64,000 nucleotides of DNA from Myxococcus sp. RHSTA-1-4 (GTDB lineage Bacteria > Myxococcota > Myxococcia > Myxococcales > Myxococcaceae), in contig NZ_JAIQDG010000021.1 of assembly GCF_020037125.1 (NCBI RefSeq), forward strand, positions 62,001-126,000, read 5' to 3'. A program made the position numbers and the translations under genes. Of this stretch, positions 1 to 64,000 are shown piece by piece. Numbering within the stretch: position 1 is the first letter of the stretch; each line of letters opens with the position of its first letter. The notes beneath the pieces were generated by a model. That model searched no databases, had not been told where the DNA came from, and saw nothing but the letters and a program-made list of their open reading frames with translations.

Positions 1-581
1 CGGCCCTGACGTCGCTGAGCCGGGGCGTGTACCACACCTTCTCCACGGGCTCGGGAGAGCTGGAGAACCTCCTCTCCAGCGGCGGCGTCTTCGCGCACCC
101 GTCCATCGAGACGGACGCGGACCGGCGGGCGAACGGCTCGCTGGACGCGCGGGTGACGCGGAAGACCCAGAAGATGGAGGAGGCCGTCAGCGCGGCGGAT
201 GGGAAGCTGACCACGGACCTCGAGTTCACCCTGTACCCGAAGGGCGACTCGCAGGTGCCCATCATCCGCAACGAGGAGCTCATCCTCCTGAGGGCGGAGG
301 CCAACATCGGCCTGGGCAACATCGGCGCGGCGGCGGATGACATCAACTACATCCGCACCCGCTCCGGCCGGCTCGCGGCCCGCACCGACATCACCGCGGA
401 GAACGCCCTGGACGAGCTGCTCAAGCAGAAGCGGTACTCGCTGCTGTTCGAGGGCGGCCACCGGTGGATCGACCTGCGCCGCTACAACCGGCTGGACACG
501 CTCCCCCGCGAGCTGGACCCCAGCTTCGCGCCGCACGAGCGCTTCCCCATCCCCGCCGTGGAGACGGACGGCCGGAAGTAG
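1..581 (+). CDS. SusD/RagB-family outer-membrane nutrient-binding protein, C-terminal part
   Basis: The frame is open from the window edge to the TAG at 579-581, so only about the last 190 residues are present. Family hallmarks are visible: RNEELILLRAEA followed by INYIRTRSGR (the tetratricopeptide-like helices of SusD proteins), then LLKQKRYSLLFEGGHRWIDL and a terminal FPIP motif. SusD lipoproteins cap TonB-dependent SusC channels and bind glycans or peptides at the cell surface; the partner gene would lie outside the window. The stop is only 6 nt from the stop of the convergent aldolase gene. Family call is confident; the substrate is unknown. Confidence 0.85.
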   Translation, partial: ALTSLSRGVYHTFSTGSGELENLLSSGGVFAHPSIETDADRRANGSLDARVTRKTQKMEEAVSAADGKLTTDLEFTLYPKGDSQVPIIRNEELILLRAEANIGLGNIGAAADDINYIRTRSGRLAARTDITAENALDELLKQKRYSLLFEGGHRWIDLRRYNRLDTLPRELDPSFAPHERFPIPAVETDGRK

Positions 582-587
582 ACCGTT

Positions 588-1367
588 TCACTCGTTGGTG
601 AGCTCCAGGCGCACGTTTCCCAGGTGCGCCTGGAGCGCGCGGAAGGCCACGCCGCGGTCGTCGCCCAAGAGCAGCGCGGCGGCGCCTTCCCGCAGCCACC
701 GCTCCGCCTCCCCCGGCAGGCGGGGCGTGGCGCAGTACCAGACCCCGTTGCGCTGGCAGGCCGAGGCCACCTCGCGAATGGCCGCCTGCACCTCCGGATG
801 GTCCACCTTCCCCGGGACTCGGTAGGACTGGGACAGGCCGAGGGCGTCCTCCATCACCAGGTCGAGCCCCTCGACGGTGACGATGGCGTCGGCGGCGTCC
901 ACCGCTTCCCGGTCCTCGAGGCAGATGCCCACCAGGAGCTGGCGGTTGGCGCGCGCCGCGAACTCCGGCAGCGGCATGCGGCCGAAGCCGGTGAGGCGGC
1001 CGTGGGCGAGGCTCCGGGTGCCATGCGGGTGGAAGCGCGCGGCGCGCACCACGGCCTGGGCCTCCTCGCGGCTGCGCACGCGCGGCACCAGGAGGCCCTG
1101 GGCTCCGGCGTCCAGGGCGCGGAGGATGGCGTCGGGCGCGGACGAGGGCACGCGGACCAGCGGGGTGATGCCGGCGCACTCGGCGGCGCGGATGAGGTTC
1201 TCCAGCGCCTCCGGGCCCACGCCCACGCGGAACTGGTCGAGGATGACGAAGTCATAGCCCGCGTACCCCACCATCTCCACCATGACGGGCAGGGGCAGCG
1301 AGCTCACAATCCCCAGCGCCAGCTTCCCGTCGTTGATGGCCTTCTTGAGTCGGTTCTCCGTCAGCAT
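588..1367 (-). CDS. HpcH/HpaI aldolase/citrate lyase family protein
   Basis: 259 residues, the usual length for class II pyruvate aldolases of the HpaI type, which cleave or form 2-keto-3-deoxy acids in a TIM barrel. Visible landmarks are the PLVRVP strand, GAQGLLVPRV, FHPHGTRS near residue 120 and LEDREAV, which carries the usual metal-binding Glu. The segment that normally reads D-x-E-H (catalytic His loop) is VILDQFRVGVG here, so the general-base His seems absent, and the usual second metal motif is also diverged. The ATG is preceded by a strong GGGGAGGGG ribosome site. A large inverted repeat lies 65-95 nt upstream. Family is fairly sure; substrate and activity are not. Confidence 0.8.
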   Translation of the reverse strand: MLTENRLKKAINDGKLALGIVSSLPLPVMVEMVGYAGYDFVILDQFRVGVGPEALENLIRAAECAGITPLVRVPSSAPDAILRALDAGAQGLLVPRVRSREEAQAVVRAARFHPHGTRSLAHGRLTGFGRMPLPEFAARANRQLLVGICLEDREAVDAADAIVTVEGLDLVMEDALGLSQSYRVPGKVDHPEVQAAIREVASACQRNGVWYCATPRLPGEAERWLREGAAALLLGDDRGVAFRALQAHLGNVRLELTNE

Positions 1368-1431
1368 CGCTCCCCTCCCCCGAGGCTCGCGCGTCGAGCC
1401 CCCGGTTCAGGAGAACACGACGGGGTCTCCG

Positions 1432-1463
1432 GCGCGCAAGACATCGATTCATGTCTCGCGCGC
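1432..1463. promoter_or_regulatory. Large inverted repeat (candidate operator) upstream of the aldolase gene
   Basis: Two 13-nt arms, GCGCGCAAGACAT and ATGTCTCGCGCGC, pair at 12 of 13 positions around a 6-nt spacer. The site lies in the 136-nt gap between two minus-strand genes, 65 nt before the aldolase ATG and 40 nt after the dehydrogenase stop. There is no T-run, so an operator for a dimeric repressor is as likely as a terminator. Confidence 0.5.
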
Positions 1464-1503
1464 TTGGACGTCCCCGGGCTTACATCGAGCGGGGGCCCGG
1501 GCC

Positions 1504-2397
1504 TCAGGAGGAGCCGCGCTTCAGTCCCGCGCGCTCCGCCACGAGCGCTCCGAGCGCGGACCAGTCCAGGTCTCCGTGGCCCTGCGCGACGCCGCTGAGG
1601 AAGCTGTCCCGCAGGAGGCTGGCCAGGGGCATGGGCACCTCGGCCGCGCGCCCGGCGTCCAGCGCCAGCCCCACGTCCTTGAGGCCCAGCCGCATCGTGA
1701 AGCCCGCGGGCGAGTACTTCTCGGCGGCGATGAGCTGCGCATACCGCTCGAAGATGGGCGAGCGCGCGAAGACGGACTGGAAGACCTCCAGGAACACCTT
1801 CGGCTCGACGCCGGACTTGCGCGTCAGGGCGAAGGCCTCGCCGAGCGCCTCCATCATCGACGCGATGAGGAAGTTGCCCGACAGCTTCACCACGTTGGCG
1901 GCGGAGGCCCGCTCACCCAGCACGGTGAGCCCGCGCCCCAGGGCCTCCAGCAGTGGCCGGCAGCGCTCCACCTCCGCCTTCGCCCCCGCCGCCACCACCC
2001 AGAGTTGCTTCGCCTCGGCCGCATCCGGACGGCCGAACACCGGCGCGGAGACATAGCCCTGCCCCGCGCTCGCGTGCGCCTCCGTCAGGCGCTCGGAGAG
2101 GGCCACGGAGATGGTGCTCGACGAGACGTGGACGGCGCCCTTCCCCAGCCCCGAGTGCAGGCCCTCGCTCCCGAACACCGCCTCCTCCACGGCGTGGTCG
2201 TCGGAGAGCATGGTGAAGACGGCCTCCGCGCCCCTCGCCGCCTCCGCGGGAGTGCCCGCCACACGCGCGCCCTTGTCGCGCAGGGGCGCGGCCTTGGCCT
2301 GCGTCCGGTTCCACACCGTCAGCTCATGCCCCGCCGCGAGCAGGTTCTTCGCCATGGGCAGGCCCATGTTCCCCAGTCCGATGAATCCCAGTTTCAT
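1504..2397 (-). CDS. NAD(P)-dependent beta-hydroxyacid dehydrogenase (3-hydroxyisobutyrate dehydrogenase/GarR family)
   Basis: 297 residues from the ATG at 2397, chosen because GGAGGAGG lies just upstream and the Rossmann motif GFIGLGNMGLPMAKNLL starts immediately. The central VVKLSGNFLIASMMEALGEA carries the Lys and Asn expected in the catalytic helix of this family, which reduces or oxidises 3-hydroxyisobutyrate, tartronate semialdehyde, glyoxylate or succinic semialdehyde. An upstream in-frame extension to 2433 has no ribosome site and would displace the nucleotide-binding motif. Its position next to an HpaI-type aldolase resembles sugar-acid pathways (aldolase plus semialdehyde reductase), but the substrate cannot be read from sequence. 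Confidence 0.85.
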   Translation of the reverse strand: MKLGFIGLGNMGLPMAKNLLAAGHELTVWNRTQAKAAPLRDKGARVAGTPAEAARGAEAVFTMLSDDHAVEEAVFGSEGLHSGLGKGAVHVSSSTISVALSERLTEAHASAGQGYVSAPVFGRPDAAEAKQLWVVAAGAKAEVERCRPLLEALGRGLTVLGERASAANVVKLSGNFLIASMMEALGEAFALTRKSGVEPKVFLEVFQSVFARSPIFERYAQLIAAEKYSPAGFTMRLGLKDVGLALDAGRAAEVPMPLASLLRDSFLSGVAQGHGDLDWSALGALVAERAGLKRGSS

Positions 2398-2544
2398 GAG
2401 GTCTCCTCCTCCGGCGGCTCGGATAACCGCCACGCCCGGGAGCCGCGAGCGAAAGACACGGGCGCCGTCCAGGAGCCGACGGACCGGACCCGCGCCCGCC
2501 GCTCCTCGGACAACACCCGGGCGCTCGACGGCGGGCCGGGGCCC

Positions 2545-2925
2545 TCAGTCCAGCTTCAGCAGGCCCTTCACCGTGTCCATCACCACCCGGGCCTGCACGG
2601 GCTTCACCAGGTAGGCGCTCGCGCCCAGCTTCAGGGCCCGCTCGCGGTCCGCCGCCGCGCTCTCCGTGGTGATGACGACTATGGGCACGGTCCGGTGGTC
2701 CGTCGCCTTGCGGATGTGGCTGATGAGCTTCAGCCCGTCCATCAGCGGCATGTTGATGTCCGTGAGCACCAGGTCGAACCGGCCCTCCGTGAGCTTCTTC
2801 AGCCCGTCCGCCCCGTCCTGGGCCTCGGTGCAGACCACGCCGCTGATGCGCTGCAGGGCGTACATGATGCTGCGCCGCATCGCCTGCGAGTCGTCCACCA
2901 CCAGGGCTCGGATCTGCTGCGTCAT
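2545..2925 (-). CDS. cheY: CheY-like single-domain response regulator (downstream end of chemosensory cluster)
   Basis: 126 residues, one receiver domain. Acidic pair at D11-D12, phospho-acceptor D56 in LVLTDINMP, Thr in VVITTES and Lys in YLVKPV are all present. There is no output domain, so it should work by protein contact, as CheY does. The start at 2925 (MTQQIRALVVDDSQ) fits the domain edge; an upstream in-frame start at 3030 would add 35 low-complexity residues. It is separated from cheB by about 150 nt and may have its own promoter. Confident as a receiver; partner unknown. Confidence 0.88.
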   Translation of the reverse strand: MTQQIRALVVDDSQAMRRSIMYALQRISGVVCTEAQDGADGLKKLTEGRFDLVLTDINMPLMDGLKLISHIRKATDHRTVPIVVITTESAAADRERALKLGASAYLVKPVQARVVMDTVKGLLKLD

Positions 2926-3077
2926 GGCACAGAAGACTACCATCCGGCCCATTCGGCCACGGAGGGAAGCACCGCCCGTCCTGTCCGGCAGCGGCACGTC
3001 CGGTGTGGCAACACGGTTACCGGATGACACTCGGAGGGTGGGACTTCCGGACAGAGCGCCGGAGCCGGGGCCCGCCG

Positions 3078-4115
3078 CTACCGCTTCCGGCGGGCCAGGG
3101 CCGCCAGCGCGGGGCCGATGTCCCCCAGCTTCAGCACCCGCTTCACCGCGCCGGTGGCGATGGCCTCCCCCGGCATGCCGAACACCACCGCCGTCTCTTC
3201 GGACTCGGCCCAGACCTCGCCGCCCGCGCGTTGCACCTCCCTCGCCCCTTCCGCGCCATCCGCGCCCATGCCCGTCAGCACCACCGCCAGCGCCCGGGGC
3301 CCCAGCACCTGCGCCACGCTGGTGAAGAGCCGGTCCACGCTCGGTGCGTACTTGTCCAGCGGCGTGGGCGGCGGGGTGTGCAGCTCCAGCCGCGTGCCCC
3401 GCTCCGACACCACCATGTGCCGCCCGCCCGGGGCGATGTAGACGTGCCCCGGCTCCACCACGTCCCCGTCACACGCCTCCGTCACCGTGAAGGGGCCAAT
3501 CCGGTCCAGCCGCTCCGCGAAGGCGCGGGTGAACTGCGAGGGCATGTGCTGGCTCACCAGCACGCACGGCGTCGGCTCCGCGGCCAGCCCCTCCAGCAGC
3601 CGCTGCACCGCCGGAGGGCCACCCGTGGACGCGCCCACCGCCACCACCAGCGGCAATTCGCCCGCCACCGCCATGGCCCGCGCGCCCGGCGCCGCGTGCC
3701 GCTGACCCGGGCGCACGTGCCGCGCCGCCCGCACCTTCTCCAGCAGCTCGCCGCGCAGCCCCTCCAGCGCCTCCCGCGTGCCGCGCGGCGGCTTGGCGAT
3801 GAAGTCGAACGCCCCCAGCTCCAGCGCCTTGAAGACGTCCGACTTGTGCGCGTAGCTGGAGATGACGATGACGGGCGTGGGTGACGTGCGCATCAGCAGC
3901 CGGAGGAAGGTGTAGCCCCCCAGCTTCGGCATCTCCAAATCCAGCGTCACCACGTCCGGCTTCAGCTCCAGGACCTTCTTCAGCCCCTCCTCGCCGTCGG
4001 CCGCGCGGTCCAGCACCCGCACGTCCGGAGCCGACTCCAGCAGCGTGCTGAGGGTGTGGCGGTTGTGCGCCGAGTCGTCGATGACCAGCACGGAGATGGA
4101 GTCCTGCGCGCTCAT
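3078..4115 (-). CDS. cheB: Chemotaxis protein-glutamate methylesterase CheB
   Basis: 345 residues, the typical CheB length. An N-terminal receiver domain (residues 7-125; D13-D14, phospho-acceptor D59 in VTLDLEMPKLGG, Lys in FIAKPP) is joined to a C-terminal methylesterase domain with the catalytic serine in GASTGGPPAV, histidine in SQHMPSQFT and aspartate in GMGADGAEG. It removes methyl groups from, or deamidates, chemoreceptors when phosphorylated by CheA. The ATG at 4115 overlaps the cheR stop by 4 nt (ATGA), so translation is likely coupled. No receptor substrate is encoded nearby. Confidence 0.96.
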   Translation of the reverse strand: MSAQDSISVLVIDDSAHNRHTLSTLLESAPDVRVLDRAADGEEGLKKVLELKPDVVTLDLEMPKLGGYTFLRLLMRTSPTPVIVISSYAHKSDVFKALELGAFDFIAKPPRGTREALEGLRGELLEKVRAARHVRPGQRHAAPGARAMAVAGELPLVVAVGASTGGPPAVQRLLEGLAAEPTPCVLVSQHMPSQFTRAFAERLDRIGPFTVTEACDGDVVEPGHVYIAPGGRHMVVSERGTRLELHTPPPTPLDKYAPSVDRLFTSVAQVLGPRALAVVLTGMGADGAEGAREVQRAGGEVWAESEETAVVFGMPGEAIATGAVKRVLKLGDIGPALAALARRKR

Positions 4116-4993
4116 CGGCTCTCCCCTCCCGCCGGGCCCGGCAGCTCCGGCCGGCGGTACACCAGATCCCCGCGCAGGTGCACCAGCTCGAAGTCCGCGC
4201 CCAGGTTCAACAGGTTCTCCGAATGGCCCAGCAGCAGGTAGCCCCCGGGCACCAGCCTGTCCCGGACGATTCGCAGCACCCGGCGGCGCGCCGCCTGGTC
4301 GAAGTAGATCATCACATTGCGGCAGAACACCACGTCCATGCGCGGCACGAGCTGGCTCCCCGTCTCGTCCAGCAGGTTGTGGTGGCCGAAGGACACCCAG
4401 GTCCGCACCTCGTCGCGCACCCGCACGCGGTTGTTGCCCGCGGGCACGAAGAAGCGCTCCAGCAGGTCCGCGGACGTGGCGCGCAGCGCGGACGGCCCGT
4501 ACTCCGCGCGCCGCGCCACGGCCAGCACGCGCCGCGAGATGTCCGTGCCGTACACCTCCACGTCCCAGTCGTCGAAGCGGCGGCTGTCCTTGAGGAGCAT
4601 GGCCAGCGTGTAGGCCTCCTCCCCGGACGAGCACCCCGCCGACCACAGCCGCAGCCGCCGCGTGCGCGCGTTGCGCTTCTCCAGCAGCGGCACCAGCTCC
4701 TCGCAGAAGGCCTTGAGCTGCGAGGGCTCGCGGAAGAAGTACGTCTCGTGCGTGGTGAGCGACTCGACGGCCGCTTCCAGCTCCGCGTGCCGCTGCACGT
4801 CGTAGCGCAGGTAGCGGTGGTACGCGCCGAAGTCCGGAAGGCCGAGCGCCTCCAGCCGCGGCCACAACCGGCGCTCCATGACGAACTTCATGTCCTCGTG
4901 AACCAGGATGCCGCAGTGGGAGTAGACGTGGTCCCTCAGGAGGCGGAACTCCTCCACCGTCATCTCCGGCCGGCTGTCGTCGAAGCGAGGCAC
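4112..4993 (-). CDS. cheR: Chemotaxis protein methyltransferase CheR
   Basis: 293 residues. The N-terminal helical CheR domain (about 10-65) is followed by the S-adenosylmethionine-binding domain with LTTHETYFFREP, LRLWSAGCSSGEEAYTLAM and DVVFCRNVMIYF, all characteristic of CheR. It methylates glutamates on chemoreceptors and balances CheB, whose gene it overlaps by 4 nt. No tetratricopeptide or other C-terminal extension is present. The gene follows the HEAT-repeat gene by 12 nt in the same operon. Confidence 0.96.
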   Translation of the reverse strand: MPRFDDSRPEMTVEEFRLLRDHVYSHCGILVHEDMKFVMERRLWPRLEALGLPDFGAYHRYLRYDVQRHAELEAAVESLTTHETYFFREPSQLKAFCEELVPLLEKRNARTRRLRLWSAGCSSGEEAYTLAMLLKDSRRFDDWDVEVYGTDISRRVLAVARRAEYGPSALRATSADLLERFFVPAGNNRVRVRDEVRTWVSFGHHNLLDETGSQLVPRMDVVFCRNVMIYFDQAARRRVLRIVRDRLVPGGYLLLGHSENLLNLGADFELVHLRGDLVYRRPELPGPAGGESR

Positions 4994-5005
4994 GCGGTCT
5001 CTCCT

Positions 5006-6982
5006 TCAGCGCCTGGACAGGCGCTCCACCGCGTCGGACAGGGTCTGCCGGGCCAGGGCGTCCGATTCCGCCTCCATCGCCCGGCGGGCGGCGTCCAGGC
5101 ACTCCGGCCCGCCCGAATCTCCCAGCACCCGGGCCGCCGCCGCGCGCACGTCCCAGCGCGGGTGGCCCAGCAGCGTCAGCGCCAGCGCCACCCCGTCCGC
5201 GGATACCGCGCCCGCGGACAGCGCCGCCTTCACCACCTCCGCGTCCGGGTGGCCCGCCGCCTCGCGCAGCACACGCGGCCCCGCCACGCCCAGCCGCGCC
5301 AGCGCGCGCACCGCCGCCGCCGCCAGCGCGCCGTCCGGGTGCCGCACCAACTCCTCCAGGTCCGCCGCTCGCTCCACCGCCCCGCACTCGCCCACCGCCT
5401 CCACGGCGGCGCGGCGCACGCTGGGGTCCTCGTCATGCAGCGCGGGCCGCAAGAGCGCCCCCGCCTCCGCGCCGCCCATCCGCCCCATGGCCCGCACCCC
5501 GGCCACGCGCACCGGCGCCGCCTCGTCCGCCAGCGCCGCGCGGGACAGCTCCCGGCCCGCCAGCCCGTCCACCTCACCCGCGGCCTCCACCGCCGCCGCG
5601 CGCCAGGGGGCCTCCGCGTCGCGCGCCAGCAGCCGCAGCACCGGCAGCGCGGGCGCGCCGCCCACCCGGGCCAGCGCCGCCACCGCCGCGGGGGTCGCCC
5701 GGCGCGTCACCGCGTCCTCCAGCGCCTCCAGCACCGCCGCCCGGCAGCTCACCGCGAGCACGCCCAGCGCGCGCGTCGCGGCGCCCGTCAGCGTCCGGTC
5801 CACCAGCAGGTCCACCAGCGGGAGCACCGCCTCCGGCGACCGCGTGCGCCCCAGCGCCCGCACCACCAGCGCCCGCAGGTCCTCCTCGGCCCACTCCAGC
5901 AGCGCGCACAGCGCCGTCACCGAGCCGGGGTCCACCAGGTCCCCCAGCGCCTCGACGGCGGCCGAGCGCGCCGGCAGGGACAGGTCCGCCATGCTGGCGA
6001 GCAGCGCTTGCCCACCCTCCGGCCCCAGCCGGCCCAGCGTGTTCAACACCTCGCGCAGCAGCCGGTCCTCCCGTGCCGCCTCCGCCACCGGCACCGCGAG
6101 CGACGCCTCGCCCAGCGCCGCCACCGCCACCAGCGCGCCCGCGCGCACCGTCACGTCCTCGGACTCCAGCGCCTGGGCCAGCCGCTCCGCCGCGTCCGGC
6201 AGCCGCCGCAGCGCCGCCCGCACCACCGCCTCGATTTCCACGCGCCGCACCGGCTCCACCAGCGACGTCTGCGTGCCCAGCGCGCCCAGCGCGGCCTCGC
6301 GCACCGAGCGCACCGAAGACGCCAGCCCCTGGCAGATGCGCTCCGTGGCCACCACCTGCGGGACGAGCCCCAGCACCCGGAAGGCGCTGCGCTGCAGCCG
6401 CGAGTCCTCCAGCAGGGTCATCACCACCGGAAGCGGTGGCGGGCGGCGCAGCAGCGCCAGGCCCTCCAGGGCGGACAGCCTCAACAGCGGCTCCGGGTCC
6501 GCCAGCAGCTCCTCCAGGGCCCGGGCCGACCTGTCACCGCCCACCCGGCCCAGCGCCTCCGACACGGCCACCCGCACGTTGAGGTCCGTGTCCTCCAGCG
6601 CGAGGACGAGCGCCGGCTCCGCGGCGCGCTGCCCGAGCTGCCCGAGGATGTCCGCCGCGAACTTCCGCTGGTCCGGGTCCGGGTGCGACAGCAGCCGCAC
6701 CAGCGGCCCCAGCGCGGCGCCGCCCAGGCCCGCCAGCGCCTCCGCCGCCGCGTTGCGCGCGCCCGTCTCGCCCCGCTCGCCCAGGACACAGATGAGACGC
6801 TCGGCGACATCTCGGGAGGACGGCAGCCGCTTCAGGGCCTCCGCCGCCACGTGCCGCACGCGCCAGCTCTCATCGTGCAGGCCGGCGACGAGCACCTCCA
6901 GGGCCCCCGCCGTCCGCGGGTCCAGCTCCTGGAGCGCCCGATAGCGCGCCTCCTCCTCCGGGAACTCGGGCAGGGGGTTCAT
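5006..6982 (-). CDS. HEAT-repeat protein in chemosensory cluster
   Basis: 658 residues made almost entirely of tandem HEAT-type helical hairpins of about 30 residues. They recur as patterns such as DESWRVRHVAAEALKRL, TDLNVRVAVSEALGRVG and EDPSVRRAAVEAVGECG. No signal peptide, membrane segment or enzymatic motif is visible, so a cytoplasmic scaffold or adaptor role is inferred. The ATG at 6982 overlaps the upstream membrane-protein gene by 4 nt (ATGA), and cheR follows by 12 nt. HEAT proteins are known in some myxobacterial chemosensory clusters; what this one binds is unknown. A longer in-frame start (7144) would run into the upstream gene and is not supported. Confidence 0.85.
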   Translation of the reverse strand: MNPLPEFPEEEARYRALQELDPRTAGALEVLVAGLHDESWRVRHVAAEALKRLPSSRDVAERLICVLGERGETGARNAAAEALAGLGGAALGPLVRLLSHPDPDQRKFAADILGQLGQRAAEPALVLALEDTDLNVRVAVSEALGRVGGDRSARALEELLADPEPLLRLSALEGLALLRRPPPLPVVMTLLEDSRLQRSAFRVLGLVPQVVATERICQGLASSVRSVREAALGALGTQTSLVEPVRRVEIEAVVRAALRRLPDAAERLAQALESEDVTVRAGALVAVAALGEASLAVPVAEAAREDRLLREVLNTLGRLGPEGGQALLASMADLSLPARSAAVEALGDLVDPGSVTALCALLEWAEEDLRALVVRALGRTRSPEAVLPLVDLLVDRTLTGAATRALGVLAVSCRAAVLEALEDAVTRRATPAAVAALARVGGAPALPVLRLLARDAEAPWRAAAVEAAGEVDGLAGRELSRAALADEAAPVRVAGVRAMGRMGGAEAGALLRPALHDEDPSVRRAAVEAVGECGAVERAADLEELVRHPDGALAAAAVRALARLGVAGPRVLREAAGHPDAEVVKAALSAGAVSADGVALALTLLGHPRWDVRAAAARVLGDSGGPECLDAARRAMEAESDALARQTLSDAVERLSRR

Positions 6983-7356
6983 TCGAAGACCTGGTTGGCA
7001 CCCGGCTGCGTGTAGAACCAGATGGCGTAGATGCCGAGCACCGTCCCCAGCGGGAAGCTGGGGAGGGAGAGGATGCCCACGACCAGCGCCCACGTCTTCG
7101 CCCAGCGCTGGCGCTTGAGCAGGCCGATGCCGGTGATGAGGCACGGCAGCGACAGCAGGAACAGGAAGCCGGTGATGCCCATCGTCACGAGGAAGAACTG
7201 CCGCGCGGCCTCTTCATCATGGCGATTCGGCATGTTCTGGGCCACCACGCCCATGCCCACGAACACCACCATGGCGCCAATCAGCGTCAGCGCGCTCGCC
7301 ACGATGAAGAGGATGCCGAGGATGCGGCGGTGCTTCTCCGTCTGCGACTCTTCCAC
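6979..7356 (-). CDS. Small multi-pass membrane protein, function unknown
   Basis: 125 residues starting with GTG at 7356 (VEESQTEKHRR), with an AAAGGGG ribosome site upstream. Three to four hydrophobic stretches are visible: ILGILFIVASALTLIGAMVV, FLVTMGITGFLFLLSLPCL and WALVVGILSLPSFPLGTVLG. I recognise no characterised family, although small myxobacterial membrane proteins of this shape are common. It sits inside the che operon, 19 nt after cheW and overlapping the HEAT gene by 4 nt, so co-expression with both is likely. A longer ATG-initiated frame covers cheW in another frame and is an artefact. Confidence 0.75.
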   Translation of the reverse strand: MEESQTEKHRRILGILFIVASALTLIGAMVVFVGMGVVAQNMPNRHDEEAARQFFLVTMGITGFLFLLSLPCLITGIGLLKRQRWAKTWALVVGILSLPSFPLGTVLGIYAIWFYTQPGANQVFE

Positions 7357-7375
7357 CCGTGCACCCCTTTCGTGC

Positions 7376-7900
7376 TCACTCCGGCTTGCGTGACGACTCG
7401 CGCTCCAGCTCGGCGCGCAGGAGCGCCTTGAGGTCCAGGAGCAGCCGCAGCCGGTCCGGCGGCCCGCACACGCCCACCACGTAGGGCGAGCGCCCCGCCA
7501 CCACCAGCGCGGGCGCGGGCTTGATGTCTCCTCGGCGTACCCGCAGCACCTCCGCCACCCGGTCCACCCGTACCGCCACGCGCCGTGTCCCCAGCCGGCA
7601 CACCAGCAGCCGCGTCTTCGGCGTCTCCGGAGTCGCCTCCCCCTGCAACCGGCGCCGCAGGTCCACCACCGGCAGGATGACGCCACGCAGGTGCAGCACG
7701 CCCTCCACGAAGGACGGCGCATGGGGAATGGGCGTGACGCGCTGGGGCGGGAGGATTTCCTCCACGCGCATGATGTCCAGCACGTACTCCTCCCTGCCCA
7801 CGAAGAAGGCGCAGAGCTGCACCAGCGTGTCCGCCTCCTGGGTGGGGGCGTCCAGCACCGCGCGCGGCCGGCGCGCCAGGAGGTTGACGGAGTCCTTCAT
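7376..7900 (-). CDS. cheW: CheW-like adaptor protein (second of two)
   Basis: 174 residues, one CheW domain. CheW hallmarks are LCAFFVGREEYVLDIMRVEE, IPHAPSFVEGVLHLRGVILP and VVDLRRRL. CheW couples receptors to CheA in the signalling array. The ATG at 7900 overlaps the preceding cheW stop by 4 nt. The last 20 residues are charged (AELERESSRKPE) and may be flexible. Two different CheW proteins in one operon suggest either two docking geometries or one receptor-like role, since no receptor gene is present here. Confidence 0.92.
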   Translation of the reverse strand: MKDSVNLLARRPRAVLDAPTQEADTLVQLCAFFVGREEYVLDIMRVEEILPPQRVTPIPHAPSFVEGVLHLRGVILPVVDLRRRLQGEATPETPKTRLLVCRLGTRRVAVRVDRVAEVLRVRRGDIKPAPALVVAGRSPYVVGVCGPPDRLRLLLDLKALLRAELERESSRKPE

Positions 7901-8481
7901 GACGCGAGCGCCTGTTCCGAGTCGAGGAGGATGTACAGCGTGGGCCCGCGCCGGCCGATGCCCACCACACAGTCCCGGTCGCTCGTGCGCAAGCCCGGTG
8001 GCGCCACCTCCAGCATGGAGGGCTTCAGCTTCACCACGCCCATGACGTTGTCCACCCACACCCCGGCCGGGCCGGACTCCGTGCGCAGGACGAGGATGCG
8101 CGCGTCGCGCGGAGGCGGAGGTGCCTCGGGGCCGGCCACCACGGGGGGCCGCTCCGCCAGCCGCAGCCGGACCTTGATGTCGTAGACGGGCAGCAGCTCG
8201 CCGCGCAGGTTCATCACCCCCAGCAGCTGGCCTTCCGCCCGGGGAATCTCCGTCAGCGGGGGCACCTTGGAAATCTCGCGCACGACGCGGATGGGCACCG
8301 CGTAGCACTCCCCCTCCAGACGGAAGGCGAGGTACTCCTCGGGCACCTCCTCCGGCGCGGACGCCTGCGTGCCGTCGCTGCCGGCGGCGAAGTCCTGCAG
8401 GCCGGCGACGTCCTCGTCCGGGCGGTAGAAGAAGTCGTCGAGCAGCTCAGCGAACCTGGACACGGTGGCCAAGGATAGCAC
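7897..8481 (-). CDS. cheW: CheW-like adaptor protein with N-terminal extension (first of two)
   Basis: 194 residues. An N-terminal acidic extension of about 45 residues (RFAELLDDFFYRPDEDVAGL) precedes a CheW domain (EYLAFRLEGECYAVPIRVVR, IPRAEGQLLGVMNLRGELLP, VYDIKVRLRL). The extension is unusual for a plain CheW and may be a docking helix. The start is uncertain: ATG at 8481, or GTG at 8463, which would remove six residues; neither has a strong ribosome site. It follows cheA by 15 nt and overlaps the second cheW gene by 4 nt. Confidence 0.9.
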   Translation of the reverse strand: MLSLATVSRFAELLDDFFYRPDEDVAGLQDFAAGSDGTQASAPEEVPEEYLAFRLEGECYAVPIRVVREISKVPPLTEIPRAEGQLLGVMNLRGELLPVYDIKVRLRLAERPPVVAGPEAPPPPRDARILVLRTESGPAGVWVDNVMGVVKLKPSMLEVAPPGLRTSDRDCVVGIGRRGPTLYILLDSEQALAS

Positions 8482-8496
8482 CGGACGCGGCGCGGC

Positions 8497-10911
8497 TCAG
8501 GCCCTCCGCCGCTCCAGGGCCATGCCCTCCTCCAGGAGGGCCGCCACGTCCAGCACCAGCACGGTGCGCCGGTTGCCCAGGTCCGTGGCGCCGGAGATGC
8601 CCCGCACGGACTGCAACCGGCCTCCCAGGGGCTTGGTGACGATGTCCTGCTGGCCGTGCAGCTCGTCCACGGCGATGCCCAGCCGCTCCTGCGCCAGCCC
8701 CACCACCACCACGAAGTAGCGGCTCACCGGCCGCTCCGGCAGGGCGAACATCCGCGCCAGCCGCATGAAGGGCAGCGTCTGCCCGCGCAAATCCAGCACC
8801 TCGCGCCGCTCCACGGTGCGGATGTCCTTGGGCTGCACGGAGAGGATTTCCAGCACGCTGTTGAGCGGCACCGCGTAGGTGCGGCCGCTCACGCCCACCA
8901 CCAGCGCGCGGATGATGGCCAGGGTGACGGGCAGCGTGAGGTTGAAGGCGGTGCCCTTCCCGCGCTCGCTCCACACGTCGATGATGCCGGACAGGTTGCC
9001 CAGGTTGTTCTTCACCACGTCCAGCCCGACTCCACGGCCCGACAGCTCGGACACGCTGCGCGCGGTGGAGAAGCCGGGCAGGAAGATGAGGTTGAGCATC
9101 TCGCGCCGGCTCATCTCCTGCGCCTGGGCGAAGGTGATGAGGCCGCGGGTGAGGGCCACCTCGCGCACGCGTTGCTCATCGATGCCGGCTCCGTCGTCGC
9201 TCACCTCGATGAGGACGTGGTTGCCCTTCTGCTCCGCGCGCAGCGCCACCACCGCGCGCCGGGGCTTGCCCGCCGCCAGCCGCGCGTCCGGCGACTCCAC
9301 GCCATGGTCGATGGCGTTGCGGATGAGGTGCATCAGCGGGTCGCTCAGCTCCTCGACGATGAGCTTGTCCAGCTCCACCTCGCCGCCGCCGATGACGAAC
9401 TCGATTTCCTTGCCCGCCTCGCGGGTGATGCGGCGCACCAGCCGGGCCAGCTTGTCGAACACCTGGCCCACCGGCACCATGCGCGCTTCCAGCAGCCCCT
9501 CCTGGAGCGCCTCCAGCTTGCGCTCCAGGCCCCGCGTCTCGCGCGCCAGCTCCTGTCCGAACAGCTTGGACAGCGCCACCGTCCCGTCCTGCCGCGCGGA
9601 CTCCGCCAGCCGCTGGAGGTTGGCCTTGATGAGCAGCAACTCGCCCACCATGTTGATGAGGCCGTCCAGCCGGCCGATGTCCACGCGCACCGTCTGCGTC
9701 AGCGAGCGCAGCGAGGTGTCCCCTTCCGGACGCCCCGGTGCCACGCCCGTGGGAGGAGCGCCAGGGCCCGCTGGAGGATCAGAGATGACGGCCCGGACCC
9801 GCTGCGCCGCGCCCCCCACCGGCAGGTACGCCACCGGGAGGATTCCGGGAGCGACATGCTCCCCGTCCGCGACCGGGTGGATTTCGGGGAGGGCCACCGG
9901 CACCAGCGCGTCATGTGGGGCCGGGGCGGCGCTGGTGGAATCCGCCCCGTGGGAAGCCCCAGTCTCCCCCGGCGCGGGCAGCAGCGGCTGCTGGGCCTGG
10001 GCCGCGTCCCCCCGGGAGGCGGCGCGCGCGCCCTTCTTCTTCCCGCCCCGCTTCGCCGGAGCCGAGGGCGCAGCCTCGGGGGCCTCCACCCGGCCCATCG
10101 ACGCGCGGACCGTCGCGGGCTCCGCGGCGCGGACCAGCGCCTGGGCCGCGGCGTGGGTGGCCGGGTGCACCACCAGCGGGGACAGCTCCGCGGGCGTGCC
10201 CTTCAGCCCGGCCTCGAGCTGCTCGCCGGACGCCTGCGCGCCGAAGATGAGGTCGAAGGCGATGCCGTGCGCCCCACCGGGCCGCGCGGAGGGCAGCGTG
10301 CTGATGACCTCGCCCAGGGGCTTGAGGCGCGCGTTGAGGTCCGCCAGGCCCTTGTCGAAGTCCGACAGGTCGAACGCGGCGCGCACGCGCCACAGCGACA
10401 CGCCGCGCCGCACGTTCTCCCGGAGCCGGTGCTCCTCGTACTCGGTGAAGACGGAGCGCACCTGCGGATCCAGCTCCAGCCGGTCCAGCGGGTCCTCTTC
10501 GGCCGACACCGAGGGCGAGCCCAGCCGCGCCAGCCGCGCCGTCATGTCCTCCACGCGCCGGGTGAGCGACTCGGACTCCGCGCCCCGGGCCGCCTCGGCC
10601 AGCAGCGCCTGGAAGGCGTCCAGCACTTCAATCAGCGAGTCCAGCGCCGTGTCGTCCAGCCGCAGCCTGCCCAGCCGCAGCCGGTCCAGCAGGTCCTCCG
10701 TCCCATGCGCCAGCCGGGAGAGGCGCTCCTGGCCGAACAGCCCGGACAACCCCTTGAGCGAGTGCGCCGCGCGGAAGATGCCGTTGACCAGCTCCGGGTC
10801 CGCCTCCTGGCCGCGCCGCTCGTCCAGGACGAGCAGGTCCTTGCCCAGGGCGTCGAGGATTTCGGTCGCCTCGGCCACGAACTCGGCCAGGGCCTTGCTC
10901 CCGGGACTCAC
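8497..10911 (-). CDS. cheA: Chemotaxis histidine kinase CheA
   Basis: 804 residues starting with GTG at 10911, which overlaps the upstream cheY stop (GTGA). Domain order: Hpt with phosphorylatable H50 in IFRAAHSLKGLSG; a P2-like region about 150-260; a long Ala/Pro-rich linker about 270-400; dimerisation helices (LDGLINMVGELLLIKANLQ); ATPase domain with the N box (HLIRNAIDHGVESPDAR) and G box (SGRGVGLDVVKNNL); and a C-terminal CheW-like regulatory domain (IIRALVVGVSGRTYAVPL). It autophosphorylates and passes phosphate to CheY and CheB. There is no fused receiver; two separate receivers are encoded in the cluster. Confidence 0.96.
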   Translation of the reverse strand: MSPGSKALAEFVAEATEILDALGKDLLVLDERRGQEADPELVNGIFRAAHSLKGLSGLFGQERLSRLAHGTEDLLDRLRLGRLRLDDTALDSLIEVLDAFQALLAEAARGAESESLTRRVEDMTARLARLGSPSVSAEEDPLDRLELDPQVRSVFTEYEEHRLRENVRRGVSLWRVRAAFDLSDFDKGLADLNARLKPLGEVISTLPSARPGGAHGIAFDLIFGAQASGEQLEAGLKGTPAELSPLVVHPATHAAAQALVRAAEPATVRASMGRVEAPEAAPSAPAKRGGKKKGARAASRGDAAQAQQPLLPAPGETGASHGADSTSAAPAPHDALVPVALPEIHPVADGEHVAPGILPVAYLPVGGAAQRVRAVISDPPAGPGAPPTGVAPGRPEGDTSLRSLTQTVRVDIGRLDGLINMVGELLLIKANLQRLAESARQDGTVALSKLFGQELARETRGLERKLEALQEGLLEARMVPVGQVFDKLARLVRRITREAGKEIEFVIGGGEVELDKLIVEELSDPLMHLIRNAIDHGVESPDARLAAGKPRRAVVALRAEQKGNHVLIEVSDDGAGIDEQRVREVALTRGLITFAQAQEMSRREMLNLIFLPGFSTARSVSELSGRGVGLDVVKNNLGNLSGIIDVWSERGKGTAFNLTLPVTLAIIRALVVGVSGRTYAVPLNSVLEILSVQPKDIRTVERREVLDLRGQTLPFMRLARMFALPERPVSRYFVVVVGLAQERLGIAVDELHGQQDIVTKPLGGRLQSVRGISGATDLGNRRTVLVLDVAALLEEGMALERRRA

Positions 10912-11282
10912 GGCAGCTTCAGGTACCGGCGCAGCAGCCCTTCCAGGCTGCCGGGCACGAAGGGTTTGACCAGGTACTCCGCCGCGCCCAGCGCGAGGCC
11001 GCGGTCGCGGTCCTGCTCACGGCCCTCGGTGGTGATGATGAACAGCGGCACGTCCCGGTAGTTGGGGTTCTTCTTGACGAAGTTGATGAGCTCCAGCCCG
11101 TTGATGTCGGGCATGTTGATGTCGGTGATGATGAGCTCGAACCGGTGGCGGGGCAGCAGCTTCAGCGCCTCGAAGCCGCTCGAGGTCACCACCGCTTCGA
11201 TACCCTCCACGGCCTCCACCGTCGCGGCGATGTACTCGCGCGACGCCTTGGAGTCCTCGACAATCAACACCTTGACACGCAT
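10908..11282 (-). CDS. cheY: CheY-like response regulator (first gene of chemosensory operon)
   Basis: 124 residues, one receiver domain. E9-D10 acidic pair, D54 in LIITDINMP, Thr in FIITTEGRE and Lys in YLVKPFVPGS are intact. The start at 11282 (MRVKVLIVEDSK) matches the domain edge. It overlaps cheA by 4 nt and is the promoter-proximal gene of the operon. It is distinct in sequence from the CheY at the other end of the cluster, so the two probably differ in output or act as signal and phosphate sink. Confidence 0.92.
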   Translation of the reverse strand: MRVKVLIVEDSKASREYIAATVEAVEGIEAVVTSSGFEALKLLPRHRFELIITDINMPDINGLELINFVKKNPNYRDVPLFIITTEGREQDRDRGLALGAAEYLVKPFVPGSLEGLLRRYLKLP

Positions 11283-11337
11283 GTGCGCTCGCCCCGGACG
11301 GACCATGCTAACAGAACGCCCGCCCGGCCGCTGAGCG

Positions 11338-11829
11338 TCACCCCTTGCGCCCTGGCAGGAGCCGGACGAGCCCCTTGTCCGCGAGGACGGCCACCCGTCC
11401 GCCCTTGAACGCCGGGAGGAAGCCCTTCTGGAAGGCGTCCGCCCGCGCCGGGTCCTCCGTCCCGGCGCCTCCAGGTATTTCTAGCGCCACCGCGTCCACC
11501 TTCGCCCGGGACAGCACCCGGCCCGCGTTGGCCAGTGCCTCGCTCAGCGCGCCCGCGTTCAGGGCCTTCCGCGAGCCCAGCCCCACCACGAAGATGCGGG
11601 GCACCGACAGCTTCCCGTCCGAGGGCAGGAGCAGCCAGTCGTCCTTGGCGCCGGTGAAGAAGCCGTTCTTCAGCACCCGCGACAGCGCGCCGCACAGGCG
11701 CCAGTCCACGTAGCCCGCGGAGGACGGCAGGGGGCGGTCGTCCTCGGCCACGAAGAGGCAGAGGGCATCCACCCCGCCGAGCGAGTCCAGCCCCTCCATC
11801 CCGATGTCGTGCGTCGTCGTCTGGCTCAC
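11338..11829 (-). CDS. Stand-alone leucyl aminopeptidase (M17) N-terminal-type domain protein
   Basis: 163 residues resembling only the N-terminal macro-like domain of cytosol aminopeptidases: an early VDALCLFVAEDD strand, LKNGFFTGAKDDWLLLPSDG, then RIFVVGLGSRKALNAGALSEA. The metal-binding catalytic half of M17 peptidases is absent, and the stop is followed directly by the next gene, so this is not a visible frameshift. The M17 N-terminal domain can mediate hexamer assembly or bind nucleic acid in some bacteria, so a regulatory role is conceivable, but that is inference. It follows nusB by 34 nt on the same strand. Confidence 0.65.
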   Translation of the reverse strand: MSQTTTHDIGMEGLDSLGGVDALCLFVAEDDRPLPSSAGYVDWRLCGALSRVLKNGFFTGAKDDWLLLPSDGKLSVPRIFVVGLGSRKALNAGALSEALANAGRVLSRAKVDAVALEIPGGAGTEDPARADAFQKGFLPAFKGGRVAVLADKGLVRLLPGRKG

Positions 11830-11863
11830 GGCACGTCCCTCGCTGGTGCGTCGGGGAGTCGTC

Positions 11864-12283
11864 TCAGGGCTTGTTGAGCGCCACGGCCACCCGGTCCAGC
11901 AGGCCGTTGACGAAGGCGCTGGACTCCTCCGTCCCGAAGTTCTTCCCCAGCTCCACCGCCTCGTTGATGGTGACCTTCCGGGGGATGTCCGGGCGGTACT
12001 TCAGCTCGAAGATGCCCAGGCGCAGCACGTTCCGGTCGATGCGGGACATGCGGTCCAGCCGCCAGTTGTGGCTGTGCCGCTCGATGAGCTGGTCGATTTC
12101 CTCCCGGTGCGCCTGCACGCCCTCCACCAGCTCGCGGGCGAACTTCACCGCGTCCGGGTCCCTCCGGGGCTCCTCGGCGGCACTCCAGGCGGACTCCAGT
12201 GCCTCGGCCACCGACACGGTCGCCATCTCCAGTTGATAGAGCGCCTGCAGCGCCCGCTCGCGTCCCGTTCTCCGAGCGCCCAT
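11864..12283 (-). CDS. nusB: Transcription antitermination factor NusB
   Basis: 139 residues, all-helical, with RRTGRERALQALYQLEMA at the N-terminus and VTINEAVELGKNFGTEESSAFVNGLLD at the C-terminus, both diagnostic of NusB. NusB with NusE binds boxA of rRNA leader transcripts to prevent premature termination. The gene is 3 nt downstream of ribH, the classic ribH-nusB linkage, so it is probably translated from the riboflavin transcript. Confidence 0.96.
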   Translation of the reverse strand: MGARRTGRERALQALYQLEMATVSVAEALESAWSAAEEPRRDPDAVKFARELVEGVQAHREEIDQLIERHSHNWRLDRMSRIDRNVLRLGIFELKYRPDIPRKVTINEAVELGKNFGTEESSAFVNGLLDRVAVALNKP

Positions 12284-12286
12284 GGA

Positions 12287-12790
12287 CTACCCCTTCCTTC
12301 CTTCCATCGCCGCCATCTTCGCGTACAGATTGACCATCTCGATGCAGGCCAGGGTGGCCTCGGCCCCCTTGTTGCCCGCCTTCACGCCCGCCCGGTCGAT
12401 GGCCTGCTCCACCGTATCGCACGTCAGCACGCCGAAGGTGACGGCCGTGGCCGGGGTACCCGCCGCCGCGTTGAAGGCCACCGAGCCGATGCCCTTGGCG
12501 CACTCGCCGGCGACGTAGTCGAAGTGGGGCGTGCCGCCGCGGATGACGGCGCCCAGGGTGATGACACCCACGTACTGGCGGGACTCCGTCACGCGCCGGG
12601 TGAGGCCGGGCAGCTCATAGGTGCCGGGGCAGCGGTACACGTCGATGTCCGCGTCCGCGACACCATGGCGCACCAGCGTGTCCACGGCCCCCTTGGCCAG
12701 CTCCTCGGTGATGAAGCCGTTGAAGCGGGCCACGCAGATGGCGAAGCGCCCCTTGGGGGGAAGGAAGTCACCGTCGATGTAGCGAGGCAT
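12287..12790 (-). CDS. ribH: 6,7-dimethyl-8-ribityllumazine synthase
   Basis: 167 residues with the lumazine synthase signature: RFAICVARFNGFITEELAKGA, the substrate loop GVITLGAVIRGGTPHFDYVA and the catalytic-His region, then VTFGVLTCDTVEQAIDRAG. It condenses 5-amino-6-ribitylamino-uracil with dihydroxybutanone phosphate in riboflavin biosynthesis, usually as an icosahedral or pentameric assembly. It lies 39 nt downstream of ribE and 3 nt upstream of nusB. Confidence 0.96.
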   Translation of the reverse strand: MPRYIDGDFLPPKGRFAICVARFNGFITEELAKGAVDTLVRHGVADADIDVYRCPGTYELPGLTRRVTESRQYVGVITLGAVIRGGTPHFDYVAGECAKGIGSVAFNAAAGTPATAVTFGVLTCDTVEQAIDRAGVKAGNKGAEATLACIEMVNLYAKMAAMEGRKG

Positions 12791-12829
12791 GCCGCGCTTC
12801 CTACACCACCCGCGCCCCGGCGTCGCGGA

Positions 12830-13489
12830 CTACGGTGTCCCGAAGCCCGCCGCCCGGACGGCCGCCGCCGTCAGCCCGCCACCCCCGGGTGCCCCCTGCC
12901 CCCGCTGGAGCGCGAACAGCCGGGCTACGTACTTTCCAATCTGGTCCGCCTCCAGGTTGACCCGGGCCCCCACCGCCTTGCCCCGCAGGGTGGTGCGCTC
13001 CTGCGTCTCGGGGATGAGCTGGACGCGGAACCGGTCCGCCTCCACGGCGTTGACGGTGAGGCTGATGCCGTCGATGGCCACCGAGCCCTTCTCGATGAAG
13101 AAGGGGGCCAGCTCCTCCGGCAGCCGGAAGACCATCACCCACGAGCCGCCCTCGGGGAACGTCTCCAGCACTTCGCTGACGGCGTCCACATGGCCGGAGA
13201 CCAGGTGCCCGCCCAGCCGGTCGCCCAGGGCGAGGGCGCGCTCCAGGTTGACGCGGTCGCCCGGCCGCACGGCGCCCAGGGTGGTGCGCCGGAGCGTCTC
13301 CGGGGCGGCTTGCACCTTGAAGGTGTCCCCGGCGCGCTCCACCACGGTGAGGCACGCGCCGTCCACGGCGATGGACTCGCCCAGGTCGAACTTCTCCGCC
13401 CCGAGCGACGTGCGAATCCAGAGGTCGGTCATCCCGCCGGGGATGACGCGCTCCACCCTGCCCAGGTCCTGAATGAGGCCAGTGAACAT
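12830..13489 (-). CDS. ribE: Riboflavin synthase, alpha chain
   Basis: 219 residues starting MFTGLIQDLGRVE, the invariant start of the family. Two tandem lumazine-binding barrels are visible, each containing a G-x-x-V-N-L-E strand (GDRVNLERALA and GARVNLEADQIGKYV) and an acidic substrate loop (SIAVDGACLTV, SVAIDGISLTVN). It dismutates two lumazine molecules to riboflavin. The C-terminal 25 residues are Gly/Ala-rich and probably disordered. It sits between ribD and ribH; no ribBA gene is interposed. Confidence 0.96.
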   Translation of the reverse strand: MFTGLIQDLGRVERVIPGGMTDLWIRTSLGAEKFDLGESIAVDGACLTVVERAGDTFKVQAAPETLRRTTLGAVRPGDRVNLERALALGDRLGGHLVSGHVDAVSEVLETFPEGGSWVMVFRLPEELAPFFIEKGSVAIDGISLTVNAVEADRFRVQLIPETQERTTLRGKAVGARVNLEADQIGKYVARLFALQRGQGAPGGGGLTAAAVRAAGFGTP

Positions 13490-13508
13490 GGTCCGCCTTA
13501 TAACGGAC

Positions 13509-14672
13509 CTACAGCAGCGCCTGCAGCAGCACGTCCTCTCCGTGCCGCTCGAAGGTGAGGTCCTTCACGGCCAGGGCCTGGGCCATCTCCTTCACGCCCA
13601 AATCACCGGCCCAGGACAGGCCGGGGCTGCCAATCAGCTTGGGCGCGAGGAACAGCGCCAGCGCGTCCGCCAGGTGCTCGCGCAGGAAGGAGCCGTACAT
13701 CTCCGCCCCACCCTCCACCAGCACGTGGTTGAGGCCGCCCTTGGCGATGCGGCGCAGCAGGGCCTTCAGGTCCACCCGGCCATTCTTCTGCCGCACCTGC
13801 CACACCTCCACGCCCTGGGCGAGGAAGCGCCGTGCCTTGCGGCCCTCCGGGTCCTCCAGCGTGGCCACCACCGTCCGCGCGGGGCTGCGCTGCGTGAAGA
13901 CGGTGTAGCCCGGGGACAGGCGCAGGTGGCTGTCCACCACGACGCGCAGCGGGTCCTTGCCCCCGCCGCCCGGCAGCCGGGTGGTGAGCTTCGGGTCGTC
14001 CATGCGCACCGTGTTGGCGCCCACGAGGATGACGTCCACCGCGTCGCGCAGCCGGTGCACCCACGCGCGCGCCGGCTCGCCCGTCACCCAGCGCGAGTCC
14101 CCGGTGGCCGTGGCCAGCTTCCCGTCCAGCGTCGCCGCCGCCTTCAGCGTCACCCACGGCAGGCCGGTGCTCATCACCTTGAAGAAGGGCCGGTTGAGCG
14201 TGTCCGCCTCCTCCTGGAGGACGCCGGTGAGCACCTGCACCCCGGCGCGCCGCAGCCGCGCCACGCCCTTGCCACTCACCTGCGGGTTGGGGTCCGACGA
14301 CGCGCAGATGACCCGGCGAACCCCGGCCTCCAGCACCGCGAGGCTGCACGGCGGCGTGCGCCCGTAGTGGTCGCACGGCTCCAGCGTCGTGTAGAGGTCC
14401 GCGCCCTTCGCCTTCGAGCCCGCCGCCTCCAGCGCCACCACCTCGGCGTGCGCCGTGCCCGCCTTCTTGTGGTAGCCCCGGGCGATGATGCGCCCGCCCT
14501 TCACCAGCACCGCGCCCACCACCGGGTTCGGGCTGGTGCGGCCCAGGCCCTTGGCGGCCTCCTCCAGGGCAATCCGCATGAAGAACTCGGCCACGGCGCG
14601 GTCGAAGTCCGCCGCCCGCTTCGCCCGGGGCGCCCTCGTTGCCTCCAACCGTGCCCGCGTCAGCAGCCGCAT
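13509..14672 (-). CDS. ribD: Bifunctional riboflavin deaminase/reductase RibD
   Basis: 387 residues. The N-terminal zinc deaminase domain carries HAEVVALEAAG and PCDHYGRTPPC (zinc ligands His and two Cys); the C-terminal NADPH reductase domain begins with VTLKAAATLDGKLATATGDS and ends with HVLVEGGAEMYGSFL. It performs the second and third steps after GTP cyclohydrolase II. The ATG at 14672 gives an extra N-terminal basic stretch of about 30 residues (RLEATRAPRAKRAADFDRA); a shorter start at FFMRIALEEA is possible and would be closer to the family norm. It lies 8 nt after nrdR. Confidence 0.95.
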   Translation of the reverse strand: MRLLTRARLEATRAPRAKRAADFDRAVAEFFMRIALEEAAKGLGRTSPNPVVGAVLVKGGRIIARGYHKKAGTAHAEVVALEAAGSKAKGADLYTTLEPCDHYGRTPPCSLAVLEAGVRRVICASSDPNPQVSGKGVARLRRAGVQVLTGVLQEEADTLNRPFFKVMSTGLPWVTLKAAATLDGKLATATGDSRWVTGEPARAWVHRLRDAVDVILVGANTVRMDDPKLTTRLPGGGGKDPLRVVVDSHLRLSPGYTVFTQRSPARTVVATLEDPEGRKARRFLAQGVEVWQVRQKNGRVDLKALLRRIAKGGLNHVLVEGGAEMYGSFLREHLADALALFLAPKLIGSPGLSWAGDLGVKEMAQALAVKDLTFERHGEDVLLQALL

Positions 14673-14680
14673 GTTCCCTC

Positions 14681-15184
14681 TCAGCCGTCCTTGCCCGGCG
14701 AAGCCGGAGGCTTCGCCCTGCGCTCCCGCTCCTCGGCTTCCAGCAAATCCTTCAGCTCGTGCATGAACTCCGAGATGTCGCGGAAGCTCCTGTACACCGA
14801 GGCGAAGCGAACATACGCCACCTCGTCGAGCTGCTGCAGGCGGCGCATGACCTCCTCGCCGATGACGGACGAGGGCACTTCCTTCTCGCCCATCCCCTGC
14901 AGCCGCCGCTCAATCGCCACCACCGTCTCTTCAATCTGGTCCGCGGAGACGGGCCGCTTCTCGCACGCCTTCTTCAGGCCGCTGACAATCTTCTCGCGGT
15001 CGAACGCCTCGCGCCGCCCGTCCTTCTTCACGATGAGCGGGTAGAGCTCCTCCACCCGCTCATACGTGGTGAAGCGCCGCTTGCAGGCCAGGCACTCGCG
15101 GCGCCGCCGGATGACGGAGCCCTCGTGTGACTCGCGCGAGTCGATGACCTTGTTCTCGGCGTCCTGGCAGAAGGGGCAGCGCAT
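14681..15184 (-). CDS. nrdR: Transcriptional repressor NrdR
   Basis: 167 residues. An N-terminal zinc ribbon (MRCPFC and [15 protein letters not shown]) is followed by the ATP-cone domain ([20 protein letters not shown]). NrdR senses nucleotide levels and represses ribonucleotide reductase genes at NrdR boxes. No reductase gene is present nearby, so it acts in trans. The last 15 residues are charged and variable. The glyA-nrdR-rib order is widespread in bacteria. Confidence 0.96.
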
Positions 15185-15214
15185 GAAGAGGCGGAGAAAG
15201 GCGCTCCGTGACGG

Positions 15215-16471
15215 CTACTTCAGCCGCGAGGCGTACAGCGGGAAGCCCTGCGACAGCTCCTTCACCTTGCCCTTGATGCGGGCCAGGGCCGCGTCGTCCT
15301 GCGCCGCGTCCAGCGCCTCGCCGATGAGCCGCCCCACCACCGCCATCTCCGCCTCGCGCATGCCGCGCGTCGTCATCGCCGGCGTGCCCACCCGGACGCC
15401 GGACGTCACCATCGGCTTCTCCGGGTCGAACGGAATCATGTTCTTGTTCACGGTGATGCCGGCCTTGCCGAGCACCTCCTCGGCCACCTTGCCGGTGAGC
15501 TTCTTGGGCCGCAGGTCCACCAGCATCAGGTGGTTGTCCGTGCCGCCCGAGCACAGCCGCAGGCCCGCGCCCTTCAGCGCCTCCGCCAGCGCCTGCGCGT
15601 TGGCGACAATCTGCCGCTGGTACGCCTTGAACTCCGGCGACAGCGCCTCCTTGAAGGCCACCGCCTTGCCGGCGATGACGTGCATCAGCGGGCCGCCCTG
15701 GATGCCGGGGAAGATCTGGCTGTTGATGCTCTTCGCGAACGCCTCGCGGCACAGCACCATGCCGCCACGCGGGCCGCGCAGCGTCTTGTGCGTGGTGGTG
15801 GTGACGACTTCCGCGTAGGGCACCGGGGACGGGTGCACGCCCGCGGCCACCAGGCCGGCGATGTGCGCCATGTCCACCAGCATCGCCGCGCCCACCGCGT
15901 CGGCAATCTCACGGAACTTCGCGAAGTCGAGCGTGCGCGGGTACGCGCTGGCGCCCACGACGATGACCTTGGGCTTGTGCTCCTTGGCCAGCGCCTCCAC
16001 CTGGGCGAAGTCGATGGTCTCCGTGTCGCGCGTCAGGCCGTAGTGGACGACCTTGTAGAGCTTGCCGGAGAAGTTGAAGGCCGCGCCGTGCGTGAGGTGG
16101 CCGCCGGAGTTCAAGTCCAGCGACAGCATGGTGTCGCCCGGCTTCATCAGCGCCATGAAGGCGCCCATGTTGGCCTGGCTGCCGGAGTGCGGCTGCACGT
16201 TGGCCGCGTCCGCGCCGAAGAGCTCCTTCGCGCGCTGGATGGCGAGGTTCTCCGCGACGTCCACCACCTCGCAGCCACCGTAGTAGCGCTTGCCGGGGTA
16301 GCCCTCCGCGTACTTGTTGGTGAGCACCGAGCCCACCGCCTCCATCACCGCCGGAGAGACGAAGTTCTCGGAGGCGATGAGCTCCAGCCCCTCCTCCTGG
16401 CGCTGCGTCTCCTCGTGGATGGCCCGGGCAATCTCGGGGTCCACGTCGGACAGCGTGCGGGTGTTCTCCAT
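15215..16471 (-). CDS. glyA: Serine hydroxymethyltransferase
   Basis: 418 residues, the standard bacterial length. SHMT motifs are clear: [44 protein letters not shown], and [15 protein letters not shown] with the pyridoxal-phosphate lysine. It converts serine plus tetrahydrofolate to glycine plus 5,10-methylene-tetrahydrofolate, feeding one-carbon metabolism. It lies between rpiB and nrdR on the same strand, 30 nt before nrdR. Confidence 0.97.
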
Positions 16472-16510
16472 GGCTGACTCCCTCGCGACAAAACGGGTAC
16501 GGCGGGGCCG

Positions 16511-16954
16511 CTAGCCCTGGGACTCGGCCTCGCGGATCTTCTGGACGCGCCGCTCATGGCGGCCGCCCTCGAAGGGGGTGCTGAGGAACGCCTCGAGGAT
16601 GGCGCGGCCCACGCCGGCCCCCACCACGCGCTGGCCCAGGCACAGCACGTTGGCGTCGTTGTGAGCGCGGGCCATACGGGCCTCGAACTCGGTGGTGCAC
16701 AGGGCCGCGCGCACGCCCCGGTGCTTGTTGGCGACGATGCTCATGCCAATGCCGGTGCCACACACCAGCACGCCCAGTGTGTACTCCCCGGACGCCACCG
16801 CGCGGGACACCCGCGAGGCGAAGTCCGGATAGTCCACCGAGTCGCGCGTGACGGGGCCCACGTCTTCATGGGCCACGCCACGCTCCTTCAGCGCGGCCAC
16901 CAGTTCCTGGCGAAGCTCCAGGCCCGCGTGGTCGGACGCAAGGATGATCTTCAC
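16511..16954 (-). CDS. rpiB: Ribose-5-phosphate isomerase B
   Basis: 147 residues of the RpiB/LacAB family. [20 protein letters not shown] opens the Rossmann-like fold, and [20 protein letters not shown] holds the active-site Cys and phosphate-binding loop. It interconverts ribose-5-phosphate and ribulose-5-phosphate; ribulose-5-phosphate also supplies the riboflavin pathway encoded downstream. The gene lies between fabF and glyA with short gaps, so it probably shares their transcript. Confidence 0.95.
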
Positions 16955-16991
16955 GCGGGTCTCCTCAGATGGAGCGGCCAGGCCCCTGGGC

Positions 16992-18245
16992 CTAGAACCG
17001 CTTGAACAGCAGCACCGCGTTGGTGCCGCCGAAGCCGAACGAGTTGCTCATCACCGCGTTCACCCGGGCCTCGCGCGCCACGTTCGGCACGTAGTCCAGG
17101 TCACAGTCCGGGTCCGGCGTCTGCTGGTTGATGGTGGGCGGCAGCATGTTGCGCGACAGCACCAGCGCGCTCACCACGGCCTCCGCGCCACCGGCCGCGC
17201 CGAGCATGTGGCCCGTCATGGACTTGGTGGACGACACCGCCAGCTTGCGCGCGTGGTCGCCGAACACCGCCTTGATGGCCTTGGTCTCGTTCGCGTCGTT
17301 GAACGGGGTGGAGGTGCCGTGGGCGTTGATGTAGCCCACCTCCTCCGGCTTCATCCCCGCGGACTGGAGCGCCAGCCGCATGCAGCGCGCCGCGCCCTCG
17401 CCCTCCGGGGCCGGCTGGGTGACGTGGTACGCGTCCGAGTTGGCGCCGTAGCCCACCAGCTCCGCGAGAATCGGAGCGCCGCGCTTCTTCGCGGCCTCCA
17501 TCTCCTCCAGCACCAGCATGCCCGCGCCCTCGCCCATGACGAAGCCGTCACGGTCCTTGTCGAAGGGACGGCTGGCGCCGGCCGGGTCGTCGTTGCGCGT
17601 GGACAGCGCCTTCATCACCGAGAAGCCACCCAGCCCCAGCGGGGTGATGGCCGCCTCGGCGCCGCCGGCGATGGCCGCGTCCGTTTCGCCCAGCTTGATG
17701 GACTTATAAGCCTCGCCAATGGCGTGGGCGCTGGTGGCACAGGCGGACACAGGGGCCCAGTTGGGGCCCTTGCAGTTGTACCGCATGGAGATGAGGCCGG
17801 GCGCCATGTTGACGATCATCTGGATGATGAAGAAGGGCGACAGCCGGTCGAACCCCTTCTCCAGGCCCTTGCGGTGCTGCTCCTCGAGCGAGGAGATACC
17901 GCCGATACCCGAGCCGACGATGACACCCACCTTCTCCGGCGCGTAGCCGTGAGGCACCTCCGGGCCGATGGGCAGCCCCGACTCCTTGACCGCCATCTCC
18001 GCGGCGGCCAGGGCGTACTGGGCGTAAAGGTCCATCCGGCGCACTTCGCGCTTGTCGATGAACTGCTCCGGCACGAAGTCCTTCACCTCGCCAGCGATGC
18101 GCGCGTCGATCTTCCCCGGGTCGAAGCGCGAGACCAGGGCAATACCCGACTTGCCGGCGAGCATCGCCTGCCAGTTCTTCTCGGTTCCAGTGCCCAGTGC
18201 CGAGATGAGCCCGGTACCGGTGACGACGACTCGACGGTTCGACAC
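16992..18245 (-). CDS. fabF: Beta-ketoacyl-ACP synthase II
   Basis: 417 residues from a GTG at 18245 ([18 protein letters not shown]), preferred over the ATG at 18287 because GGAGAGG precedes it and the family starts there. The catalytic triad is present: Cys in [14 protein letters not shown], His in [12 protein letters not shown] and His in [13 protein letters not shown]. It extends acyl-ACP with malonyl-ACP in type II fatty acid synthesis. It follows acpP, from which it is separated by an 87-nt gap containing a stable hairpin. Confidence 0.96.
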
Positions 18246-18276
18246 GATCCTCTCCGCTGGCGCCTTGAGGCACACC

Positions 18277-18307
18277 GGGGACGCCACGTTTCACGCGGCG
18301 TCTCCCC
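18277..18307 (-). terminator. Hairpin between acpP and fabF (possible attenuator)
   Basis: In the RNA sense, GGGG-AG-ACGCC-GCGT can pair with ACGT-GGCGT-CCCC around a GAA loop, with a two-base bulge and one wobble. It begins 26 nt after the acpP stop. There is no T-run, so partial termination, RNA processing or 3'-end stabilisation of acpP mRNA is more likely than full termination. Confidence 0.45.
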
Positions 18308-18332
18308 GCACCCCGGCACGCCCTGGTGCTGC

Positions 18333-18575
18333 CTACTTCTTGTGGGTGTTGATGTAGTTGATGGCGTCGCCGACGGTCTTGATGTTCTCGGCCTCCTCGT
18401 CGGGAATCTCGACCTCGAACTCCTCCTCCATCGCCATCACGAGCTCCACGATGTCGAGGCTGTCCGCGCCAAGGTCCTCGATGAAGGAGGACTCGGGCTT
18501 GATCTCGTCCTCTCCCACCCCGAGCTGGTCGGCGATGATGGACTTGACCTTGTTCTCAATGGCTGACGTCGACAT
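18333..18575 (-). CDS. acpP: Acyl carrier protein
   Basis: 80 residues, acidic, four-helix. The phosphopantetheine attachment site is S39 in [19 protein letters not shown]. It carries growing acyl chains for the Fab enzymes encoded on both sides. GGAGGG precedes the ATG. It appears to have its own promoter (18645-18673), a leader hairpin and a downstream hairpin, consistent with the very high ACP expression known in bacteria. Confidence 0.98.
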
Positions 18576-18604
18576 AAGTGCGGAACCCTCCAGAAACCAG
18601 ATTG

Positions 18605-18627
18605 GGACCCGGAGGCTTCCCGGGTCC
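18605..18627 (-). promoter_or_regulatory. Leader hairpin of acpP mRNA
   Basis: A perfect 8-bp stem, GGACCCGG with CCGGGTCC, closes a 7-nt loop. It lies about 10 nt after the predicted transcription start and 29 nt before the acpP ATG, leaving the ribosome site free. It could protect the 5' end of a highly expressed mRNA. Confidence 0.5.
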
Positions 18628-18644
18628 TATTCGAAAGCGGGCGC

Positions 18645-18673
18645 GGTATATCCCACGCCCGGCGGCAATCCAA
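18645..18673 (-). promoter_or_regulatory. Predicted sigma-70-type promoter of acpP
   Basis: On the minus strand, TTGGAT (-35) is followed after exactly 17 nt by TATACC (-10); each hexamer matches the consensus at four of six positions. The -35 lies 8 nt after the fabG stop. Predicted start is near 18638, giving a leader of about 60 nt. Confidence 0.5.
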
Positions 18674-18680
18674 CCTTGGG

Positions 18681-19430
18681 TTACATGTACATGCCGCCGT
18701 TGACCTTCAGGGACTCCCCGGTGATGTAGGACGCCGCGTCACTGGCCAGGAAGACGACGGCCCCCGCCACCTCCTCCGGGTTGCCGAGCCGGCCCAGGGG
18801 GATGCCCTCCAGCATCTTCTGGCGCAGCTCGTCATTGAGGTGGGAGGTCATGTCCGTCCCGATGAAGCCGGGCGACACGACGTTGACCCGGATGTTCCGG
18901 CTGGCCAGCTCCCGGGCCACGGACTTGGTCAGGCCGATGAGCCCCGCCTTGGAGGCCGAATAGGCCGCCTGTCCGCCGTTGCCCATCTCCCCCACCACGG
19001 AGCTGATGTTGATGATGGCCCCGCCCCGCTGCTTCATCATCGGCCGGCTGGCCGCGCGGATGAGGGCGAAGGCGCCCTTCAGGTTGGTGTCGAGCTGCTT
19101 GTCCCAGTCCTCGTCCTTCACCCGCATGACCAGGCCGTCCACGGCCACGCCGGCGTTGTTGACCAGCACGTCCAGCCGGCCATGCGTCTTGACGATGCCG
19201 TCGATGGCACTGGCGCACGCGGCGGTGTCCGCCACGTCGAACTTCACCGCCTCCGCCTTCGCGCCGGCCGCCTGGAGCAGGCCCACCGTCTCCTGGGCCG
19301 CAGCCTCGTTGCCCGCGTAGCTGATGACCACGGTGGACGCGCCCGCCTTCGCGAACGCCAGCGCGCACGCCCGGCCAATGCCGCGCGAGCCACCGGTCAC
19401 CAGCACCACCTTGTCCTTGAAGCCGCTCAT
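18681..19430 (-). CDS. fabG: 3-oxoacyl-ACP reductase
   Basis: 249 residues from the ATG at 19430, where the family start MSGFKDKVVLVTGGSRGIG lies. It is a short-chain dehydrogenase: cofactor loop TGGSRGIGRA, NNAGV motif, and catalytic Ser, Tyr and Lys in INISSVVGEM and YSASKAG. It performs NADPH-dependent reduction of beta-ketoacyl-ACP. The C-terminal GESLKVNGGMYM is typical of FabG. It lies 5 nt after fabD, so the pair is translationally close. Confidence 0.95.
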   Translation of the reverse strand: MSGFKDKVVLVTGGSRGIGRACALAFAKAGASTVVISYAGNEAAAQETVGLLQAAGAKAEAVKFDVADTAACASAIDGIVKTHGRLDVLVNNAGVAVDGLVMRVKDEDWDKQLDTNLKGAFALIRAASRPMMKQRGGAIINISSVVGEMGNGGQAAYSASKAGLIGLTKSVARELASRNIRVNVVSPGFIGTDMTSHLNDELRQKMLEGIPLGRLGNPEEVAGAVVFLASDAASYITGESLKVNGGMYM

Positions 19431-19435
19431 GCCGC

Positions 19436-20368
19436 TCACCCCAGCGCCGCGAGGACCTTCTCCAGGCTCGCGGCGTCCTCCACGTTGAACGTCTCGATGT
19501 CCTTGGTGATGCGCTTCATCATGCCGCACAGCACCTTGCCCGGCCCCAGCTCCACCACGCGGGTGACGCCCCCGGCCTTCAGCGCTTCCACGCATTCAAT
19601 CCAGCGCACCGGCGAGCTGACCTGCTCCAGGAGCAGCGGTACCACGCGCGAGGCGTCCGCGTTGGGGCGAGCCTCCACGTTCGTCACCACCGGCACCTGG
19701 GGCGCGTGGATCTGCACACGACTCAACACTTCCGCCAGCCGCGGCTTCACCGGGTCCATCAGCCCGCAGTGGAAGGGGGCGGACACCGCCAGGGGCATGA
19801 CCTTCTTGGCCCCGGCCTCCTTGCACTTCACCCCGGCGCGCTCCACCGCCTCGGCGTGGCCGGCGATGACCGTCTGCTCCGGCGAGTTGTAGTTGGCGGG
19901 GGCCACCACCTGCCCCTCGGCCGCCGCGTCACAGGCGGCCTTCACCTTCTCGGGGGCCAGGCCCAGCACCGCGGCCATGGCGCCCACACCCGCGGGCACC
20001 GCCTCCTGCATGAAGGTGCCGCGCGCCCGCACCGCCCGGGCCGCGTCGCGGACGTCCATGGCGCCCGCGGCCACCAGCGCGGAGTACTCACCCAGCGAGT
20101 GCCCGGCCACGAAGACCGGCGCCGGCCCGCGCTTCGAGAAGACGGCATGCGCCGCCGCCGACACGGTGAGGATGGCCGGCTGGGTGTTGGCCGTCAGCTT
20201 CAGCGCATCCTCCGGCCCCTCGAAGCAGAGGGTGGAGAGCTTCTCCCCCAGCGCCTCGTCCACGGCCTCGAAGACGGCCCGGGCCTCGGGGAACTTCTCG
20301 TAGAGGTCCTTGCCCATCCCCACGGCCTGACTGCCCTGCCCGGGGAACACGAACGCGACCTTCGCCAT
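19436..20368 (-). CDS. fabD: Malonyl-CoA:ACP transacylase
   Basis: 310 residues. The acyl-transferase fold is shown by AFVFPGQGSQAVGMGKDL at the start, the nucleophilic serine in AGHSLGEYSALVAAG, and the QTVIAGH and APFHCGLM motifs around the catalytic His. It loads malonyl groups on ACP for FabH and FabF. It lies 39 nt after fabH and 5 nt before fabG in the fatty-acid operon. Confidence 0.96.
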   Translation of the reverse strand: MAKVAFVFPGQGSQAVGMGKDLYEKFPEARAVFEAVDEALGEKLSTLCFEGPEDALKLTANTQPAILTVSAAAHAVFSKRGPAPVFVAGHSLGEYSALVAAGAMDVRDAARAVRARGTFMQEAVPAGVGAMAAVLGLAPEKVKAACDAAAEGQVVAPANYNSPEQTVIAGHAEAVERAGVKCKEAGAKKVMPLAVSAPFHCGLMDPVKPRLAEVLSRVQIHAPQVPVVTNVEARPNADASRVVPLLLEQVSSPVRWIECVEALKAGGVTRVVELGPGKVLCGMMKRITKDIETFNVEDAASLEKVLAALG

Positions 20369-20407
20369 GTGCGGTCTCCGCCTCCTGAATCCTTGAGTCC
20401 TGTTGCC

Positions 20408-21397
20408 CTACCAGCGCACCACCGCGCTGCCCCACGTCATGCCCGCGCCGATGGCCATCATCGCGATGACGTCTCCGCGCTTCAGCCTTCCGGCGCGGTG
20501 CGCCTCGTCCAGCGTCATGGGCAGCGACGCCGACGACGTGTTGCCGTACTTGTGCAGGTTCAGCCAGCACTTGTCTCGGGGAATCTCCAGCCGCTCCAGC
20601 GCGGCCTCCAGGATGCGGGCGTTGGCCTGGTGGGCGATGACGTGGTCCACCTGCCCCGGCGTCAGCCCGTGGGCGGCCAGCGCCTCCTGGGTGGCCTCCA
20701 CCAGCGAGCGCACCGCGACCCGGAAGACCTCGCGCCCGTTCATGTGCAGCGTGTTCAGCTTCGAGCGCACCGCCTCCTCCGTCATGGGCGTGCGCGAGCC
20801 GCCGCCGGGGATGGTGAGCAGCTCCGCCAGCGTCCCGTCCGTGTGCAGGTGCGTGGAGAGGATGCCCCGCCCGTCGTCCGGCGTGGGCGACGGCGACAGC
20901 ACCATGGCCCCCGCCCCGTCACCGAAGAGGACGCAGGTGTTGCGGTCCTCCCAGTCCACCACCCGGCTGAGCATCTCCGCGCCGATGACGAGCGCCCGCC
21001 GCACCCGCCCGGAGCGCACGAACTGGTCCGCCACGCTCATGGCGTAGAGCGAGCCGGCGCACGCCGCGCCCACGTCGAAGGCGAAGGCCCGCCGCGCGCC
21101 CAGCTTCGCCTGCACGAAGGCCGCGCACGAAGGCATGGGCATGTCCGGCGTAATCGTCCCCACGACGATGAGCTCCAGTTCTTCAGGGGCCACGCCCGCC
21201 ATGTCCAGCGCGCGCCGCGCGGCCTGGACGGCCATGTCGCTGGTGACTTCTTCCGGCGCCGCCTGCCGCCGCTCCTGGATGCCGGTGCGCTCGCGAATCC
21301 AGGCATCCGATGTCTCGACGCGATGCTCCAGCTCCTGGTTGGTGATGACCCGGGAGGGGGCGTAGGCGCCGGTTCCGATGATCTGCGTACATGCCAC
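20408..21397 (-). CDS. fabH: Beta-ketoacyl-ACP synthase III
   Basis: 329 residues from a GTG at 21397 (VACTQIIGTGAYAPSRV), preferred over the ATG at 21436 because of a GGAG site 8 nt upstream and the family start. Catalytic Cys in GAACAGSLYAMS, His in IAHQANARIL and Asn in KYGNTSSASLP are present. It condenses a primer acyl-CoA with malonyl-ACP to begin fatty acids; in myxobacteria, branched primers are common, but primer choice is not readable here. It follows plsX by 56 nt. Confidence 0.95.
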   Translation of the reverse strand: MACTQIIGTGAYAPSRVITNQELEHRVETSDAWIRERTGIQERRQAAPEEVTSDMAVQAARRALDMAGVAPEELELIVVGTITPDMPMPSCAAFVQAKLGARRAFAFDVGAACAGSLYAMSVADQFVRSGRVRRALVIGAEMLSRVVDWEDRNTCVLFGDGAGAMVLSPSPTPDDGRGILSTHLHTDGTLAELLTIPGGGSRTPMTEEAVRSKLNTLHMNGREVFRVAVRSLVEATQEALAAHGLTPGQVDHVIAHQANARILEAALERLEIPRDKCWLNLHKYGNTSSASLPMTLDEAHRAGRLKRGDVIAMMAIGAGMTWGSAVVRW

Positions 21398-21453
21398 GAG
21401 GGTTCTCCAGAGGGAGATTCGTCCGTCGGAACCCAACGCCTGGGGCCGCCTCT

Positions 21454-22515
21454 CTAATCGGAAACGACCTCGTCTGTCGCCTTTTTTCCCTTCTGGTGGG
21501 TAGGGAGCCAGACACTTGCTCGCTCAATGCAACGCGTCAGCTCTTCCTGGAAGCCGCCCTGCGCCGTGGCCAGGGCGGCGCCCAGCGCGTTGTAGAGGGC
21601 CCGAGGGGTGGAGCGGCCATGCGCCACGATGCCGACACCCTGGATGCCCAGCAGGGGGGCGCCGCCGTACTCCGCGTAGTCCACCACCCGGCGCAGTCCC
21701 GCCAGCGCGGGCTGGAGCAGCATCGCTCCCAGCTTCTCCGGCAGTCCGCCGCGCTTTTCAATCGCCTGCCGCAGCAGGCCGATGACGCCCATGCCCACGC
21801 CCTCGGACGTCTTGAGGACGATGTTGCCCGTGAAGCCGTCGGTGACGACCACCTGCACGTCGCCGGAGAAGAGGTCCTTGCCCTCCACGTAGCCCACGAA
21901 GTCCAGGTCCGAGCGGCGCAGCAGCTCGCTCGCCTCGCGGGTGAGGGGCGTGCCCTTCGAGGCCTCCTCTCCATTGGAGAGCACCCCCACCCGGGGCCGG
22001 GCCACGCCCAGGCGGGCACGCACGTACGCCTCACCCATGACGGCGAACTGGGCCAGGTGCGAGGGGCGGCAGTCCACGTTGGCCCCAGCGTCCAGTAGCA
22101 GACAGCGGCCCCCTCCCTTGAGGGCGGGGAAGAGCGCGGCGATGGCCGGCCGCTCCACCCCCGGCAGCCGCCCCAGCGTCAGCAGCCCACCCGCCATGAC
22201 GGCCCCGGAGTTGCCCGCGGAGACCAGCGCGTCCGCCTTCCCATCCCGCACCAGCTCGAAGCCCACCCGCAGGGAGGAGTCCCGCTTGCGGCGGAAGGCC
22301 GAGGAGGCGTGGTCGTCCATCTCCACCACCTCCGAGGCGTGGTGGACGTGGAGGTTGGACGGCGGCCGGCCGCGCCCCAACAGAGGGGCCACCCGCTCCC
22401 GGTCACCCACCAGCAGCACCTGATGGTCGGGGTTCGCCCGGGCGAAGAGCAGCGCGCCCTCCACCGGGGCCGCGGGGGCGTGATCGCCTCCCATCGCATC
22501 CAGCACCAGCCTCAT
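21454..22515 (-). CDS. plsX: Phosphate acyltransferase PlsX
   Basis: 353 residues starting MRLVLDAMGGDHAPAAPVEG, the invariant PlsX start. Other family blocks are VSAGNSGAVMAGGLLTLGRL, LDAGANVDCRP and VTDGFTGNIVLK. It makes acyl-phosphate from acyl-ACP for phosphatidic acid synthesis. It is the first gene of the plsX-fabHDG-acpP-fabF run. Usually rpmF lies directly upstream on the same strand; here rpmF is on the opposite strand 485 nt away. Confidence 0.96.
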   Translation of the reverse strand: MRLVLDAMGGDHAPAAPVEGALLFARANPDHQVLLVGDRERVAPLLGRGRPPSNLHVHHASEVVEMDDHASSAFRRKRDSSLRVGFELVRDGKADALVSAGNSGAVMAGGLLTLGRLPGVERPAIAALFPALKGGGRCLLLDAGANVDCRPSHLAQFAVMGEAYVRARLGVARPRVGVLSNGEEASKGTPLTREASELLRRSDLDFVGYVEGKDLFSGDVQVVVTDGFTGNIVLKTSEGVGMGVIGLLRQAIEKRGGLPEKLGAMLLQPALAGLRRVVDYAEYGGAPLLGIQGVGIVAHGRSTPRALYNALGAALATAQGGFQEELTRCIERASVWLPTHQKGKKATDEVVSD

Positions 22516-22790
22516 CGTGTGTGATGGCGCTCCATAAAGGGGGGCCGGCCGCCCCGAAAGGGGGTGGCACGGCGGCCGCGCAGCACACCAGGAAGCCCCC
22601 GGGCGGGCAACGGCTGGCTGCCCTGGCCGGCGTCAGGTCCGTCCAGGAGAGCGCACATCTGCCAGAAGCAGGAGAAATGAGGCCCCCCTCCCGGGCGTTG
22701 TCACCCGGCGCCGGGCGGAGGTAGGAGGGCCGTGGGTGGGAGGTTGGAGGTCGGGGCACGGGGAGATCTCCCAGGTGCCGCGCAGGTGCA
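22516..22790. other. Non-coding gap between divergent plsX and rpmF
   Basis: A GC-rich stretch without a convincing reading frame. Short G-rich runs and small palindromes (for example CCCGGCGCCGGG-like sequence near 22710) are present, but I see no convincing minus-strand promoter for plsX and no recognised riboswitch. The rpmF promoter begins at 22791. Confidence 0.5.
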
Positions 22791-22819
22791 TTGACTCGGG
22801 GGCGCCGAGCCGCTAGGGT
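22791..22819 (+). promoter_or_regulatory. Predicted sigma-70 promoter of rpmF
   Basis: TTGACT (-35) and TAGGGT (-10) are separated by exactly 17 nt. The predicted start is near 22826, leaving a leader of about 175 nt before rpmF. The long leader may hold a regulatory structure, but I could not identify one. Confidence 0.6.
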
Positions 22820-23000
22820 CCGCCGCCTTCCGAAGCCGGACATGGAGTACGGGAGCCTTCGTGCGACCGCTCCGGCCCGGTGTGGTTCAGAGAGTGTTGC
22901 GCAGGACGCCGGGGACCCCGGCACAGCGCTTGAGACATTGGACTCAACCGGTCCGGGCCGGCTTCAAAGCCGCGGGTCGGCGTCGATATAGAGGTGAGCC

Positions 23001-23189
23001 GTGGGTGTCCCCAAGAAGCGTACTTCCAAGATGCGTCGCGACCGCCGCCGCGCGGGCAACAACAACCTGCGCAGCGCCGTGCAGGTGACCAAGTGCCCCA
23101 ACTGCAAGGAGCCGGTGATGCCTCACCGCGCCTGCACCGCTTGCGGTCACTACAAGGGCCGCGAGGTGCTGCCCCAGGCCGAGGCCTGA
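23001..23189 (+). CDS. rpmF: 50S ribosomal protein L32 (bL32)
   Basis: 62 residues from a GTG start with GAGGTGA upstream; MGVPKKRTSKMRRDRRRA is the classic L32 opening. It is the zinc-containing form: CPNC and CTAC pairs around residues 32-48. It is a small protein of the large ribosomal subunit. In most bacteria it is co-transcribed between DUF177/yceD and plsX; here it alone is on the + strand, with its own promoter and a strong terminator. Confidence 0.97.
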   Translation: MGVPKKRTSKMRRDRRRAGNNNLRSAVQVTKCPNCKEPVMPHRACTACGHYKGREVLPQAEA

Positions 23190-23216
23190 CGCCTCGTCAG
23201 CACCGGTAGCACCACA

Positions 23217-23251
23217 AGGGCCGCGCCTCCCTTTCCGGAGGTCGCGGCCCT
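23217..23251 (+). terminator. Strong hairpin between convergent rpmF and DUF177 genes
   Basis: The arms AGGGCCGCGCCTCC and GGAGGTCGCGGCCCT pair with one bulged base around a CTTTCC loop. A short T-containing tail (CGTCGTTTC) follows on the + strand. It lies 27 nt after the rpmF stop and 49 nt before the DUF177 stop, so it can serve both directions. Confidence 0.75.
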
Positions 23252-23300
23252 CGTCGTTTCCGGCCGCCCGCCTTCCGCGCGGCCGGTCTGAAGCCCCGGG

Positions 23301-23903
23301 CTAGTTGCTGAGCTTGATGTTCTTCAGCGGCGCCAGCCGCGGATCCACGGGCTTCAGCTCGCAGTTGCACTTCGCCTCGTTGCGGTTGATGCCGCACTGC
23401 GGGCACAGGCCCTGGCAGTCCTCGCGGCAGACCGCGCTCATCGGCAGCGCCAGCAGGAGCTGCTCGCGCACGATGGGGTCCAGGTCGATGGTCTTCCCGT
23501 CGAAGACCTCCTCGTCCGCGTCCTCCATGCTGAACGAGCCGCCGGACTCTCCCTGGACGCGCTCCTTCTTCTCCATGGAGCCCTCGTCGTCGTCCTGGAA
23601 GTCCTCCCCCTTGGCGAGCGACTCCGGCACCAGGTTGAGGGTGAAGGACACCGGCAGGTTCAGCTCCACGTTGCCCAGGCAGCGCTTGCACTCGCTGGCC
23701 AGGTGCGCGGTGAACTGGCCCTCCAGCAGCACCCCGCCGCTCACCTTGCGCAGCGACGCCTTCAGGGTGGACGGCTTCGTGGCCCGGAACCCGGTGTCCT
23801 CACCGGACGCCGCTCCGCCCAGCACGTCACCGAGCAGGCCGAGACCGATGGGCTCGTTGAGCTGCAGCCCGGTCTCCTTGATTTGTTCAATCTTTACGAG
23901 CAT
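23301..23903 (-). CDS. DUF177/YceD-family protein
   Basis: 200 residues. It contains the family block with LEGQFTAHLASECKRCLGNV in the middle and the C-terminal IDLDPIVREQLLLALPM followed by cysteine clusters (CREDCQGLCPQCG). The central 30-40 residues are acidic and low-complexity. YceD proteins are linked to 23S rRNA processing in several bacteria and plants. The gene is normally upstream of and co-directional with rpmF; here it converges with it. A ribosome site GGAAG and a good promoter precede the ATG. Confidence 0.9.
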   Translation of the reverse strand: MLVKIEQIKETGLQLNEPIGLGLLGDVLGGAASGEDTGFRATKPSTLKASLRKVSGGVLLEGQFTAHLASECKRCLGNVELNLPVSFTLNLVPESLAKGEDFQDDDEGSMEKKERVQGESGGSFSMEDADEEVFDGKTIDLDPIVREQLLLALPMSAVCREDCQGLCPQCGINRNEAKCNCELKPVDPRLAPLKNIKLSN

Positions 23904-23932
23904 TTACGCAACTTCCAGTCAAAGGGGCGGGC

Positions 23933-23961
23933 AACATAGAGGGCGAGCCCTCCAGCGTCAA
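23933..23961 (-). promoter_or_regulatory. Predicted sigma-70 promoter of the DUF177 gene
   Basis: On the minus strand, TTGACG (-35) and TATGTT (-10) are separated by 17 nt. The predicted start is about 20-25 nt before the ATG. It lies back to back with the Pho-box-like sites of the divergent phoB. Confidence 0.6.
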
Positions 23962-23980
23962 CACGCCGCGGGTCCAACGT

Positions 23981-24009
23981 CGCCACGAAGATGTCACGCC
24001 GCCGTCACC
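23981..24009 (+). promoter_or_regulatory. Pho-box-like triple repeat upstream of phoB (first copy)
   Basis: Three 7-nt half sites, CGCCACG, TGTCACG and CGTCACC, are separated by 4-nt spacers and so recur every 11 nt. This is the geometry of PhoB sites (two 7-bp repeats, 4-bp spacer). It lies 134 nt before the phoB ATG, suggesting autoregulation. Confidence 0.55.
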
Positions 24010-24142
24010 CGCGGCGATGAGCCCTTCGTGGATCCTCCGAATAACGCTTTGATGGGGTCGATTTGATGCACGGGCAGCACTGGGGGGCGCGCGGGCCCCG
24101 CGAATACCTCCAAGAAGATTGGCTGGAAACCGAGAGGACCCC

Positions 24143-24826
24143 ATGTCGCGCATCCTGATCATCGAGGACGAGCAGGACCTCGCCGGGCTCGTCGAGTACA
24201 ACCTCCGGGCCGCGGGCTTCGAAACGGAGACGGCGAACACCGGCGCCGGAGGCCTGGCCAAGGCCCGGGCGCAGCCGCCGGACCTGGTGCTGCTGGACCT
24301 GATGCTGCCGGACATCGCGGGTGGCGAGGTGCTGCGCATGCTCAAGCAGGACCCGGAGCTGCGCAAGACGGCCGTCATCATCGTCAGCGCCAAGGGCCAG
24401 GAGTCGGACCGCGTCCAGGGCCTGGAGCTGGGCGCGGACGACTACGTGGTGAAGCCCTTCTCCGTCCGCGAGCTCCTGCTGCGCGTCAAGGCGGTGCTGC
24501 GCCGCTCCGACGCGGAAGAGGGGCCGGCGGCGGTGCTGTCCGCCGGGGACATCTCCCTGGACACGTCGCGCCACCAGGTGCGCGTGAAGGGCGAGGAGGT
24601 GGTGCTCACCGCCCTGGAGTTCCGCCTGCTGCGCACGCTGCTGGAGCGCAGCGACCGCGTGCAGACGCGTGAGGTCCTCCTGTCCGACGTCTGGGGCATC
24701 CAGGCGGAGATCCACACCCGCACCGTGGACACGCACATCAAGCGGCTGCGCGAGAAGCTGGGCCCCGCCGGGGACATCATCGAGACGGTGCGCGGCGTGG
24801 GCTACAAGCTCAGTCCGCAGCAGTAG
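24143..24826 (+). CDS. phoB: PhoB/OmpR-family response regulator
   Basis: 227 residues from the ATG at 24143 (GAGAGGA upstream). A receiver domain (E8-D9, D52 in LVLLDLMLPD, Lys in YVVKPFSVREL) is followed by a winged-helix domain (about 130-225: ALEFRLLRTLLERSDRVQTR, VDTHIKRLREKLG, VRGVGYKL). The composition and linkage with a PAS-containing kinase match the phosphate regulator PhoB. Nine nucleotides separate it from the kinase gene. In myxobacterial literature such regulators are often called PhoP. Confidence 0.88.
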   Translation: MSRILIIEDEQDLAGLVEYNLRAAGFETETANTGAGGLAKARAQPPDLVLLDLMLPDIAGGEVLRMLKQDPELRKTAVIIVSAKGQESDRVQGLELGADDYVVKPFSVRELLLRVKAVLRRSDAEEGPAAVLSAGDISLDTSRHQVRVKGEEVVLTALEFRLLRTLLERSDRVQTREVLLSDVWGIQAEIHTRTVDTHIKRLREKLGPAGDIIETVRGVGYKLSPQQ

Positions 24827-24835
24827 GGCCGCCCC

Positions 24836-26197
24836 ATGACGCTGCGCTCGACCCTGCTCCCCCTGCTGATGCCGGCCGCCGTGGTGGCGGTGCTCGTCGC
24901 CGTGCTGGACACGCCCGGCGGCGCGCTGGCCGCGGCGCTCGTCACCCTCGCCGGCTCCCTCATGGCCCTGGGCGTCAGCCGTGGTGCCTTGCAGCGTCAG
25001 CTCGACACGCTGGCCCGCCATACGCGCGGCCGCGCCGAGGGGGGGCTGGGCACTCCCGCGCCGGACCCGGAGCGGCTGGAGGAGGTGGCCAGCCTCGAGG
25101 GGGCCATCGACACGCTCCACTCCCGCCTCTCCGAGCGCAACGCCGTCCTCTCCCAGGAGGCGAGCACCCTCTCCGCCGTGCTGGACGGCATGGCCGAGGG
25201 CATCTGGGTGACGGACGCGGAGGGCACCGTGGTGCGCCACAACACCGCGCTCCGGGAGATGCTCCAGCCGGCCGCCGCCGGCATCATCGGCCAGCGCCCC
25301 CTGGCCCTCATCCGCGACGACGTCCTCAATGACGCCGTCATGCGCGCCTGCCGCGAGGGCGCCTCCACGCGGCTGGAGCTGACGCTGGAGGGCCTGTTTC
25401 CCCGCACGCTCGCCATCCGGGTGACGCCGCTGGGCAGGGATTTGCCCGGCAGCGCCGCCGTCTTCCACGACGTCACCGAGCTGAGGCGGCTGGAGAAGGT
25501 GCGCAAGGACTTCGTGGCCAACGTCTCCCACGAGCTGCGGACCCCCATCACCGCCATCCGCGGCTACGCGGAGACGCTCCAGGGCGGCGCCCTGAACGAC
25601 CCCGTCATGGCGCCGAAGATGGTGGACATCATCCACCGCCAGTCCGAGCGCCTGTCCGAGCTGGTGGAGGACCTGCTGGAGCTGTCCCGCCTGGAGTCTC
25701 GCGAGGTGCGCCTGGCGTTCACCGAGGTCCCCCTGGCGGTGGCCGCGGCCCGGGCCGCCGACACGGTGCGTCCCAAGGCGGAGGGCAAGGGCCAGGTCGT
25801 TTCACTGCACGTTCCACCGGACCTTCGGGCCCAGGGGGACACACGCGCCGTGGAGCAGGTGCTCCTCAACCTGCTGGACAACGCGGTGAAGTACACGCCG
25901 GCCGGTGGGCGGGTGGACGTTTACGGAGCGTACGAGGACGGACGGTGCGTGGTGCGCGTCAAGGACACCGGGCTGGGAATCGAGCCCAAGCACCTTTCCC
26001 GGATCTTCGAGCGCTTCTACCGGGTGGACAAGGGGCGCAGCCGCGACATGGGCGGCACCGGGCTGGGCCTGTCCATCGTCAAGCACCTGCTCCAGGCCAT
26101 GGACGGTGAGGTCAAGGTGGAGAGCCAGCCCAACGTGGGCAGCACCTTCACCATTTTTCTGCCCCAGGCCACTGCGGCGAGGGCGGCGACGGGATAG
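24836..26197 (+). CDS. phoR: PhoR-type sensor histidine kinase
   Basis: 453 residues. Two close N-terminal hydrophobic segments (about 7-45) form a membrane hairpin without a large periplasmic domain, as in PhoR, which senses phosphate through the Pst complex. A PAS domain (about 110-200; LDGMAEGIWVTDAEGTVVRH) precedes the H box with H232 (NVSHELRTPITAIRGYAETL), then N box (LLNLLDNAVKYTP), G1 (VKDTGLGIEPKHL) and G2 (GTGLGLSIVKHL). It probably phosphorylates the adjacent PhoB, and perhaps also the kinase-less PhoB next to pstS. Confidence 0.88.
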   Translation: MTLRSTLLPLLMPAAVVAVLVAVLDTPGGALAAALVTLAGSLMALGVSRGALQRQLDTLARHTRGRAEGGLGTPAPDPERLEEVASLEGAIDTLHSRLSERNAVLSQEASTLSAVLDGMAEGIWVTDAEGTVVRHNTALREMLQPAAAGIIGQRPLALIRDDVLNDAVMRACREGASTRLELTLEGLFPRTLAIRVTPLGRDLPGSAAVFHDVTELRRLEKVRKDFVANVSHELRTPITAIRGYAETLQGGALNDPVMAPKMVDIIHRQSERLSELVEDLLELSRLESREVRLAFTEVPLAVAAARAADTVRPKAEGKGQVVSLHVPPDLRAQGDTRAVEQVLLNLLDNAVKYTPAGGRVDVYGAYEDGRCVVRVKDTGLGIEPKHLSRIFERFYRVDKGRSRDMGGTGLGLSIVKHLLQAMDGEVKVESQPNVGSTFTIFLPQATAARAATG

Positions 26198-26209
26198 GAT
26201 GGGCCGACC

Positions 26210-27184
26210 ATGCGGGTCGCCATCCTCGCGGACATCCACGGCAATCTTCCTGCCTGCGAGGCCGTCCTCGAGGACATCGCGCGTTCCGTGGCGCCCGACT
26301 ACATCGTCGCCGCGGGAGACCTGGCGCTGCGCGGCGCCCACCCGCGCGAGACGGTGGACCTGCTCTTCGACCGCTGCGACTCGGTGCTGATGGGCAACAC
26401 CGACTGCTACCTCGCGGGCAACTACCTGGGTGGGGCCTACCGGGAGCGGGACCACTGGAAGACGGAGCTGTTGCGGTGGACGAGAGACCAGCTCGGCGGC
26501 GAGCTGCTGACGAAGCTGGGCGCCCTGCCCTTCTCCGTGCGCTACACGCCGCGCAAGGGGCAGGACCTCTTCGTCTGCCACGCCAACCCGCGCAACCTCG
26601 AGGAGTCGCTGGACCCCACGCTGGATGACGTGGCGGTGCGCCGCTACTTCAACCACCTGGACGCGGCGGCGTGCGCCTTCGGGCACCTGCACTTCCCCTA
26701 CCGCCGCCGCGTGGGCCGCATGCTCATCGCCGACGTGGCCAGCGCCGGCATTCCCCGCGACGGCGATTTGCGCCCCGCCTACGGCGTCTTCACCTTCACG
26801 CCCAAGGGCTGGCGGGTGCAGATCCGCCGGGTGCGCTACCCGGTGCGCAAGGCCACCCAGGCGCTCACCGCGCGCCGCGTGCCCGGTGGCCCCCTGCTCA
26901 TCCACAAGCTGGTGGAGGCGCGCTACCGCCACCACACCGCGCTGCTGGAGGCCGCGCGCCGCCACTCCGGCCTGCCCCCGCCGGTGGGGCCCGTGCTGCG
27001 CCCGCCGCCCGGCGCCGCCTCCCGCAACAGCCTCGCCGCCCCGCTCGACGGCGGCCGGCCGCCTCCGGACGTGGACACCGACACCGGAAGCATTGACACC
27101 GGAAGCCTTCCCGCGGACCTGGAGGGCTCCGTGGCGGACGCCTCCCAGCTGCCGCTGGACTCGATGAACGACCTGGACGGGTAG
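26210..27184 (+). CDS. Metallophosphoesterase (YfcE/calcineurin-like), with disordered tail
   Basis: 324 residues. Metal-binding motifs run in order: LADIHGN, AAGDLALRG, MGNTD, CHANPRN and FGHLH. The core (1-225) resembles small YfcE-like phosphodiesterases. The last 90 residues are Pro/Asp/Ser-rich and look disordered, which is unusual for the family. It begins 12 nt after phoR and so may be part of the phosphate-responsive transcript. Substrate unknown. Confidence 0.85.
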   Translation: MRVAILADIHGNLPACEAVLEDIARSVAPDYIVAAGDLALRGAHPRETVDLLFDRCDSVLMGNTDCYLAGNYLGGAYRERDHWKTELLRWTRDQLGGELLTKLGALPFSVRYTPRKGQDLFVCHANPRNLEESLDPTLDDVAVRRYFNHLDAAACAFGHLHFPYRRRVGRMLIADVASAGIPRDGDLRPAYGVFTFTPKGWRVQIRRVRYPVRKATQALTARRVPGGPLLIHKLVEARYRHHTALLEAARRHSGLPPPVGPVLRPPPGAASRNSLAAPLDGGRPPPDVDTDTGSIDTGSLPADLEGSVADASQLPLDSMNDLDG

Positions 27185-27270
27185 CGTTGTCCGGGACTCG
27201 ATGAACGCGTCGCGTTGTCGCCATGGCGTTGCTTGCGCGCGGCCCCGGGCGGTGATTCATCGCCGCCACC

Positions 27271-27768
27271 ATGTCCCCCCGCGAACTGCCGCTGCTGCTC
27301 GTCCGCCATGCCGTGGCCGAGGACTCGCACGTCCTGGGTGACGAGGCCCGCGCCCTCACCTCCGAGGGCCGCGCCGCCTTCCGGCACCATGCGCGCAGGC
27401 TGGCGCGCCTCACTCCGCTGACGGGCATCGTCACCAGCCCGCTGGTGCGCGCGGTGCAGACCGCGGAGCTGATGGCCGAGGCCTTCGGCCTGTCCAGCGT
27501 GGAGGTCCACCCGGCGCTGGTGCCGGGAAGGGGCGCGCACAAGCGCATCCTCAAGCTGGCCCGTCAGCTGGGCCCGGGCCATGCGCTGGTGGGCCACAAC
27601 CCCTCCCTGGAGCGCGCCGCCCTGCTCGCGCTGCAGGGCGAGGAGCTGCCCGACAAGCTGCGCAAAGGCACGGCCCTGGCGCTGAAGCCCCTGGCGGATG
27701 GCGGCTTCACGCTCACGTGGTGGGGCAGCCCGGGCCGCCCCATCCGCCGCCCCGGTGACAGGTGCTGA
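27271..27768 (+). CDS. sixA: Phosphohistidine phosphatase SixA family protein
   Basis: 165 residues of the histidine phosphatase superfamily: LLVRHAVAED (catalytic RH), TSPLVRAVQTAELM (second Arg) and LVGHNPSLE (second His). SixA removes phosphate from histidine phosphotransfer domains, so it could modulate one of the phosphorelays here, though this is inference. No clear ribosome site precedes the ATG. Its stop is only 15 nt from the stop of the convergent DUF1634 gene. Confidence 0.85.
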   Translation: MSPRELPLLLVRHAVAEDSHVLGDEARALTSEGRAAFRHHARRLARLTPLTGIVTSPLVRAVQTAELMAEAFGLSSVEVHPALVPGRGAHKRILKLARQLGPGHALVGHNPSLERAALLALQGEELPDKLRKGTALALKPLADGGFTLTWWGSPGRPIRRPGDRC

Positions 27769-27783
27769 AAAGCGCGCCCGGCG

Positions 27784-28242
27784 TCAGCCCTCCGCCGCGC
27801 CCAGGAGGAAGGACAGGCAGAGCAGCCCCAGCACCGCGGTGGTGATGGCCACGTAGAGGGTGTCCCGCTGCTGCCGGAAGATGAGCAGCGACAGGGCCAC
27901 CCGCAGCACCGGCACCGCCATCATCACCAGCAGCCCCACCATGACGAAGGACTGCCCGCGCGCGGCCAGCGCACCGGTGAGCACGTCCCTCAGGCCGTGT
28001 GGCACCGGGTGCGGCGCGGTGAGCCGCTGCAGCGCCTCCGACGAGACGAGGTAGTCCGGGTGGCGCAGGTACGTTATCAGCGTGCCCAGCGTCACCAGGG
28101 ACAGGCTGGCCACCACGCCGTAGCGCAACAGGTCGCTGATGAGCAGCTCCGGGACGAGCGGCACCGCCTCCGCGTCCTCGTGCACCGCCGCCGCGGCGGC
28201 CTCCTTCCGTGGCCCGGCCTCCGGCTCCCGCTCCCCGCTCAT
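27784..28242 (-). CDS. DUF1634-family membrane protein
   Basis: 152 residues. After a charged, Ala/Glu-rich N-terminus come three hydrophobic segments (GVVASLSLVTLGTLITYL, FVMVGLLVMMAVPVLRVALS and YVAITTAVLGLLCLSFLLG), the shape of DUF1634. These proteins are commonly encoded directly after TauE/SafE exporters, as here: the ATG overlaps the exporter stop by 4 nt. It is probably an accessory subunit of the exporter; direct evidence of function is lacking. Confidence 0.82.
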   Translation of the reverse strand: MSGEREPEAGPRKEAAAAAVHEDAEAVPLVPELLISDLLRYGVVASLSLVTLGTLITYLRHPDYLVSSEALQRLTAPHPVPHGLRDVLTGALAARGQSFVMVGLLVMMAVPVLRVALSLLIFRQQRDTLYVAITTAVLGLLCLSFLLGAAEG

Positions 28243-29081
28243 GACACCCATCCCTTGTGCAGCATCTCCCAGGCCACCCACAGCAGCACGGCCACGAAGA
28301 GGCCGCGCAGCCAGGTGCTGTTCACCCGCGCCATCAGGTGGCGCGAGCCCAGCCACGCGCCCAGCGTGACGCCCACGCACACCGGGCCGGCGATGAAGGG
28401 GTCTATCTGCCCCCGCGCGAAGTACACGCCCGCGCTGGCCGCCGCCGTCACGCCAATCATGAAGTTGCTGGTGGCGGTGGACACCTTCAGCGGCAGCCGC
28501 ATGGCCAGGTCCATGGCCGGCACCTTCAGCGCCCCCGAGCCGATGCCCAGCAGCCCGCTCACCGTGCCCGCCACGTACATGAGCCCGAGCCCCGCCACCG
28601 GCCGGGTGACGCGGTAGCGCACCTCGCGCCCGGAGGCCTCGTCCCAATAACTGCCGTGCAGCCCCAACCGGTCCGCCAGCGCGTCCGCCGGCACCGGCGC
28701 CTCCTCGCGCGCCCCCATCCGCCGCAGCATGGCCAGCGCCGAGTACGCCATGACGGCGCCGAAGACGAAGTACACCCCGCGCCCGCCCACCAGGCCGGAC
28801 AGGAATGCTCCGCTGAGCGCCCCCGCGGTGGTGGCCAGCTCCAGGAACATGGCCACCCGCATGTTGGCCATCCTGTCCCGCACGTACGCCGCCGCCGCTC
28901 CGCTGGAGGTGGCGATGACGGAGATGATGGACGCCCCCACCGCGTAGCGGATGTCCACCTTCAACCACAGCGTGAGCACGGGAATGAGGATGAGGCCGCC
29001 GCCGATGCCCAGCAACGAGCCCAGCAGCCCCGCCCCCAGGGAGATGCACAGGACGGCCAGCGTGAAGAGGAAGGGAGTCAT
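28239..29081 (-). CDS. TauE/SafE-family sulfite/organosulfonate exporter
   Basis: 280 residues, with about eight hydrophobic segments and the two-fold internal repeat typical of TauE/SafE: LLGSLLGIGGGLILIPVLTL near the N-terminus and GTVSGLLGIGSGALKVPAMD in the second half. It likely exports sulfite, sulfoacetate or a related anion. About residues 115-155 form a hydrophilic central loop. It is followed directly by its DUF1634 partner. Confidence 0.88.
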   Translation of the reverse strand: MTPFLFTLAVLCISLGAGLLGSLLGIGGGLILIPVLTLWLKVDIRYAVGASIISVIATSSGAAAAYVRDRMANMRVAMFLELATTAGALSGAFLSGLVGGRGVYFVFGAVMAYSALAMLRRMGAREEAPVPADALADRLGLHGSYWDEASGREVRYRVTRPVAGLGLMYVAGTVSGLLGIGSGALKVPAMDLAMRLPLKVSTATSNFMIGVTAAASAGVYFARGQIDPFIAGPVCVGVTLGAWLGSRHLMARVNSTWLRGLFVAVLLWVAWEMLHKGWVS

Positions 29082-29133
29082 CGAAGCGCCGATGCCATCC
29101 TTCCTCTCCCTGGCCCTTTTTCCAACAAGAGGA

Positions 29134-29152
29134 CGGCGCCCTTCCGGCGCCG
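29134..29152 (-). terminator. Hairpin after the carbonic anhydrase gene
   Basis: A 7-bp stem (CGGCGCC with GGCGCCG) closes a 5-nt loop, followed on the minus strand by the U-rich TCCTCTTGTT. It starts 27 nt after the carbonic anhydrase stop and precedes the TauE gene. Confidence 0.5.
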
Positions 29153-29178
29153 CCCCCTTGCCTGCCCGCTTCCTCCGG

Positions 29179-29925
29179 TCAGCGCCCGCTGGCCGCGGAC
29201 AGCCGCAGCGTCCTCGCGGCGCCGCCCTGGAGAGGCTCCTCGTTGTGGGCGTGCGCGCCCCCGCCCAGCTCCCTCAGCAGCGCCTCCCCCACCAGCTCAT
29301 CCATGGGCACGAAGCGGCCCAGCGCCGGACGCCACGCGTGGACCTGGGCGTGACCGATGTCGAACCACCACGCGTGCAGGCGAACCGTGCCCGCCTCCAG
29401 CCGCTCCTTCACCATCGGGTACGTCTTGATGTGCTCGAGCTGCTGCAGGACGTTGATTTGCGAGAGCCGGTCGTACTCGGGCAGCCCCTCACCCACGGGG
29501 CTGCCGGCGCGCAGGGTGCGCAGGGCGGCCTGGCCGTGCGCGAGCCAGTGGGAGAGGTTGGGCGTCTCCGGCCCCACGCCTCCGGCCAGCACGGCCTTCA
29601 TCGCGCCGCAGCTCGAGTGGCCGCAGACGACGATGTCCTCCACCGACAGGTGGTGCAGAGAGAACTCCAGGGCCGCGGGCTCCGACTGGTCTCCCGTGGA
29701 GTGGCCGTCCGCGTCCGAGGGCGGCACCATGTTGCCCACGTTGCGGACCACGAACAGGTCGCCCGGGTCCGTCGACACCAGCAGGTTGGGCACCACGCGG
29801 CTGTCGGCGCAGCCGACGAAGAGGCAGTCGGGAGACTGCCCATTGGCCAGCTTCGCGAACACGTCGCGGTAGCCCGGACGGGCGTTGAGCTGAAAGTCCA
29901 GCAGACCACGGATGAGCTTCCTCAC
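29179..29925 (-). CDS. Beta-class carbonic anhydrase
   Basis: 248 residues from a GTG that overlaps the SulP stop (GTGA). Zinc and catalytic residues are intact: Cys-Asp-Ser-Arg in FVGCADSRVVPNLLV and His and Cys in VCGHSSCGAMKAVL. The C-terminus (VRLHAWWFDIGHAQVHAW) is typical of bacterial beta enzymes. It interconverts CO2 and bicarbonate. Translational coupling to a SulP transporter suggests the two handle bicarbonate together. The final 25 residues are Gly/Ala/Arg-rich and probably flexible. Confidence 0.95.
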   Translation of the reverse strand: MRKLIRGLLDFQLNARPGYRDVFAKLANGQSPDCLFVGCADSRVVPNLLVSTDPGDLFVVRNVGNMVPPSDADGHSTGDQSEPAALEFSLHHLSVEDIVVCGHSSCGAMKAVLAGGVGPETPNLSHWLAHGQAALRTLRAGSPVGEGLPEYDRLSQINVLQQLEHIKTYPMVKERLEAGTVRLHAWWFDIGHAQVHAWRPALGRFVPMDELVGEALLRELGGGAHAHNEEPLQGGAARTLRLSAASGR

Positions 29926-31469
29926 TGCGCACCTCCGGAAACGAGATTGTTGGAAGAGACCTGCGCCGCCAGCGCGGAGCCGGAAGGCTTCCGCGTGCCA
30001 CTGCGGGTCCAGATGTCCTCGAGCGACTCCATCCACACCGTTCCACCCGTCTTGCGGTGGGTGTCGGCCCAGCTCTCCAGCGCCTCGTGGCCGGAGTGGT
30101 CCAGCGTCTCCAGCGCGAGGTCCACGTCCACCTTCGCGCCGGCGGGCACCTGCGCCAGCGCCGCGGACAGCTTGGGGACGCCCACGAAGGTGAGCGCGCC
30201 CGACACGTGGACCTGGTACGCCTCGCCCTTCTGGCGCACGTCCACGTGGACGCTGCCCAGGTGCCACAGCAGCCTCAGCATCGCCACCAGCAGGCCCAGG
30301 CCGATGCCCGCCAGCAGGTTGATGCCGACGACACCTCCCACCGTGACGAGGTAGACGGCCAGCTCGCCGCGGCGGTGCAGCTCGCGGATGTGGTGCACGT
30401 TCACCAGCTTCACGCCGACGACGACCAGCAGGCCCGCCAGCACCGTCAGGGGCACCAGGCCCGCGACGGAGCCCAGCAGCGTGACGAAGAGCAGCAGCCA
30501 GACGCCGTGGAGGATGGCCGACACCCGCGTCTTCGCGCCGGCCGCGGTGTTCGCCGCGCTGCGCACGATGACGCCGGTGATGGGCAGCCCGCCGGCGAGA
30601 CCGGAGACCGTGTTCGCCATGCCCTGCGCGAACAGCTCGCGGTCCAGGTTGGCCCGCGGCCCCGTGTGCATCTTGTCCGTGGCCACCGCGCACAGGAGCG
30701 ACTCGGCGCTGGCCACCAGCGCCAGTGAGATGACCGCCGCCGCGAACGGCCCCCAGTTGCCCTCCGGCAGGGACGGGAACTGGAAGCTGCTGAAGACGTT
30801 CTCCGGCAGGTTCACCCGCGCCACGTCCGCGCCCCACAGCGTCGCCACCACCGTGGCGCCCAGCACGGCCACCAGCGGCCCCGGCACCGCCTTCAGGCGC
30901 TTCACCGGAATCACCTGCCACACCACCAGCAGGCCGATGGTCAGCAGGCCCAGCAGGGTCGCCGGACCATGGAGGTCCGCGACCTGCCCCGGCAGCTCAC
31001 GCAGGTTCTGCCACGCGCTGGACTGGGGAGCGCCCCCCAGCACGATGTGGAGCTGGCCCAGGACGATGAGGATGCCGATGCCCGCCAGCATGCCGTGGAT
31101 GACGGCGGGAGAGATGGCCAGCGCCGCGCGCGCCACCTTGAGCCCACCGAAGAGCATCTGCAGGAGCCCGGCCGCCGCCACCGCCGCGCATGTCGTGGCC
31201 AGCCCGAACTGCTGGATGAAGCCGAACACCATCACCGCCAGCCCGGCCGCCGGCCCGCTCACCTGCAGCGGCGCGCCACCGAACAGGCCCACCACCACGC
31301 CACCCACCACGCCGGCAATCAGCCCGGAGATGATGGGCGCGCCCGACGCCAGCGCGATGCCCATGCACAGGGGCAGTGCCACCAGAAAGACCACCAGGGA
31401 TGAAGGCAGGTCCGTGGCGAGCACCTGCCACGGAGTCATCGCCTTCCCAGGATTCTTCACCTTCTCCAT
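29922..31469 (-). CDS. SulP-family anion transporter (possible bicarbonate transporter)
   Basis: 515 residues from the ATG at 31469 (GTGGAGG ribosome site). Multiple membrane segments with the SulP core (SSLVVFLVALPLCMGIALAS, GLPITGVIVRSAANTAAGAK) precede a C-terminal STAS domain (about 425-500; YQVHVSGALTFVGVPKLSAA). SulP members carry sulfate, bicarbonate or other anions; the carbonic anhydrase partner favours bicarbonate, as in SulP-CA pairs and BicA, but this is inference. A sigma-54 promoter lies about 55 nt upstream. Confidence 0.9.
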   Translation of the reverse strand: MEKVKNPGKAMTPWQVLATDLPSSLVVFLVALPLCMGIALASGAPIISGLIAGVVGGVVVGLFGGAPLQVSGPAAGLAVMVFGFIQQFGLATTCAAVAAAGLLQMLFGGLKVARAALAISPAVIHGMLAGIGILIVLGQLHIVLGGAPQSSAWQNLRELPGQVADLHGPATLLGLLTIGLLVVWQVIPVKRLKAVPGPLVAVLGATVVATLWGADVARVNLPENVFSSFQFPSLPEGNWGPFAAAVISLALVASAESLLCAVATDKMHTGPRANLDRELFAQGMANTVSGLAGGLPITGVIVRSAANTAAGAKTRVSAILHGVWLLLFVTLLGSVAGLVPLTVLAGLLVVVGVKLVNVHHIRELHRRGELAVYLVTVGGVVGINLLAGIGLGLLVAMLRLLWHLGSVHVDVRQKGEAYQVHVSGALTFVGVPKLSAALAQVPAGAKVDVDLALETLDHSGHEALESWADTHRKTGGTVWMESLEDIWTRSGTRKPSGSALAAQVSSNNLVSGGAQ

Positions 31470-31522
31470 CACACCTCCACGAGAGGGCGCCATGACCTGG
31501 CGCACGCTGAGCCCCGGGGGTG

Positions 31523-31538
31523 AGCAACATGCGTGCCG
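31523..31538 (-). promoter_or_regulatory. Sigma-54 (-24/-12) promoter for the SulP-carbonic anhydrase operon
   Basis: On the minus strand the sequence reads CGGCACGCATGTTGCT, matching the TGGCACG-N4-TTGCW consensus except for the first base, with the required 10 nt between GG and GC. The start site would be near 31512, about 43 nt before the SulP ATG. The gene immediately upstream encodes an NtrC-type activator that needs sigma-54. Confidence 0.78.
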
Positions 31539-31647
31539 CGGCGCGTCTCCCTCTGGGGAGGGGGGATGGAGGCTGTGACGGACGGGGTGGAATGAAAGCC
31601 TTTTGAAGTCCGCCCCTGCCCGCGCTGAAAGAATCTTGAATGCCCGC

Positions 31648-32987
<1,340 letters not shown>

Positions 32988-32991
<4 letters not shown>

Positions 32992-34634
32992 GGGATTCGC
33001 TCCAGCGGCAGCCGCAACGTGAAGCGGCTCCCCTGCGGACGACGGAGATAGGTCAGGCTGCCCCCGTGAGCTTCCACGGAGGCACGGGCCATGGGCAACC
33101 CCAGTCCGATGCCCTTGGCCCTTCCCGTGGCGAAGGGCTCCCACAACCGCGGCTCCAGCGTGGGGTCCACGCCACCCGCGTTGTCCTCGACCACCAGCAC
33201 GGCCTCGTCGGCCTCCCGCGTCAATGTGACGGACACCCAGGGCGTGGGCCGCAGCCCCGTGTCGCGCGCCACCGCGCCGGCCTCCACCGCGTTGCGCACC
33301 AGGTTGTCGATGGCGGACACCAGCAGCGCCGCGTCACCCTGCACCATGAGCCCCTCCTCCAGGGACGTGCGAAGCTCCACGGCCTCGGACTCGGGCAGCA
33401 GGCTCACCGCCTGCAACGCGTCCTGCACGAGCAGCCGCACCTCGCAGGGACGGCGAAGGGCGGCCCGGGGGGAGCCGAAGGAGAGCAGCGAGCGCGCCAG
33501 GTGCCCCAGGCGCTCCACCTGCGAGCGCAGCGCCTTGACGGGCAGCTCGCTTCCCGCGGCCGTGTGGCGCAGCACGGAGAGGGCCGCCTGGATGCCGTTG
33601 AGGGCGTTCTTCACCTCGTGGGCGATGAGCGCCGCGGCCGTGCCCAGGGCCGCCATCGTCTCCTGCCGGCGCAGCCGCTCCTCCGCCGCGAGCAGCGAGC
33701 GGTACGAGTGGCGCAGCAGGAGGACGAGCACCACCAGGGTGCTGCTGAGCAGGAGGATTTGAAAGGCGAGCTGCCGGAGGAACCGCGAGCGCAGGTCCGC
33801 CGTGGCGGTCTCCGCCTCCAGCACCAGCAGCCGCAGCCCGCTGTCCCCCACCCAGGCGACCGCGCCCAGCACCTGCGTGCCGGAGAGCGACAGCGGCCCC
33901 GGCCTCTGCGCGAGCTCCCGCAGCCGCTCCAGGGTCTCCGGCGTGCCCCCCTGGGACGCCGGCAGCAGGAACCGGCCGCGCGCGTCCATCAGGAGCTGCG
34001 TCGTGCCGGCGGTGGTCCGCGTGGGCAGGGCCCCCGCCCTCACCTCCCCCACCAGCACCCCGCGCAGCCGGCCTCCCGTCATCATGGGGACCGCGACGAC
34101 CAGCGGCCCGCCTTCGCGCTCCAGCAAGTCAATCTCCGGCGCATGCTTCTCCATCATGCGGCGGAACCAGGGCCGGCTCGTCAGGGGCGAGTCCCCCAGG
34201 GACATGTCGCGCGGATTGCTCCACAGCCGCTCGCCATCGGGGCCGAGCAGCGCCACCCCCTCGGAGAAGAGCGACGAGTGGTAGAAGGCGCTGTCGAGCA
34301 GCGCCTGCTCCGCCACGGAGGTGCCGTCCTCCGGGAAGAGCGCGGGGTGTCCCGACACGCGGGCCAGCTCCGCCTCCAGCACCCCGAGGTGGACGCTCAG
34401 GGCGTCCGCCTGCACCCGGGCCGTGCTCGACAGGTGGGCCAGCAATTCCTCCCGCGCGTTGCGCACGTCCTCGATGTAGCCGAGCACCGGGCTCACCAGC
34501 GCGACCAGCCCCACGAGGCCGAGGCCGAGCAGCGCGGAGCGGCCTCCACGCCGCTGCGCGTGCGCCAGCTCTCCCGGCGTGGGGGCCAGCGAGGGAACGG
34601 GAGGGGGCGATGGGGGTGGCTGTGGGGGCTCCAT
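32988..34634 (-). CDS. Membrane sensor histidine kinase, NtrB-like partner of the NtrC regulator
   Basis: 548 residues. A Pro-rich N-terminus is followed by a membrane segment (about 33-54), a periplasmic domain of about 225 residues resembling a double Cache sensor, a second membrane segment (about 283-302), then the H box with H339 (LIAHEVKNALNGIQAALS) and ATPase motifs (AIDNLVRNAVEAG, DNAGGVDP, GIGLGLPMARASVEAHGGSL). It probably senses a small extracellular ligand and controls the regulator that its gene overlaps. The ligand is unknown; bicarbonate or pH are guesses from context. Confidence 0.9.
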
Positions 34635-34748
34635 GGGTGCGTGTCGGGAGATCTACACGGACCTGCGAGCACCTTCACGCCTCATCCCACGGCCCTCCCG
34701 CCCGCCGCGTTGCCCCCTGGACCTCACCAAGTTGTTTCACACGCGTCA

Positions 34749-34766
34749 CCCGGGTGAAAACCCGGG
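34749..34766 (+). promoter_or_regulatory. GAAA-tetraloop hairpin in leader of second phoB
   Basis: A perfect 7-bp stem, CCCGGGT with ACCCGGG, closes a GAAA tetraloop, a very stable RNA fold. It ends 21 nt before the phoB ATG, close to the ribosome-binding region, which itself lacks a good Shine-Dalgarno sequence. It may control translation. Confidence 0.5.
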
Positions 34767-34787
34767 CGCGCAGAGTGCGGGCCCGCC

Positions 34788-35477
34788 ATGTCCCATGTCC
34801 TCATCGTCGACGACGAGCGCGACCTCGCCGAGCTCATTGACTTCAACCTGCGGGGCGCTGGCTTCACCACCCACCTGGCCTTCACGGGAGAGGCGGCCCT
34901 GGCCGCGGCGCGCGAGCGCCCCCCGGAGCTCGTCCTCCTGGACCTGATGCTGCCGGACATGTCGGGCATCGACGTGTGCCGCCACCTGCGGGCGAGCGCG
35001 CAGTCGCGCGGCGTGCTCATCGTCATGCTCACCGCCAAGGGCGAGGAGTCGGACCGCATCCGCGGCTTCGAGGTGGGCGCGGACGACTATGTCGTGAAGC
35101 CCTTCAGCGTGAGGGAGCTGGTGCTGCGCCTCAAGGCCATCCTCCGCCGCAGCGGCCCGCCCCAGGGCCGCGCCGCGCCGCTGGCGCTGGGCCCGCTCAA
35201 GCTGGATGTGTCCGCCCACCGCTTCTACGTCGAGGACAAGGAGGTGGCGCTGACGGCCCTCGAGTTCCGCCTGCTCGAGCACCTGATGTCCAGGCTGGGG
35301 CGCGTGCAGACGCGCGAGCAGCTCCTCGAGGAGGTCTGGGGGCTGTCCTCCTCGCTGGAGACGCGCACCATCGACACCCACGTCATGCGCCTGCGCGACA
35401 AGCTGGGCCCCGCCCGCGCGCTGCTCGAGACGGTGCGCGGTGTGGGCTACCGCATCATGAGTCCGGCCACGGAGTGA
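34788..35477 (+). CDS. phoB: Second PhoB/OmpR-family response regulator, without adjacent kinase
   Basis: 229 residues. Receiver with D8-D9, D52 (LVLLDLMLPDMSG) and Lys in YVVKPFSVREL; winged-helix C-terminus (ALEFRLLEHLMSRLGRVQTR, VRGVGYRIM). It is closely similar to the PhoB at 24143. It lies directly upstream of pstS and divergent from the NtrB/NtrC pair, with no kinase of its own. An orphan PhoB-type regulator named PhoP4 has been described in Myxococcus xanthus; whether this is its orthologue cannot be decided here. Confidence 0.88.
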   Translation: MSHVLIVDDERDLAELIDFNLRGAGFTTHLAFTGEAALAAARERPPELVLLDLMLPDMSGIDVCRHLRASAQSRGVLIVMLTAKGEESDRIRGFEVGADDYVVKPFSVRELVLRLKAILRRSGPPQGRAAPLALGPLKLDVSAHRFYVEDKEVALTALEFRLLEHLMSRLGRVQTREQLLEEVWGLSSSLETRTIDTHVMRLRDKLGPARALLETVRGVGYRIMSPATE

Positions 35478-35480
35478 CTT

Positions 35481-35520
35481 CGTTACGCGGATGTCACGGG
35501 GAAGCCGCGACATGGTCACA
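35481..35520 (+). promoter_or_regulatory. Pho-box-like phased repeats upstream of pstS
   Basis: The half sites CGTTACG, TGTCACG and GGTCACA occur in 11-nt register, with a degenerate unit (AGCCGCG) in the third position. A -10-like CAATAG lies 6 nt after the last unit, and pstS starts 65 nt after the array. The arrangement fits PhoB activation of pstS. Confidence 0.6.
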
Positions 35521-35584
35521 GACGCTCAATAGAAGCGCGACCTACTTTCAGCCACACACCCTCCACCTCGGAGAAGCCCCACTC

Positions 35585-36406
35585 ATGAAGACCTTCCTCA
35601 AGTCGCTCGTCGCGGTGCTGCTGGTGGCCCTTCCGGTGGCCGCCCAGGCCGGCACCGTCACCGTCAAGGGCTCGGACACCATGGTCATCCTCGGGCAGCG
35701 CTGGGCCGAGGAGTTCATGAAGAAGAACGCCGGCGCCAAGGTGCAGGTCACCGGTGGCGGCTCCGGCACCGGTCTGGCCGCGCTGCAGAACGGCACCACG
35801 GACATCGCCATGTCCAGCCGGGACATCAAGAAGGCGGAGAGCGACAAGCTCCGTGCGAAATACAACACCGCCGCCGAGGAGATTCCGGTGGCGAAGGACG
35901 GCGTCACCTTCTACGTCAACGAGGGCAACCCGGTGAACGCCCTCTCCGTGGAGCAGCTCCGCGGCATCTACCTGGGTGACATCACCAACTGGAAGGAAGT
36001 CGGCGGCCCGGACGCGCCCATCGTCGTCTACTCCCGCGAGAACTCCTCCGGCACCTACGTCTTCGTGAAGGACAACGTGCTCAACGGTGAGGACTACGTC
36101 GCCTCCGCCCAGACACTGCCCGGCACCGCCGCGGTGGTGAACGCCGTCGCCAAGGAGAAGCACGGCATCGGCTACGGCGGCTCCGCCTATGCCAAGGGCA
36201 TCAAGGAGCTGAAGGTCAAGCAGGGCAACGAGGAGATCGCCCCCACCGCCGACAACATCAAGTCCGGCAAGTACCCCCTGTCGCGCAACCTCTACTTCTA
36301 CCTGCGCAACAAGCCGGCGGGCGAGGTCAAGGCCTTCATCGACTACGCCCTGTCCCCCGAGGGCCAGGCCGTCGTCACCAAGGTCGGCTACTTCCCCGTG
36401 AAGTAG
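35585..36406 (+). CDS. pstS: Phosphate ABC transporter substrate-binding protein PstS
   Basis: 273 residues with a signal peptide (MKTFLKSLVAVLLVALPVAA, cleavage after AQA). Phosphate-binding motifs are VKGSDTMVILG, TGGGSGTGLAALQNGTTDIA and SRENSSGTYVF. There is no lipobox, so the protein should be periplasmic and soluble. The upstream in-frame extension covers phoB and is an artefact. It is the first gene of pstSCAB-phoU, preceded by Pho-box-like repeats. Confidence 0.96.
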   Translation: MKTFLKSLVAVLLVALPVAAQAGTVTVKGSDTMVILGQRWAEEFMKKNAGAKVQVTGGGSGTGLAALQNGTTDIAMSSRDIKKAESDKLRAKYNTAAEEIPVAKDGVTFYVNEGNPVNALSVEQLRGIYLGDITNWKEVGGPDAPIVVYSRENSSGTYVFVKDNVLNGEDYVASAQTLPGTAAVVNAVAKEKHGIGYGGSAYAKGIKELKVKQGNEEIAPTADNIKSGKYPLSRNLYFYLRNKPAGEVKAFIDYALSPEGQAVVTKVGYFPVK

Positions 36407-36412
36407 TCCTTC

Positions 36413-36430
36413 CGTCACACGATTGTCACG
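36413..36430 (+). promoter_or_regulatory. Pho-box-like repeat between pstS and pstC
   Basis: CGTCACA, a 4-nt spacer (CGAT) and TGTCACG form the exact 7-4-7 Pho-box geometry within the 41-nt pstS-pstC gap. It ends 17 nt before the annotated pstC ATG, so a promoter here would favour initiation at the downstream ATG at 36466. Confidence 0.5.
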
Positions 36431-36447
36431 CGAGGCACCGGCCCACC

Positions 36448-37458
36448 ATGGATAGACAGGCGGTCATGCAGCAGGGTCTCGCGGAAACCATTCCAGTGCC
36501 GCGCCTTTCTCCGGAAGCGCGGCGGCGGCAGCTCCGGGAGAAGGCCATCGCGGGCTTCATCACGCTGATGGCCTTCACCGGCATCGCCGCTCTGGTGCTC
36601 ATCCTCGTCTTCGTGGCCAAGGAGGCGCTGGCGCTCTTCACGGAGGCCGAGGCCCGCCACGAGGCCAGCCTCTCCAAGATGTTCCTGCCGCAGGTGGTCC
36701 GCCAGGGCCGCCCGCCCGCCTTCGTCTGGCAGCCGGTCTCCAACGTCCCCAAGGTCAGCATGATTCCGCTGTTCATCGGGACGCTGAAGACCACCGCCGT
36801 CTCCATGCTGGTGGCCGTGCCGGTGGGCGTCTTCGGCGCGCTGTACGCCGCGGAGTTCGCGCCGCGCCGGCTGCGCGAGCTGCTCAAGCCCGTCATCGAG
36901 CTGCTGGCCGGCATCCCCTCCGTGGTGCTGGGCTTCTTCGCGCTGATGGTGATGGCCACCGTGCTCCAGGACGCCTTCGGCCTGCACACCCGCCTCAACG
37001 CGGTGGTGGCCGGCCTGGGGCTGGCGCTGGCCATCGTCCCCGTCATCTTCACGGTGGCCGAGGACTCGCTCACCGCGGTGCCGCGCAGCTACCGCGAGGC
37101 GTCCCTCGCGCTGGGCGCCACCCCGTGGGAGACGGCCTGGAAGGTGGTGCTCCCCGCCGCCGCCCCCGGCATCCTCGCCGCGTGCGTGCTGGGCTTCGGC
37201 CGCGCCATCGGCGAGACGATGATCATCCTCATGGCCTCCGGGAACGCGGCCATCGTCTCCGCCAACCTCGGCGACTCGGTGCGCTCGCTGTCGGCCACCA
37301 TCGCCGCGGAGATGGGGGAGGTCGTGGTGGGCAGCACGCACTACTCCATCCTCTTCTTCATCGGCGTGCAGCTCTTCCTCTTCACCTTCGTCCTCAACAT
37401 GCTGGCCTCGGCCTGGACGAAGCGGGTCATCAAGCGGCTGACCGGGAGCGCCTCGTGA
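36448..37458 (+). CDS. pstC: Phosphate ABC transporter permease PstC
   Basis: 336 residues with about six membrane segments. The binding-protein-dependent permease block ([20 protein letters not shown] followed by LPAAAPGILAACVLGFGRAI) is clear. An alternative start, ATG at 36466 (MQQGLAETIPVP), has AGGCGG upstream and may be the true one. The stop overlaps pstA (GTGA). It pairs with PstA to form the inner-membrane phosphate channel. Confidence 0.95.
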   Translation: MDRQAVMQQGLAETIPVPRLSPEARRRQLREKAIAGFITLMAFTGIAALVLILVFVAKEALALFTEAEARHEASLSKMFLPQVVRQGRPPAFVWQPVSNVPKVSMIPLFIGTLKTTAVSMLVAVPVGVFGALYAAEFAPRRLRELLKPVIELLAGIPSVVLGFFALMVMATVLQDAFGLHTRLNAVVAGLGLALAIVPVIFTVAEDSLTAVPRSYREASLALGATPWETAWKVVLPAAAPGILAACVLGFGRAIGETMIILMASGNAAIVSANLGDSVRSLSATIAAEMGEVVVGSTHYSILFFIGVQLFLFTFVLNMLASAWTKRVIKRLTGSAS

Positions 37459-38366
37459 CGTACACCTCGCGCCGCGCGGTGGGGCTGGCCCTCACCACGC
37501 TCACCGGGCTGGCCGCCTTCATCATGGTGGCCATGCTGGCCCTCATCCTCCTGGACGTCGTCGCCAACGGCGCCGGCCACGTCACCTGGGAGTTCCTCAC
37601 CCAGCCGCCCTCCGACGGGATGATGGGCGGCGGCATCTTCCCCGCCATCGTCGGCACCGCGGCGCTCACCCTGCTGATGACGCTGGCGGTGATGCCGGTG
37701 GGGGTGCTGACGGCCGTCTACCTGCACGAGTACGCCCCGCCGGGCTCCCGGCTCGCGCGCTGGGTACGCGTGGCGGTGGTGAACCTGGCGGGCGTGCCCT
37801 CCATCGTCTTCGGCCTCTTCGGCCTGGGCTTCTTCATCCTCTTCGTCGGCCGGGGCATGGACCGGATGCTCGGCCACGAGGAGATGTACTGGGCCCAGCC
37901 GGGCATCCTCTGGGCCTCGCTCACGCTGGCGGTGCTGACGCTGCCCGTGGTCATCGTCTCCACGGAGGAGGCCCTGCGCGCGGTGCCGCTGGACCACCGC
38001 ACCGCCAGCCTCGCGCTGGGCGCCACCCAGTCCCAGACGCTGGCGCGGGTGGTGCTGCCGGGCGCGCTGCCGGGCATCCTCACCGGGACCGTGCTGGCCA
38101 TCTCCCGCGGCGCGGGCGAGGTGGCCCCCATCCTCTTCACCGGGGCCGCCTACTTCCTCCCGGACCTGCCGAGCCGGCTCAACTCCCAGTTCATGCACCT
38201 GGGCTACCACACGTACGTGCTGGCCACCCAGTCCCCGGACGTGGAGGCCACCCGCCCGCTGTTGTATGCGACGGTGCTGGTGCTGCTGCTGCTCACCTTC
38301 GCCCTCAACCTCGTCGCGGTCATCATCCGGACGCGCACGCGCCGCAAGGCCGCCGGCGCCCACTGA
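37455..38366 (+). CDS. pstA: Phosphate ABC transporter permease PstA
   Basis: 303 residues from a GTG overlapping the pstC stop by 4 nt. About six membrane segments; the permease signature is [20 protein letters not shown] with [20 protein letters not shown]. It forms the second half of the phosphate channel. The C-terminus is basic ([12 protein letters not shown]). A longer frame beginning inside pstC is a reading artefact. Confidence 0.95.
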
Positions 38367-38379
38367 CGGTACGCCTTCC

Positions 38380-39156
38380 ATGACCCTCCAGCACTCCCCA
38401 CCGCGCGCGAAGATGGAGGCGCGGGAGCTGACCCTCCGCTACGGCACCAAGACGGCCATCAGCAGGATTTCCCTGGCCATCCTCGACCGTCAGGTGACGG
38501 CCCTCATCGGCCCCTCCGGCTGCGGGAAGTCCACCTTCCTGCGCTCGCTCAACCGGATGAACGACCTCATTCCGGGCACCCACCACACCGGCCACATCCT
38601 GCTGGACTCCATGGACATCCACGACCGCAGCGTGGACGTGGTGGACCTGCGCCGCCGCGTGGGCATGGTGTTCCAGAAGTCCAACCCCTTCCCCAAGAGC
38701 ATCTTCGAGAACGTGGCCTACGGCCTGCGCGTGGGGGGGATGAAGGACAAGGCGGAGCTGGCCAACCGGGTGGAGAAGTCCCTGCGCGGCGCCGCCCTCT
38801 GGGACGAGGTGAAGGACCGCCTCAACGAGAGCGCGCTGGGCCTGTCCGGCGGCCAGCAGCAGCGCCTGTGCATCGCCCGCGCCATGGCCGTGGAGCCCGA
38901 GGTGCTGCTGATGGACGAGCCGGCGAGCGCGCTGGACCCCATCGCCACCGCGAAAATCGAGGAGCTCATCCACGAGCTGAAGGCGCAGTACACCATCGCC
39001 ATCGTCACCCACAACATGCAGCAGGCTGCCCGCGTGTCGGACCGGACGGCTTTCTTCTACATGGGCGAGCTGGTGGAATGCGGGCCCACGGAGCAGATCT
39101 TCACCAACCCGCGTGAGAAGCGCACCGAGGACTACGTCACCGGGAAGTTCGGGTGA
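38380..39156 (+). CDS. pstB: Phosphate ABC transporter ATP-binding protein PstB
   Basis: 258 residues from the ATG at 38380. Walker [20 protein letters not shown], the PstB-specific [19 protein letters not shown], signature [14 protein letters not shown] and Walker [14 protein letters not shown] are all intact. It powers PstCA and, with PhoU and PhoR, takes part in phosphate signalling. It lies 13 nt after pstA. Confidence 0.97.
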
Positions 39157-39185
39157 GCGGACGAGCGGACGAAGGGACACGGAAG

Positions 39186-39872
39186 ATGCCGGCGACGCAT
39201 ACGGACAAGGCCTTCGAGCAGGACCTGCGGGACTTGCGCGAGAAGCTCCTGGCGATGGGGGCGAAGGTGGAGAACCTCATCGCGCAGAGCGTGAAGGCCC
39301 TCACCGAGCGCGACAGCCCGCTCGCGGAGAAGGTCGTCGCGGCGGACAAGGACGTCAACCGCCTGGAGGTGGAGATTGACGAGCTGTGCCGGCGCATCCT
39401 CGCGCTGCGCCAGCCGGCCGCCAGTGACTTGCGCCTCATCACCACCGCGCTGAAGATCGTCACCGACCTGGAGCGCATCGGCGACCTGGCCGTCAACATC
39501 GCCGAGCGCTCCATGGACCTCAACCAGGTCCCCCCGCTGGCCCCGTACATCGACACGCCCCGGCTGGCGGAGCTGGCGCAGCAGCAGGTGAAGAAGGCGC
39601 TGGACTCCTTCGTCTCCGGCGACGTGGCCAAGGCGGAGGAGGTGCTCCAGGGGGATGACCTGCTGGATGCCCTCTTCCTGAAGATCTTCAACGAGCTCCT
39701 CGCGTACATGATGGAGGACTCGAAGAACATCCGCCGGGCCACCGCGCTGATGTTCATCGCCAAGCACCTGGAGCGCATCGGCGACCACGCGATGAACGTG
39801 GCGGAGATGGTGGTCTACATGGTGCGCGGCAAGGACATCCGCCACCCGCGCAGCCGCAACCTCCCCGAGTAG
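39186..39872 (+). CDS. phoU: Phosphate signalling protein PhoU
   Basis: 228 residues from the ATG at 39186; a GTG at 39153 overlapping the pstB stop is a possible longer start. Two PhoU helical repeats are visible, each ending with a metal-binding E-R-I-G-D motif (TDLERIGDLAVNIAER and KHLERIGDHAMNVAEM). PhoU links the Pst transporter to PhoR and keeps the regulon off in high phosphate. It is the last gene of the pst operon. Confidence 0.95.
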   Translation: MPATHTDKAFEQDLRDLREKLLAMGAKVENLIAQSVKALTERDSPLAEKVVAADKDVNRLEVEIDELCRRILALRQPAASDLRLITTALKIVTDLERIGDLAVNIAERSMDLNQVPPLAPYIDTPRLAELAQQQVKKALDSFVSGDVAKAEEVLQGDDLLDALFLKIFNELLAYMMEDSKNIRRATALMFIAKHLERIGDHAMNVAEMVVYMVRGKDIRHPRSRNLPE

Positions 39873-39882
39873 CCGGGCGCTG

Positions 39883-39900
39883 CTTCACCGGGCCGTCACC
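39883..39900 (+). promoter_or_regulatory. Pho-box-like repeat upstream of the glycosyltransferase gene
   Basis: CTTCACC, a 4-nt spacer (GGGC) and CGTCACC again show 11-nt phasing. It starts 11 nt after the phoU stop and lies about 77 nt before the glycosyltransferase start. It is weaker than the pstS and pstC sites because one half site lacks the central G. Confidence 0.4.
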
Positions 39901-39976
39901 GAGAATTGGCCCGGGCGCCGCGAGCGCTTCGCGGGCCTGTCTCAAGGCACCTCTAGCGTGGCACCCGGGTCGCGCG

Positions 39977-41218
39977 ATGACCGCGCGCCCACCTGGGGAC
40001 TGCCCGCGAATGCTGCTCGCCTCCGGCCTCTTGCTGCTCGCCGCCCTCTTCGGTCTCACCGCCCTCGTCATCCAGTACGTCCTCGTGCTCCGCCACCGGA
40101 GCGAGCCGCCCCGGCCCTTCCCCGCCGGCGCCCGCCGGCCCGGCATCTCCATCCTCAAGCCGCTGTGCGGCGTGGATGACGACCTGGAGGCCAACCTGGA
40201 GCAATTCGCCCGGCTGGACTACGCGGGTGAGTACGAGGTGGTGCTGGGCGTGAAGGACACGCGGGACGCCGCCTTCGCGGTGGCGCGGGCGGCGGTGGCC
40301 CGCTGGCCGCACGTCATGCGCCTGGAGTTCCAGGTGGGCGAGCCGGGGCTGAATCCAAAGGTGAACCAGCTCATCACCCTGGCGGACCGGGCGCGCTTCG
40401 ACATCCTCGTCATCAGCGACAGCAACACGCGCGTGGCGCCGGGCTACCTGGAGGAAATCGCCGCGGGCTTCGCGGACCCCTCCGTCGGGTGCGTGACGCA
40501 CCCGGTGGCGGGCATCGGAGAGCGGACGTTCGGCTCGCTGCTGGACAACCTCTACCTGGCCGCGAGCGCCGCGGCGGGGATGATTGCCGCCAAGCGCTTC
40601 GCCGGCCAGGACATCGTGGTGGGCAAGTCCATGGCACTGCGGCGCGAGGACGTGGACGCGCTGGGGGGCTTCTACTCCGTGCGCAACGTGCTGGCGGAGG
40701 ACTACGTCATCGGACAATGGGTGACGCGCAAGCTGGGCCGGCGGGTGGTGGTGGCGCGCACGCCGGTATTCAACGTGTCGCTGCGCAAGAGCGTCAGCGC
40801 CTTCTTCCAGCGCTACCTGCGCTGGAGTGTCATCCACCGCACGGCGGTGTCGCCGTCCACGTACCTGGCGCAGGCCCTGCTCAACCCGGTGCCGCTGGCC
40901 CTCCTCGGCGCGCTGCTTCTCCCCTCCCCGGCGACGGGCACCGTGGCCAGCTTGATTGTGCTGGGCAAGGTGGCGGTGGACCTGGCCGCCTTCCGCGCGC
41001 TGCGCCCGGAGTCCGTGCCCTGGGACGCGGTGCCGGGCGTGCTGGTCAAGGACGCGCTGCTCTTCGCCGCGTGGTGGCACGGCCTCTTCTTCCGCACCGT
41101 GAACTGGCGCGGCACGAAGCTGCGCGTGGCGCCGGGCACCCGGCTGGTGCCGCTGCGCGTCACGGCCTCCGCGCCGGACGCGGGCGACGAACTGTTCGCG
41201 GGTGACCTCGCGAGCTGA
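39977..41218 (+). CDS. Ceramide-glucosyltransferase-like glycosyltransferase (GT21/HpnI-like)
   Basis: 413 residues from the ATG at 39977; the ATG at 40010 (MLLASGLLLLAALFG) begins right at the first membrane helix and is equally possible. GT21 features: ISILKPLCGVDDDLEANL, the metal-binding D-x-N in ILVISDSNTRV, ALRREDVDALGG, acidic AEDYVIG and the QRYLRW (Q/R-x-x-R-W) motif, with C-terminal membrane helices. Relatives glycosylate ceramide, diacylglycerol or hopanoid lipids. The Pho-box-like site upstream and the pst neighbourhood suggest a role in phosphate-limited membrane remodelling (inference). Confidence 0.8.
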   Translation: MTARPPGDCPRMLLASGLLLLAALFGLTALVIQYVLVLRHRSEPPRPFPAGARRPGISILKPLCGVDDDLEANLEQFARLDYAGEYEVVLGVKDTRDAAFAVARAAVARWPHVMRLEFQVGEPGLNPKVNQLITLADRARFDILVISDSNTRVAPGYLEEIAAGFADPSVGCVTHPVAGIGERTFGSLLDNLYLAASAAAGMIAAKRFAGQDIVVGKSMALRREDVDALGGFYSVRNVLAEDYVIGQWVTRKLGRRVVVARTPVFNVSLRKSVSAFFQRYLRWSVIHRTAVSPSTYLAQALLNPVPLALLGALLLPSPATGTVASLIVLGKVAVDLAAFRALRPESVPWDAVPGVLVKDALLFAAWWHGLFFRTVNWRGTKLRVAPGTRLVPLRVTASAPDAGDELFAGDLAS

Positions 41219-41293
41219 CGCAGCCCTGTTTCACACGTCTTGCGCCACATTCACCGGACGGCCCTGATGCGGACGCGAGGAATGCCTATCTCC

Positions 41294-42133
41294 ATGGGCA
41301 TGCCCATCCGGACGCTGGCACACCTGTCGGACCTGCACCTGGACCTGAGCCCCCAGAGCGACGCCTCGGCCCGCGCGCTGGTGGAGGCGCTCCAGGCCGA
41401 GGCCGTGGACCATGTGGTGGTGACGGGGGACCTGACGCACCAGGGCGGACATGGGGAGTACCACCGCTTCCGCGACATCTTCGCGCCCCTGCTGGACACC
41501 GGGCGGCTCACCTTCATCCCCGGCAACCATGACCGGCCCGGCGACGATGCCGGCTGTGCGTGGATGGAGGGAAACAAGGTGCGCACGGTGGAGACTCCAG
41601 GACTCTTCCTGGTGTGCGTGGACTCCACGGGCGCCCACAACCGCAACTACTTCGCCAGCCACGGGGCGCTGTCCCACGCGGAGCTGGACGCGGTGGACGC
41701 GGCGCTGGAGGCCGCGCCTCGCGGTGCCCTGGCCGCGGTGCTGGTGCACCACCACGTGCTGCCGCTGCCCGAGGAGAGCTTCCCGGAGCGGCTGGCCACG
41801 CTGCTGGGCTGGCCCCACGCGGCGGAGCTGCCGCTGGGGGCGGAGTGGCTGACACGCCTCCAGGGACGGTGCGACCTGGTGCTGCACGGCCACCGCCACG
41901 TGCCCCGTGAGCGCGTGCTGGAAGGGGCCGGAGGGCGGCCGCTGCGCATCTACAACGCGGGCAGTTCCACGGAGCTGGGCCGCTTCCGGATGTTCCGCCA
42001 CTCGGCCGGCCGGCTGCAGGGCGAGCCGTCCTGGTGCCGCTCGTCGGTACCCGAGCAGCCCCGCACGGCGGGCCACAACGTGCGCCCGGCATTGCAGTAC
42101 CTGGTCGCGCAGATCGGCATCGCGCTGTTCTAG
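41294..42133 (+). CDS. Metallophosphoesterase (3',5'-cyclic-nucleotide-phosphodiesterase-like)
   Basis: About 280 residues. Calcineurin-like motifs run in order: HLSDLHLD, VVTGDLTHQG, PGNHDRPGD, LVHHHVLPLPE and LHGHRHV. The core resembles CpdA/YkuE-type enzymes. Start codon is uncertain: ATGs at 41282, 41294 and 41300 are all in frame just before the first motif; the nearest ribosome-like GAGGA is at 41277. Substrate unknown. A perfect hairpin begins at the stop codon. Confidence 0.82.
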   Translation: MGMPIRTLAHLSDLHLDLSPQSDASARALVEALQAEAVDHVVVTGDLTHQGGHGEYHRFRDIFAPLLDTGRLTFIPGNHDRPGDDAGCAWMEGNKVRTVETPGLFLVCVDSTGAHNRNYFASHGALSHAELDAVDAALEAAPRGALAAVLVHHHVLPLPEESFPERLATLLGWPHAAELPLGAEWLTRLQGRCDLVLHGHRHVPRERVLEGAGGRPLRIYNAGSSTELGRFRMFRHSAGRLQGEPSWCRSSVPEQPRTAGHNVRPALQYLVAQIGIALF

Positions 42134-42163
42134 CGCCCGCCCGTCCGCTGTCCCGGCGGGCGC
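42133..42163 (+). terminator. Hairpin after the second metallophosphoesterase
   Basis: A perfect 9-bp GC-rich stem (GCGCCCGCC with GGCGGGCGC) starts at the last base of the stop codon and is followed by CGTTCT. It lacks a long T-run, so termination may be partial. Confidence 0.55.
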
Positions 42164-42230
42164 CGTTCTACCGCCTGCCGCGAATGAGGAAGGACTCCGG
42201 CGGCGTTCATCTCCTGTCGGGGGAGACTGA

Positions 42231-42611
42231 TTGGCGAGACAGGCAACGGACGGCGGCGAACGAAGGGTCCTGGTCGTGGACGACGACGCGGACTGGAGGG
42301 AGTTTCTCCGGCTCAGTCTGGAGGACCTTGGCTACGAGACGACCGAGGCCGCGGATGGACAGGAGGCGCTGGACACGCTGAAGCGGGGCGACCGCTACGG
42401 CATCATGCTCCTGGACCTCAACATGCCGGGCATGAGCGGGCTGGAGGTGGTGGAGAAGCTGCCACGCGGCCGCCATCCCCGCATCGTGTTCCTCACCTCG
42501 GCGGCGGCGCAGGACGTGGGCAACGCGCTCTTGTCCGGGCCGCATTACTACCTGCCCAAGGGTGCCAGCCGGGCCCAACTGTCGCTCCTCTTGCAGTCAC
42601 TTGGGGAGTGA
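42231..42611 (+). CDS. Single-domain response regulator
   Basis: 126 residues from a TTG start with GGGGGAG six nucleotides upstream. Receiver residues are D17-D18-D19, D62 in IMLLDLNMPGMSG, and Lys in YYLPKGAS; the switch Thr/Ser position reads LTSAAAQ. There is no output domain and no kinase nearby, so its partner is unknown. The TTG start suggests low expression. Confidence 0.85.
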   Translation: MARQATDGGERRVLVVDDDADWREFLRLSLEDLGYETTEAADGQEALDTLKRGDRYGIMLLDLNMPGMSGLEVVEKLPRGRHPRIVFLTSAAAQDVGNALLSGPHYYLPKGASRAQLSLLLQSLGE

Positions 42612-42662
42612 GCGGCCGGACGGCAGCGGTTAGGGTAGAGGGCCCCTGAGAGGAGGGCCATC

Positions 42663-43976
42663 ATCGTCACCGAACTCGTCATCATCCTGCTGCTGGTCCT
42701 GGCCAACGGCGTCTTCGCCGGGGCGGAACTGGCGGTGCTCTCCCTGCGCCGGACGCGGCTGCGGGAGCTGATCGACGAGGGCAGCCACTCGGCGAAGGCG
42801 GTGGAGAAGCTGAGGGGAGACCCGGAGCGCTTCCTCGCCACGGTGCAGATTGGCATCACCGTCATCGGCGCCACGGCGGCGGCCTTCGGCGGCGCGAGCA
42901 TCTCCACCCGGCTGGGCGGCGTGCTGGCCGGCCTGGGCGTTCCCGAGCAGCAGGCGGAGAGCATCGCCTTCGCGGCGGTGGTGGCGTTCGTCTCGTACCT
43001 GTCGCTGGTGCTGGGGGAGCTGGTGCCCAAGTCGCTCGCCCTGCGCGCTGGCGAGCGCTACGCGCTGTTCATCGGCCGGCCCCTGCACGGGCTGTCCTGG
43101 CTGATGCGGCCGGTGGTGTGGTTCCTCACGGCCAGCTCCAACGTGGTGCTGCGGCTGTTCGGAGACAGGACGAACTTCAGCGAGGGGCGGCTGTCGGCGG
43201 AGGAGCTGCAGCAGCTGGTGGAGGAGGCGGCGAAGCAGGGCACGCTGGACCCGCGCGCGGGGGAGATTGCCTCGCGGGCCTTCGACATGAGCGAGCTGAC
43301 GCTGGGCGAGCTGATGGTGCCGCGCGAGCACATCGTCGCCCTGCGGCGGCACTCGGGCGCGGAGGAGATCCGCCAGGTGCTGCTGGAGCACGGCCACTCG
43401 CGCATGCCGGTGTACGAGGAGACGCTGGACAACATCGTCGGCTACGTCATCGCCAAGGACCTGCTCGGCGTGGCGTGGGAGGGCAACCTCATCGTCCTCG
43501 AGGACGTGATGCGCCCGCCCTTCTTCCTGGTGGAGTCCATGCGGGCCATCGACGCGATGAAGGAGCTGCAGCGGCGGCGGATGCAACTCGCGGTGGTGGT
43601 GGACGAGCGCGGCGGCGTGGTGGGGCTGGTGACGGTGGAGGACCTGGTGGAGGAGCTCGTCGGAGACATCCTCAGCGAGTCCGAGACGCCGGAGGAGTTC
43701 GTGAAGCGCGAGGGCCCCACCACCGCGGTGGTGCAGGCCTCCGCGGCCCTGCGCGACGTCAACCGCGAGCTGGGGCTGGACCTGGACGAGTACCAGGACT
43801 ACTCGACGGTGGCGGGCCTGTGCATCGCCCTGGCCGGTGGTGCCATTCCGGAGCCGGGGCGGAAGCTCCAGGCCGAGGACGGCCTGGTGCTGGAGGTGCT
43901 GGAGTCGTCACCCCGGCGCGTGCGGACGGTGCGCTTCCACCTGCCGCCGCGGCCTCCCGAGCACGCGGAGGCGTGA
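42663..43976 (+). CDS. CNNM/CorC-type (hemolysin C family) membrane protein
   Basis: About 438 residues if translation begins at ATC 42663, 5 nt after AGGAGGG. The in-frame N-terminus VTELVIILLLVLANGVFAGA is the expected first membrane helix of the family. No ATG, GTG or TTG exists there; the first conventional start is GTG 42735, which would delete that helix. Domain order: CNNM membrane domain (to about 200), paired CBS domains (LGELMVPREHIVALRR, VMRPPFFLVES) and a CorC_HlyC domain. Family members are linked to magnesium or cobalt efflux. Confidence 0.82.
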   Translation: MVTELVIILLLVLANGVFAGAELAVLSLRRTRLRELIDEGSHSAKAVEKLRGDPERFLATVQIGITVIGATAAAFGGASISTRLGGVLAGLGVPEQQAESIAFAAVVAFVSYLSLVLGELVPKSLALRAGERYALFIGRPLHGLSWLMRPVVWFLTASSNVVLRLFGDRTNFSEGRLSAEELQQLVEEAAKQGTLDPRAGEIASRAFDMSELTLGELMVPREHIVALRRHSGAEEIRQVLLEHGHSRMPVYEETLDNIVGYVIAKDLLGVAWEGNLIVLEDVMRPPFFLVESMRAIDAMKELQRRRMQLAVVVDERGGVVGLVTVEDLVEELVGDILSESETPEEFVKREGPTTAVVQASAALRDVNRELGLDLDEYQDYSTVAGLCIALAGGAIPEPGRKLQAEDGLVLEVLESSPRRVRTVRFHLPPRPPEHAEA

Positions 43977-43999
43977 GCGGCACGCTCCTCTGGAAATGA

Positions 44000-44032
44000 A
44001 AAGGGCCGGAGCCTGGTGGCATCCGGCCCTTT
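44000..44032 (+). terminator. Terminator between convergent CorC-type and FN3 genes
   Basis: AAAGGGCCGG and CCGGCCCTTT form a perfect 10-bp stem with a 13-nt loop, flanked by A and T residues on both sides. It serves the convergent genes ending at 43976 (+) and 44053 (-), so it can act in both directions. Confidence 0.85.
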
Positions 44033-44052
44033 GTCACTTCAGGAGGACGCGC

Positions 44053-45285
44053 TCACGGAGCGGCGAGTGCGTACGCGCTTCCCTGCGTAGACTCTCCGTA
44101 GTCGCAGCCCTCGCACCTGGAAGTCAGGCTGAAGACATACTGCCGGCCATTGGTCAGCCCCGTCACCGTGAAGCTCGTTTCCGGAGTCTCGATGATGCGA
44201 TACGGCTCCAATTCGGGTACGGAGGAACCGATGTACAGCCGGTAGTTCGCAACGGGAATGGTGTCGGAGTTCGCTGGCGGCTTCCACCTGACGACAATCT
44301 GACCGTCACCCGGGATGAGTTCCAGGTCCAGGGGCACGCTGGGCAGGACCTGGGGGACTCCCGAGACGCGCGTGACCGGACCGTGCCCGACGACGTTCCT
44401 GGCCGCGACGGTGAAGAAGTAGGTCTGGCCGTTCGTCAGCCCTTGCGCGGTGAATCCATTCAGGACCCCGACGTTGACGTCGAACGGCCCCTTCTCGACA
44501 TCCCCGGAGTACAGCATGATGCGCACCTTGTCGACCGGGCTGCCTCCGTCGTCTTCAATCTTCCACAGCACACGAATCTGGCCATCGCCGTTGAAAACGG
44601 TGACGGGAGGCGCGCCCGGTATCGTGCGAGGAGTGACGGCCACCGGCGCCGAGAACGGCCCCGAGATGACCGTGTTGTTCGCGGTCACCCGGACCATGTA
44701 GCGGGTCCCATTCGTCAGCCCCGTGAACGTGGCGGTGGTTTCGGTCACGGTCTGTGCCGCCACCACCTCCTCGCCCAGCAGGGCCTGGGCGACATAGCCG
44801 GTGATGGGCATGCCCGTGTCCTCCGGCGCCGCCCAGGTCACCGTCACCTGCCGGTCGCCGGGCGTCACGCTGACCTCGCGCGGCGCCCCGGGGATGACGC
44901 GCGGCCTCGTGGCCGAGGGCTCGGACTGCACGCCCTCTCCCACTTCATTGATGGCGGCCACGGTGAATGCGTACTCCTCGCCATTCGTCAGGCCCTGGAA
45001 GGTGACGGCCGTCTCGCGGAGCGTCTCCGTCCTGACCACCGCTCCACCCTGCAGCATGCGTACGGCGTAGTTGAGGATGCGCCGGCCGCCGTTGAACTCG
45101 GGAGCCGTCCAGGTCACCGTCACCTGCGAATCCCCCGCGCTCAACACCACGTCCCGGGGCACCCGGGGCGCGGCGAAGGTCACGGGAACCTTGTTGCCCG
45201 CGGGCTCCTCGTATTCACCAGCGCAGCCGAGCGCGCCAGACAACGCCAGCAGGCTCAACACATAGACACCAAGATGACGCTTCAT
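44053..45285 (-). CDS. Fibronectin type III repeat lipoprotein
   Basis: 410 residues from the ATG at 45285. A lipoprotein signal peptide ends in SGALGC (Cys21). Four FN3 domains follow at about 40-130, 130-220, 225-320 and 325-410, each with the pattern P-x-x-x-x-V-x-x-G-D-x-Q-V-x-V-x-W and a terminal TGLTNGxxYxF-like strand. No enzymatic domain is present. It is probably a surface or periplasmic adhesion or scaffold protein. The upstream in-frame extension to 45468 lacks a ribosome site and would bury the signal peptide. Confidence 0.88.
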   Translation of the reverse strand: MKRHLGVYVLSLLALSGALGCAGEYEEPAGNKVPVTFAAPRVPRDVVLSAGDSQVTVTWTAPEFNGGRRILNYAVRMLQGGAVVRTETLRETAVTFQGLTNGEEYAFTVAAINEVGEGVQSEPSATRPRVIPGAPREVSVTPGDRQVTVTWAAPEDTGMPITGYVAQALLGEEVVAAQTVTETTATFTGLTNGTRYMVRVTANNTVISGPFSAPVAVTPRTIPGAPPVTVFNGDGQIRVLWKIEDDGGSPVDKVRIMLYSGDVEKGPFDVNVGVLNGFTAQGLTNGQTYFFTVAARNVVGHGPVTRVSGVPQVLPSVPLDLELIPGDGQIVVRWKPPANSDTIPVANYRLYIGSSVPELEPYRIIETPETSFTVTGLTNGRQYVFSLTSRCEGCDYGESTQGSAYALAAP

Positions 45286-45332
45286 GCCGCTCCAATCCCC
45301 GCCCGCGAGTGGGCCACGGAAAGAAGCGTCAC

Positions 45333-45361
45333 CGCATAGCGAACCCCCGCTCGGCAGACAA
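45333..45361 (-). promoter_or_regulatory. Weak promoter candidate for the FN3 lipoprotein gene
   Basis: On the minus strand TTGTCT and TATGCG are separated by 17 nt, about 48 nt before the ATG. The -35 is reasonable; the -10 matches only in its first half. Confidence 0.3.
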
Positions 45362-45460
45362 GCGCACCTGGAGACGACCTGGCAGGTACCGGGCGGCAGG
45401 GCAGACGGGATACCCGACCCGGGGCTCGGTGGGCTGGAGGCGGGGCGGGCAGGCCGGGCG

Positions 45461-45508
45461 AAAAACAAAGGCCCGGAGTCAGGAGGAACAAGCTCCTGAC
45501 TCCGGGCC
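45461..45508 (-). terminator. Intrinsic terminator of the tRNA-Arg gene
   Basis: A perfect 16-bp stem (45470-45485 pairs with 45493-45508) with a 7-nt loop is followed on the minus strand by TTTGTTTTT. It begins 10 nt after the tRNA 3' end. This is the most textbook-like terminator in the window. Confidence 0.93.
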
Positions 45509-45517
45509 CTTATCTAC

Positions 45518-45590
<73 letters not shown>

Positions 45591-45703
45591 ATGTCGGGTG
45601 CGGCGGAGGGGACAAGTAGCCGAAGTCCCCTCCCGACGCAAGCACGCATTCCCTGAACGGCTGGCGGAGCGACATCACTCCGCTCCGGCAGGGCCCTCAT
45701 GGC

Positions 45704-48700
45704 TCAGCAGCGACGACGGCGCCGGCTCGCCAGCAGGGCAAGCCCGCCCAGCCCCACCAGGGCCAGAATGGGGCTTGCCTCCCCTCCCCCGCTGGAGCAA
45801 CTCAGGCCGCCACCCTTCGTCCGGACGTCGGAGCCCAGGTAGACGCGCCACGAGATGAGCTCGGGCGAGGAGTCCCGGTTCAGGGCGGCGTCCACCGCCC
45901 GGACCTTGAGCGTGTACGTGCCCTCGAGCAGCTCCTCATAGACGAGGGTGGCGGAGCACGGCAGGTAGTCCTCGCCGTTGAGGCTGCACTCGAACTGGGC
46001 GTCGGGCTCGTTCGACGAGAAGCGGAACGAGGCGCGTGGCACGCGGATGCGCACGTCCGGCTTCTCGTCCACGCGCGTCTGCGGCTCCAGCGTGTCCACC
46101 GAGAACCGCCGCGCCTCGCTGGCGGTGCTGGTGTTCATCGCGGCATCCACGCCCAGCAGGTGCGCCTCGTGCTCGTCGTTCCCCAGGTCCAGCGCGGGCG
46201 TGAGGCTCCAATTCCCCGCCGCGTCCACGTCCACCGTCTGCACCTCCGTCCCGTCCACGAAGAGCACCACCCGGGTGCCCGGCTCGGCCGTCCCGCTGAA
46301 GGTCGGCCGCGCCACGTTCATCCTCCGCCCTTCAGAGGGCTCCACCAGCACCGGCACGGCGGGAGCGAGGGTGTCGATGGTCCACTGGGCCACCGCGGGC
46401 GAGGGGTCATCGTTGAGGGCCGCGTCCGTGGCGCGCACATAGAGCGTGTAGGCGCCGTCCTGGAGCGTGTACTGGAACGGGTCGGGACACGCCGTGTAGT
46501 CCACGTTGTCGAAGCTGCAGAAGAGCGAGGCTCCCGGCTCGGTCTGCGCCTGGAATGACACCTGGGGCGTGGACACGAGCGGGTCCGGCTTGCTGCTCAG
46601 GGTGGTCTCGGGGGGCCGCAGGTCCACCGTCCAGCGGAACAGCTCCGTCGGGCTGCCGGCGTTGCCCAGGTTGTCCACCGACTGCACCTGGAAGGTGTGC
46701 TCGCCATGGGTGAGGCCCGAGAACTGGGCCTCGCTGATGCGGTTCACCGCGTCCACCACGGTTCCGCACCGCGAGAAGCCCCGGCCGTCCAGGTCGCACT
46801 CGAAGGTGACGTTGTCCTTGTTGGTGCTGAAGCGGAACGTCGCGCTGGGGGAGTTGGTGAGACTTCCGGGCGTGCTGACGAGCGTCGTCCCCGGCAGGTT
46901 CGAATCGACCGTCCAGGTGAAGGAGATGTTCGCGGAGACGTTGCCCGTCGTATCGGTGCCGCGGGCCACCAGGGTGTGCTCGCCATCCACGACAGGGAAC
47001 GTGGCCGGGTTGGAGCACGAGGCGAACACGGCATTGTCCAGGCTGCACTCGAAGGTGACCGCCGACTCGTTCGAGCCGAAGCCGAAGGTCGCCGTCTGGC
47101 TGTTGGTGCGCCCCCCCGGGAACCTGACGGGCGTGCTGGTGAACTGGATGACCGGCGCGATGCTGTCCACGAACCAGGGGTAGGTCTCGGGAGTGGGGTC
47201 CACGTTGCCCGACTCATCCGCGGCGCGAACCGTGAGCGAGTGCTGCCCCTGCCCCACGGTGAACGTATAGGGGCTGGTCACCCTCCGGAAGCTCATCTCA
47301 CCATCGAGCCGGACGTCGAACACCGCGGCGGGGTCATTGGAGGAGAACTCGAACGTCGCGCTGGTTTCCCGGGTCAGCGCCGCCGGGCCGCTCACGATGG
47401 TCGTCTCCGGAGAGTCCGTATCCACGATGAAGGACCGCGCGCTGCTCGCCGGGCCCACGTTTCCGGCGGCGTCCCGCGCCGTGGCCGTCACCGAGTAGGC
47501 GCCGTCCGCGAGCGGGGCGAAGGTGAATGACCAGTTCCCACTGCCGTCCGCGGACGTCGCGGGCTGCGCCACCACCCCCAGCATGACGGTGATGGTGGCG
47601 TTCGCCTCGGCGGTGCCCTGAATCGTCGGGGTGCTGGTGATCGACCTCGTCCCATTCGTCGCGGGCACGGTGATGACCGGAGCCACGGGAATGACCGTAT
47701 CCACCACCCAGATGGAAACGGCGGGGGTGGCATCCCGGTTGCCCGCCCCATCCACCGCCACCACCTCCAGTCGGTGGGAGCCGTCGGCGACAGTCACCGA
47801 GTGGCTCGCCGGGCACACGGCCTCGCTGCCGCTGTCGAGCCGGCAGCGGAACGTCACCCCGGACTTGTTGGAGGCGAACTGGAACGCGGCGGTGGAGGTG
47901 TTGGTGATGGAGGGCGGCCCGGACTCGATGAACGTGCTGACGGGGGACTGGTCCACGCTCCAGCGGTGCTCCGCTGGGGTGGCGTCCGTGTTCCCCGCGC
48001 GGTCCTTCGCCCGGGCGCGCAGCACGTGGGCCCCCTCGCTCACGGTGATGACGTGGGGGTCGTTACAGGCCTCGAAGGCTGCCCCGTCCAGGCTGCACTC
48101 GAAGTCGACGGGGCTCTCCGAGGCATTCAGGTCGAAGGTGGCCTGGAGCTGGTTGGTCTGGGCCGTGGGCCCGGAGACGATGGTTGCGTTGGGTATCGAC
48201 GTATCGACGGTGAAGGAGTTGGCGGGATCGGAGTCCACGCTCTCATTTCCCGCTGCGTCCCGGGCTCTCGCCCGGACGTTGTGGGAGCCGTCGGCCAGCG
48301 TGGCCGTCAACTGCAACTGCCAGCGGCCGGCGGAGTCCACCAGCGGCATCGTCGCGTGGGGAGTGCCGTCGACCCGCACGATGATGGTCGCTCCGACCTC
48401 TCCCGTTCCGGTGATGAGCGGCGTCGCCGTGCTCACGAAGGACGCATTCCCGGGAGTGCTGATGACCGGCACCGGAGGGATGCCGGTATCCACCCGCCAC
48501 GAGTGGACGGCGGGCGTGGGGTCCGCGTTGTCCGCGGCGTCCAGGGCGCGTACGAGCAGGGTATGCGGCCCCGCTCCGACCGTGGGCGTATGCGAGGCGG
48601 GGCACGAAGAGTAGTCCGCCCCATCCAGGCTGCACTCGAACCGGTTTCCCCCCACCGAGGTGAACGTGAAGGTGGGCGTCGTGTCGCTGCTCGGGTTGGT

Positions 48701-51694
48701 GGGCGACCCGGTGATGGTGGTCTCGGGCGGCGTGAGGTCCACGGAGAAGTTGACCGTGGTGTTCGCGCTGGAGTTGCCGGCGGCGTCGCGTACCTGCGCC
48801 ACGAGCGCATGGGTGTTCTCGGAGACGGACTGCGGAATCACGAAGCTCCAGCTCCCCGCGGCGTTGACGACCGCCTCTCCCTGGTGCTGGGTATCCAGGC
48901 TGATGGAGACGATGGTGCCCGCCTCCGCGGTGCCACGCACCGTCACCACGTCGGTATTGAGGGCATCGTTGTTGGCGGGAGCCAGCACCACGGGCGCCGA
49001 CGGCGCGACGCTGTCCACGGTGAAGGTCCGCGTCACCGAGAAGCCGCTGGAGTTGCCTGCGGCGTCCTTCACCAGCGCCCGGAACCAATGGAGGCCCTGC
49101 CCCAGGTCGGCCGGCTGCGTCAGGGTCCAGGAGCCGCCGGCGGCTGCCGTGGCCGTCCCCTGCAACAACTGGTCATCCACGTACACCTCGACCGTTCCCC
49201 CCACTTCCGCCGTCCCCGTGTAGGTGGGGCGCACAGTGGTCAGCAGCGCCCCGTTGGCGGGCGTCGCCAGCGTCGGCGCCGAGGGCGCGACGGAGTCCAC
49301 GGAGAAGGAGCGCGCCGCCGACGCGGCGCTCACGTTCCCGGCTCGGTCCCTGGAGCGGACCGTCACGGTGCGCGTGCCCTGGTTCAGAGGGGAGTCGGGC
49401 GTGTAGGTCCAGTCAGCCGTGCCGCTTCCCGTGTCGCTCACCTGGGCCTGTGCCTCGGGCATGCCGTCGATGGTCACCAACACCTGGAGTCCCACGTCGG
49501 CATCCGTGAGGGTAACGGTCCCTCGCAGAGTCGGCCGGGCCGTGGCCAGGACCTGGCCCGTGGTCGGGCTGCCCACGGCGGGAACCGCCGGCACAAAGGT
49601 GTCCACCGTGAAGAAGCGCAAGAGGCTCGACGCGCTGCCCTCCCCATTGGAGGCCGTGACACGGATGGAATGGGTCCCCTCGGACAGGGTCGAGGCCGTG
49701 TACGTCCACGAGGTGCCAGACGGGTTCACGCTATCCACCTCGCTGCCATCGATGAGGATGCTCAACGCGGTGGTATTGCCGCTGACCGTGCCGGTGAAAG
49801 TCGGCGTGTTGTCCGACAGGTATGCGTTCGCGGCCGGAGAGGTGATGGTGGGCACGCCAGGCATCGCGGTCGGGTCGAAGTCCATGACCGCGGGAGTCAG
49901 GTCGACGTTCCCCGCGCTATCGCTGGCGCGGACCCGCAGCGAGTGCCTGCCGTCGGCCAGCCCCGACATCCGGTAGGGAGACCGGCAGGGATTGAAGGGC
50001 CCCCGGTCCAGGCTGCACTGGTACGCGACGCCCGGCTCGGTGGCGCCGAACTCGAGCGTGGCCTCTCCAGAGGCCGCCAGTCCCGGGGCCCTGACAATCG
50101 ACGTCTCGGGGGGCGTCACGTCCACGGAGAACATGCGCTCCGCGGTGCGCGGGCCCTGGGCCCCGGCGGCCACCGCCGCAACGGAGACCCGGTGCGGCGT
50201 CTCCGCGAGCCGGGCCTCGGGTACGAAGGCCCACGCGCCGGTGGCGTCCGCGCGCGTCCGGCCCAGCGCGTCGCCATCCACGAAGACGATGACCTCGTCC
50301 CCGGACCGCGCCGTGCCGGAGAACAGCGGCTGCGCGGCGGGCAGCACCGCGCCCTCGACGGGCACGAGCAACACCGGCGCGGGAGGAGCGCGGAAGCCGC
50401 CCTCGAGCAGCTCCACCACGCCCTGGAAGCGCGCGTCGTCCACCGCCGTGGGCGAGGCCCCATTCGAACCGCCATCCACCGCCACTCCCGCACGTCCCGG
50501 CTCCACCCGCGCGGCACAGCTCGAGCCCGCCTCGGCCTGGAAGAGGACACGCCCGCCACCGCCACCACCGCCGGGCGCCCGGAGCGCCCGCCCGGTGCTG
50601 TCTCCACCCCGGCCACCCTGCGCCAGCAGCTCCGCGCACGAGGCCGCCTCCGCGACGCGCAGGGAGATACTGCCACCGGCGCCACCGCCACCCGCGCCAT
50701 CATTCACGGAGCTGCCGCCCGCCTCACCCGAGGCCTCCAGGCGGCCGCTCCCGACGAGCCGGGACGCGCGCACGAAGATGATGCCGCCACCGCGGCCCCC
50801 ATCCGGCCCCGGCGGGTCCGCCAGCCCATGTCCGGCGCCGCCACCACCGCCGAAGGTGAGCCGCTCCAGCAGGGACTGCCCCGCCACGGCGCCTCCCAGG
50901 CCGCCCACGTCGCGCGCGCCATCATCCGTCGCCGTCCTGCCGCCCTGCCCTCCCTGGCCACCATGCCCGCCACCGCCGCCACCCGACTGCCGGCACACCC
51001 CACCACCGCCACCATTGGCGTCATTGCCACGGCCCGTCAGCAGCGGAAGGGCGGTCGTCGGAGGCGCCACGCTCTCACCGCGCTGCGCCCCACCCGCGCC
51101 CTCCAGGCTCAGCGCGCCGCACCCCGCGGCGTTGGTCCAGTCCCGGACATACGCACCGCCACGGAAGCCCGCGCCGCGCGCGTCGATGAGCCCCTGGTTC
51201 TTCACGATGCCCGTGGCCAGGAAGGCCACCACGCCCCCCGTCTCTCCATTCCACGGCTCCGCGGCCAGGCTTCCGCCGCGAGCAATGGTGACGTCGGTGT
51301 ACTCGGGGACGCGAAGCACCTGGGTGCCCGGGGCGTCGAAGAACTCCACCAGGGGCCGCGTGAGATTCAGCGTCCGGCTGCTCACGGTGGCCACCCGGGC
51401 CAGCTCCCAGCGCCCGGCGCCCGCCGTGTCGGCGGTGCCCGTCCCGGTGGCCTGGAGCACCAGGACCAGGTCACCGTTGCCGAAACCGGCGGTGGACGAC
51501 ACGGGGATGGCCGTGGCTCCCGCCCCCAGGGCGGACGTCACGCGCGCCGCGGCGTTGACCTTCACGCCCGGAGCCGTGACGGTCAGCGCGCCATCCCTCC
51601 CGCTTCCGAGACCGAAGGCATCCGGCTCGGCCGCGGCGGTGGCGGCCAGCAACAACGTACCCAGCACCCACGCATGGGGCAGCGACGTTCTCAT
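45704..51694 (-). CDS. Giant Ig-repeat surface protein with MYXO-CTERM-type sorting tail
   Basis: 1996 residues from the ATG at 51694; a signal peptide (MRTSLPHAWVLGTLLLAATA) is followed by a region of about 400 residues very rich in Gly runs, then about 17 Ig-like modules. Two module types interleave: one with P-x-F-x-G-T-A-x-x-G-x-x-V-x-V-x-x-D-G, and one with a cysteine pair (F-x-C-S-L-D-G with a second C about 7-8 residues on). The C-terminus has Cys-Ser, a hydrophobic helix (PILALVGLGGLALLA) and SRRRRR, matching the MYXO-CTERM tail processed by myxosortase. A surface adhesin or coat protein is inferred. It lies 20 nt after the OmpA/TSP3 gene on the same strand. Confidence 0.9.
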   Translation of the reverse strand: MRTSLPHAWVLGTLLLAATAAAEPDAFGLGSGRDGALTVTAPGVKVNAAARVTSALGAGATAIPVSSTAGFGNGDLVLVLQATGTGTADTAGAGRWELARVATVSSRTLNLTRPLVEFFDAPGTQVLRVPEYTDVTIARGGSLAAEPWNGETGGVVAFLATGIVKNQGLIDARGAGFRGGAYVRDWTNAAGCGALSLEGAGGAQRGESVAPPTTALPLLTGRGNDANGGGGGVCRQSGGGGGGHGGQGGQGGRTATDDGARDVGGLGGAVAGQSLLERLTFGGGGGAGHGLADPPGPDGGRGGGIIFVRASRLVGSGRLEASGEAGGSSVNDGAGGGGAGGSISLRVAEAASCAELLAQGGRGGDSTGRALRAPGGGGGGGRVLFQAEAGSSCAARVEPGRAGVAVDGGSNGASPTAVDDARFQGVVELLEGGFRAPPAPVLLVPVEGAVLPAAQPLFSGTARSGDEVIVFVDGDALGRTRADATGAWAFVPEARLAETPHRVSVAAVAAGAQGPRTAERMFSVDVTPPETSIVRAPGLAASGEATLEFGATEPGVAYQCSLDRGPFNPCRSPYRMSGLADGRHSLRVRASDSAGNVDLTPAVMDFDPTAMPGVPTITSPAANAYLSDNTPTFTGTVSGNTTALSILIDGSEVDSVNPSGTSWTYTASTLSEGTHSIRVTASNGEGSASSLLRFFTVDTFVPAVPAVGSPTTGQVLATARPTLRGTVTLTDADVGLQVLVTIDGMPEAQAQVSDTGSGTADWTYTPDSPLNQGTRTVTVRSRDRAGNVSAASAARSFSVDSVAPSAPTLATPANGALLTTVRPTYTGTAEVGGTVEVYVDDQLLQGTATAAAGGSWTLTQPADLGQGLHWFRALVKDAAGNSSGFSVTRTFTVDSVAPSAPVVLAPANNDALNTDVVTVRGTAEAGTIVSISLDTQHQGEAVVNAAGSWSFVIPQSVSENTHALVAQVRDAAGNSSANTTVNFSVDLTPPETTITGSPTNPSSDTTPTFTFTSVGGNRFECSLDGADYSSCPASHTPTVGAGPHTLLVRALDAADNADPTPAVHSWRVDTGIPPVPVISTPGNASFVSTATPLITGTGEVGATIIVRVDGTPHATMPLVDSAGRWQLQLTATLADGSHNVRARARDAAGNESVDSDPANSFTVDTSIPNATIVSGPTAQTNQLQATFDLNASESPVDFECSLDGAAFEACNDPHVITVSEGAHVLRARAKDRAGNTDATPAEHRWSVDQSPVSTFIESGPPSITNTSTAAFQFASNKSGVTFRCRLDSGSEAVCPASHSVTVADGSHRLEVVAVDGAGNRDATPAVSIWVVDTVIPVAPVITVPATNGTRSITSTPTIQGTAEANATITVMLGVVAQPATSADGSGNWSFTFAPLADGAYSVTATARDAAGNVGPASSARSFIVDTDSPETTIVSGPAALTRETSATFEFSSNDPAAVFDVRLDGEMSFRRVTSPYTFTVGQGQHSLTVRAADESGNVDPTPETYPWFVDSIAPVIQFTSTPVRFPGGRTNSQTATFGFGSNESAVTFECSLDNAVFASCSNPATFPVVDGEHTLVARGTDTTGNVSANISFTWTVDSNLPGTTLVSTPGSLTNSPSATFRFSTNKDNVTFECDLDGRGFSRCGTVVDAVNRISEAQFSGLTHGEHTFQVQSVDNLGNAGSPTELFRWTVDLRPPETTLSSKPDPLVSTPQVSFQAQTEPGASLFCSFDNVDYTACPDPFQYTLQDGAYTLYVRATDAALNDDPSPAVAQWTIDTLAPAVPVLVEPSEGRRMNVARPTFSGTAEPGTRVVLFVDGTEVQTVDVDAAGNWSLTPALDLGNDEHEAHLLGVDAAMNTSTASEARRFSVDTLEPQTRVDEKPDVRIRVPRASFRFSSNEPDAQFECSLNGEDYLPCSATLVYEELLEGTYTLKVRAVDAALNRDSSPELISWRVYLGSDVRTKGGGLSCSSGGGEASPILALVGLGGLALLASRRRRRC

Positions 51695-51714
51695 AGGTCG
51701 TCTCTTTCCTGGCC

Positions 51715-53526
51715 TCACCGGGGGGACTCCGCCTTGTCGCTCTGCGAGTCCACGATGATGAACTCCACGCGGCGGTTGTTCTCACGGCCGATGGAGGTCG
51801 CATTGGTGTCGATGGGGCGGTCCTGCCCGTAGCCCTGCGCCTGCAGGCGCTCGGCGGGAACGCCCTTGCTGATGAGGTACTGGCGCACCGCCTCGGCGCG
51901 CGCCTGCGTCATGCGGCGGTTCGCATCCGGGAAGCCGCGGTCGTCCGTGTGCGCGCCCACCACGATGAGCGGCATCTCCGGGTGCTCCTTGATGACGCGC
52001 GCCACCCAGTCCAGCAGCTCGTGGGAGCGCGACAGGAGCCGCGCCTGCGAGGGCTCGAAGAAGACCTTGCCCAGCAGCACCAGCCGGCCGGGCCGGATCT
52101 CCACCAGCGGCTGCACGTGACCGGGGCAGCCCTGGTTCTTCGGGTCACCCGGCTCGTTCGCGCAGCTGTCGATGCGGTTGGGCACGCCGTCCTTGTCCGC
52201 GTCGGACTCCGGGCAGCCGTTGCGCTCGACCGGGCCGGCCTCGTTCGGGCACGCGTCCTTGTCGTTGTCGATGCCGTCCTTGTCCGCGTCGCGCACCGGG
52301 CAGCCGCGGTTGTCCGCGGGCCCCGCGTCATTCGGGCAGCTGTCGGTCTCGTCCGGCGTCTCGTCCTTGTCCGCGTCCCGCAGCGGGCAGCCCTGGTTGG
52401 CCGCCAGGCCCGGCTCGAACGGACAGGCATCCAGCATGTCCTCCAGGCCGTCGCTGTCCGTGTCCTTGGCCGTGCAGCCGCTGCGCGCGATGTCGCCCGG
52501 CTCGGAGGGACAGCGGTCCACGGAGTTGCGCACGCCGTCGTGGTCCTCGTCCATGTCGGGGCACTCTTCAATCGTGTGCGGGAGTCCGGGCTCGCAGTTG
52601 ACCGAGGACTCCCCCGGCCCGCGCCGCGGCGTCGCGTCACCGAAGGCCCCACCCGCCATCACCCGGAACAGCGGCGTCCCCGGCGCCGAGCCCACGCCCA
52701 CGCCCGCCATCGCGAACATCTCGAAGGTGGGGTTCACCAGGTAGCGCACCCCGGGCAGCAGCTCCGCCGCGCCCGGCTGGCTCGTCAGCGGCACCATGCC
52801 CCGGACGTTCAGCTCCCAGCGCAGCCGCCGGCCCGTCGTCGCGAGCGCCGCGCCCAGGCGCAGCTCGTTGCCAATCTGGTCATCCGGATCCACCCGGGGC
52901 GTCAGGGCCTGGGTGGGCCGCTGCAGGAAGCCCAGCTCCACGCCAGCGCGCAGGAACCCGAAGTGCCGTCCTACCATCACCTTCGGCGCCAGGCGCCACT
53001 GGTCGGGGTCGCTCGCCAGCGCGGACGCGTTCCCCAGGGGCATGCCCACTCCCAGCTCCACCGCCAGGTCCACCCCCCCCTGGTCATCCTGCGTGAGCAG
53101 CCCCGCCCGCACCGACACCACGGGCGTCCCCAGCCCGAAGGACGACGGCCGCAGGTAGCCCTCCGCCTCCACCTCCGTGCCCGTTGCCTGGTACAGCGCC
53201 GGGACCTGCAGGCCCACCTGCAGCCAGTCCAGCGGCGCGTAGGCCGCGGCGACATGCGCGGTGGCGCGGCTCCCCACGATGCTCAGGGACTGTCCGTCCA
53301 TCTCCAGCATCAGCGGGTTGTGTGCGTAGTGCGCCACCACGGAGAAGCGCATGTCGCCCACCGGCAGCAGCTCGCCCATGCCCACCAGCAGCGAGCCCTC
53401 CGCGCCGGGATTCAATTCCAGCCGCTCCAGCTCGAAGCTGGGGAAGGCGCTCTGCGCGACGGCGGCCGAGGACGTCAGCGCCAGTGCCAGCGCGAACCCG
53501 CGGTGCAGGAGCTCTCTTCTCTTCAT
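51715..53526 (-). CDS. OmpA-family outer-membrane protein with thrombospondin type 3 repeats
   Basis: 603 residues from the ATG at 53526, with a signal peptide ending ALTSSAAVAQ. Residues about 30-330 look like a beta-barrel or transport-like domain. About 340-470 holds calcium-binding TSP3 repeats (D-x-D-x-D-G-x-x-D units with cysteines, for example DADKDGIDNDKDACPNEAG). The C-terminal OmpA domain binds peptidoglycan (GAHTDDRGFPDANRRMTQAR, GYGQDRPI). It probably anchors the outer membrane to the cell wall. It is upstream of, and likely co-transcribed with, the giant Ig-repeat gene. Confidence 0.9.
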   Translation of the reverse strand: MKRRELLHRGFALALALTSSAAVAQSAFPSFELERLELNPGAEGSLLVGMGELLPVGDMRFSVVAHYAHNPLMLEMDGQSLSIVGSRATAHVAAAYAPLDWLQVGLQVPALYQATGTEVEAEGYLRPSSFGLGTPVVSVRAGLLTQDDQGGVDLAVELGVGMPLGNASALASDPDQWRLAPKVMVGRHFGFLRAGVELGFLQRPTQALTPRVDPDDQIGNELRLGAALATTGRRLRWELNVRGMVPLTSQPGAAELLPGVRYLVNPTFEMFAMAGVGVGSAPGTPLFRVMAGGAFGDATPRRGPGESSVNCEPGLPHTIEECPDMDEDHDGVRNSVDRCPSEPGDIARSGCTAKDTDSDGLEDMLDACPFEPGLAANQGCPLRDADKDETPDETDSCPNDAGPADNRGCPVRDADKDGIDNDKDACPNEAGPVERNGCPESDADKDGVPNRIDSCANEPGDPKNQGCPGHVQPLVEIRPGRLVLLGKVFFEPSQARLLSRSHELLDWVARVIKEHPEMPLIVVGAHTDDRGFPDANRRMTQARAEAVRQYLISKGVPAERLQAQGYGQDRPIDTNATSIGRENNRRVEFIIVDSQSDKAESPR

Positions 53527-53771
53527 GGTTCTCCCGGGTGGAAGCCGTCTGGGTACCCCGGAGTCGCCAGCGGTTTCAAGCTGGCCCCCCTTTTCCACTC
53601 TACACCGAAGCATGACTCTTTCCGTCAGGCCCCCCACGAAATGGCCCGGATGCTTCTCAGTCCCGATGAAAATTTCGTGTCAGGGCTCCCTGGTAGGCCA
53701 ATTCATGGCATGCTGTTGCACCACTCACGGACCCCGCCTTCCAAGCGGGGCCTTGCGCCGGGGGACTCAAG

Positions 53772-56036
53772 ATGATCGCGAACGCAGCCCTGCTCGCCAA
53801 TCAGGCCGAGTTCGAGTTCCAGGCAGGTCCCTTCACCTCCGGTGAGCTGGCGGTGCTCGGCTTCGAGGCCGAGGAGACGTTGTCCCAGCCCTACACGGTG
53901 GAGGTGGCCCTGGCCGCCCGGCCCGACGTGGAGGTGGACGAGAAGTCCTTGCTGGGCAAGGACGCCCGTCTCACCATCATGCTCGGCGACGGCACCGCGC
54001 GGTTCTTCACCGGAATCGTGTCGCGCATGTCGCGCTGGGATGAAGGAAGCGGCCCGGAGCGCCGCCGCTACCGCGCCACCGTGGTGCCCCTGCTGTGGAC
54101 GCTGCGCCACCGCCGCAAGAGCCGCATCTTCCAGGAGATGACCGTCCCGCAAATCGTCCACAAGGTGCTGGACGAGGCGAAGGTGGAGCACCGGCTCGCC
54201 CTCAACGGCTCCTACCCCACGCGCGACTACTGCGTGCAGTACCGCGAGTCCGACCTGGACTTCATCTCCCGTCTCCTCGAGGAGGAAGGCATCTTCTACT
54301 TCTTCGAGCACGGCGAGGACGCCCACACGATGGTGCTGGGTGACGGCGCCTCCGCCAACCCCGCCATGCAGGGCGAGGCGAAGCTCGTCTTCCGCGAGCG
54401 CAGCGGCATGATTGCCGCGCAGGAGTACGTGCACGAGCTGGTGGCGCGCACGGAGGTGCAGCCCGGCGCCGTCGCGCTGCGCGACTACAACTTCCTGCGC
54501 CCCTCGCAGGACCTGGGCACCAGCTCGGAGGCGGAGGGCGGCGAGACGGCGCTGGAGATCTACGACTACCCCGGCCGCTACGAGGAGTCGGGCACCGGCC
54601 GCAATCTCTCGAAGGTGCGCCTGGAGGAGCTGCGCGCCCGCACGGAGACGGTGACGGGCGCCAGCTACAGCCGCCGCGTCTGCGTGGGCCAGACCTTCGA
54701 GCTGGCCGAGCACCCCGACGACGCCCTCAACCGCAAGTACCTGCCCATCTCGGTGCGGCACGTGGGCCACCAGTCGGAAGCGCTGAGCATCGAGCAGGGC
54801 TCGCTGCGAAGCCGCGAGGGCTACCGCAACGAGTTCCTCTGCCAGCCGGCCGAGGTGCCCTTCCGCCCTCCCCGGGTGACGCCCCGCCCGGTGATTCCCG
54901 GCGCCCAGACGGCCATGGTGGTGGGCCCCGCGGGCGAGGAAATCCATACCGACGAGCACGGCCGCATCAAGGTCCAGTTCCACTGGGACCGCGAGGGCAA
55001 GCAGAACGACAAGAGCTCCTGCTGGATTCGCGTCAGCCAGGCCTGGGCGGGCCCGGGCTGGGGCGCGCTGTACCTGCCGCGCATCGGCCATGAAGTCGTG
55101 GTGGAGTTCCTCGAGGGAGACCCGGACCGGCCCCTCGTCACCGGCAGCGTCTACAACGGGCAGAACCCGCCGCCCATCGACCTGCCCGGCAACAAGACGC
55201 AGAGCACCCTGCGCTCCAGCTCCAGCCCCGGCGGTGACGGCTCCAACGAGCTGCGCTTCGAGGACGCCGCCGGCTCCGAGCTCGTCTATCTGCACGCGCA
55301 GAGGGACTTCAACATCGTCGTCGAGAACGACAAGACGCAGGAGGTCCGCGGCAACGAGACGCTCCTCGTGAAGAAGGACCGCTCGCGCATCATCGAGGGC
55401 AACCAGGCCCTCGAGGTGAAGAAGAACGACGACAGCACCGTCCAGGGCAACCAGACGCTGGCCGTCACCGGCAACCGCTCCACCACCGTGGCCGGCAACC
55501 ACACCGAGGCCGTGGCGGGAGACCAGTCCATCAGCGTCAGCGGCAACCAGAGCCTCACCGTGGCCATGGCCTCCGCGGAGACCGTGGCCCTGGGGAAGAT
55601 GGTCAACGTCGGCGGCGCGCTCGCCCTCACCGTGGGCGCCGCCTTCAACGAGCTCGTCGGCGGGCTCAAGTCGGAGCAGGTCGGCGGGGCGAAGGTGGAG
55701 GTGGTGGGCGCCAAGAAGTCGGAGACGGTCAAGGGCGCGCGCACCCTCCAGGTCGGCGGTGACCTCTCGGAGGAGATTGGCAAGTCCCGCACCCTCAAGG
55801 TGGACAAGGACATGCTCGTCAGCGTCGGTGGCAAGGTCAACCATGCCGCCAAGGACGCCTACACCCTGTCCGCGAAGGAAATCTCCCTCGTCGCGCAGGA
55901 GCAGTTCACCCTGAAGGTCGGCTCCGCCACCCTTCAGGTGAAGAAGAACGGAGACGTCGTCATCAAGGGCGCGAAGATCGAGGTCAACGCCAGTGGTGAC
56001 GTCGTCATCAAGGGCTCGAAGATTTCCGAAAACTAG
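53772..56036 (+). CDS. vgrG: Type VI secretion spike protein VgrG (TssI)
   Basis: 754 residues. The N-terminal gp27-like region ([36 protein letters not shown]) and the gp5-like OB fold ([24 protein letters not shown]-type [31 protein letters not shown]) are followed by a repetitive beta-helix (about 510-745) in which N-x-T-x-x-V-x-G-N-type strands recur. It forms the puncturing tip of the secretion tube. There is no C-terminal effector domain; the protein ends after the helix. The ribosome site is GGGGGA. A small hairpin lies 22 nt upstream. Confidence 0.96.
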
Positions 56037-56056
56037 GACCCGCCAGGCCGGCCCAT

Positions 56057-56066
56057 GGGGGGGGGG
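56057..56066. repeat. Homopolymer tract of ten G between vgrG and tssJ
   Basis: Ten consecutive G residues 21 nt after the vgrG stop and about 90 nt before tssJ. It is the longest mononucleotide run I noticed in the window. Such tracts are prone to slippage and could alter expression of the downstream operon. Confidence 0.8.
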
Positions 56067-56110
56067 TGGCTTGAAACCGGTCCGTCCTGTCTGGCAGTTT
56101 ACGCCTCGCA

Positions 56111-56130
56111 CGTAACCGCTCGGCGTTACG
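56111..56130. promoter_or_regulatory. Inverted repeat upstream of tssJ
   Basis: CGTAAC and GTTACG are perfect inverted arms around an 8-nt spacer, 24 nt before the tssJ ATG. It could be an operator for the tssJ-K-L-M operon; there is no independent support. Confidence 0.35.
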
Positions 56131-56153
56131 GGCGCTCTTTCCAAGGAATGTGG

Positions 56154-56798
56154 ATGTTGGCGCAAAGACACACTGGCGCCGTGACGGGGGGGCAGGCCGT
56201 CCGGGGTCTTCGGTGGGGTGTGGTCGCCGCGCTCGCGCTGGTCCTGGGCGGGAGTGCCGGCTGCGCGAAGCGCGTGCCTCACGCCTGTGAGACGCCCCCG
56301 CCCTTCCAGGTGGTGGTGGACGCGTCGGAGCAGCTCAACCCCGACTCTCGCGGGCGCTCCCTGCCCACGGTGGTGCAGATCGTCCAGCTCAAGGACAGCG
56401 TCCGGCTGGAGCGCGCGAGCTTCAAGGATTTGTGGGGCAAGCCCGAGGAGCTCCTCAAGGAGGACCTGCTGCAGGTGGCGGAGGTGGTGGTGCCGCCGGG
56501 CCGGCAGGTGAAGCGCTGGGTGCAGCGTGATCCGAAGGCGCGCTTCGTGCTGGCCATGGGGCACTTCCGGCAGCCACTGGGCTACTCGTGGCGCACGGTG
56601 GCGGTGCTGCCGCCGGTGGAGGAGTCACGCTGCGTGGAGCGCCCCGCCGGAGACCAGGGGGAGCCCAGGCCGGGTGACGAGGTGTTCCGCTACCGGCTGC
56701 AGGGCTACCAGATCGACTTGATGCTCCGGCCCGTCACGCAGGCGCCGGAGTCCCAACCCCAAGTGGGCGACAGCGAGTCGCCGCGGAGAGGCGCATGA
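56154..56798 (+). CDS. tssJ: Type VI secretion outer-membrane lipoprotein TssJ
   Basis: 214 residues from the ATG at 56154, which is 6 nt after AAGGA. The lipoprotein signal ends in GGSAGC. The mature domain has the TssJ beta-sandwich: PPPFQVVVDASEQLNPDSRG, VVQIVQLKDS and VVPPGRQVKRWVQRDPKARF. TssJ anchors the TssL-TssM membrane complex to the outer membrane. The C-terminal 25 residues are polar and variable. The stop overlaps tssK by 4 nt. Confidence 0.9.
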   Translation: MLAQRHTGAVTGGQAVRGLRWGVVAALALVLGGSAGCAKRVPHACETPPPFQVVVDASEQLNPDSRGRSLPTVVQIVQLKDSVRLERASFKDLWGKPEELLKEDLLQVAEVVVPPGRQVKRWVQRDPKARFVLAMGHFRQPLGYSWRTVAVLPPVEESRCVERPAGDQGEPRPGDEVFRYRLQGYQIDLMLRPVTQAPESQPQVGDSESPRRGA

Positions 56799-58162
56799 AG
56801 TCCGTGCAGCGAGTCGTGTGGTCGGAGGGCATGTTCATGAGCCCCCACCACCTCCAGCAGCAGGACCTCTACCACGAGCAGCTCCTGGACGTGCGCCTGG
56901 CGGCGCTGGAGCCGTACCCCTGGGGCGTGGTGTCCCTGGAGGTGGACATGGAGGCGCTGCGCGCCGGCCAGGTGCAGCTCACGCGCTTCATGGGCGTGCT
57001 GCCGGACGGGCTGCCCGTGTCCTTCGAGTCCGGGGACGCCGAGGCCCCGCCCGCGCGCCCCGCCGAGGGCTACTTCCCGCCCGCCCAGCGCACGCTGGAC
57101 GTGTACCTGGGGGTGCCGCGCGAGCGCAGCGGCGTGGAGAGCTACGGCAGCGGGGAGCGGCTGGGCGGCAGCCCCCGCTACACGCCCGCCGCGCGCCCCA
57201 TCAGTGATTTGACGGCGTCCACCTCCATCTCCCAGGTGGCCTTCGGCCAGCGCAACGTGCGGCTGCTGTTCGGCACCGAGTCGCGCGACGACTTCGAGGC
57301 CATCAAGCTGTGCGAGCTGACCCGCGACAAGTCGGGGAGCCTGACGCTCGTCGAGTCGTACATCCCCCCGTGCCTGCGCATCGACGCGTCGCCGTTCATC
57401 ATGAGCGAGCTGCGCACGCTGTTGCGGCTGATGGTGTCCAAGCAGCGCCAGCTCTCCTCGCGCCGCCGGCACCGGGACGCGTCCGCGCTGGAGTTCACCG
57501 CGGGCGACGTGACGCTCTTCCTGGAGCTCAACGCGCTCAACGGCACCATCCCCTACCTCCAGCACGCGCTGGACGCGGGCAACCTGCGCCCCCGGGACGT
57601 GTACCTCACGCTGTCACAGACGGCGGGGCAGCTGTGCACCTTCTCCGCGAACGCGGACCCGTCCACGCTGCCGCCCTTCCAGTTCACCAACCTGCGCGCC
57701 ACCTTCGAGGAGCTGTTCCGCCGCATCGCCGAGCTGATGCGCTCGGTGGCGCTGGAGCAGTGCCTGAGGGTGGACCTGTCGGTGGGAAGGGACGGCATGT
57801 TCCGCGGGCAGCTGGAGGACGAGCGGCTGGAGCGCTGCGGCCAGTTCCTGCTGGCCGTGCGCAGCGAGCTGCCGGAGAAGACGGTGGCGGAGCAGCTCCC
57901 CAAGCTGTCCAAGCTGGCCGCGGGGGACGATATCCGCGCGCTCCTGCAGGCCGCCGCGCCCGGCGTGCCGCTGGCCGTCACGTACCGCCCGCCGCCCGAG
58001 GTGCCGGTGCAGCCGGGCACCGTCTATTTCAGCCTCAGCCTGAACGACAGCTACTGGAAGAACGTGATGAGGGACAGGAACCTCGCGCTCTACCTGCCGC
58101 TGCCGTTCGATGCCAGCCGTACGACCGTGGAGCTGCTCGCGGTCCCCACCGCCAACCGCTGA
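56795..58162 (+). CDS. tssK: Type VI secretion baseplate protein TssK
   Basis: 455 residues. The N-terminal VVWSEGMFMSPHHLQQQDLY is the most conserved block of the TssK family; EYLNALNG-like LFLELNALNGTIPYLQH and the C-terminal FSLSLNDSYWKNVMRDRNLA block are also present. TssK links the baseplate to the TssL-TssM membrane complex. The ATG overlaps the tssJ stop (ATGA). Confidence 0.95.
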   Translation: MKSVQRVVWSEGMFMSPHHLQQQDLYHEQLLDVRLAALEPYPWGVVSLEVDMEALRAGQVQLTRFMGVLPDGLPVSFESGDAEAPPARPAEGYFPPAQRTLDVYLGVPRERSGVESYGSGERLGGSPRYTPAARPISDLTASTSISQVAFGQRNVRLLFGTESRDDFEAIKLCELTRDKSGSLTLVESYIPPCLRIDASPFIMSELRTLLRLMVSKQRQLSSRRRHRDASALEFTAGDVTLFLELNALNGTIPYLQHALDAGNLRPRDVYLTLSQTAGQLCTFSANADPSTLPPFQFTNLRATFEELFRRIAELMRSVALEQCLRVDLSVGRDGMFRGQLEDERLERCGQFLLAVRSELPEKTVAEQLPKLSKLAAGDDIRALLQAAAPGVPLAVTYRPPPEVPVQPGTVYFSLSLNDSYWKNVMRDRNLALYLPLPFDASRTTVELLAVPTANR

Positions 58163-58177
58163 CGCCCTGACCTGCCC

Positions 58178-58912
58178 ATGGATCGAGTCACGGAAGCCAC
58201 GAAGGACTGCTTCGACGCCGCCATTCAATTGCGCGGCTCGGAAGCAGCGGCCATTCCCCCGCCCGAGACGCTGCACCACCGCCTGCGCGGCGTGGTGGAC
58301 GAGATGCTGCGGCGCGCCGCGGTGCTGGGCTTCAGCCACCAGGACGCCCAGGACATGGCGTACGCGCTGGTGGCGCTCATCGACGAGGTGGTCCTCGGAC
58401 GGCCGGAGGAGTACCGGCAGTTCTGGAGCTCCAACCCGTTGCAGCTCTTCTACTTCAACGAGAACGTCGCGGGTGACGGCTTCTTCAACCGGCTCAACTC
58501 CGTGCGCAAGGACCCGCACCGCGCCGAGGTGCTCCAGGTCTACTACCTGTGCATGCTCTTCGGCTTCCAGGGCCGCTACCGCATCCGCGGCGGCGAGCTG
58601 GAGCTGATGACGCTCATCGACACGGTGCAGAAGGACCTGGAGCGCGCGCGCCCCTTCGACTTCGACGTGCTGTCGCCGCATGGCGAGCGCCCCACCGAGT
58701 CGCTGCTGTCCAAGCGCAAGAAGGCCTCCGTGCTGGGCATCTCCGCGGCGGCGCTCGGGGTGGCGGTGCTCTTCTACGGGGTGCTGCAGTTCTTCCTCAA
58801 TGACACGGTGGGCGAGCTTCAGAGCCGCATCGAAGTCCACGCCGCCAAGAACACGGCCAGCTCGGCCAACAGCCCGGCCGGAAGCACGGCCTCCACGGGA
58901 GGCACGCCATGA
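58178..58912 (+). CDS. tssL: Type VI secretion protein TssL (DotU/IcmH family)
   Basis: 244 residues. A cytoplasmic helical domain (YALVALIDEVVLGRPEEYRQ, FYFNENVAGDGFFNRL, GFQGRYRIRGG) is followed by one C-terminal membrane helix (about 188-208). There is no peptidoglycan-binding OmpA extension, so wall anchoring must come from another protein. A Ser/Gly/Ala tail ends the protein. The stop overlaps tssM by 4 nt. Confidence 0.95.
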   Translation: MDRVTEATKDCFDAAIQLRGSEAAAIPPPETLHHRLRGVVDEMLRRAAVLGFSHQDAQDMAYALVALIDEVVLGRPEEYRQFWSSNPLQLFYFNENVAGDGFFNRLNSVRKDPHRAEVLQVYYLCMLFGFQGRYRIRGGELELMTLIDTVQKDLERARPFDFDVLSPHGERPTESLLSKRKKASVLGISAAALGVAVLFYGVLQFFLNDTVGELQSRIEVHAAKNTASSANSPAGSTASTGGTP

Positions 58913-61900
58913 TGGCGTACCTGCTGCCGCTCTTGGGCATTGGCGCGCCCACCTTCGCCCTGATGAGCTTCATGGGCTTCACGCCCCAACAGGCGGCCCT
59001 CTTCGGCGTGCTGGCGGGCCTGCTGGCCATGGGCGTGGTGTGGCTGGTCAAGCGCATCCGCGCCCGCGCCGCCTCGAAGAAGCTGGAGGGCGCGCTGGCG
59101 ACGCAGGCGGAGGAGCAGGCCGCCACCGTGCGGCCGGACCTGCAGCCCGAGATCAAGGCCATGCAGGCCGAGTTCACCAAGGCGGTGGAGGCGCTGAAGA
59201 CCTCCAAGCTGGCGCGCGGCGGCAAGGACGCGCTGGCGGTGCTGCCCTGGTACCTCATCGTCGGTCCCCCGGGCGCGGGCAAGAGCACGGCGCTGCGCAA
59301 CTCCGGGCTGAAGTTCCCCTACCTGTCCGCGCGCGGCGGCGTGCGCGGCGTGGGCGGCACCCGCAACTGCGACTGGTGGCTCACCAACGAGGCCGTCATC
59401 CTCGACACGGCGGGCCGCTACACCAGCGCCGAGGAGGACCGCCCCGAGTGGCTGGCCTTCCTCGACACGGTGGCGAAGCACCGCCCCTCCCGTCCCATCA
59501 ACGGCCTCATCGTGGCCATCAGCGTCAGCGAGCTGATGAACGCGGACCCGCAGGCCGTGGGTGAGATGGGGCAGACCATCCGCGAGCGCCTGGATGAAAT
59601 CACCACCCGGCTGAAGATGCTGGTGCCGGTCTACGTGATGATCACCAAGTGCGACCTGCTGCCAGGCTTCGTGGAGATGTTCTCGGATTTGTCGCGCGTG
59701 GAGCGCGGGCAGATATGGGGCTTCACGGTGCCGGTGGAGCAGCAGCGCGAGGCCAGCACGGACCTGTTCCGCGAGCGCTTCGACGAGATGCTCTCCGTGC
59801 TGGAGCAGCGCTCGCTGCGCCGGCTGGGCCAGGAGCGCCGGCTGGAGACGCGCGAGAACATCTACGGCTTCCCGCAGCGCTTCGACGCGCTCCGGAAGAA
59901 CCTCTCCGAGTTCCTGCAGCCGCTCTTCCTGGAGAACGTGTTCCAGGACACGCCCGTCTTCCGCGGCCTGTACTTCAACAGCGGCACCCAGGACGTTCGC
60001 GCGGTGGACAAGGTGTCCCCGTCCGCGGCGGAGCTGTTCGGCAGCACCAACGGCCGGGCGCAGACGGAAGGGGCCACGGAAGGGCGCAGCTACTTCCTCT
60101 GGGACGTCTTCACCAAGGTGATGTTCCAGGACCAGCAGATGGCGGTGCGCAGCTCGCTCGAGGAAGCGAGGGTGCGCCGGCAGCGGATGATACTGGCGGG
60201 CGCCGCCATGGTGGCCACCGCGCTGCTGCTGTCCCTGCCCACCCTCTCCTTCTTCCAGAACCGCGCCATGGCGGAGGCCGTCACCAAGGCCATCACCGAC
60301 GTGAATCTGGACCCGCGTGACGACATCCGCCGCGTGGAGGACCTGATTCCGCTGCGCAACCGGCTCCAGGAGCTGACCGAGTACGAGGAGGACGGCGCGC
60401 CGCTGTACATGCGCTTCGGCCTGTACCAGGGCGACAAGCTGCTGCCGCAGGCGCGCCAGTTCTACAACGCCGCCCTGCGCCGGGTGCTGCTGGGCAAGCA
60501 GTTCGAGCTCATCCAGCAGCGGCTGGACGCCTTCGGGAAGAACCCGGACCTGCTCGAGGTGCGCAACGAGTCCGACTACAGCAAGCACTTCGACGCGTAC
60601 CGCCAGTACTTCGACGACCTGAAGCTGTACCTGCTGGTGACGACGCCGAGAGACCCCCGCGAGCCGGAGCTGGACGAGACGCAGCAGAAGTGGCTCGTGC
60701 AGCAGATCGTCAACCACTGGAAGCGGGTGCGCGGCGACGCGGTGGACGAGCGGGCGGTGGAGAACCACGCGTCCACGTACCTGCGCATGCTCGCCAACGA
60801 GCAGATGCTGCCGGAGGAGCAGAAGCCCGCGCGGGCGCAGCGCATCGCCTTCCCGCGCGAGAAGGGCGTCATCCTCGCGGCGCGGCGCTCGCTCAACAAC
60901 GTGCCGCTGGTGCGCCTGGAGCTGGCGCAACTGGTGGCCAACGTGAGCAACGAGTTCCCGGACGTGACGCTGGAGCAGCTGGTGGGCGCGGTGCCGGAGA
61001 TGAGCGCCCCCCTGCGCGTGCGGGGCGCCTTCACGCGCAACGCCTACGAGCAGATCATCCGCCAGCGCATGGAGCTGGCCTTCCAGGACCAGCAGTCCTG
61101 GGTGCTGGACCGTGACGAGAAGGTGGACGCGGTGGAGTCCCGCCGCGAGCTGCGCACGCGCTACTTCGAGGCCTACATCCAGGAGTGGCGGGACTTCCTC
61201 CTGTCCATCCGCGTGCAGGCGCCGGAGAACCTCACGCAGATGGAGAGCCTGCTGACCAACCTGACGCGCGGCAAGCCCAAGCCCTACGGCCGCCTCTTCC
61301 AGGCGCTCGCCCACAACCTGCAACTGGAGCGGCGCGAGGCGCAGGCGGCGGAGACCGTGGCCAGCAAGCTGCCCAAGCCCATCCAGAAGTTCTTCGGCTC
61401 CGACCCGGAGAAGGCCGTGGAGCCCAAGCGCGAGATGCTGGACCCGAGCTCGCCTTCCGGCGCGGAGGAGGTGACGGCGCGGGACGTGGCGCGGGAGTTC
61501 GCCTCGCTCATCCGCTTCACCACGGAGAAGTTCAAGACGGAGGACGGGCAGGAGGAGCTGTCGGCGCTGACGTCCTACGAGGACCAGCTCTCCATGGTGC
61601 AGACCACCCTGCTGGCGGTGAAGGACAAGCCCGCCGAGTCGGGCCTGCTGCTGGACAAGATCGAGTCCACCCGCACCAACGTGGACCTGATGGTGCGCAA
61701 GCAGGCGGACAACGTCGCCATCTTCGAGCGGCTGCTCTTGCCGCCCTTCCAGGAGATGCGCTCGGTGGTGTTCGAGGGCGTGGCCGACGGCAAGAGCAAG
61801 CTGTGGTGCGAGCAGGTGGTGGAGCCGTACCAGCAGGCGTTCAAGGGCCTCTACCCGTTCGACCGGACGTCGCAGAAGGACGCGCCGCTGCCCGAGGTGG

Positions 61901-62610
61901 CCGAGTTCCTGCGCCCCGAGGGCGGCATGGTGCGCAAGTTCGTGAAGGAGCAGCTCTTGGAGGACGTGGTGGCCACGGGCCGCAAGTGGGAGTTCACCTC
62001 GTCGGGTGGCGCCATGTACCGGCCGGAGCTGCTCACCTTCCTGGAGAAGCAGGGCGCGCTGGCCACCACCCTCTTCCCGGGTGGCGACACGGTGGACCCG
62101 CTGGTGCGCTTCCAGGTGCGCCTGCGCCCGGGCGTCTCCGCGGACGGCGCGGCGTCGCAGATCTCCTCCATCACCTTCACGCTGGACGGCACGGACGAGA
62201 CGTACCGCAACGGCCCGGACACGGTGTGGAAGCCGATGATCTGGCCCGGCCAGGCCGGCAAGCTCGGCGCGCGCATCCTCGTGCAGAGCGCGGATGGCTC
62301 CACCGAGACGGCGCTGGAGGCCGAGGGCGAGTGGGGCCTGTTCCGCCTGCTGGAGCGCGTCAAGCGCATCGAGCCCAGCGCGGACGGCCGCTACTTCACT
62401 GCGACGTGGGAAATCGAGGAGATGAACGGGGCCCTGGTCTCCATCGACTTCCGGCCCGAGCGCACCGCCAACCCGTTCTTCGGGCTGTCGGGCAACACCT
62501 CGAAGCTGCTGGCCATCTTCCGGGACCCGGGGCTGCAGCCGCCCCTGGGCATCTCCCGCAAGGGGCGCGGCTGTGCCCCGCAGGCCGTGGCGGCGGACGG
62601 AGTCCGGTGA
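58909..62610 (+). CDS. tssM: Type VI secretion protein TssM (IcmF family)
   Basis: 1233 residues. Two N-terminal membrane helices (about 2-46), a cytoplasmic GTPase-like domain with Walker A GPPGAGKSTALRNSG (about 118-132) and VILDTAGRYT, a third membrane helix (about 426-448), then a long periplasmic part ending in the IcmF C-terminal domain (FLRPEGGMVRKFV, GQAGKLGARILVQ). The nucleotide-binding motif is intact, which is not universal in TssM. It forms the inner-membrane channel with TssL and TssJ. Confidence 0.96.
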   Translation: MMAYLLPLLGIGAPTFALMSFMGFTPQQAALFGVLAGLLAMGVVWLVKRIRARAASKKLEGALATQAEEQAATVRPDLQPEIKAMQAEFTKAVEALKTSKLARGGKDALAVLPWYLIVGPPGAGKSTALRNSGLKFPYLSARGGVRGVGGTRNCDWWLTNEAVILDTAGRYTSAEEDRPEWLAFLDTVAKHRPSRPINGLIVAISVSELMNADPQAVGEMGQTIRERLDEITTRLKMLVPVYVMITKCDLLPGFVEMFSDLSRVERGQIWGFTVPVEQQREASTDLFRERFDEMLSVLEQRSLRRLGQERRLETRENIYGFPQRFDALRKNLSEFLQPLFLENVFQDTPVFRGLYFNSGTQDVRAVDKVSPSAAELFGSTNGRAQTEGATEGRSYFLWDVFTKVMFQDQQMAVRSSLEEARVRRQRMILAGAAMVATALLLSLPTLSFFQNRAMAEAVTKAITDVNLDPRDDIRRVEDLIPLRNRLQELTEYEEDGAPLYMRFGLYQGDKLLPQARQFYNAALRRVLLGKQFELIQQRLDAFGKNPDLLEVRNESDYSKHFDAYRQYFDDLKLYLLVTTPRDPREPELDETQQKWLVQQIVNHWKRVRGDAVDERAVENHASTYLRMLANEQMLPEEQKPARAQRIAFPREKGVILAARRSLNNVPLVRLELAQLVANVSNEFPDVTLEQLVGAVPEMSAPLRVRGAFTRNAYEQIIRQRMELAFQDQQSWVLDRDEKVDAVESRRELRTRYFEAYIQEWRDFLLSIRVQAPENLTQMESLLTNLTRGKPKPYGRLFQALAHNLQLERREAQAAETVASKLPKPIQKFFGSDPEKAVEPKREMLDPSSPSGAEEVTARDVAREFASLIRFTTEKFKTEDGQEELSALTSYEDQLSMVQTTLLAVKDKPAESGLLLDKIESTRTNVDLMVRKQADNVAIFERLLLPPFQEMRSVVFEGVADGKSKLWCEQVVEPYQQAFKGLYPFDRTSQKDAPLPEVAEFLRPEGGMVRKFVKEQLLEDVVATGRKWEFTSSGGAMYRPELLTFLEKQGALATTLFPGGDTVDPLVRFQVRLRPGVSADGAASQISSITFTLDGTDETYRNGPDTVWKPMIWPGQAGKLGARILVQSADGSTETALEAEGEWGLFRLLERVKRIEPSADGRYFTATWEIEEMNGALVSIDFRPERTANPFFGLSGNTSKLLAIFRDPGLQPPLGISRKGRGCAPQAVAADGVR

Positions 62611-62611
62611 C

Positions 62612-63544
62612 ATGACGGTGCAGTCGCAGCGCATCGGCCTGCTGGGCAAGACGCCCCGTCAGGCCGAGTTCATCCGGCTCAACGCCGCCACGCCCCTCGC
62701 CCGCCAGCTCTATGGCTGGATGGAGGAAGGGGTGGAGCGCGCGAGGCGGGCCCGGGTGGACCTGCCCGCGGAGCCGGTGAGCTTCGTCTTCACCGCCCCG
62801 GGACAGAAGCAGGCGCTGGTGGGGCTGATGACGCCCAGCCATGACAGCGTGGGGCGGGCCTTCCCGCTGGCCGTCTTCACCGAGGTGGCCTCGGCGGCCA
62901 CCGCGCCGCGCTACGCGCTGACGCCGGAGGCCTTCCAGCCCTTCCTGCGCGCGGCGGGCGTGCTGGCGCGCTCCGCGGCGGAGCTGGAGGTGCCACAGCT
63001 GCTGGAGCGCGCCGCGGTGCTTCCCCTGCCCGGCCCGGGTGACTTCAGCGTGGCGCAGCGGCTGCGCGACGCCGCGCTGGCGGACTACCGCACCCAGGAC
63101 CTGCTGGGCCCGGTGGTGGAGGGCACGCCGGACGGCGGCCGCTACTACGCGCTGCACACCTTCCTCACCGCGTGCGTGGGGGAGCGCGGCCGCGAGCAGT
63201 CGCTGGCGGGCGTGGCGCTGGACTGCCCGCTGGACTCGCGCGTGGGCCCGGTGGCGTGGCTGGAGCTGTCCGCGCGCCTGCTGCGCTGGCCCCACCAGCC
63301 GCCCGCGTTCTTCTGGTCCGAGGGGGACAAGCCCCGGCTGCTGCTCAGCCTGGGCGCGCCCACCCCGGCCGCCTTCCTCGCCCTGGCCCAGCCCGGCCGT
63401 CCGGGCGCCCAGGTGTGGCCGCTGCGCACGGACCGGCCCGCCGCCATCGACAACGCGCGCAAGGGCCTCAAGGCCGCCGCGCGACAGGTCATCGACGCTC
63501 CCTCCACCACCCTCGAGCAGCTCCTGCGCGCGCTGGCTCCCTGA
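62612..63544 (+). CDS. tagF: Type VI secretion-associated protein TagF
   Basis: 310 residues from the ATG at 62612, 1 nt after the tssM stop. The N-terminal domain matches TagF/DUF2094: GLLGKTPRQAEFIRLNAATP, then FVFTAPGQKQALVGLMTPSH and SVGRAFPLAVF. TagF represses secretion after translation in Pseudomonas aeruginosa, counteracting the PpkA/PppA/Fha pathway. The C-terminal third has a FFWSEGDKPRLLLSLGAPTP block. No PpkA, PppA or Fha gene is in the window. Confidence 0.9.
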   Translation: MTVQSQRIGLLGKTPRQAEFIRLNAATPLARQLYGWMEEGVERARRARVDLPAEPVSFVFTAPGQKQALVGLMTPSHDSVGRAFPLAVFTEVASAATAPRYALTPEAFQPFLRAAGVLARSAAELEVPQLLERAAVLPLPGPGDFSVAQRLRDAALADYRTQDLLGPVVEGTPDGGRYYALHTFLTACVGERGREQSLAGVALDCPLDSRVGPVAWLELSARLLRWPHQPPAFFWSEGDKPRLLLSLGAPTPAAFLALAQPGRPGAQVWPLRTDRPAAIDNARKGLKAAARQVIDAPSTTLEQLLRALAP

Positions 63545-63560
63545 CCCTTCCTGCCGCCTT

Positions 63561-64000
63561 ATGCCGTCCACCCTCGAAGAGCTCCGAGAACGTGCCCGTC
63601 CCTGGTCCGAGCCCGTGCCCGGCGCCGCCCCGGCCGGCATGCAGGCGAAGCACGAGCCCGCCTACGAGGCCATCACCACCGAGGTGGCCAAGCTGGAGTC
63701 CCCCGCGAGCGCGGGCGTGCGCTGGGACGACGTCGTCCAGGGCGCGGGCGAGCTGCTCAAGAGCACCACCAAGGACCTCTGGCTGGCGTCGTACATGGCC
63801 TATGGCCTCTACGCCACGCGGGGCGTGGACGGCGCGGCCACCGGGGCCGCCCTCATCGCCGAGGTGACGGAGCGGTACTGGCCGGACCTCTTCCCGGAGC
63901 TGAAGCGGCTGCGGGGCCGGGCCAACGCCGTGGGCTGGTTCGTGGAGCGGCTGGGGAAGATGCTCCCCTCGGTGGAGCAGGCCTCCGTCAGCGCCGAGTC
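63561..64000 (+). CDS. tssA: Type VI secretion protein TssA (ImpA family), N-terminal part
   Basis: About 146 residues are present before the window ends; the true stop lies outside. The ImpA N-terminal domain is recognisable: WSEPVPGAAPAGMQAKHEPA, then VKWDDVV-like VRWDDVVQGAGELLKSTTKD, LWLASYMAYGLYATRGVDG and RYWPDLFPELKRLRGRANAV. TssA coordinates baseplate and tail assembly. It follows tagF by 16 nt. The remaining T6SS genes (tssB, C, D, E, F, G, H) are not in this window. Confidence 0.92.
   Translation, partial: MPSTLEELRERARPWSEPVPGAAPAGMQAKHEPAYEAITTEVAKLESPASAGVRWDDVVQGAGELLKSTTKDLWLASYMAYGLYATRGVDGAATGAALIAEVTERYWPDLFPELKRLRGRANAVGWFVERLGKMLPSVEQASVSAE

Follow-up and report, generated by a model that had tools for sequence, protein, structure and literature searches.

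The window, that is the whole stretch of 64,000 nucleotides that was analysed, comes from the draft genome of a myxobacterium (11.24 Mb), and among the matches listed Pyxidicoccus fallax was its closest named relative (90% identity in the glycosyltransferase described below; records near to the window may have been omitted from these matches). The genes for a PhoB-like regulator, PstS, PstC, PstA, PstB and PhoU were all found on the plus strand, up to position 39872. They are followed by genes for a membrane glycosyltransferase, referred to here as GT, and for a metallophosphoesterase:

34788..35477, plus strand, PhoB-like response regulator adjoining pst (open reading frame and conserved synteny; name read from the translation)
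35585..36406, plus strand, pstS (TIGR02136, 246 bits)
36448..37458, plus strand, pstC (TIGR02138, 241 bits)
37455..38366, plus strand, pstA, start approximate (TIGR00974, 250 bits)
38410..39156, plus strand, pstB, start approximate (TIGR00972, 411 bits)
39186..39872, plus strand, phoU (TIGR02135, 230 bits against a cut-off of 130)
40010..41218, plus strand, GT21-type membrane glycosyltransferase (GT), 402 amino acids, ATG at 40010 (open reading frame, profiles, alignment, tree and model)
41282..42133, plus strand, calcineurin-like metallophosphoesterase, start at 41282, 41294 or 41300 (PF00149, 61 bits)
42735-43976, after the phosphoesterase gene, CNNM-type membrane protein (profile search)

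For GT an alternative in-frame ATG is present at 39977, which is less conserved in the relatives than the one at 40010. The window also contains a second phoB-like gene, followed by a phoR-like kinase gene at 24836-26197 (names read from the translations). Upstream of the cluster, on the minus strand at 29179-31505, the gene for a carbonic-anhydrase-like protein adjoins that for a SulP-type transporter (both read from translations), and downstream an open reading frame of 2004 amino acids occupies the minus strand at 45704-51718. A gene of the phosphate-selective porin O/P type, absent between phoB and pstS in the window, was found at that position in L058:4235-5488 (Pfam) and in 12 other distinct loci (clustering).

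A conserved Pho-box-like site between phoU and GT

The sites recognized upstream of the Pho genes and GT were the following:

23981..24008, plus strand, three direct repeats with an 11-base period upstream of the second phoB-like gene (pattern search)
35481..35497, plus strand, Pho-box-like CGTTACGCGGATGTCAC upstream of pstS (pattern search)
36413..36429, plus strand, Pho box CGTCACACGATTGTCAC between pstS and pstC (among the PWM sites; exact pattern match)
39882..39899, plus strand, Pho-box-like 7-4-7 direct repeat GCTTCAC-CGGG-CCGTCAC (consensus scan, conservation, PWM and shuffles)
39926..39943, plus strand, second, weaker 7-4-7-like repeat GCTTCGC-GGGC-CTGTCTC (7/14 to the E. coli consensus)
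39954..39959, plus strand, TAGCGT, conserved -10-like hexamer (alignment of 50 gaps)

In the gap of 137 bases between phoU and GT, positions 39882-39899 (GCTTCACCGGGCCGTCAC) form a direct repeat of the 7-4-7 type whose period is 11 bases; the site was found again at 39883-39899 with the pattern YGTCACN5YGTCAC. Compared with the E. coli consensus CTGTCAT-N4-CTGTCAT, the site scored 8/14, the level of chance; both strands of the window together contain 613 places with at least 8/14. In place of this consensus, a myxobacterial motif was taken from pst. A PWM was derived from the 7 distinct sites in 29 pstS-pstC gaps and applied to 50 distinct phoU-GT gaps, the window's own gap being included in each set. 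The phoU-GT set comprised gaps of 20-400 bases upstream of GTs with at least 55% identity, identical sequences being collapsed. The mean best score was 8.28 over the 50 gaps, against a mean of -0.44 and a maximum of 0.89 in 300 rounds of dinucleotide shuffling, and the observed score was not attained by any of 500 alignments with shuffled columns. On the gap of this genome alone the PWM gave a p of 0.025, which is weak.

The pattern YGTCACN5YGTCAC was matched at 11 or 12 of its 12 positions in 38/50 phoU-GT gaps and at 10 or more in 48/50, its usual form being TTCAC-N6-GTCAC. Fuller boxes occurred as CCGTCACATGGCTGTCAC (L059) and GCGTCACACCGCCGTCAC (L084); the gaps of L086 and L096 reached only 9/12, and that of L061 had one poor half site. 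A hexamer TA(G/A)(C/G)(G/C)T or TAACTT was present in 45 of the 50 gaps (a loose pattern, counted without a control), and TAGCGT may serve as the -10-like element of a promoter. The second repeat, which ends 10 bases upstream of this hexamer and is partly conserved in Myxococcus relatives, is a candidate functional element as well. Between the hexamer and the GT start (39960-40009) the sequence is longer by about 45 bases, which include an inverted repeat (GGTCGCGCGATGACCGCGCGCC), in most Myxococcus and Pyxidicoccus; these bases are missing from Corallococcus, Citreicoccus and a few others, where GT starts almost at the hexamer.

The same motif was found at pst. CGTCAC-N5-TGTCAC was present in 29/29 pstS-pstC gaps (window included; distinct sequences with at least 60% pstC identity, the short-flank loci L009-L038 being excluded). 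A site with 11 or 12 of the 12 positions lay within 130 bases upstream of pstS in 12/29 sequences (window included); in many of the remaining sequences that region is taken up by another gene or has a different leader. When one mismatch was allowed, YGTCACN5YGTCAC occurred 269 times in the whole genome, against 87 times for the reversed control. In the window it occurred five times at four places, always on the plus strand and always upstream of a Pho gene or of GT (the second phoB-like gene, pstS, pstC and GT). The mean count in shuffled windows was 1.51, five being reached in 1 of 100 shuffles, and a Poisson estimate from the genome rate gave 0.02. As this count is weak when taken alone, weight was put on conservation and position. 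Of the 18 exact matches in the genome (L166-L183), only two had an evident interpretation, namely L169 and L170 at phoB and pstC.

The 7-4-7 site that the sequence-only reading had reported between phoU and the glycosyltransferase gene was thus recovered, and its conservation in the relatives supports a putative phosphate-control site that is kept by selection. By its PhoB-type direct repeat, the same as at pst, GT is predicted to belong to the Pho regulon, and Pho control of GT is very likely from the sequence comparisons.

GT belongs to a branch of GT21 found mostly in Myxococcota

GT matched the Pfam profile PF13506 (GT21) with 151.5 bits (cut-off 21.7, E 2e-44). The only PDB sequences that matched it at E up to 1 were ceramide glucosyltransferases (26qf, 26qs), with which it shares the family and the catalytic motifs but to which it is distant (1.3e-30). 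The two could be aligned at G-x-N-P-K-x-N, D-S-N, A-E-D-Y and Q-R-Y-L-R-W. The catalytic motifs of GT21 enzymes are named D..D..D and (Q/R)xxRW. In 22 aligned sequences (window included) the aligned motifs were mostly invariant and D137, D231, R271 and W272 were invariant throughout. This supports the predicted identity of GT as a GT21 member, as had been proposed for it at first sight, and shows its catalytic motifs to be intact. Scores with ceramide glucosyltransferase were 135 bits for a rhizobial Pgt-like protein, 110 for GT and 89 for HpnI.

The structure of GT was predicted with confidence (pLDDT 91.5). Top Foldseek matches of the model were membrane GT-A folds of the hyaluronan synthase type, with cellulose synthases also among the first. 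As no ceramide glucosyltransferase was among the best 50 matches listed, the fold adds only that GT is a membrane GT-A enzyme. In a tree of 54 rows GT was placed in a branch of 46 rows, nearly all from Myxococcota (support 98/95); the tree was rooted at its midpoint, and branches were therefore read as splits. Two annotated HpnI proteins and the glycosyltransferase of the hopanoid cluster of genome G171 formed part of a separate branch of six rows (100/98), and the Pgt-like pair from Shinella and Pannonibacter was also placed outside the branch of GT. Two proteins from other phyla (L072, L073) are found inside it on long branches, and their placement is unsure. GT is a likely lipid glycosyltransferase of a GT21 branch that appears distinct from the named ones compared and is mostly confined to Myxococcota. 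Genome G161 carries a second member of the branch (L087, 52%), which lies near two genes whose translations resemble a ketoacyl synthase III and an acyl-AMP ligase; its locus of 19 kb gave no match to the Pho query genes, and the test for a Pho box was negative there.

Gene context of GT in relatives

Gene context was counted in 58 distinct loci, excluding the window itself, that were longer than 4300 bases, had a GT match of at least 250 bits and remained after removal of duplicates by GT DNA; 40 of the starting loci were hand-chosen stretches. phoU was found upstream of GT within 1 kb in 35/58 loci and within 6 kb in 38/58. The phosphoesterase gene lay on the same strand at no more than 2 kb from GT in 36/58, preceding it in L097, L098, L105 and L119 and following it in the other 32. 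One or the other (phoU within 6 kb or phosphoesterase within 2 kb) was present in 47/58 loci and neither in 11/58, some of these loci being incomplete. The earlier proposal of phosphate control agrees with this proximity to Pho genes or the same phosphoesterase in most loci as well as with the site kept by selection.

Other arrangements were also observed. GT adjoins a phoB-like gene directly in L106 and lies about 4 kb from phoB/phoR in L062, with other genes between; in L091, which is the same locus, it is followed by a gene of the cyclopropane-fatty-acid synthase type. A polyphosphate kinase gene is near GT in L106 (Pfam) and L105 (clustering), and in L066/L103 (one locus) phoU and GT are separated by an alkaline phosphatase gene. 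The gene directly 3' of GT in L096, L102, L107 and L117 belongs to one cluster. The two proteins of this cluster that were checked (L096 and L102) match DUF6938 (Pfam), and that of L096 showed a weak match to diglucosyl-diacylglycerol synthase (5e-8, 32 bits, cut-off 500). A search for this gene type in the window's genome, run without a positive control, detected no homologue. Among 35 hand-chosen regions upstream of GTs that are relocated or divergent, 7 had a Pho-like repeat with p of at most 0.05, where 1.75 would be expected (binomial 0.0015), and 28 had no significant Pho box; of the loci chosen, L066, L067, L068, L089, L096, L101, L107 and L116 are still near phoU. A record titled Comamonas sp. 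KCTC 72670 (L050) contains a pst-GT locus of the Myxococcus type with 79% GT identity and the same gene order, and its name therefore looks wrong.

The metal-binding motifs of the phosphoesterase (DxH, GD, GNHD and GHxH) were invariant in 16 sequences, and Rv0805 was the first Foldseek match of its model (pLDDT 81.6). Comparison with the PlcP-like, LpxH-annotated protein encoded upstream of the Pgt-like gene of Pannonibacter gave a non-significant E of 0.1, and no LpxH model was among its NCBIfam matches. An identity as PlcP is unsupported by this single comparison and by the profile search. At E 1e-30 the phosphoesterase had no match in 25/97 genomes with GT, nine of which are from the window's genus (G050, G054, G073, G077, G089, G090, G102, G107 and G123), and 13 genomes have it without GT. 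No phosphoesterase gene adjoins GT in M. xanthus AM003 (L045). In the M. xanthus group the phosphoesterase beside GT is missing and GT is kept; the CNNM gene is also kept in L045, L046, L047 and L050. From this distribution, the phosphoesterase would be a helper of GT at most, and a dispensable one.

Hopanoid and sphingolipid markers

Genomes were counted as having GT at 280 bits or more, which gave 97; of the 122 genomes with any match, the 25 in which it was weaker were not counted. As TIGR01825 matched in 183/193 genomes and did not discriminate, the genome's own SPT was used as the marker of sphingolipid synthesis, a match to it at E 1e-110 being scored as presence. This protein matched an SPT in the PDB at 5.3e-121 and NF047600 at 521 bits, under the cut-off of 640; the open reading frame after it was read as acyltransferase-like and had no family match. 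SPT was found in 85/193 genomes and GT in 81 of these 85 (Fisher over 193 genomes 1.7e-32, a statistic that ignores descent), and in G038 and G106, which are among the four SPT genomes left over, a more distant protein of the GT branch was found. By genus, in a table compiled by hand for the 46 genera that represent the window's order, GT was present in 20/23 with SPT and 9/23 without it (Fisher 0.002, descent again ignored). When distant relatives of GT were counted, of which those in g7, g25 and g44 were assigned by identity only, the figures became 21/23 and 15/23 (p 0.07). Conversely, this SPT was lacking in 16 of the 97 GT genomes, 8 of which are at least 95% complete. A second search of these 16 with NF047600 gave at most 332 bits (no match in G179), compared with 467-529 in three SPT genomes.

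A further candidate name for GT is HpnI, which would have it make a hopanoid glucosamine lipid: TIGR03472 was its best NCBIfam match and the nearest named model (252.9 bits over 378 residues). This score is under the cut-off of 310, and a named HpnI reached 456 bits. In the window's genome no hopene cyclase was matched at E 0.001 and no HpnH was found over the cut-off. HpnH over the cut-off was present in 16/193 genomes, only 6 of them among the 97 with GT, so that 91/97 were without it; weak HpnH-like matches are meaningless, as they were obtained in 182/193 genomes and in all 14 control genomes. Together with the position of the annotated HpnI proteins in another branch, these results led us to reject HpnI, and a hopanoid role of GT, hardly credible as its actual function, is very unlikely. 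A stronger case can be made that GT is a dedicated ceramide glycosyltransferase that makes glycosphingolipids under phosphate starvation, like Sgt1/Sgt2 of Caulobacter, for which control of such a lipid by PhoB has been described (PMC6445935). The presence of SPT in the window's genome and the company of GT and SPT across genomes and genera speak for it, and the co-occurrence in 81/85 genomes favours ceramide more than the wording of our preferred reading does. Yet this SPT type does not accompany GT wherever GT occurs, the similarity to ceramide glucosyltransferase is unspecific, with the Pgt-like protein scoring higher, and SPT and GT are on different contigs of the window's genome (C67 and C48). 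We consider a ceramide-only enzyme doubtful, though still to be reckoned with. Because of the 16 GT genomes without this SPT type, ceramide is probably not the sole acceptor; in those genomes GT would probably use another one, most simply diacylglycerol, and in Myxococcus ceramide may well be an acceptor. Genome co-occurrence thus pulls both ways between diacylglycerol and ceramide.

Two further explanations concern the kind of acceptor and the control of the gene. GT could glycosylate a polyprenyl carrier, a part of the lipopolysaccharide or another envelope glycan and be under Pho control for envelope reasons, since its fold is common to membrane GT-A enzymes with other acceptors, such as hyaluronan and cellulose synthases. 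This is improbable in view of the place of GT21 among the families of glycoglycerolipid synthases, as described in PMC8231724, and of the neighbours of GT, those that were annotated being Pho genes, a few genes of lipid type and the phosphoesterase gene. It is also conceivable that the conserved site does not control GT, which would then be carried along passively in the pst operon or be expressed constitutively; the gap is short enough for read-through from phoU and the score in this single genome is weak. We regard this as highly improbable, as the box and the -10-like hexamer are conserved in the gap across genera and the box matches those of pstC and pstS in sequence and spacing, and read-through from phoU would still give a phosphate response.

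Discussion

Lipid glycosyltransferases connected with phosphate limitation have been described in other bacteria. Pgt of Agrobacterium and Mesorhizobium is a processive GT21 enzyme with a predicted Pho box in its promoter (PMC3972451; PMC8231724), and that of Agrobacterium takes both diacylglycerol and ceramide, with a preference for diacylglycerol (PMC3972451). As far as these descriptions go, GT resembles Pgt in its family, in the predicted Pho box of its promoter and in a predicted tie to phosphate limitation. It differs from Pgt in showing only 27% identity over 252 residues to the Pgt-like protein of Pannonibacter (itself a putative Pgt), in a branch apart from the pair of Pannonibacter and Shinella by which alone Pgt was represented, and in adjoining pst-phoU and a phosphoesterase that is not PlcP-like. 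On a plasmid of Pannonibacter phragmitetus (L206:3979-6709) the gene of the LpxH-annotated phosphoesterase overlaps the 'ceramide glucosyltransferase' gene, and a GT2 gene is also present. Since the LpxH-annotated gene lies just upstream of this Pgt-like gene, the arrangement looks like plcP-pgt, and a plcP-pgt operon on a plasmid is plausible.

In Caulobacter a glycosphingolipid is formed under phosphate limitation and PhoB control, and Sgt1/Sgt2 were picked from GT4 enzymes (PMC6445935). Membership in the PhoB regulon and lipid glycosylation under phosphate starvation, known for Sgt1/Sgt2, are predicted here for GT, which as a GT21 protein is set apart from these GT4 enzymes as they are described in that report. 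The pairing of a phosphoesterase gene with a lipid glycosyltransferase gene recalls PlcP-Agt of marine bacteria and Agrobacterium (PMC4796936). Unlike Agt, which is assigned to GT4 (PMC8231724), GT is of the GT21 type, and its neighbouring phosphoesterase is nearest to Rv0805 (E 0.1 to the PlcP-like protein). For M. xanthus an SPT has been named (PMC9386255), and PhoRP systems and the orphan regulator PhoP4 have been described (PMC4415409). No title on phosphate-driven lipid remodelling in myxobacteria was among the open-literature matches listed, subscription papers falling mostly outside these.

In our best reading, to which we give a probability of about 0.6, GT would be a Pho-controlled GT21 glycolipid synthase of the inner membrane that acts on diacylglycerol and/or ceramide and spares phospholipid, by analogy with rhizobial Pgt and Sgt1/2 of Caulobacter, orthology not being implied. 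At low phosphate a PhoB-type regulator would switch on GT together with pst. The enzyme, with its predicted GT-A fold, would use a nucleotide sugar as donor and glycosylate the hydroxyl group of a lipid in the membrane. Diacylglycerol is the most likely acceptor and ceramide a second or alternative one; both are reported for Pgt. The product would be a phosphorus-free glycolipid, by which phospholipid would be spared, and the metallophosphodiesterase encoded alongside may act on phosphodiesters to release phosphate or the acceptor. The suggestion that this gene may be the myxobacterial membrane-remodelling enzyme is partly supported, in its direction, by the conserved site, the GT21 family, the tie to Pho genes and the lack of any hopanoid sign; since a genome of 11 Mb may contain further enzymes of this kind, the definite article is too strong. 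The glycosphingolipid alternative of the same suggestion corresponds to ceramide as the acceptor.

More tentatively, Myxococcota may possess a module of their own, consisting of a new, Pho-box-controlled GT21 subfamily that acts on diacylglycerol and ceramide, often with an Rv0805-like phosphodiesterase, and independent of PlcP-Agt, Pgt and Sgt, by which these predators would swap phospholipid for glycolipid at low phosphate. If this is true, deletion of GT would reveal how membrane phosphorus is managed in these predators, and a named gene would become available for myxobacterial glycolipids or glycosphingolipids.
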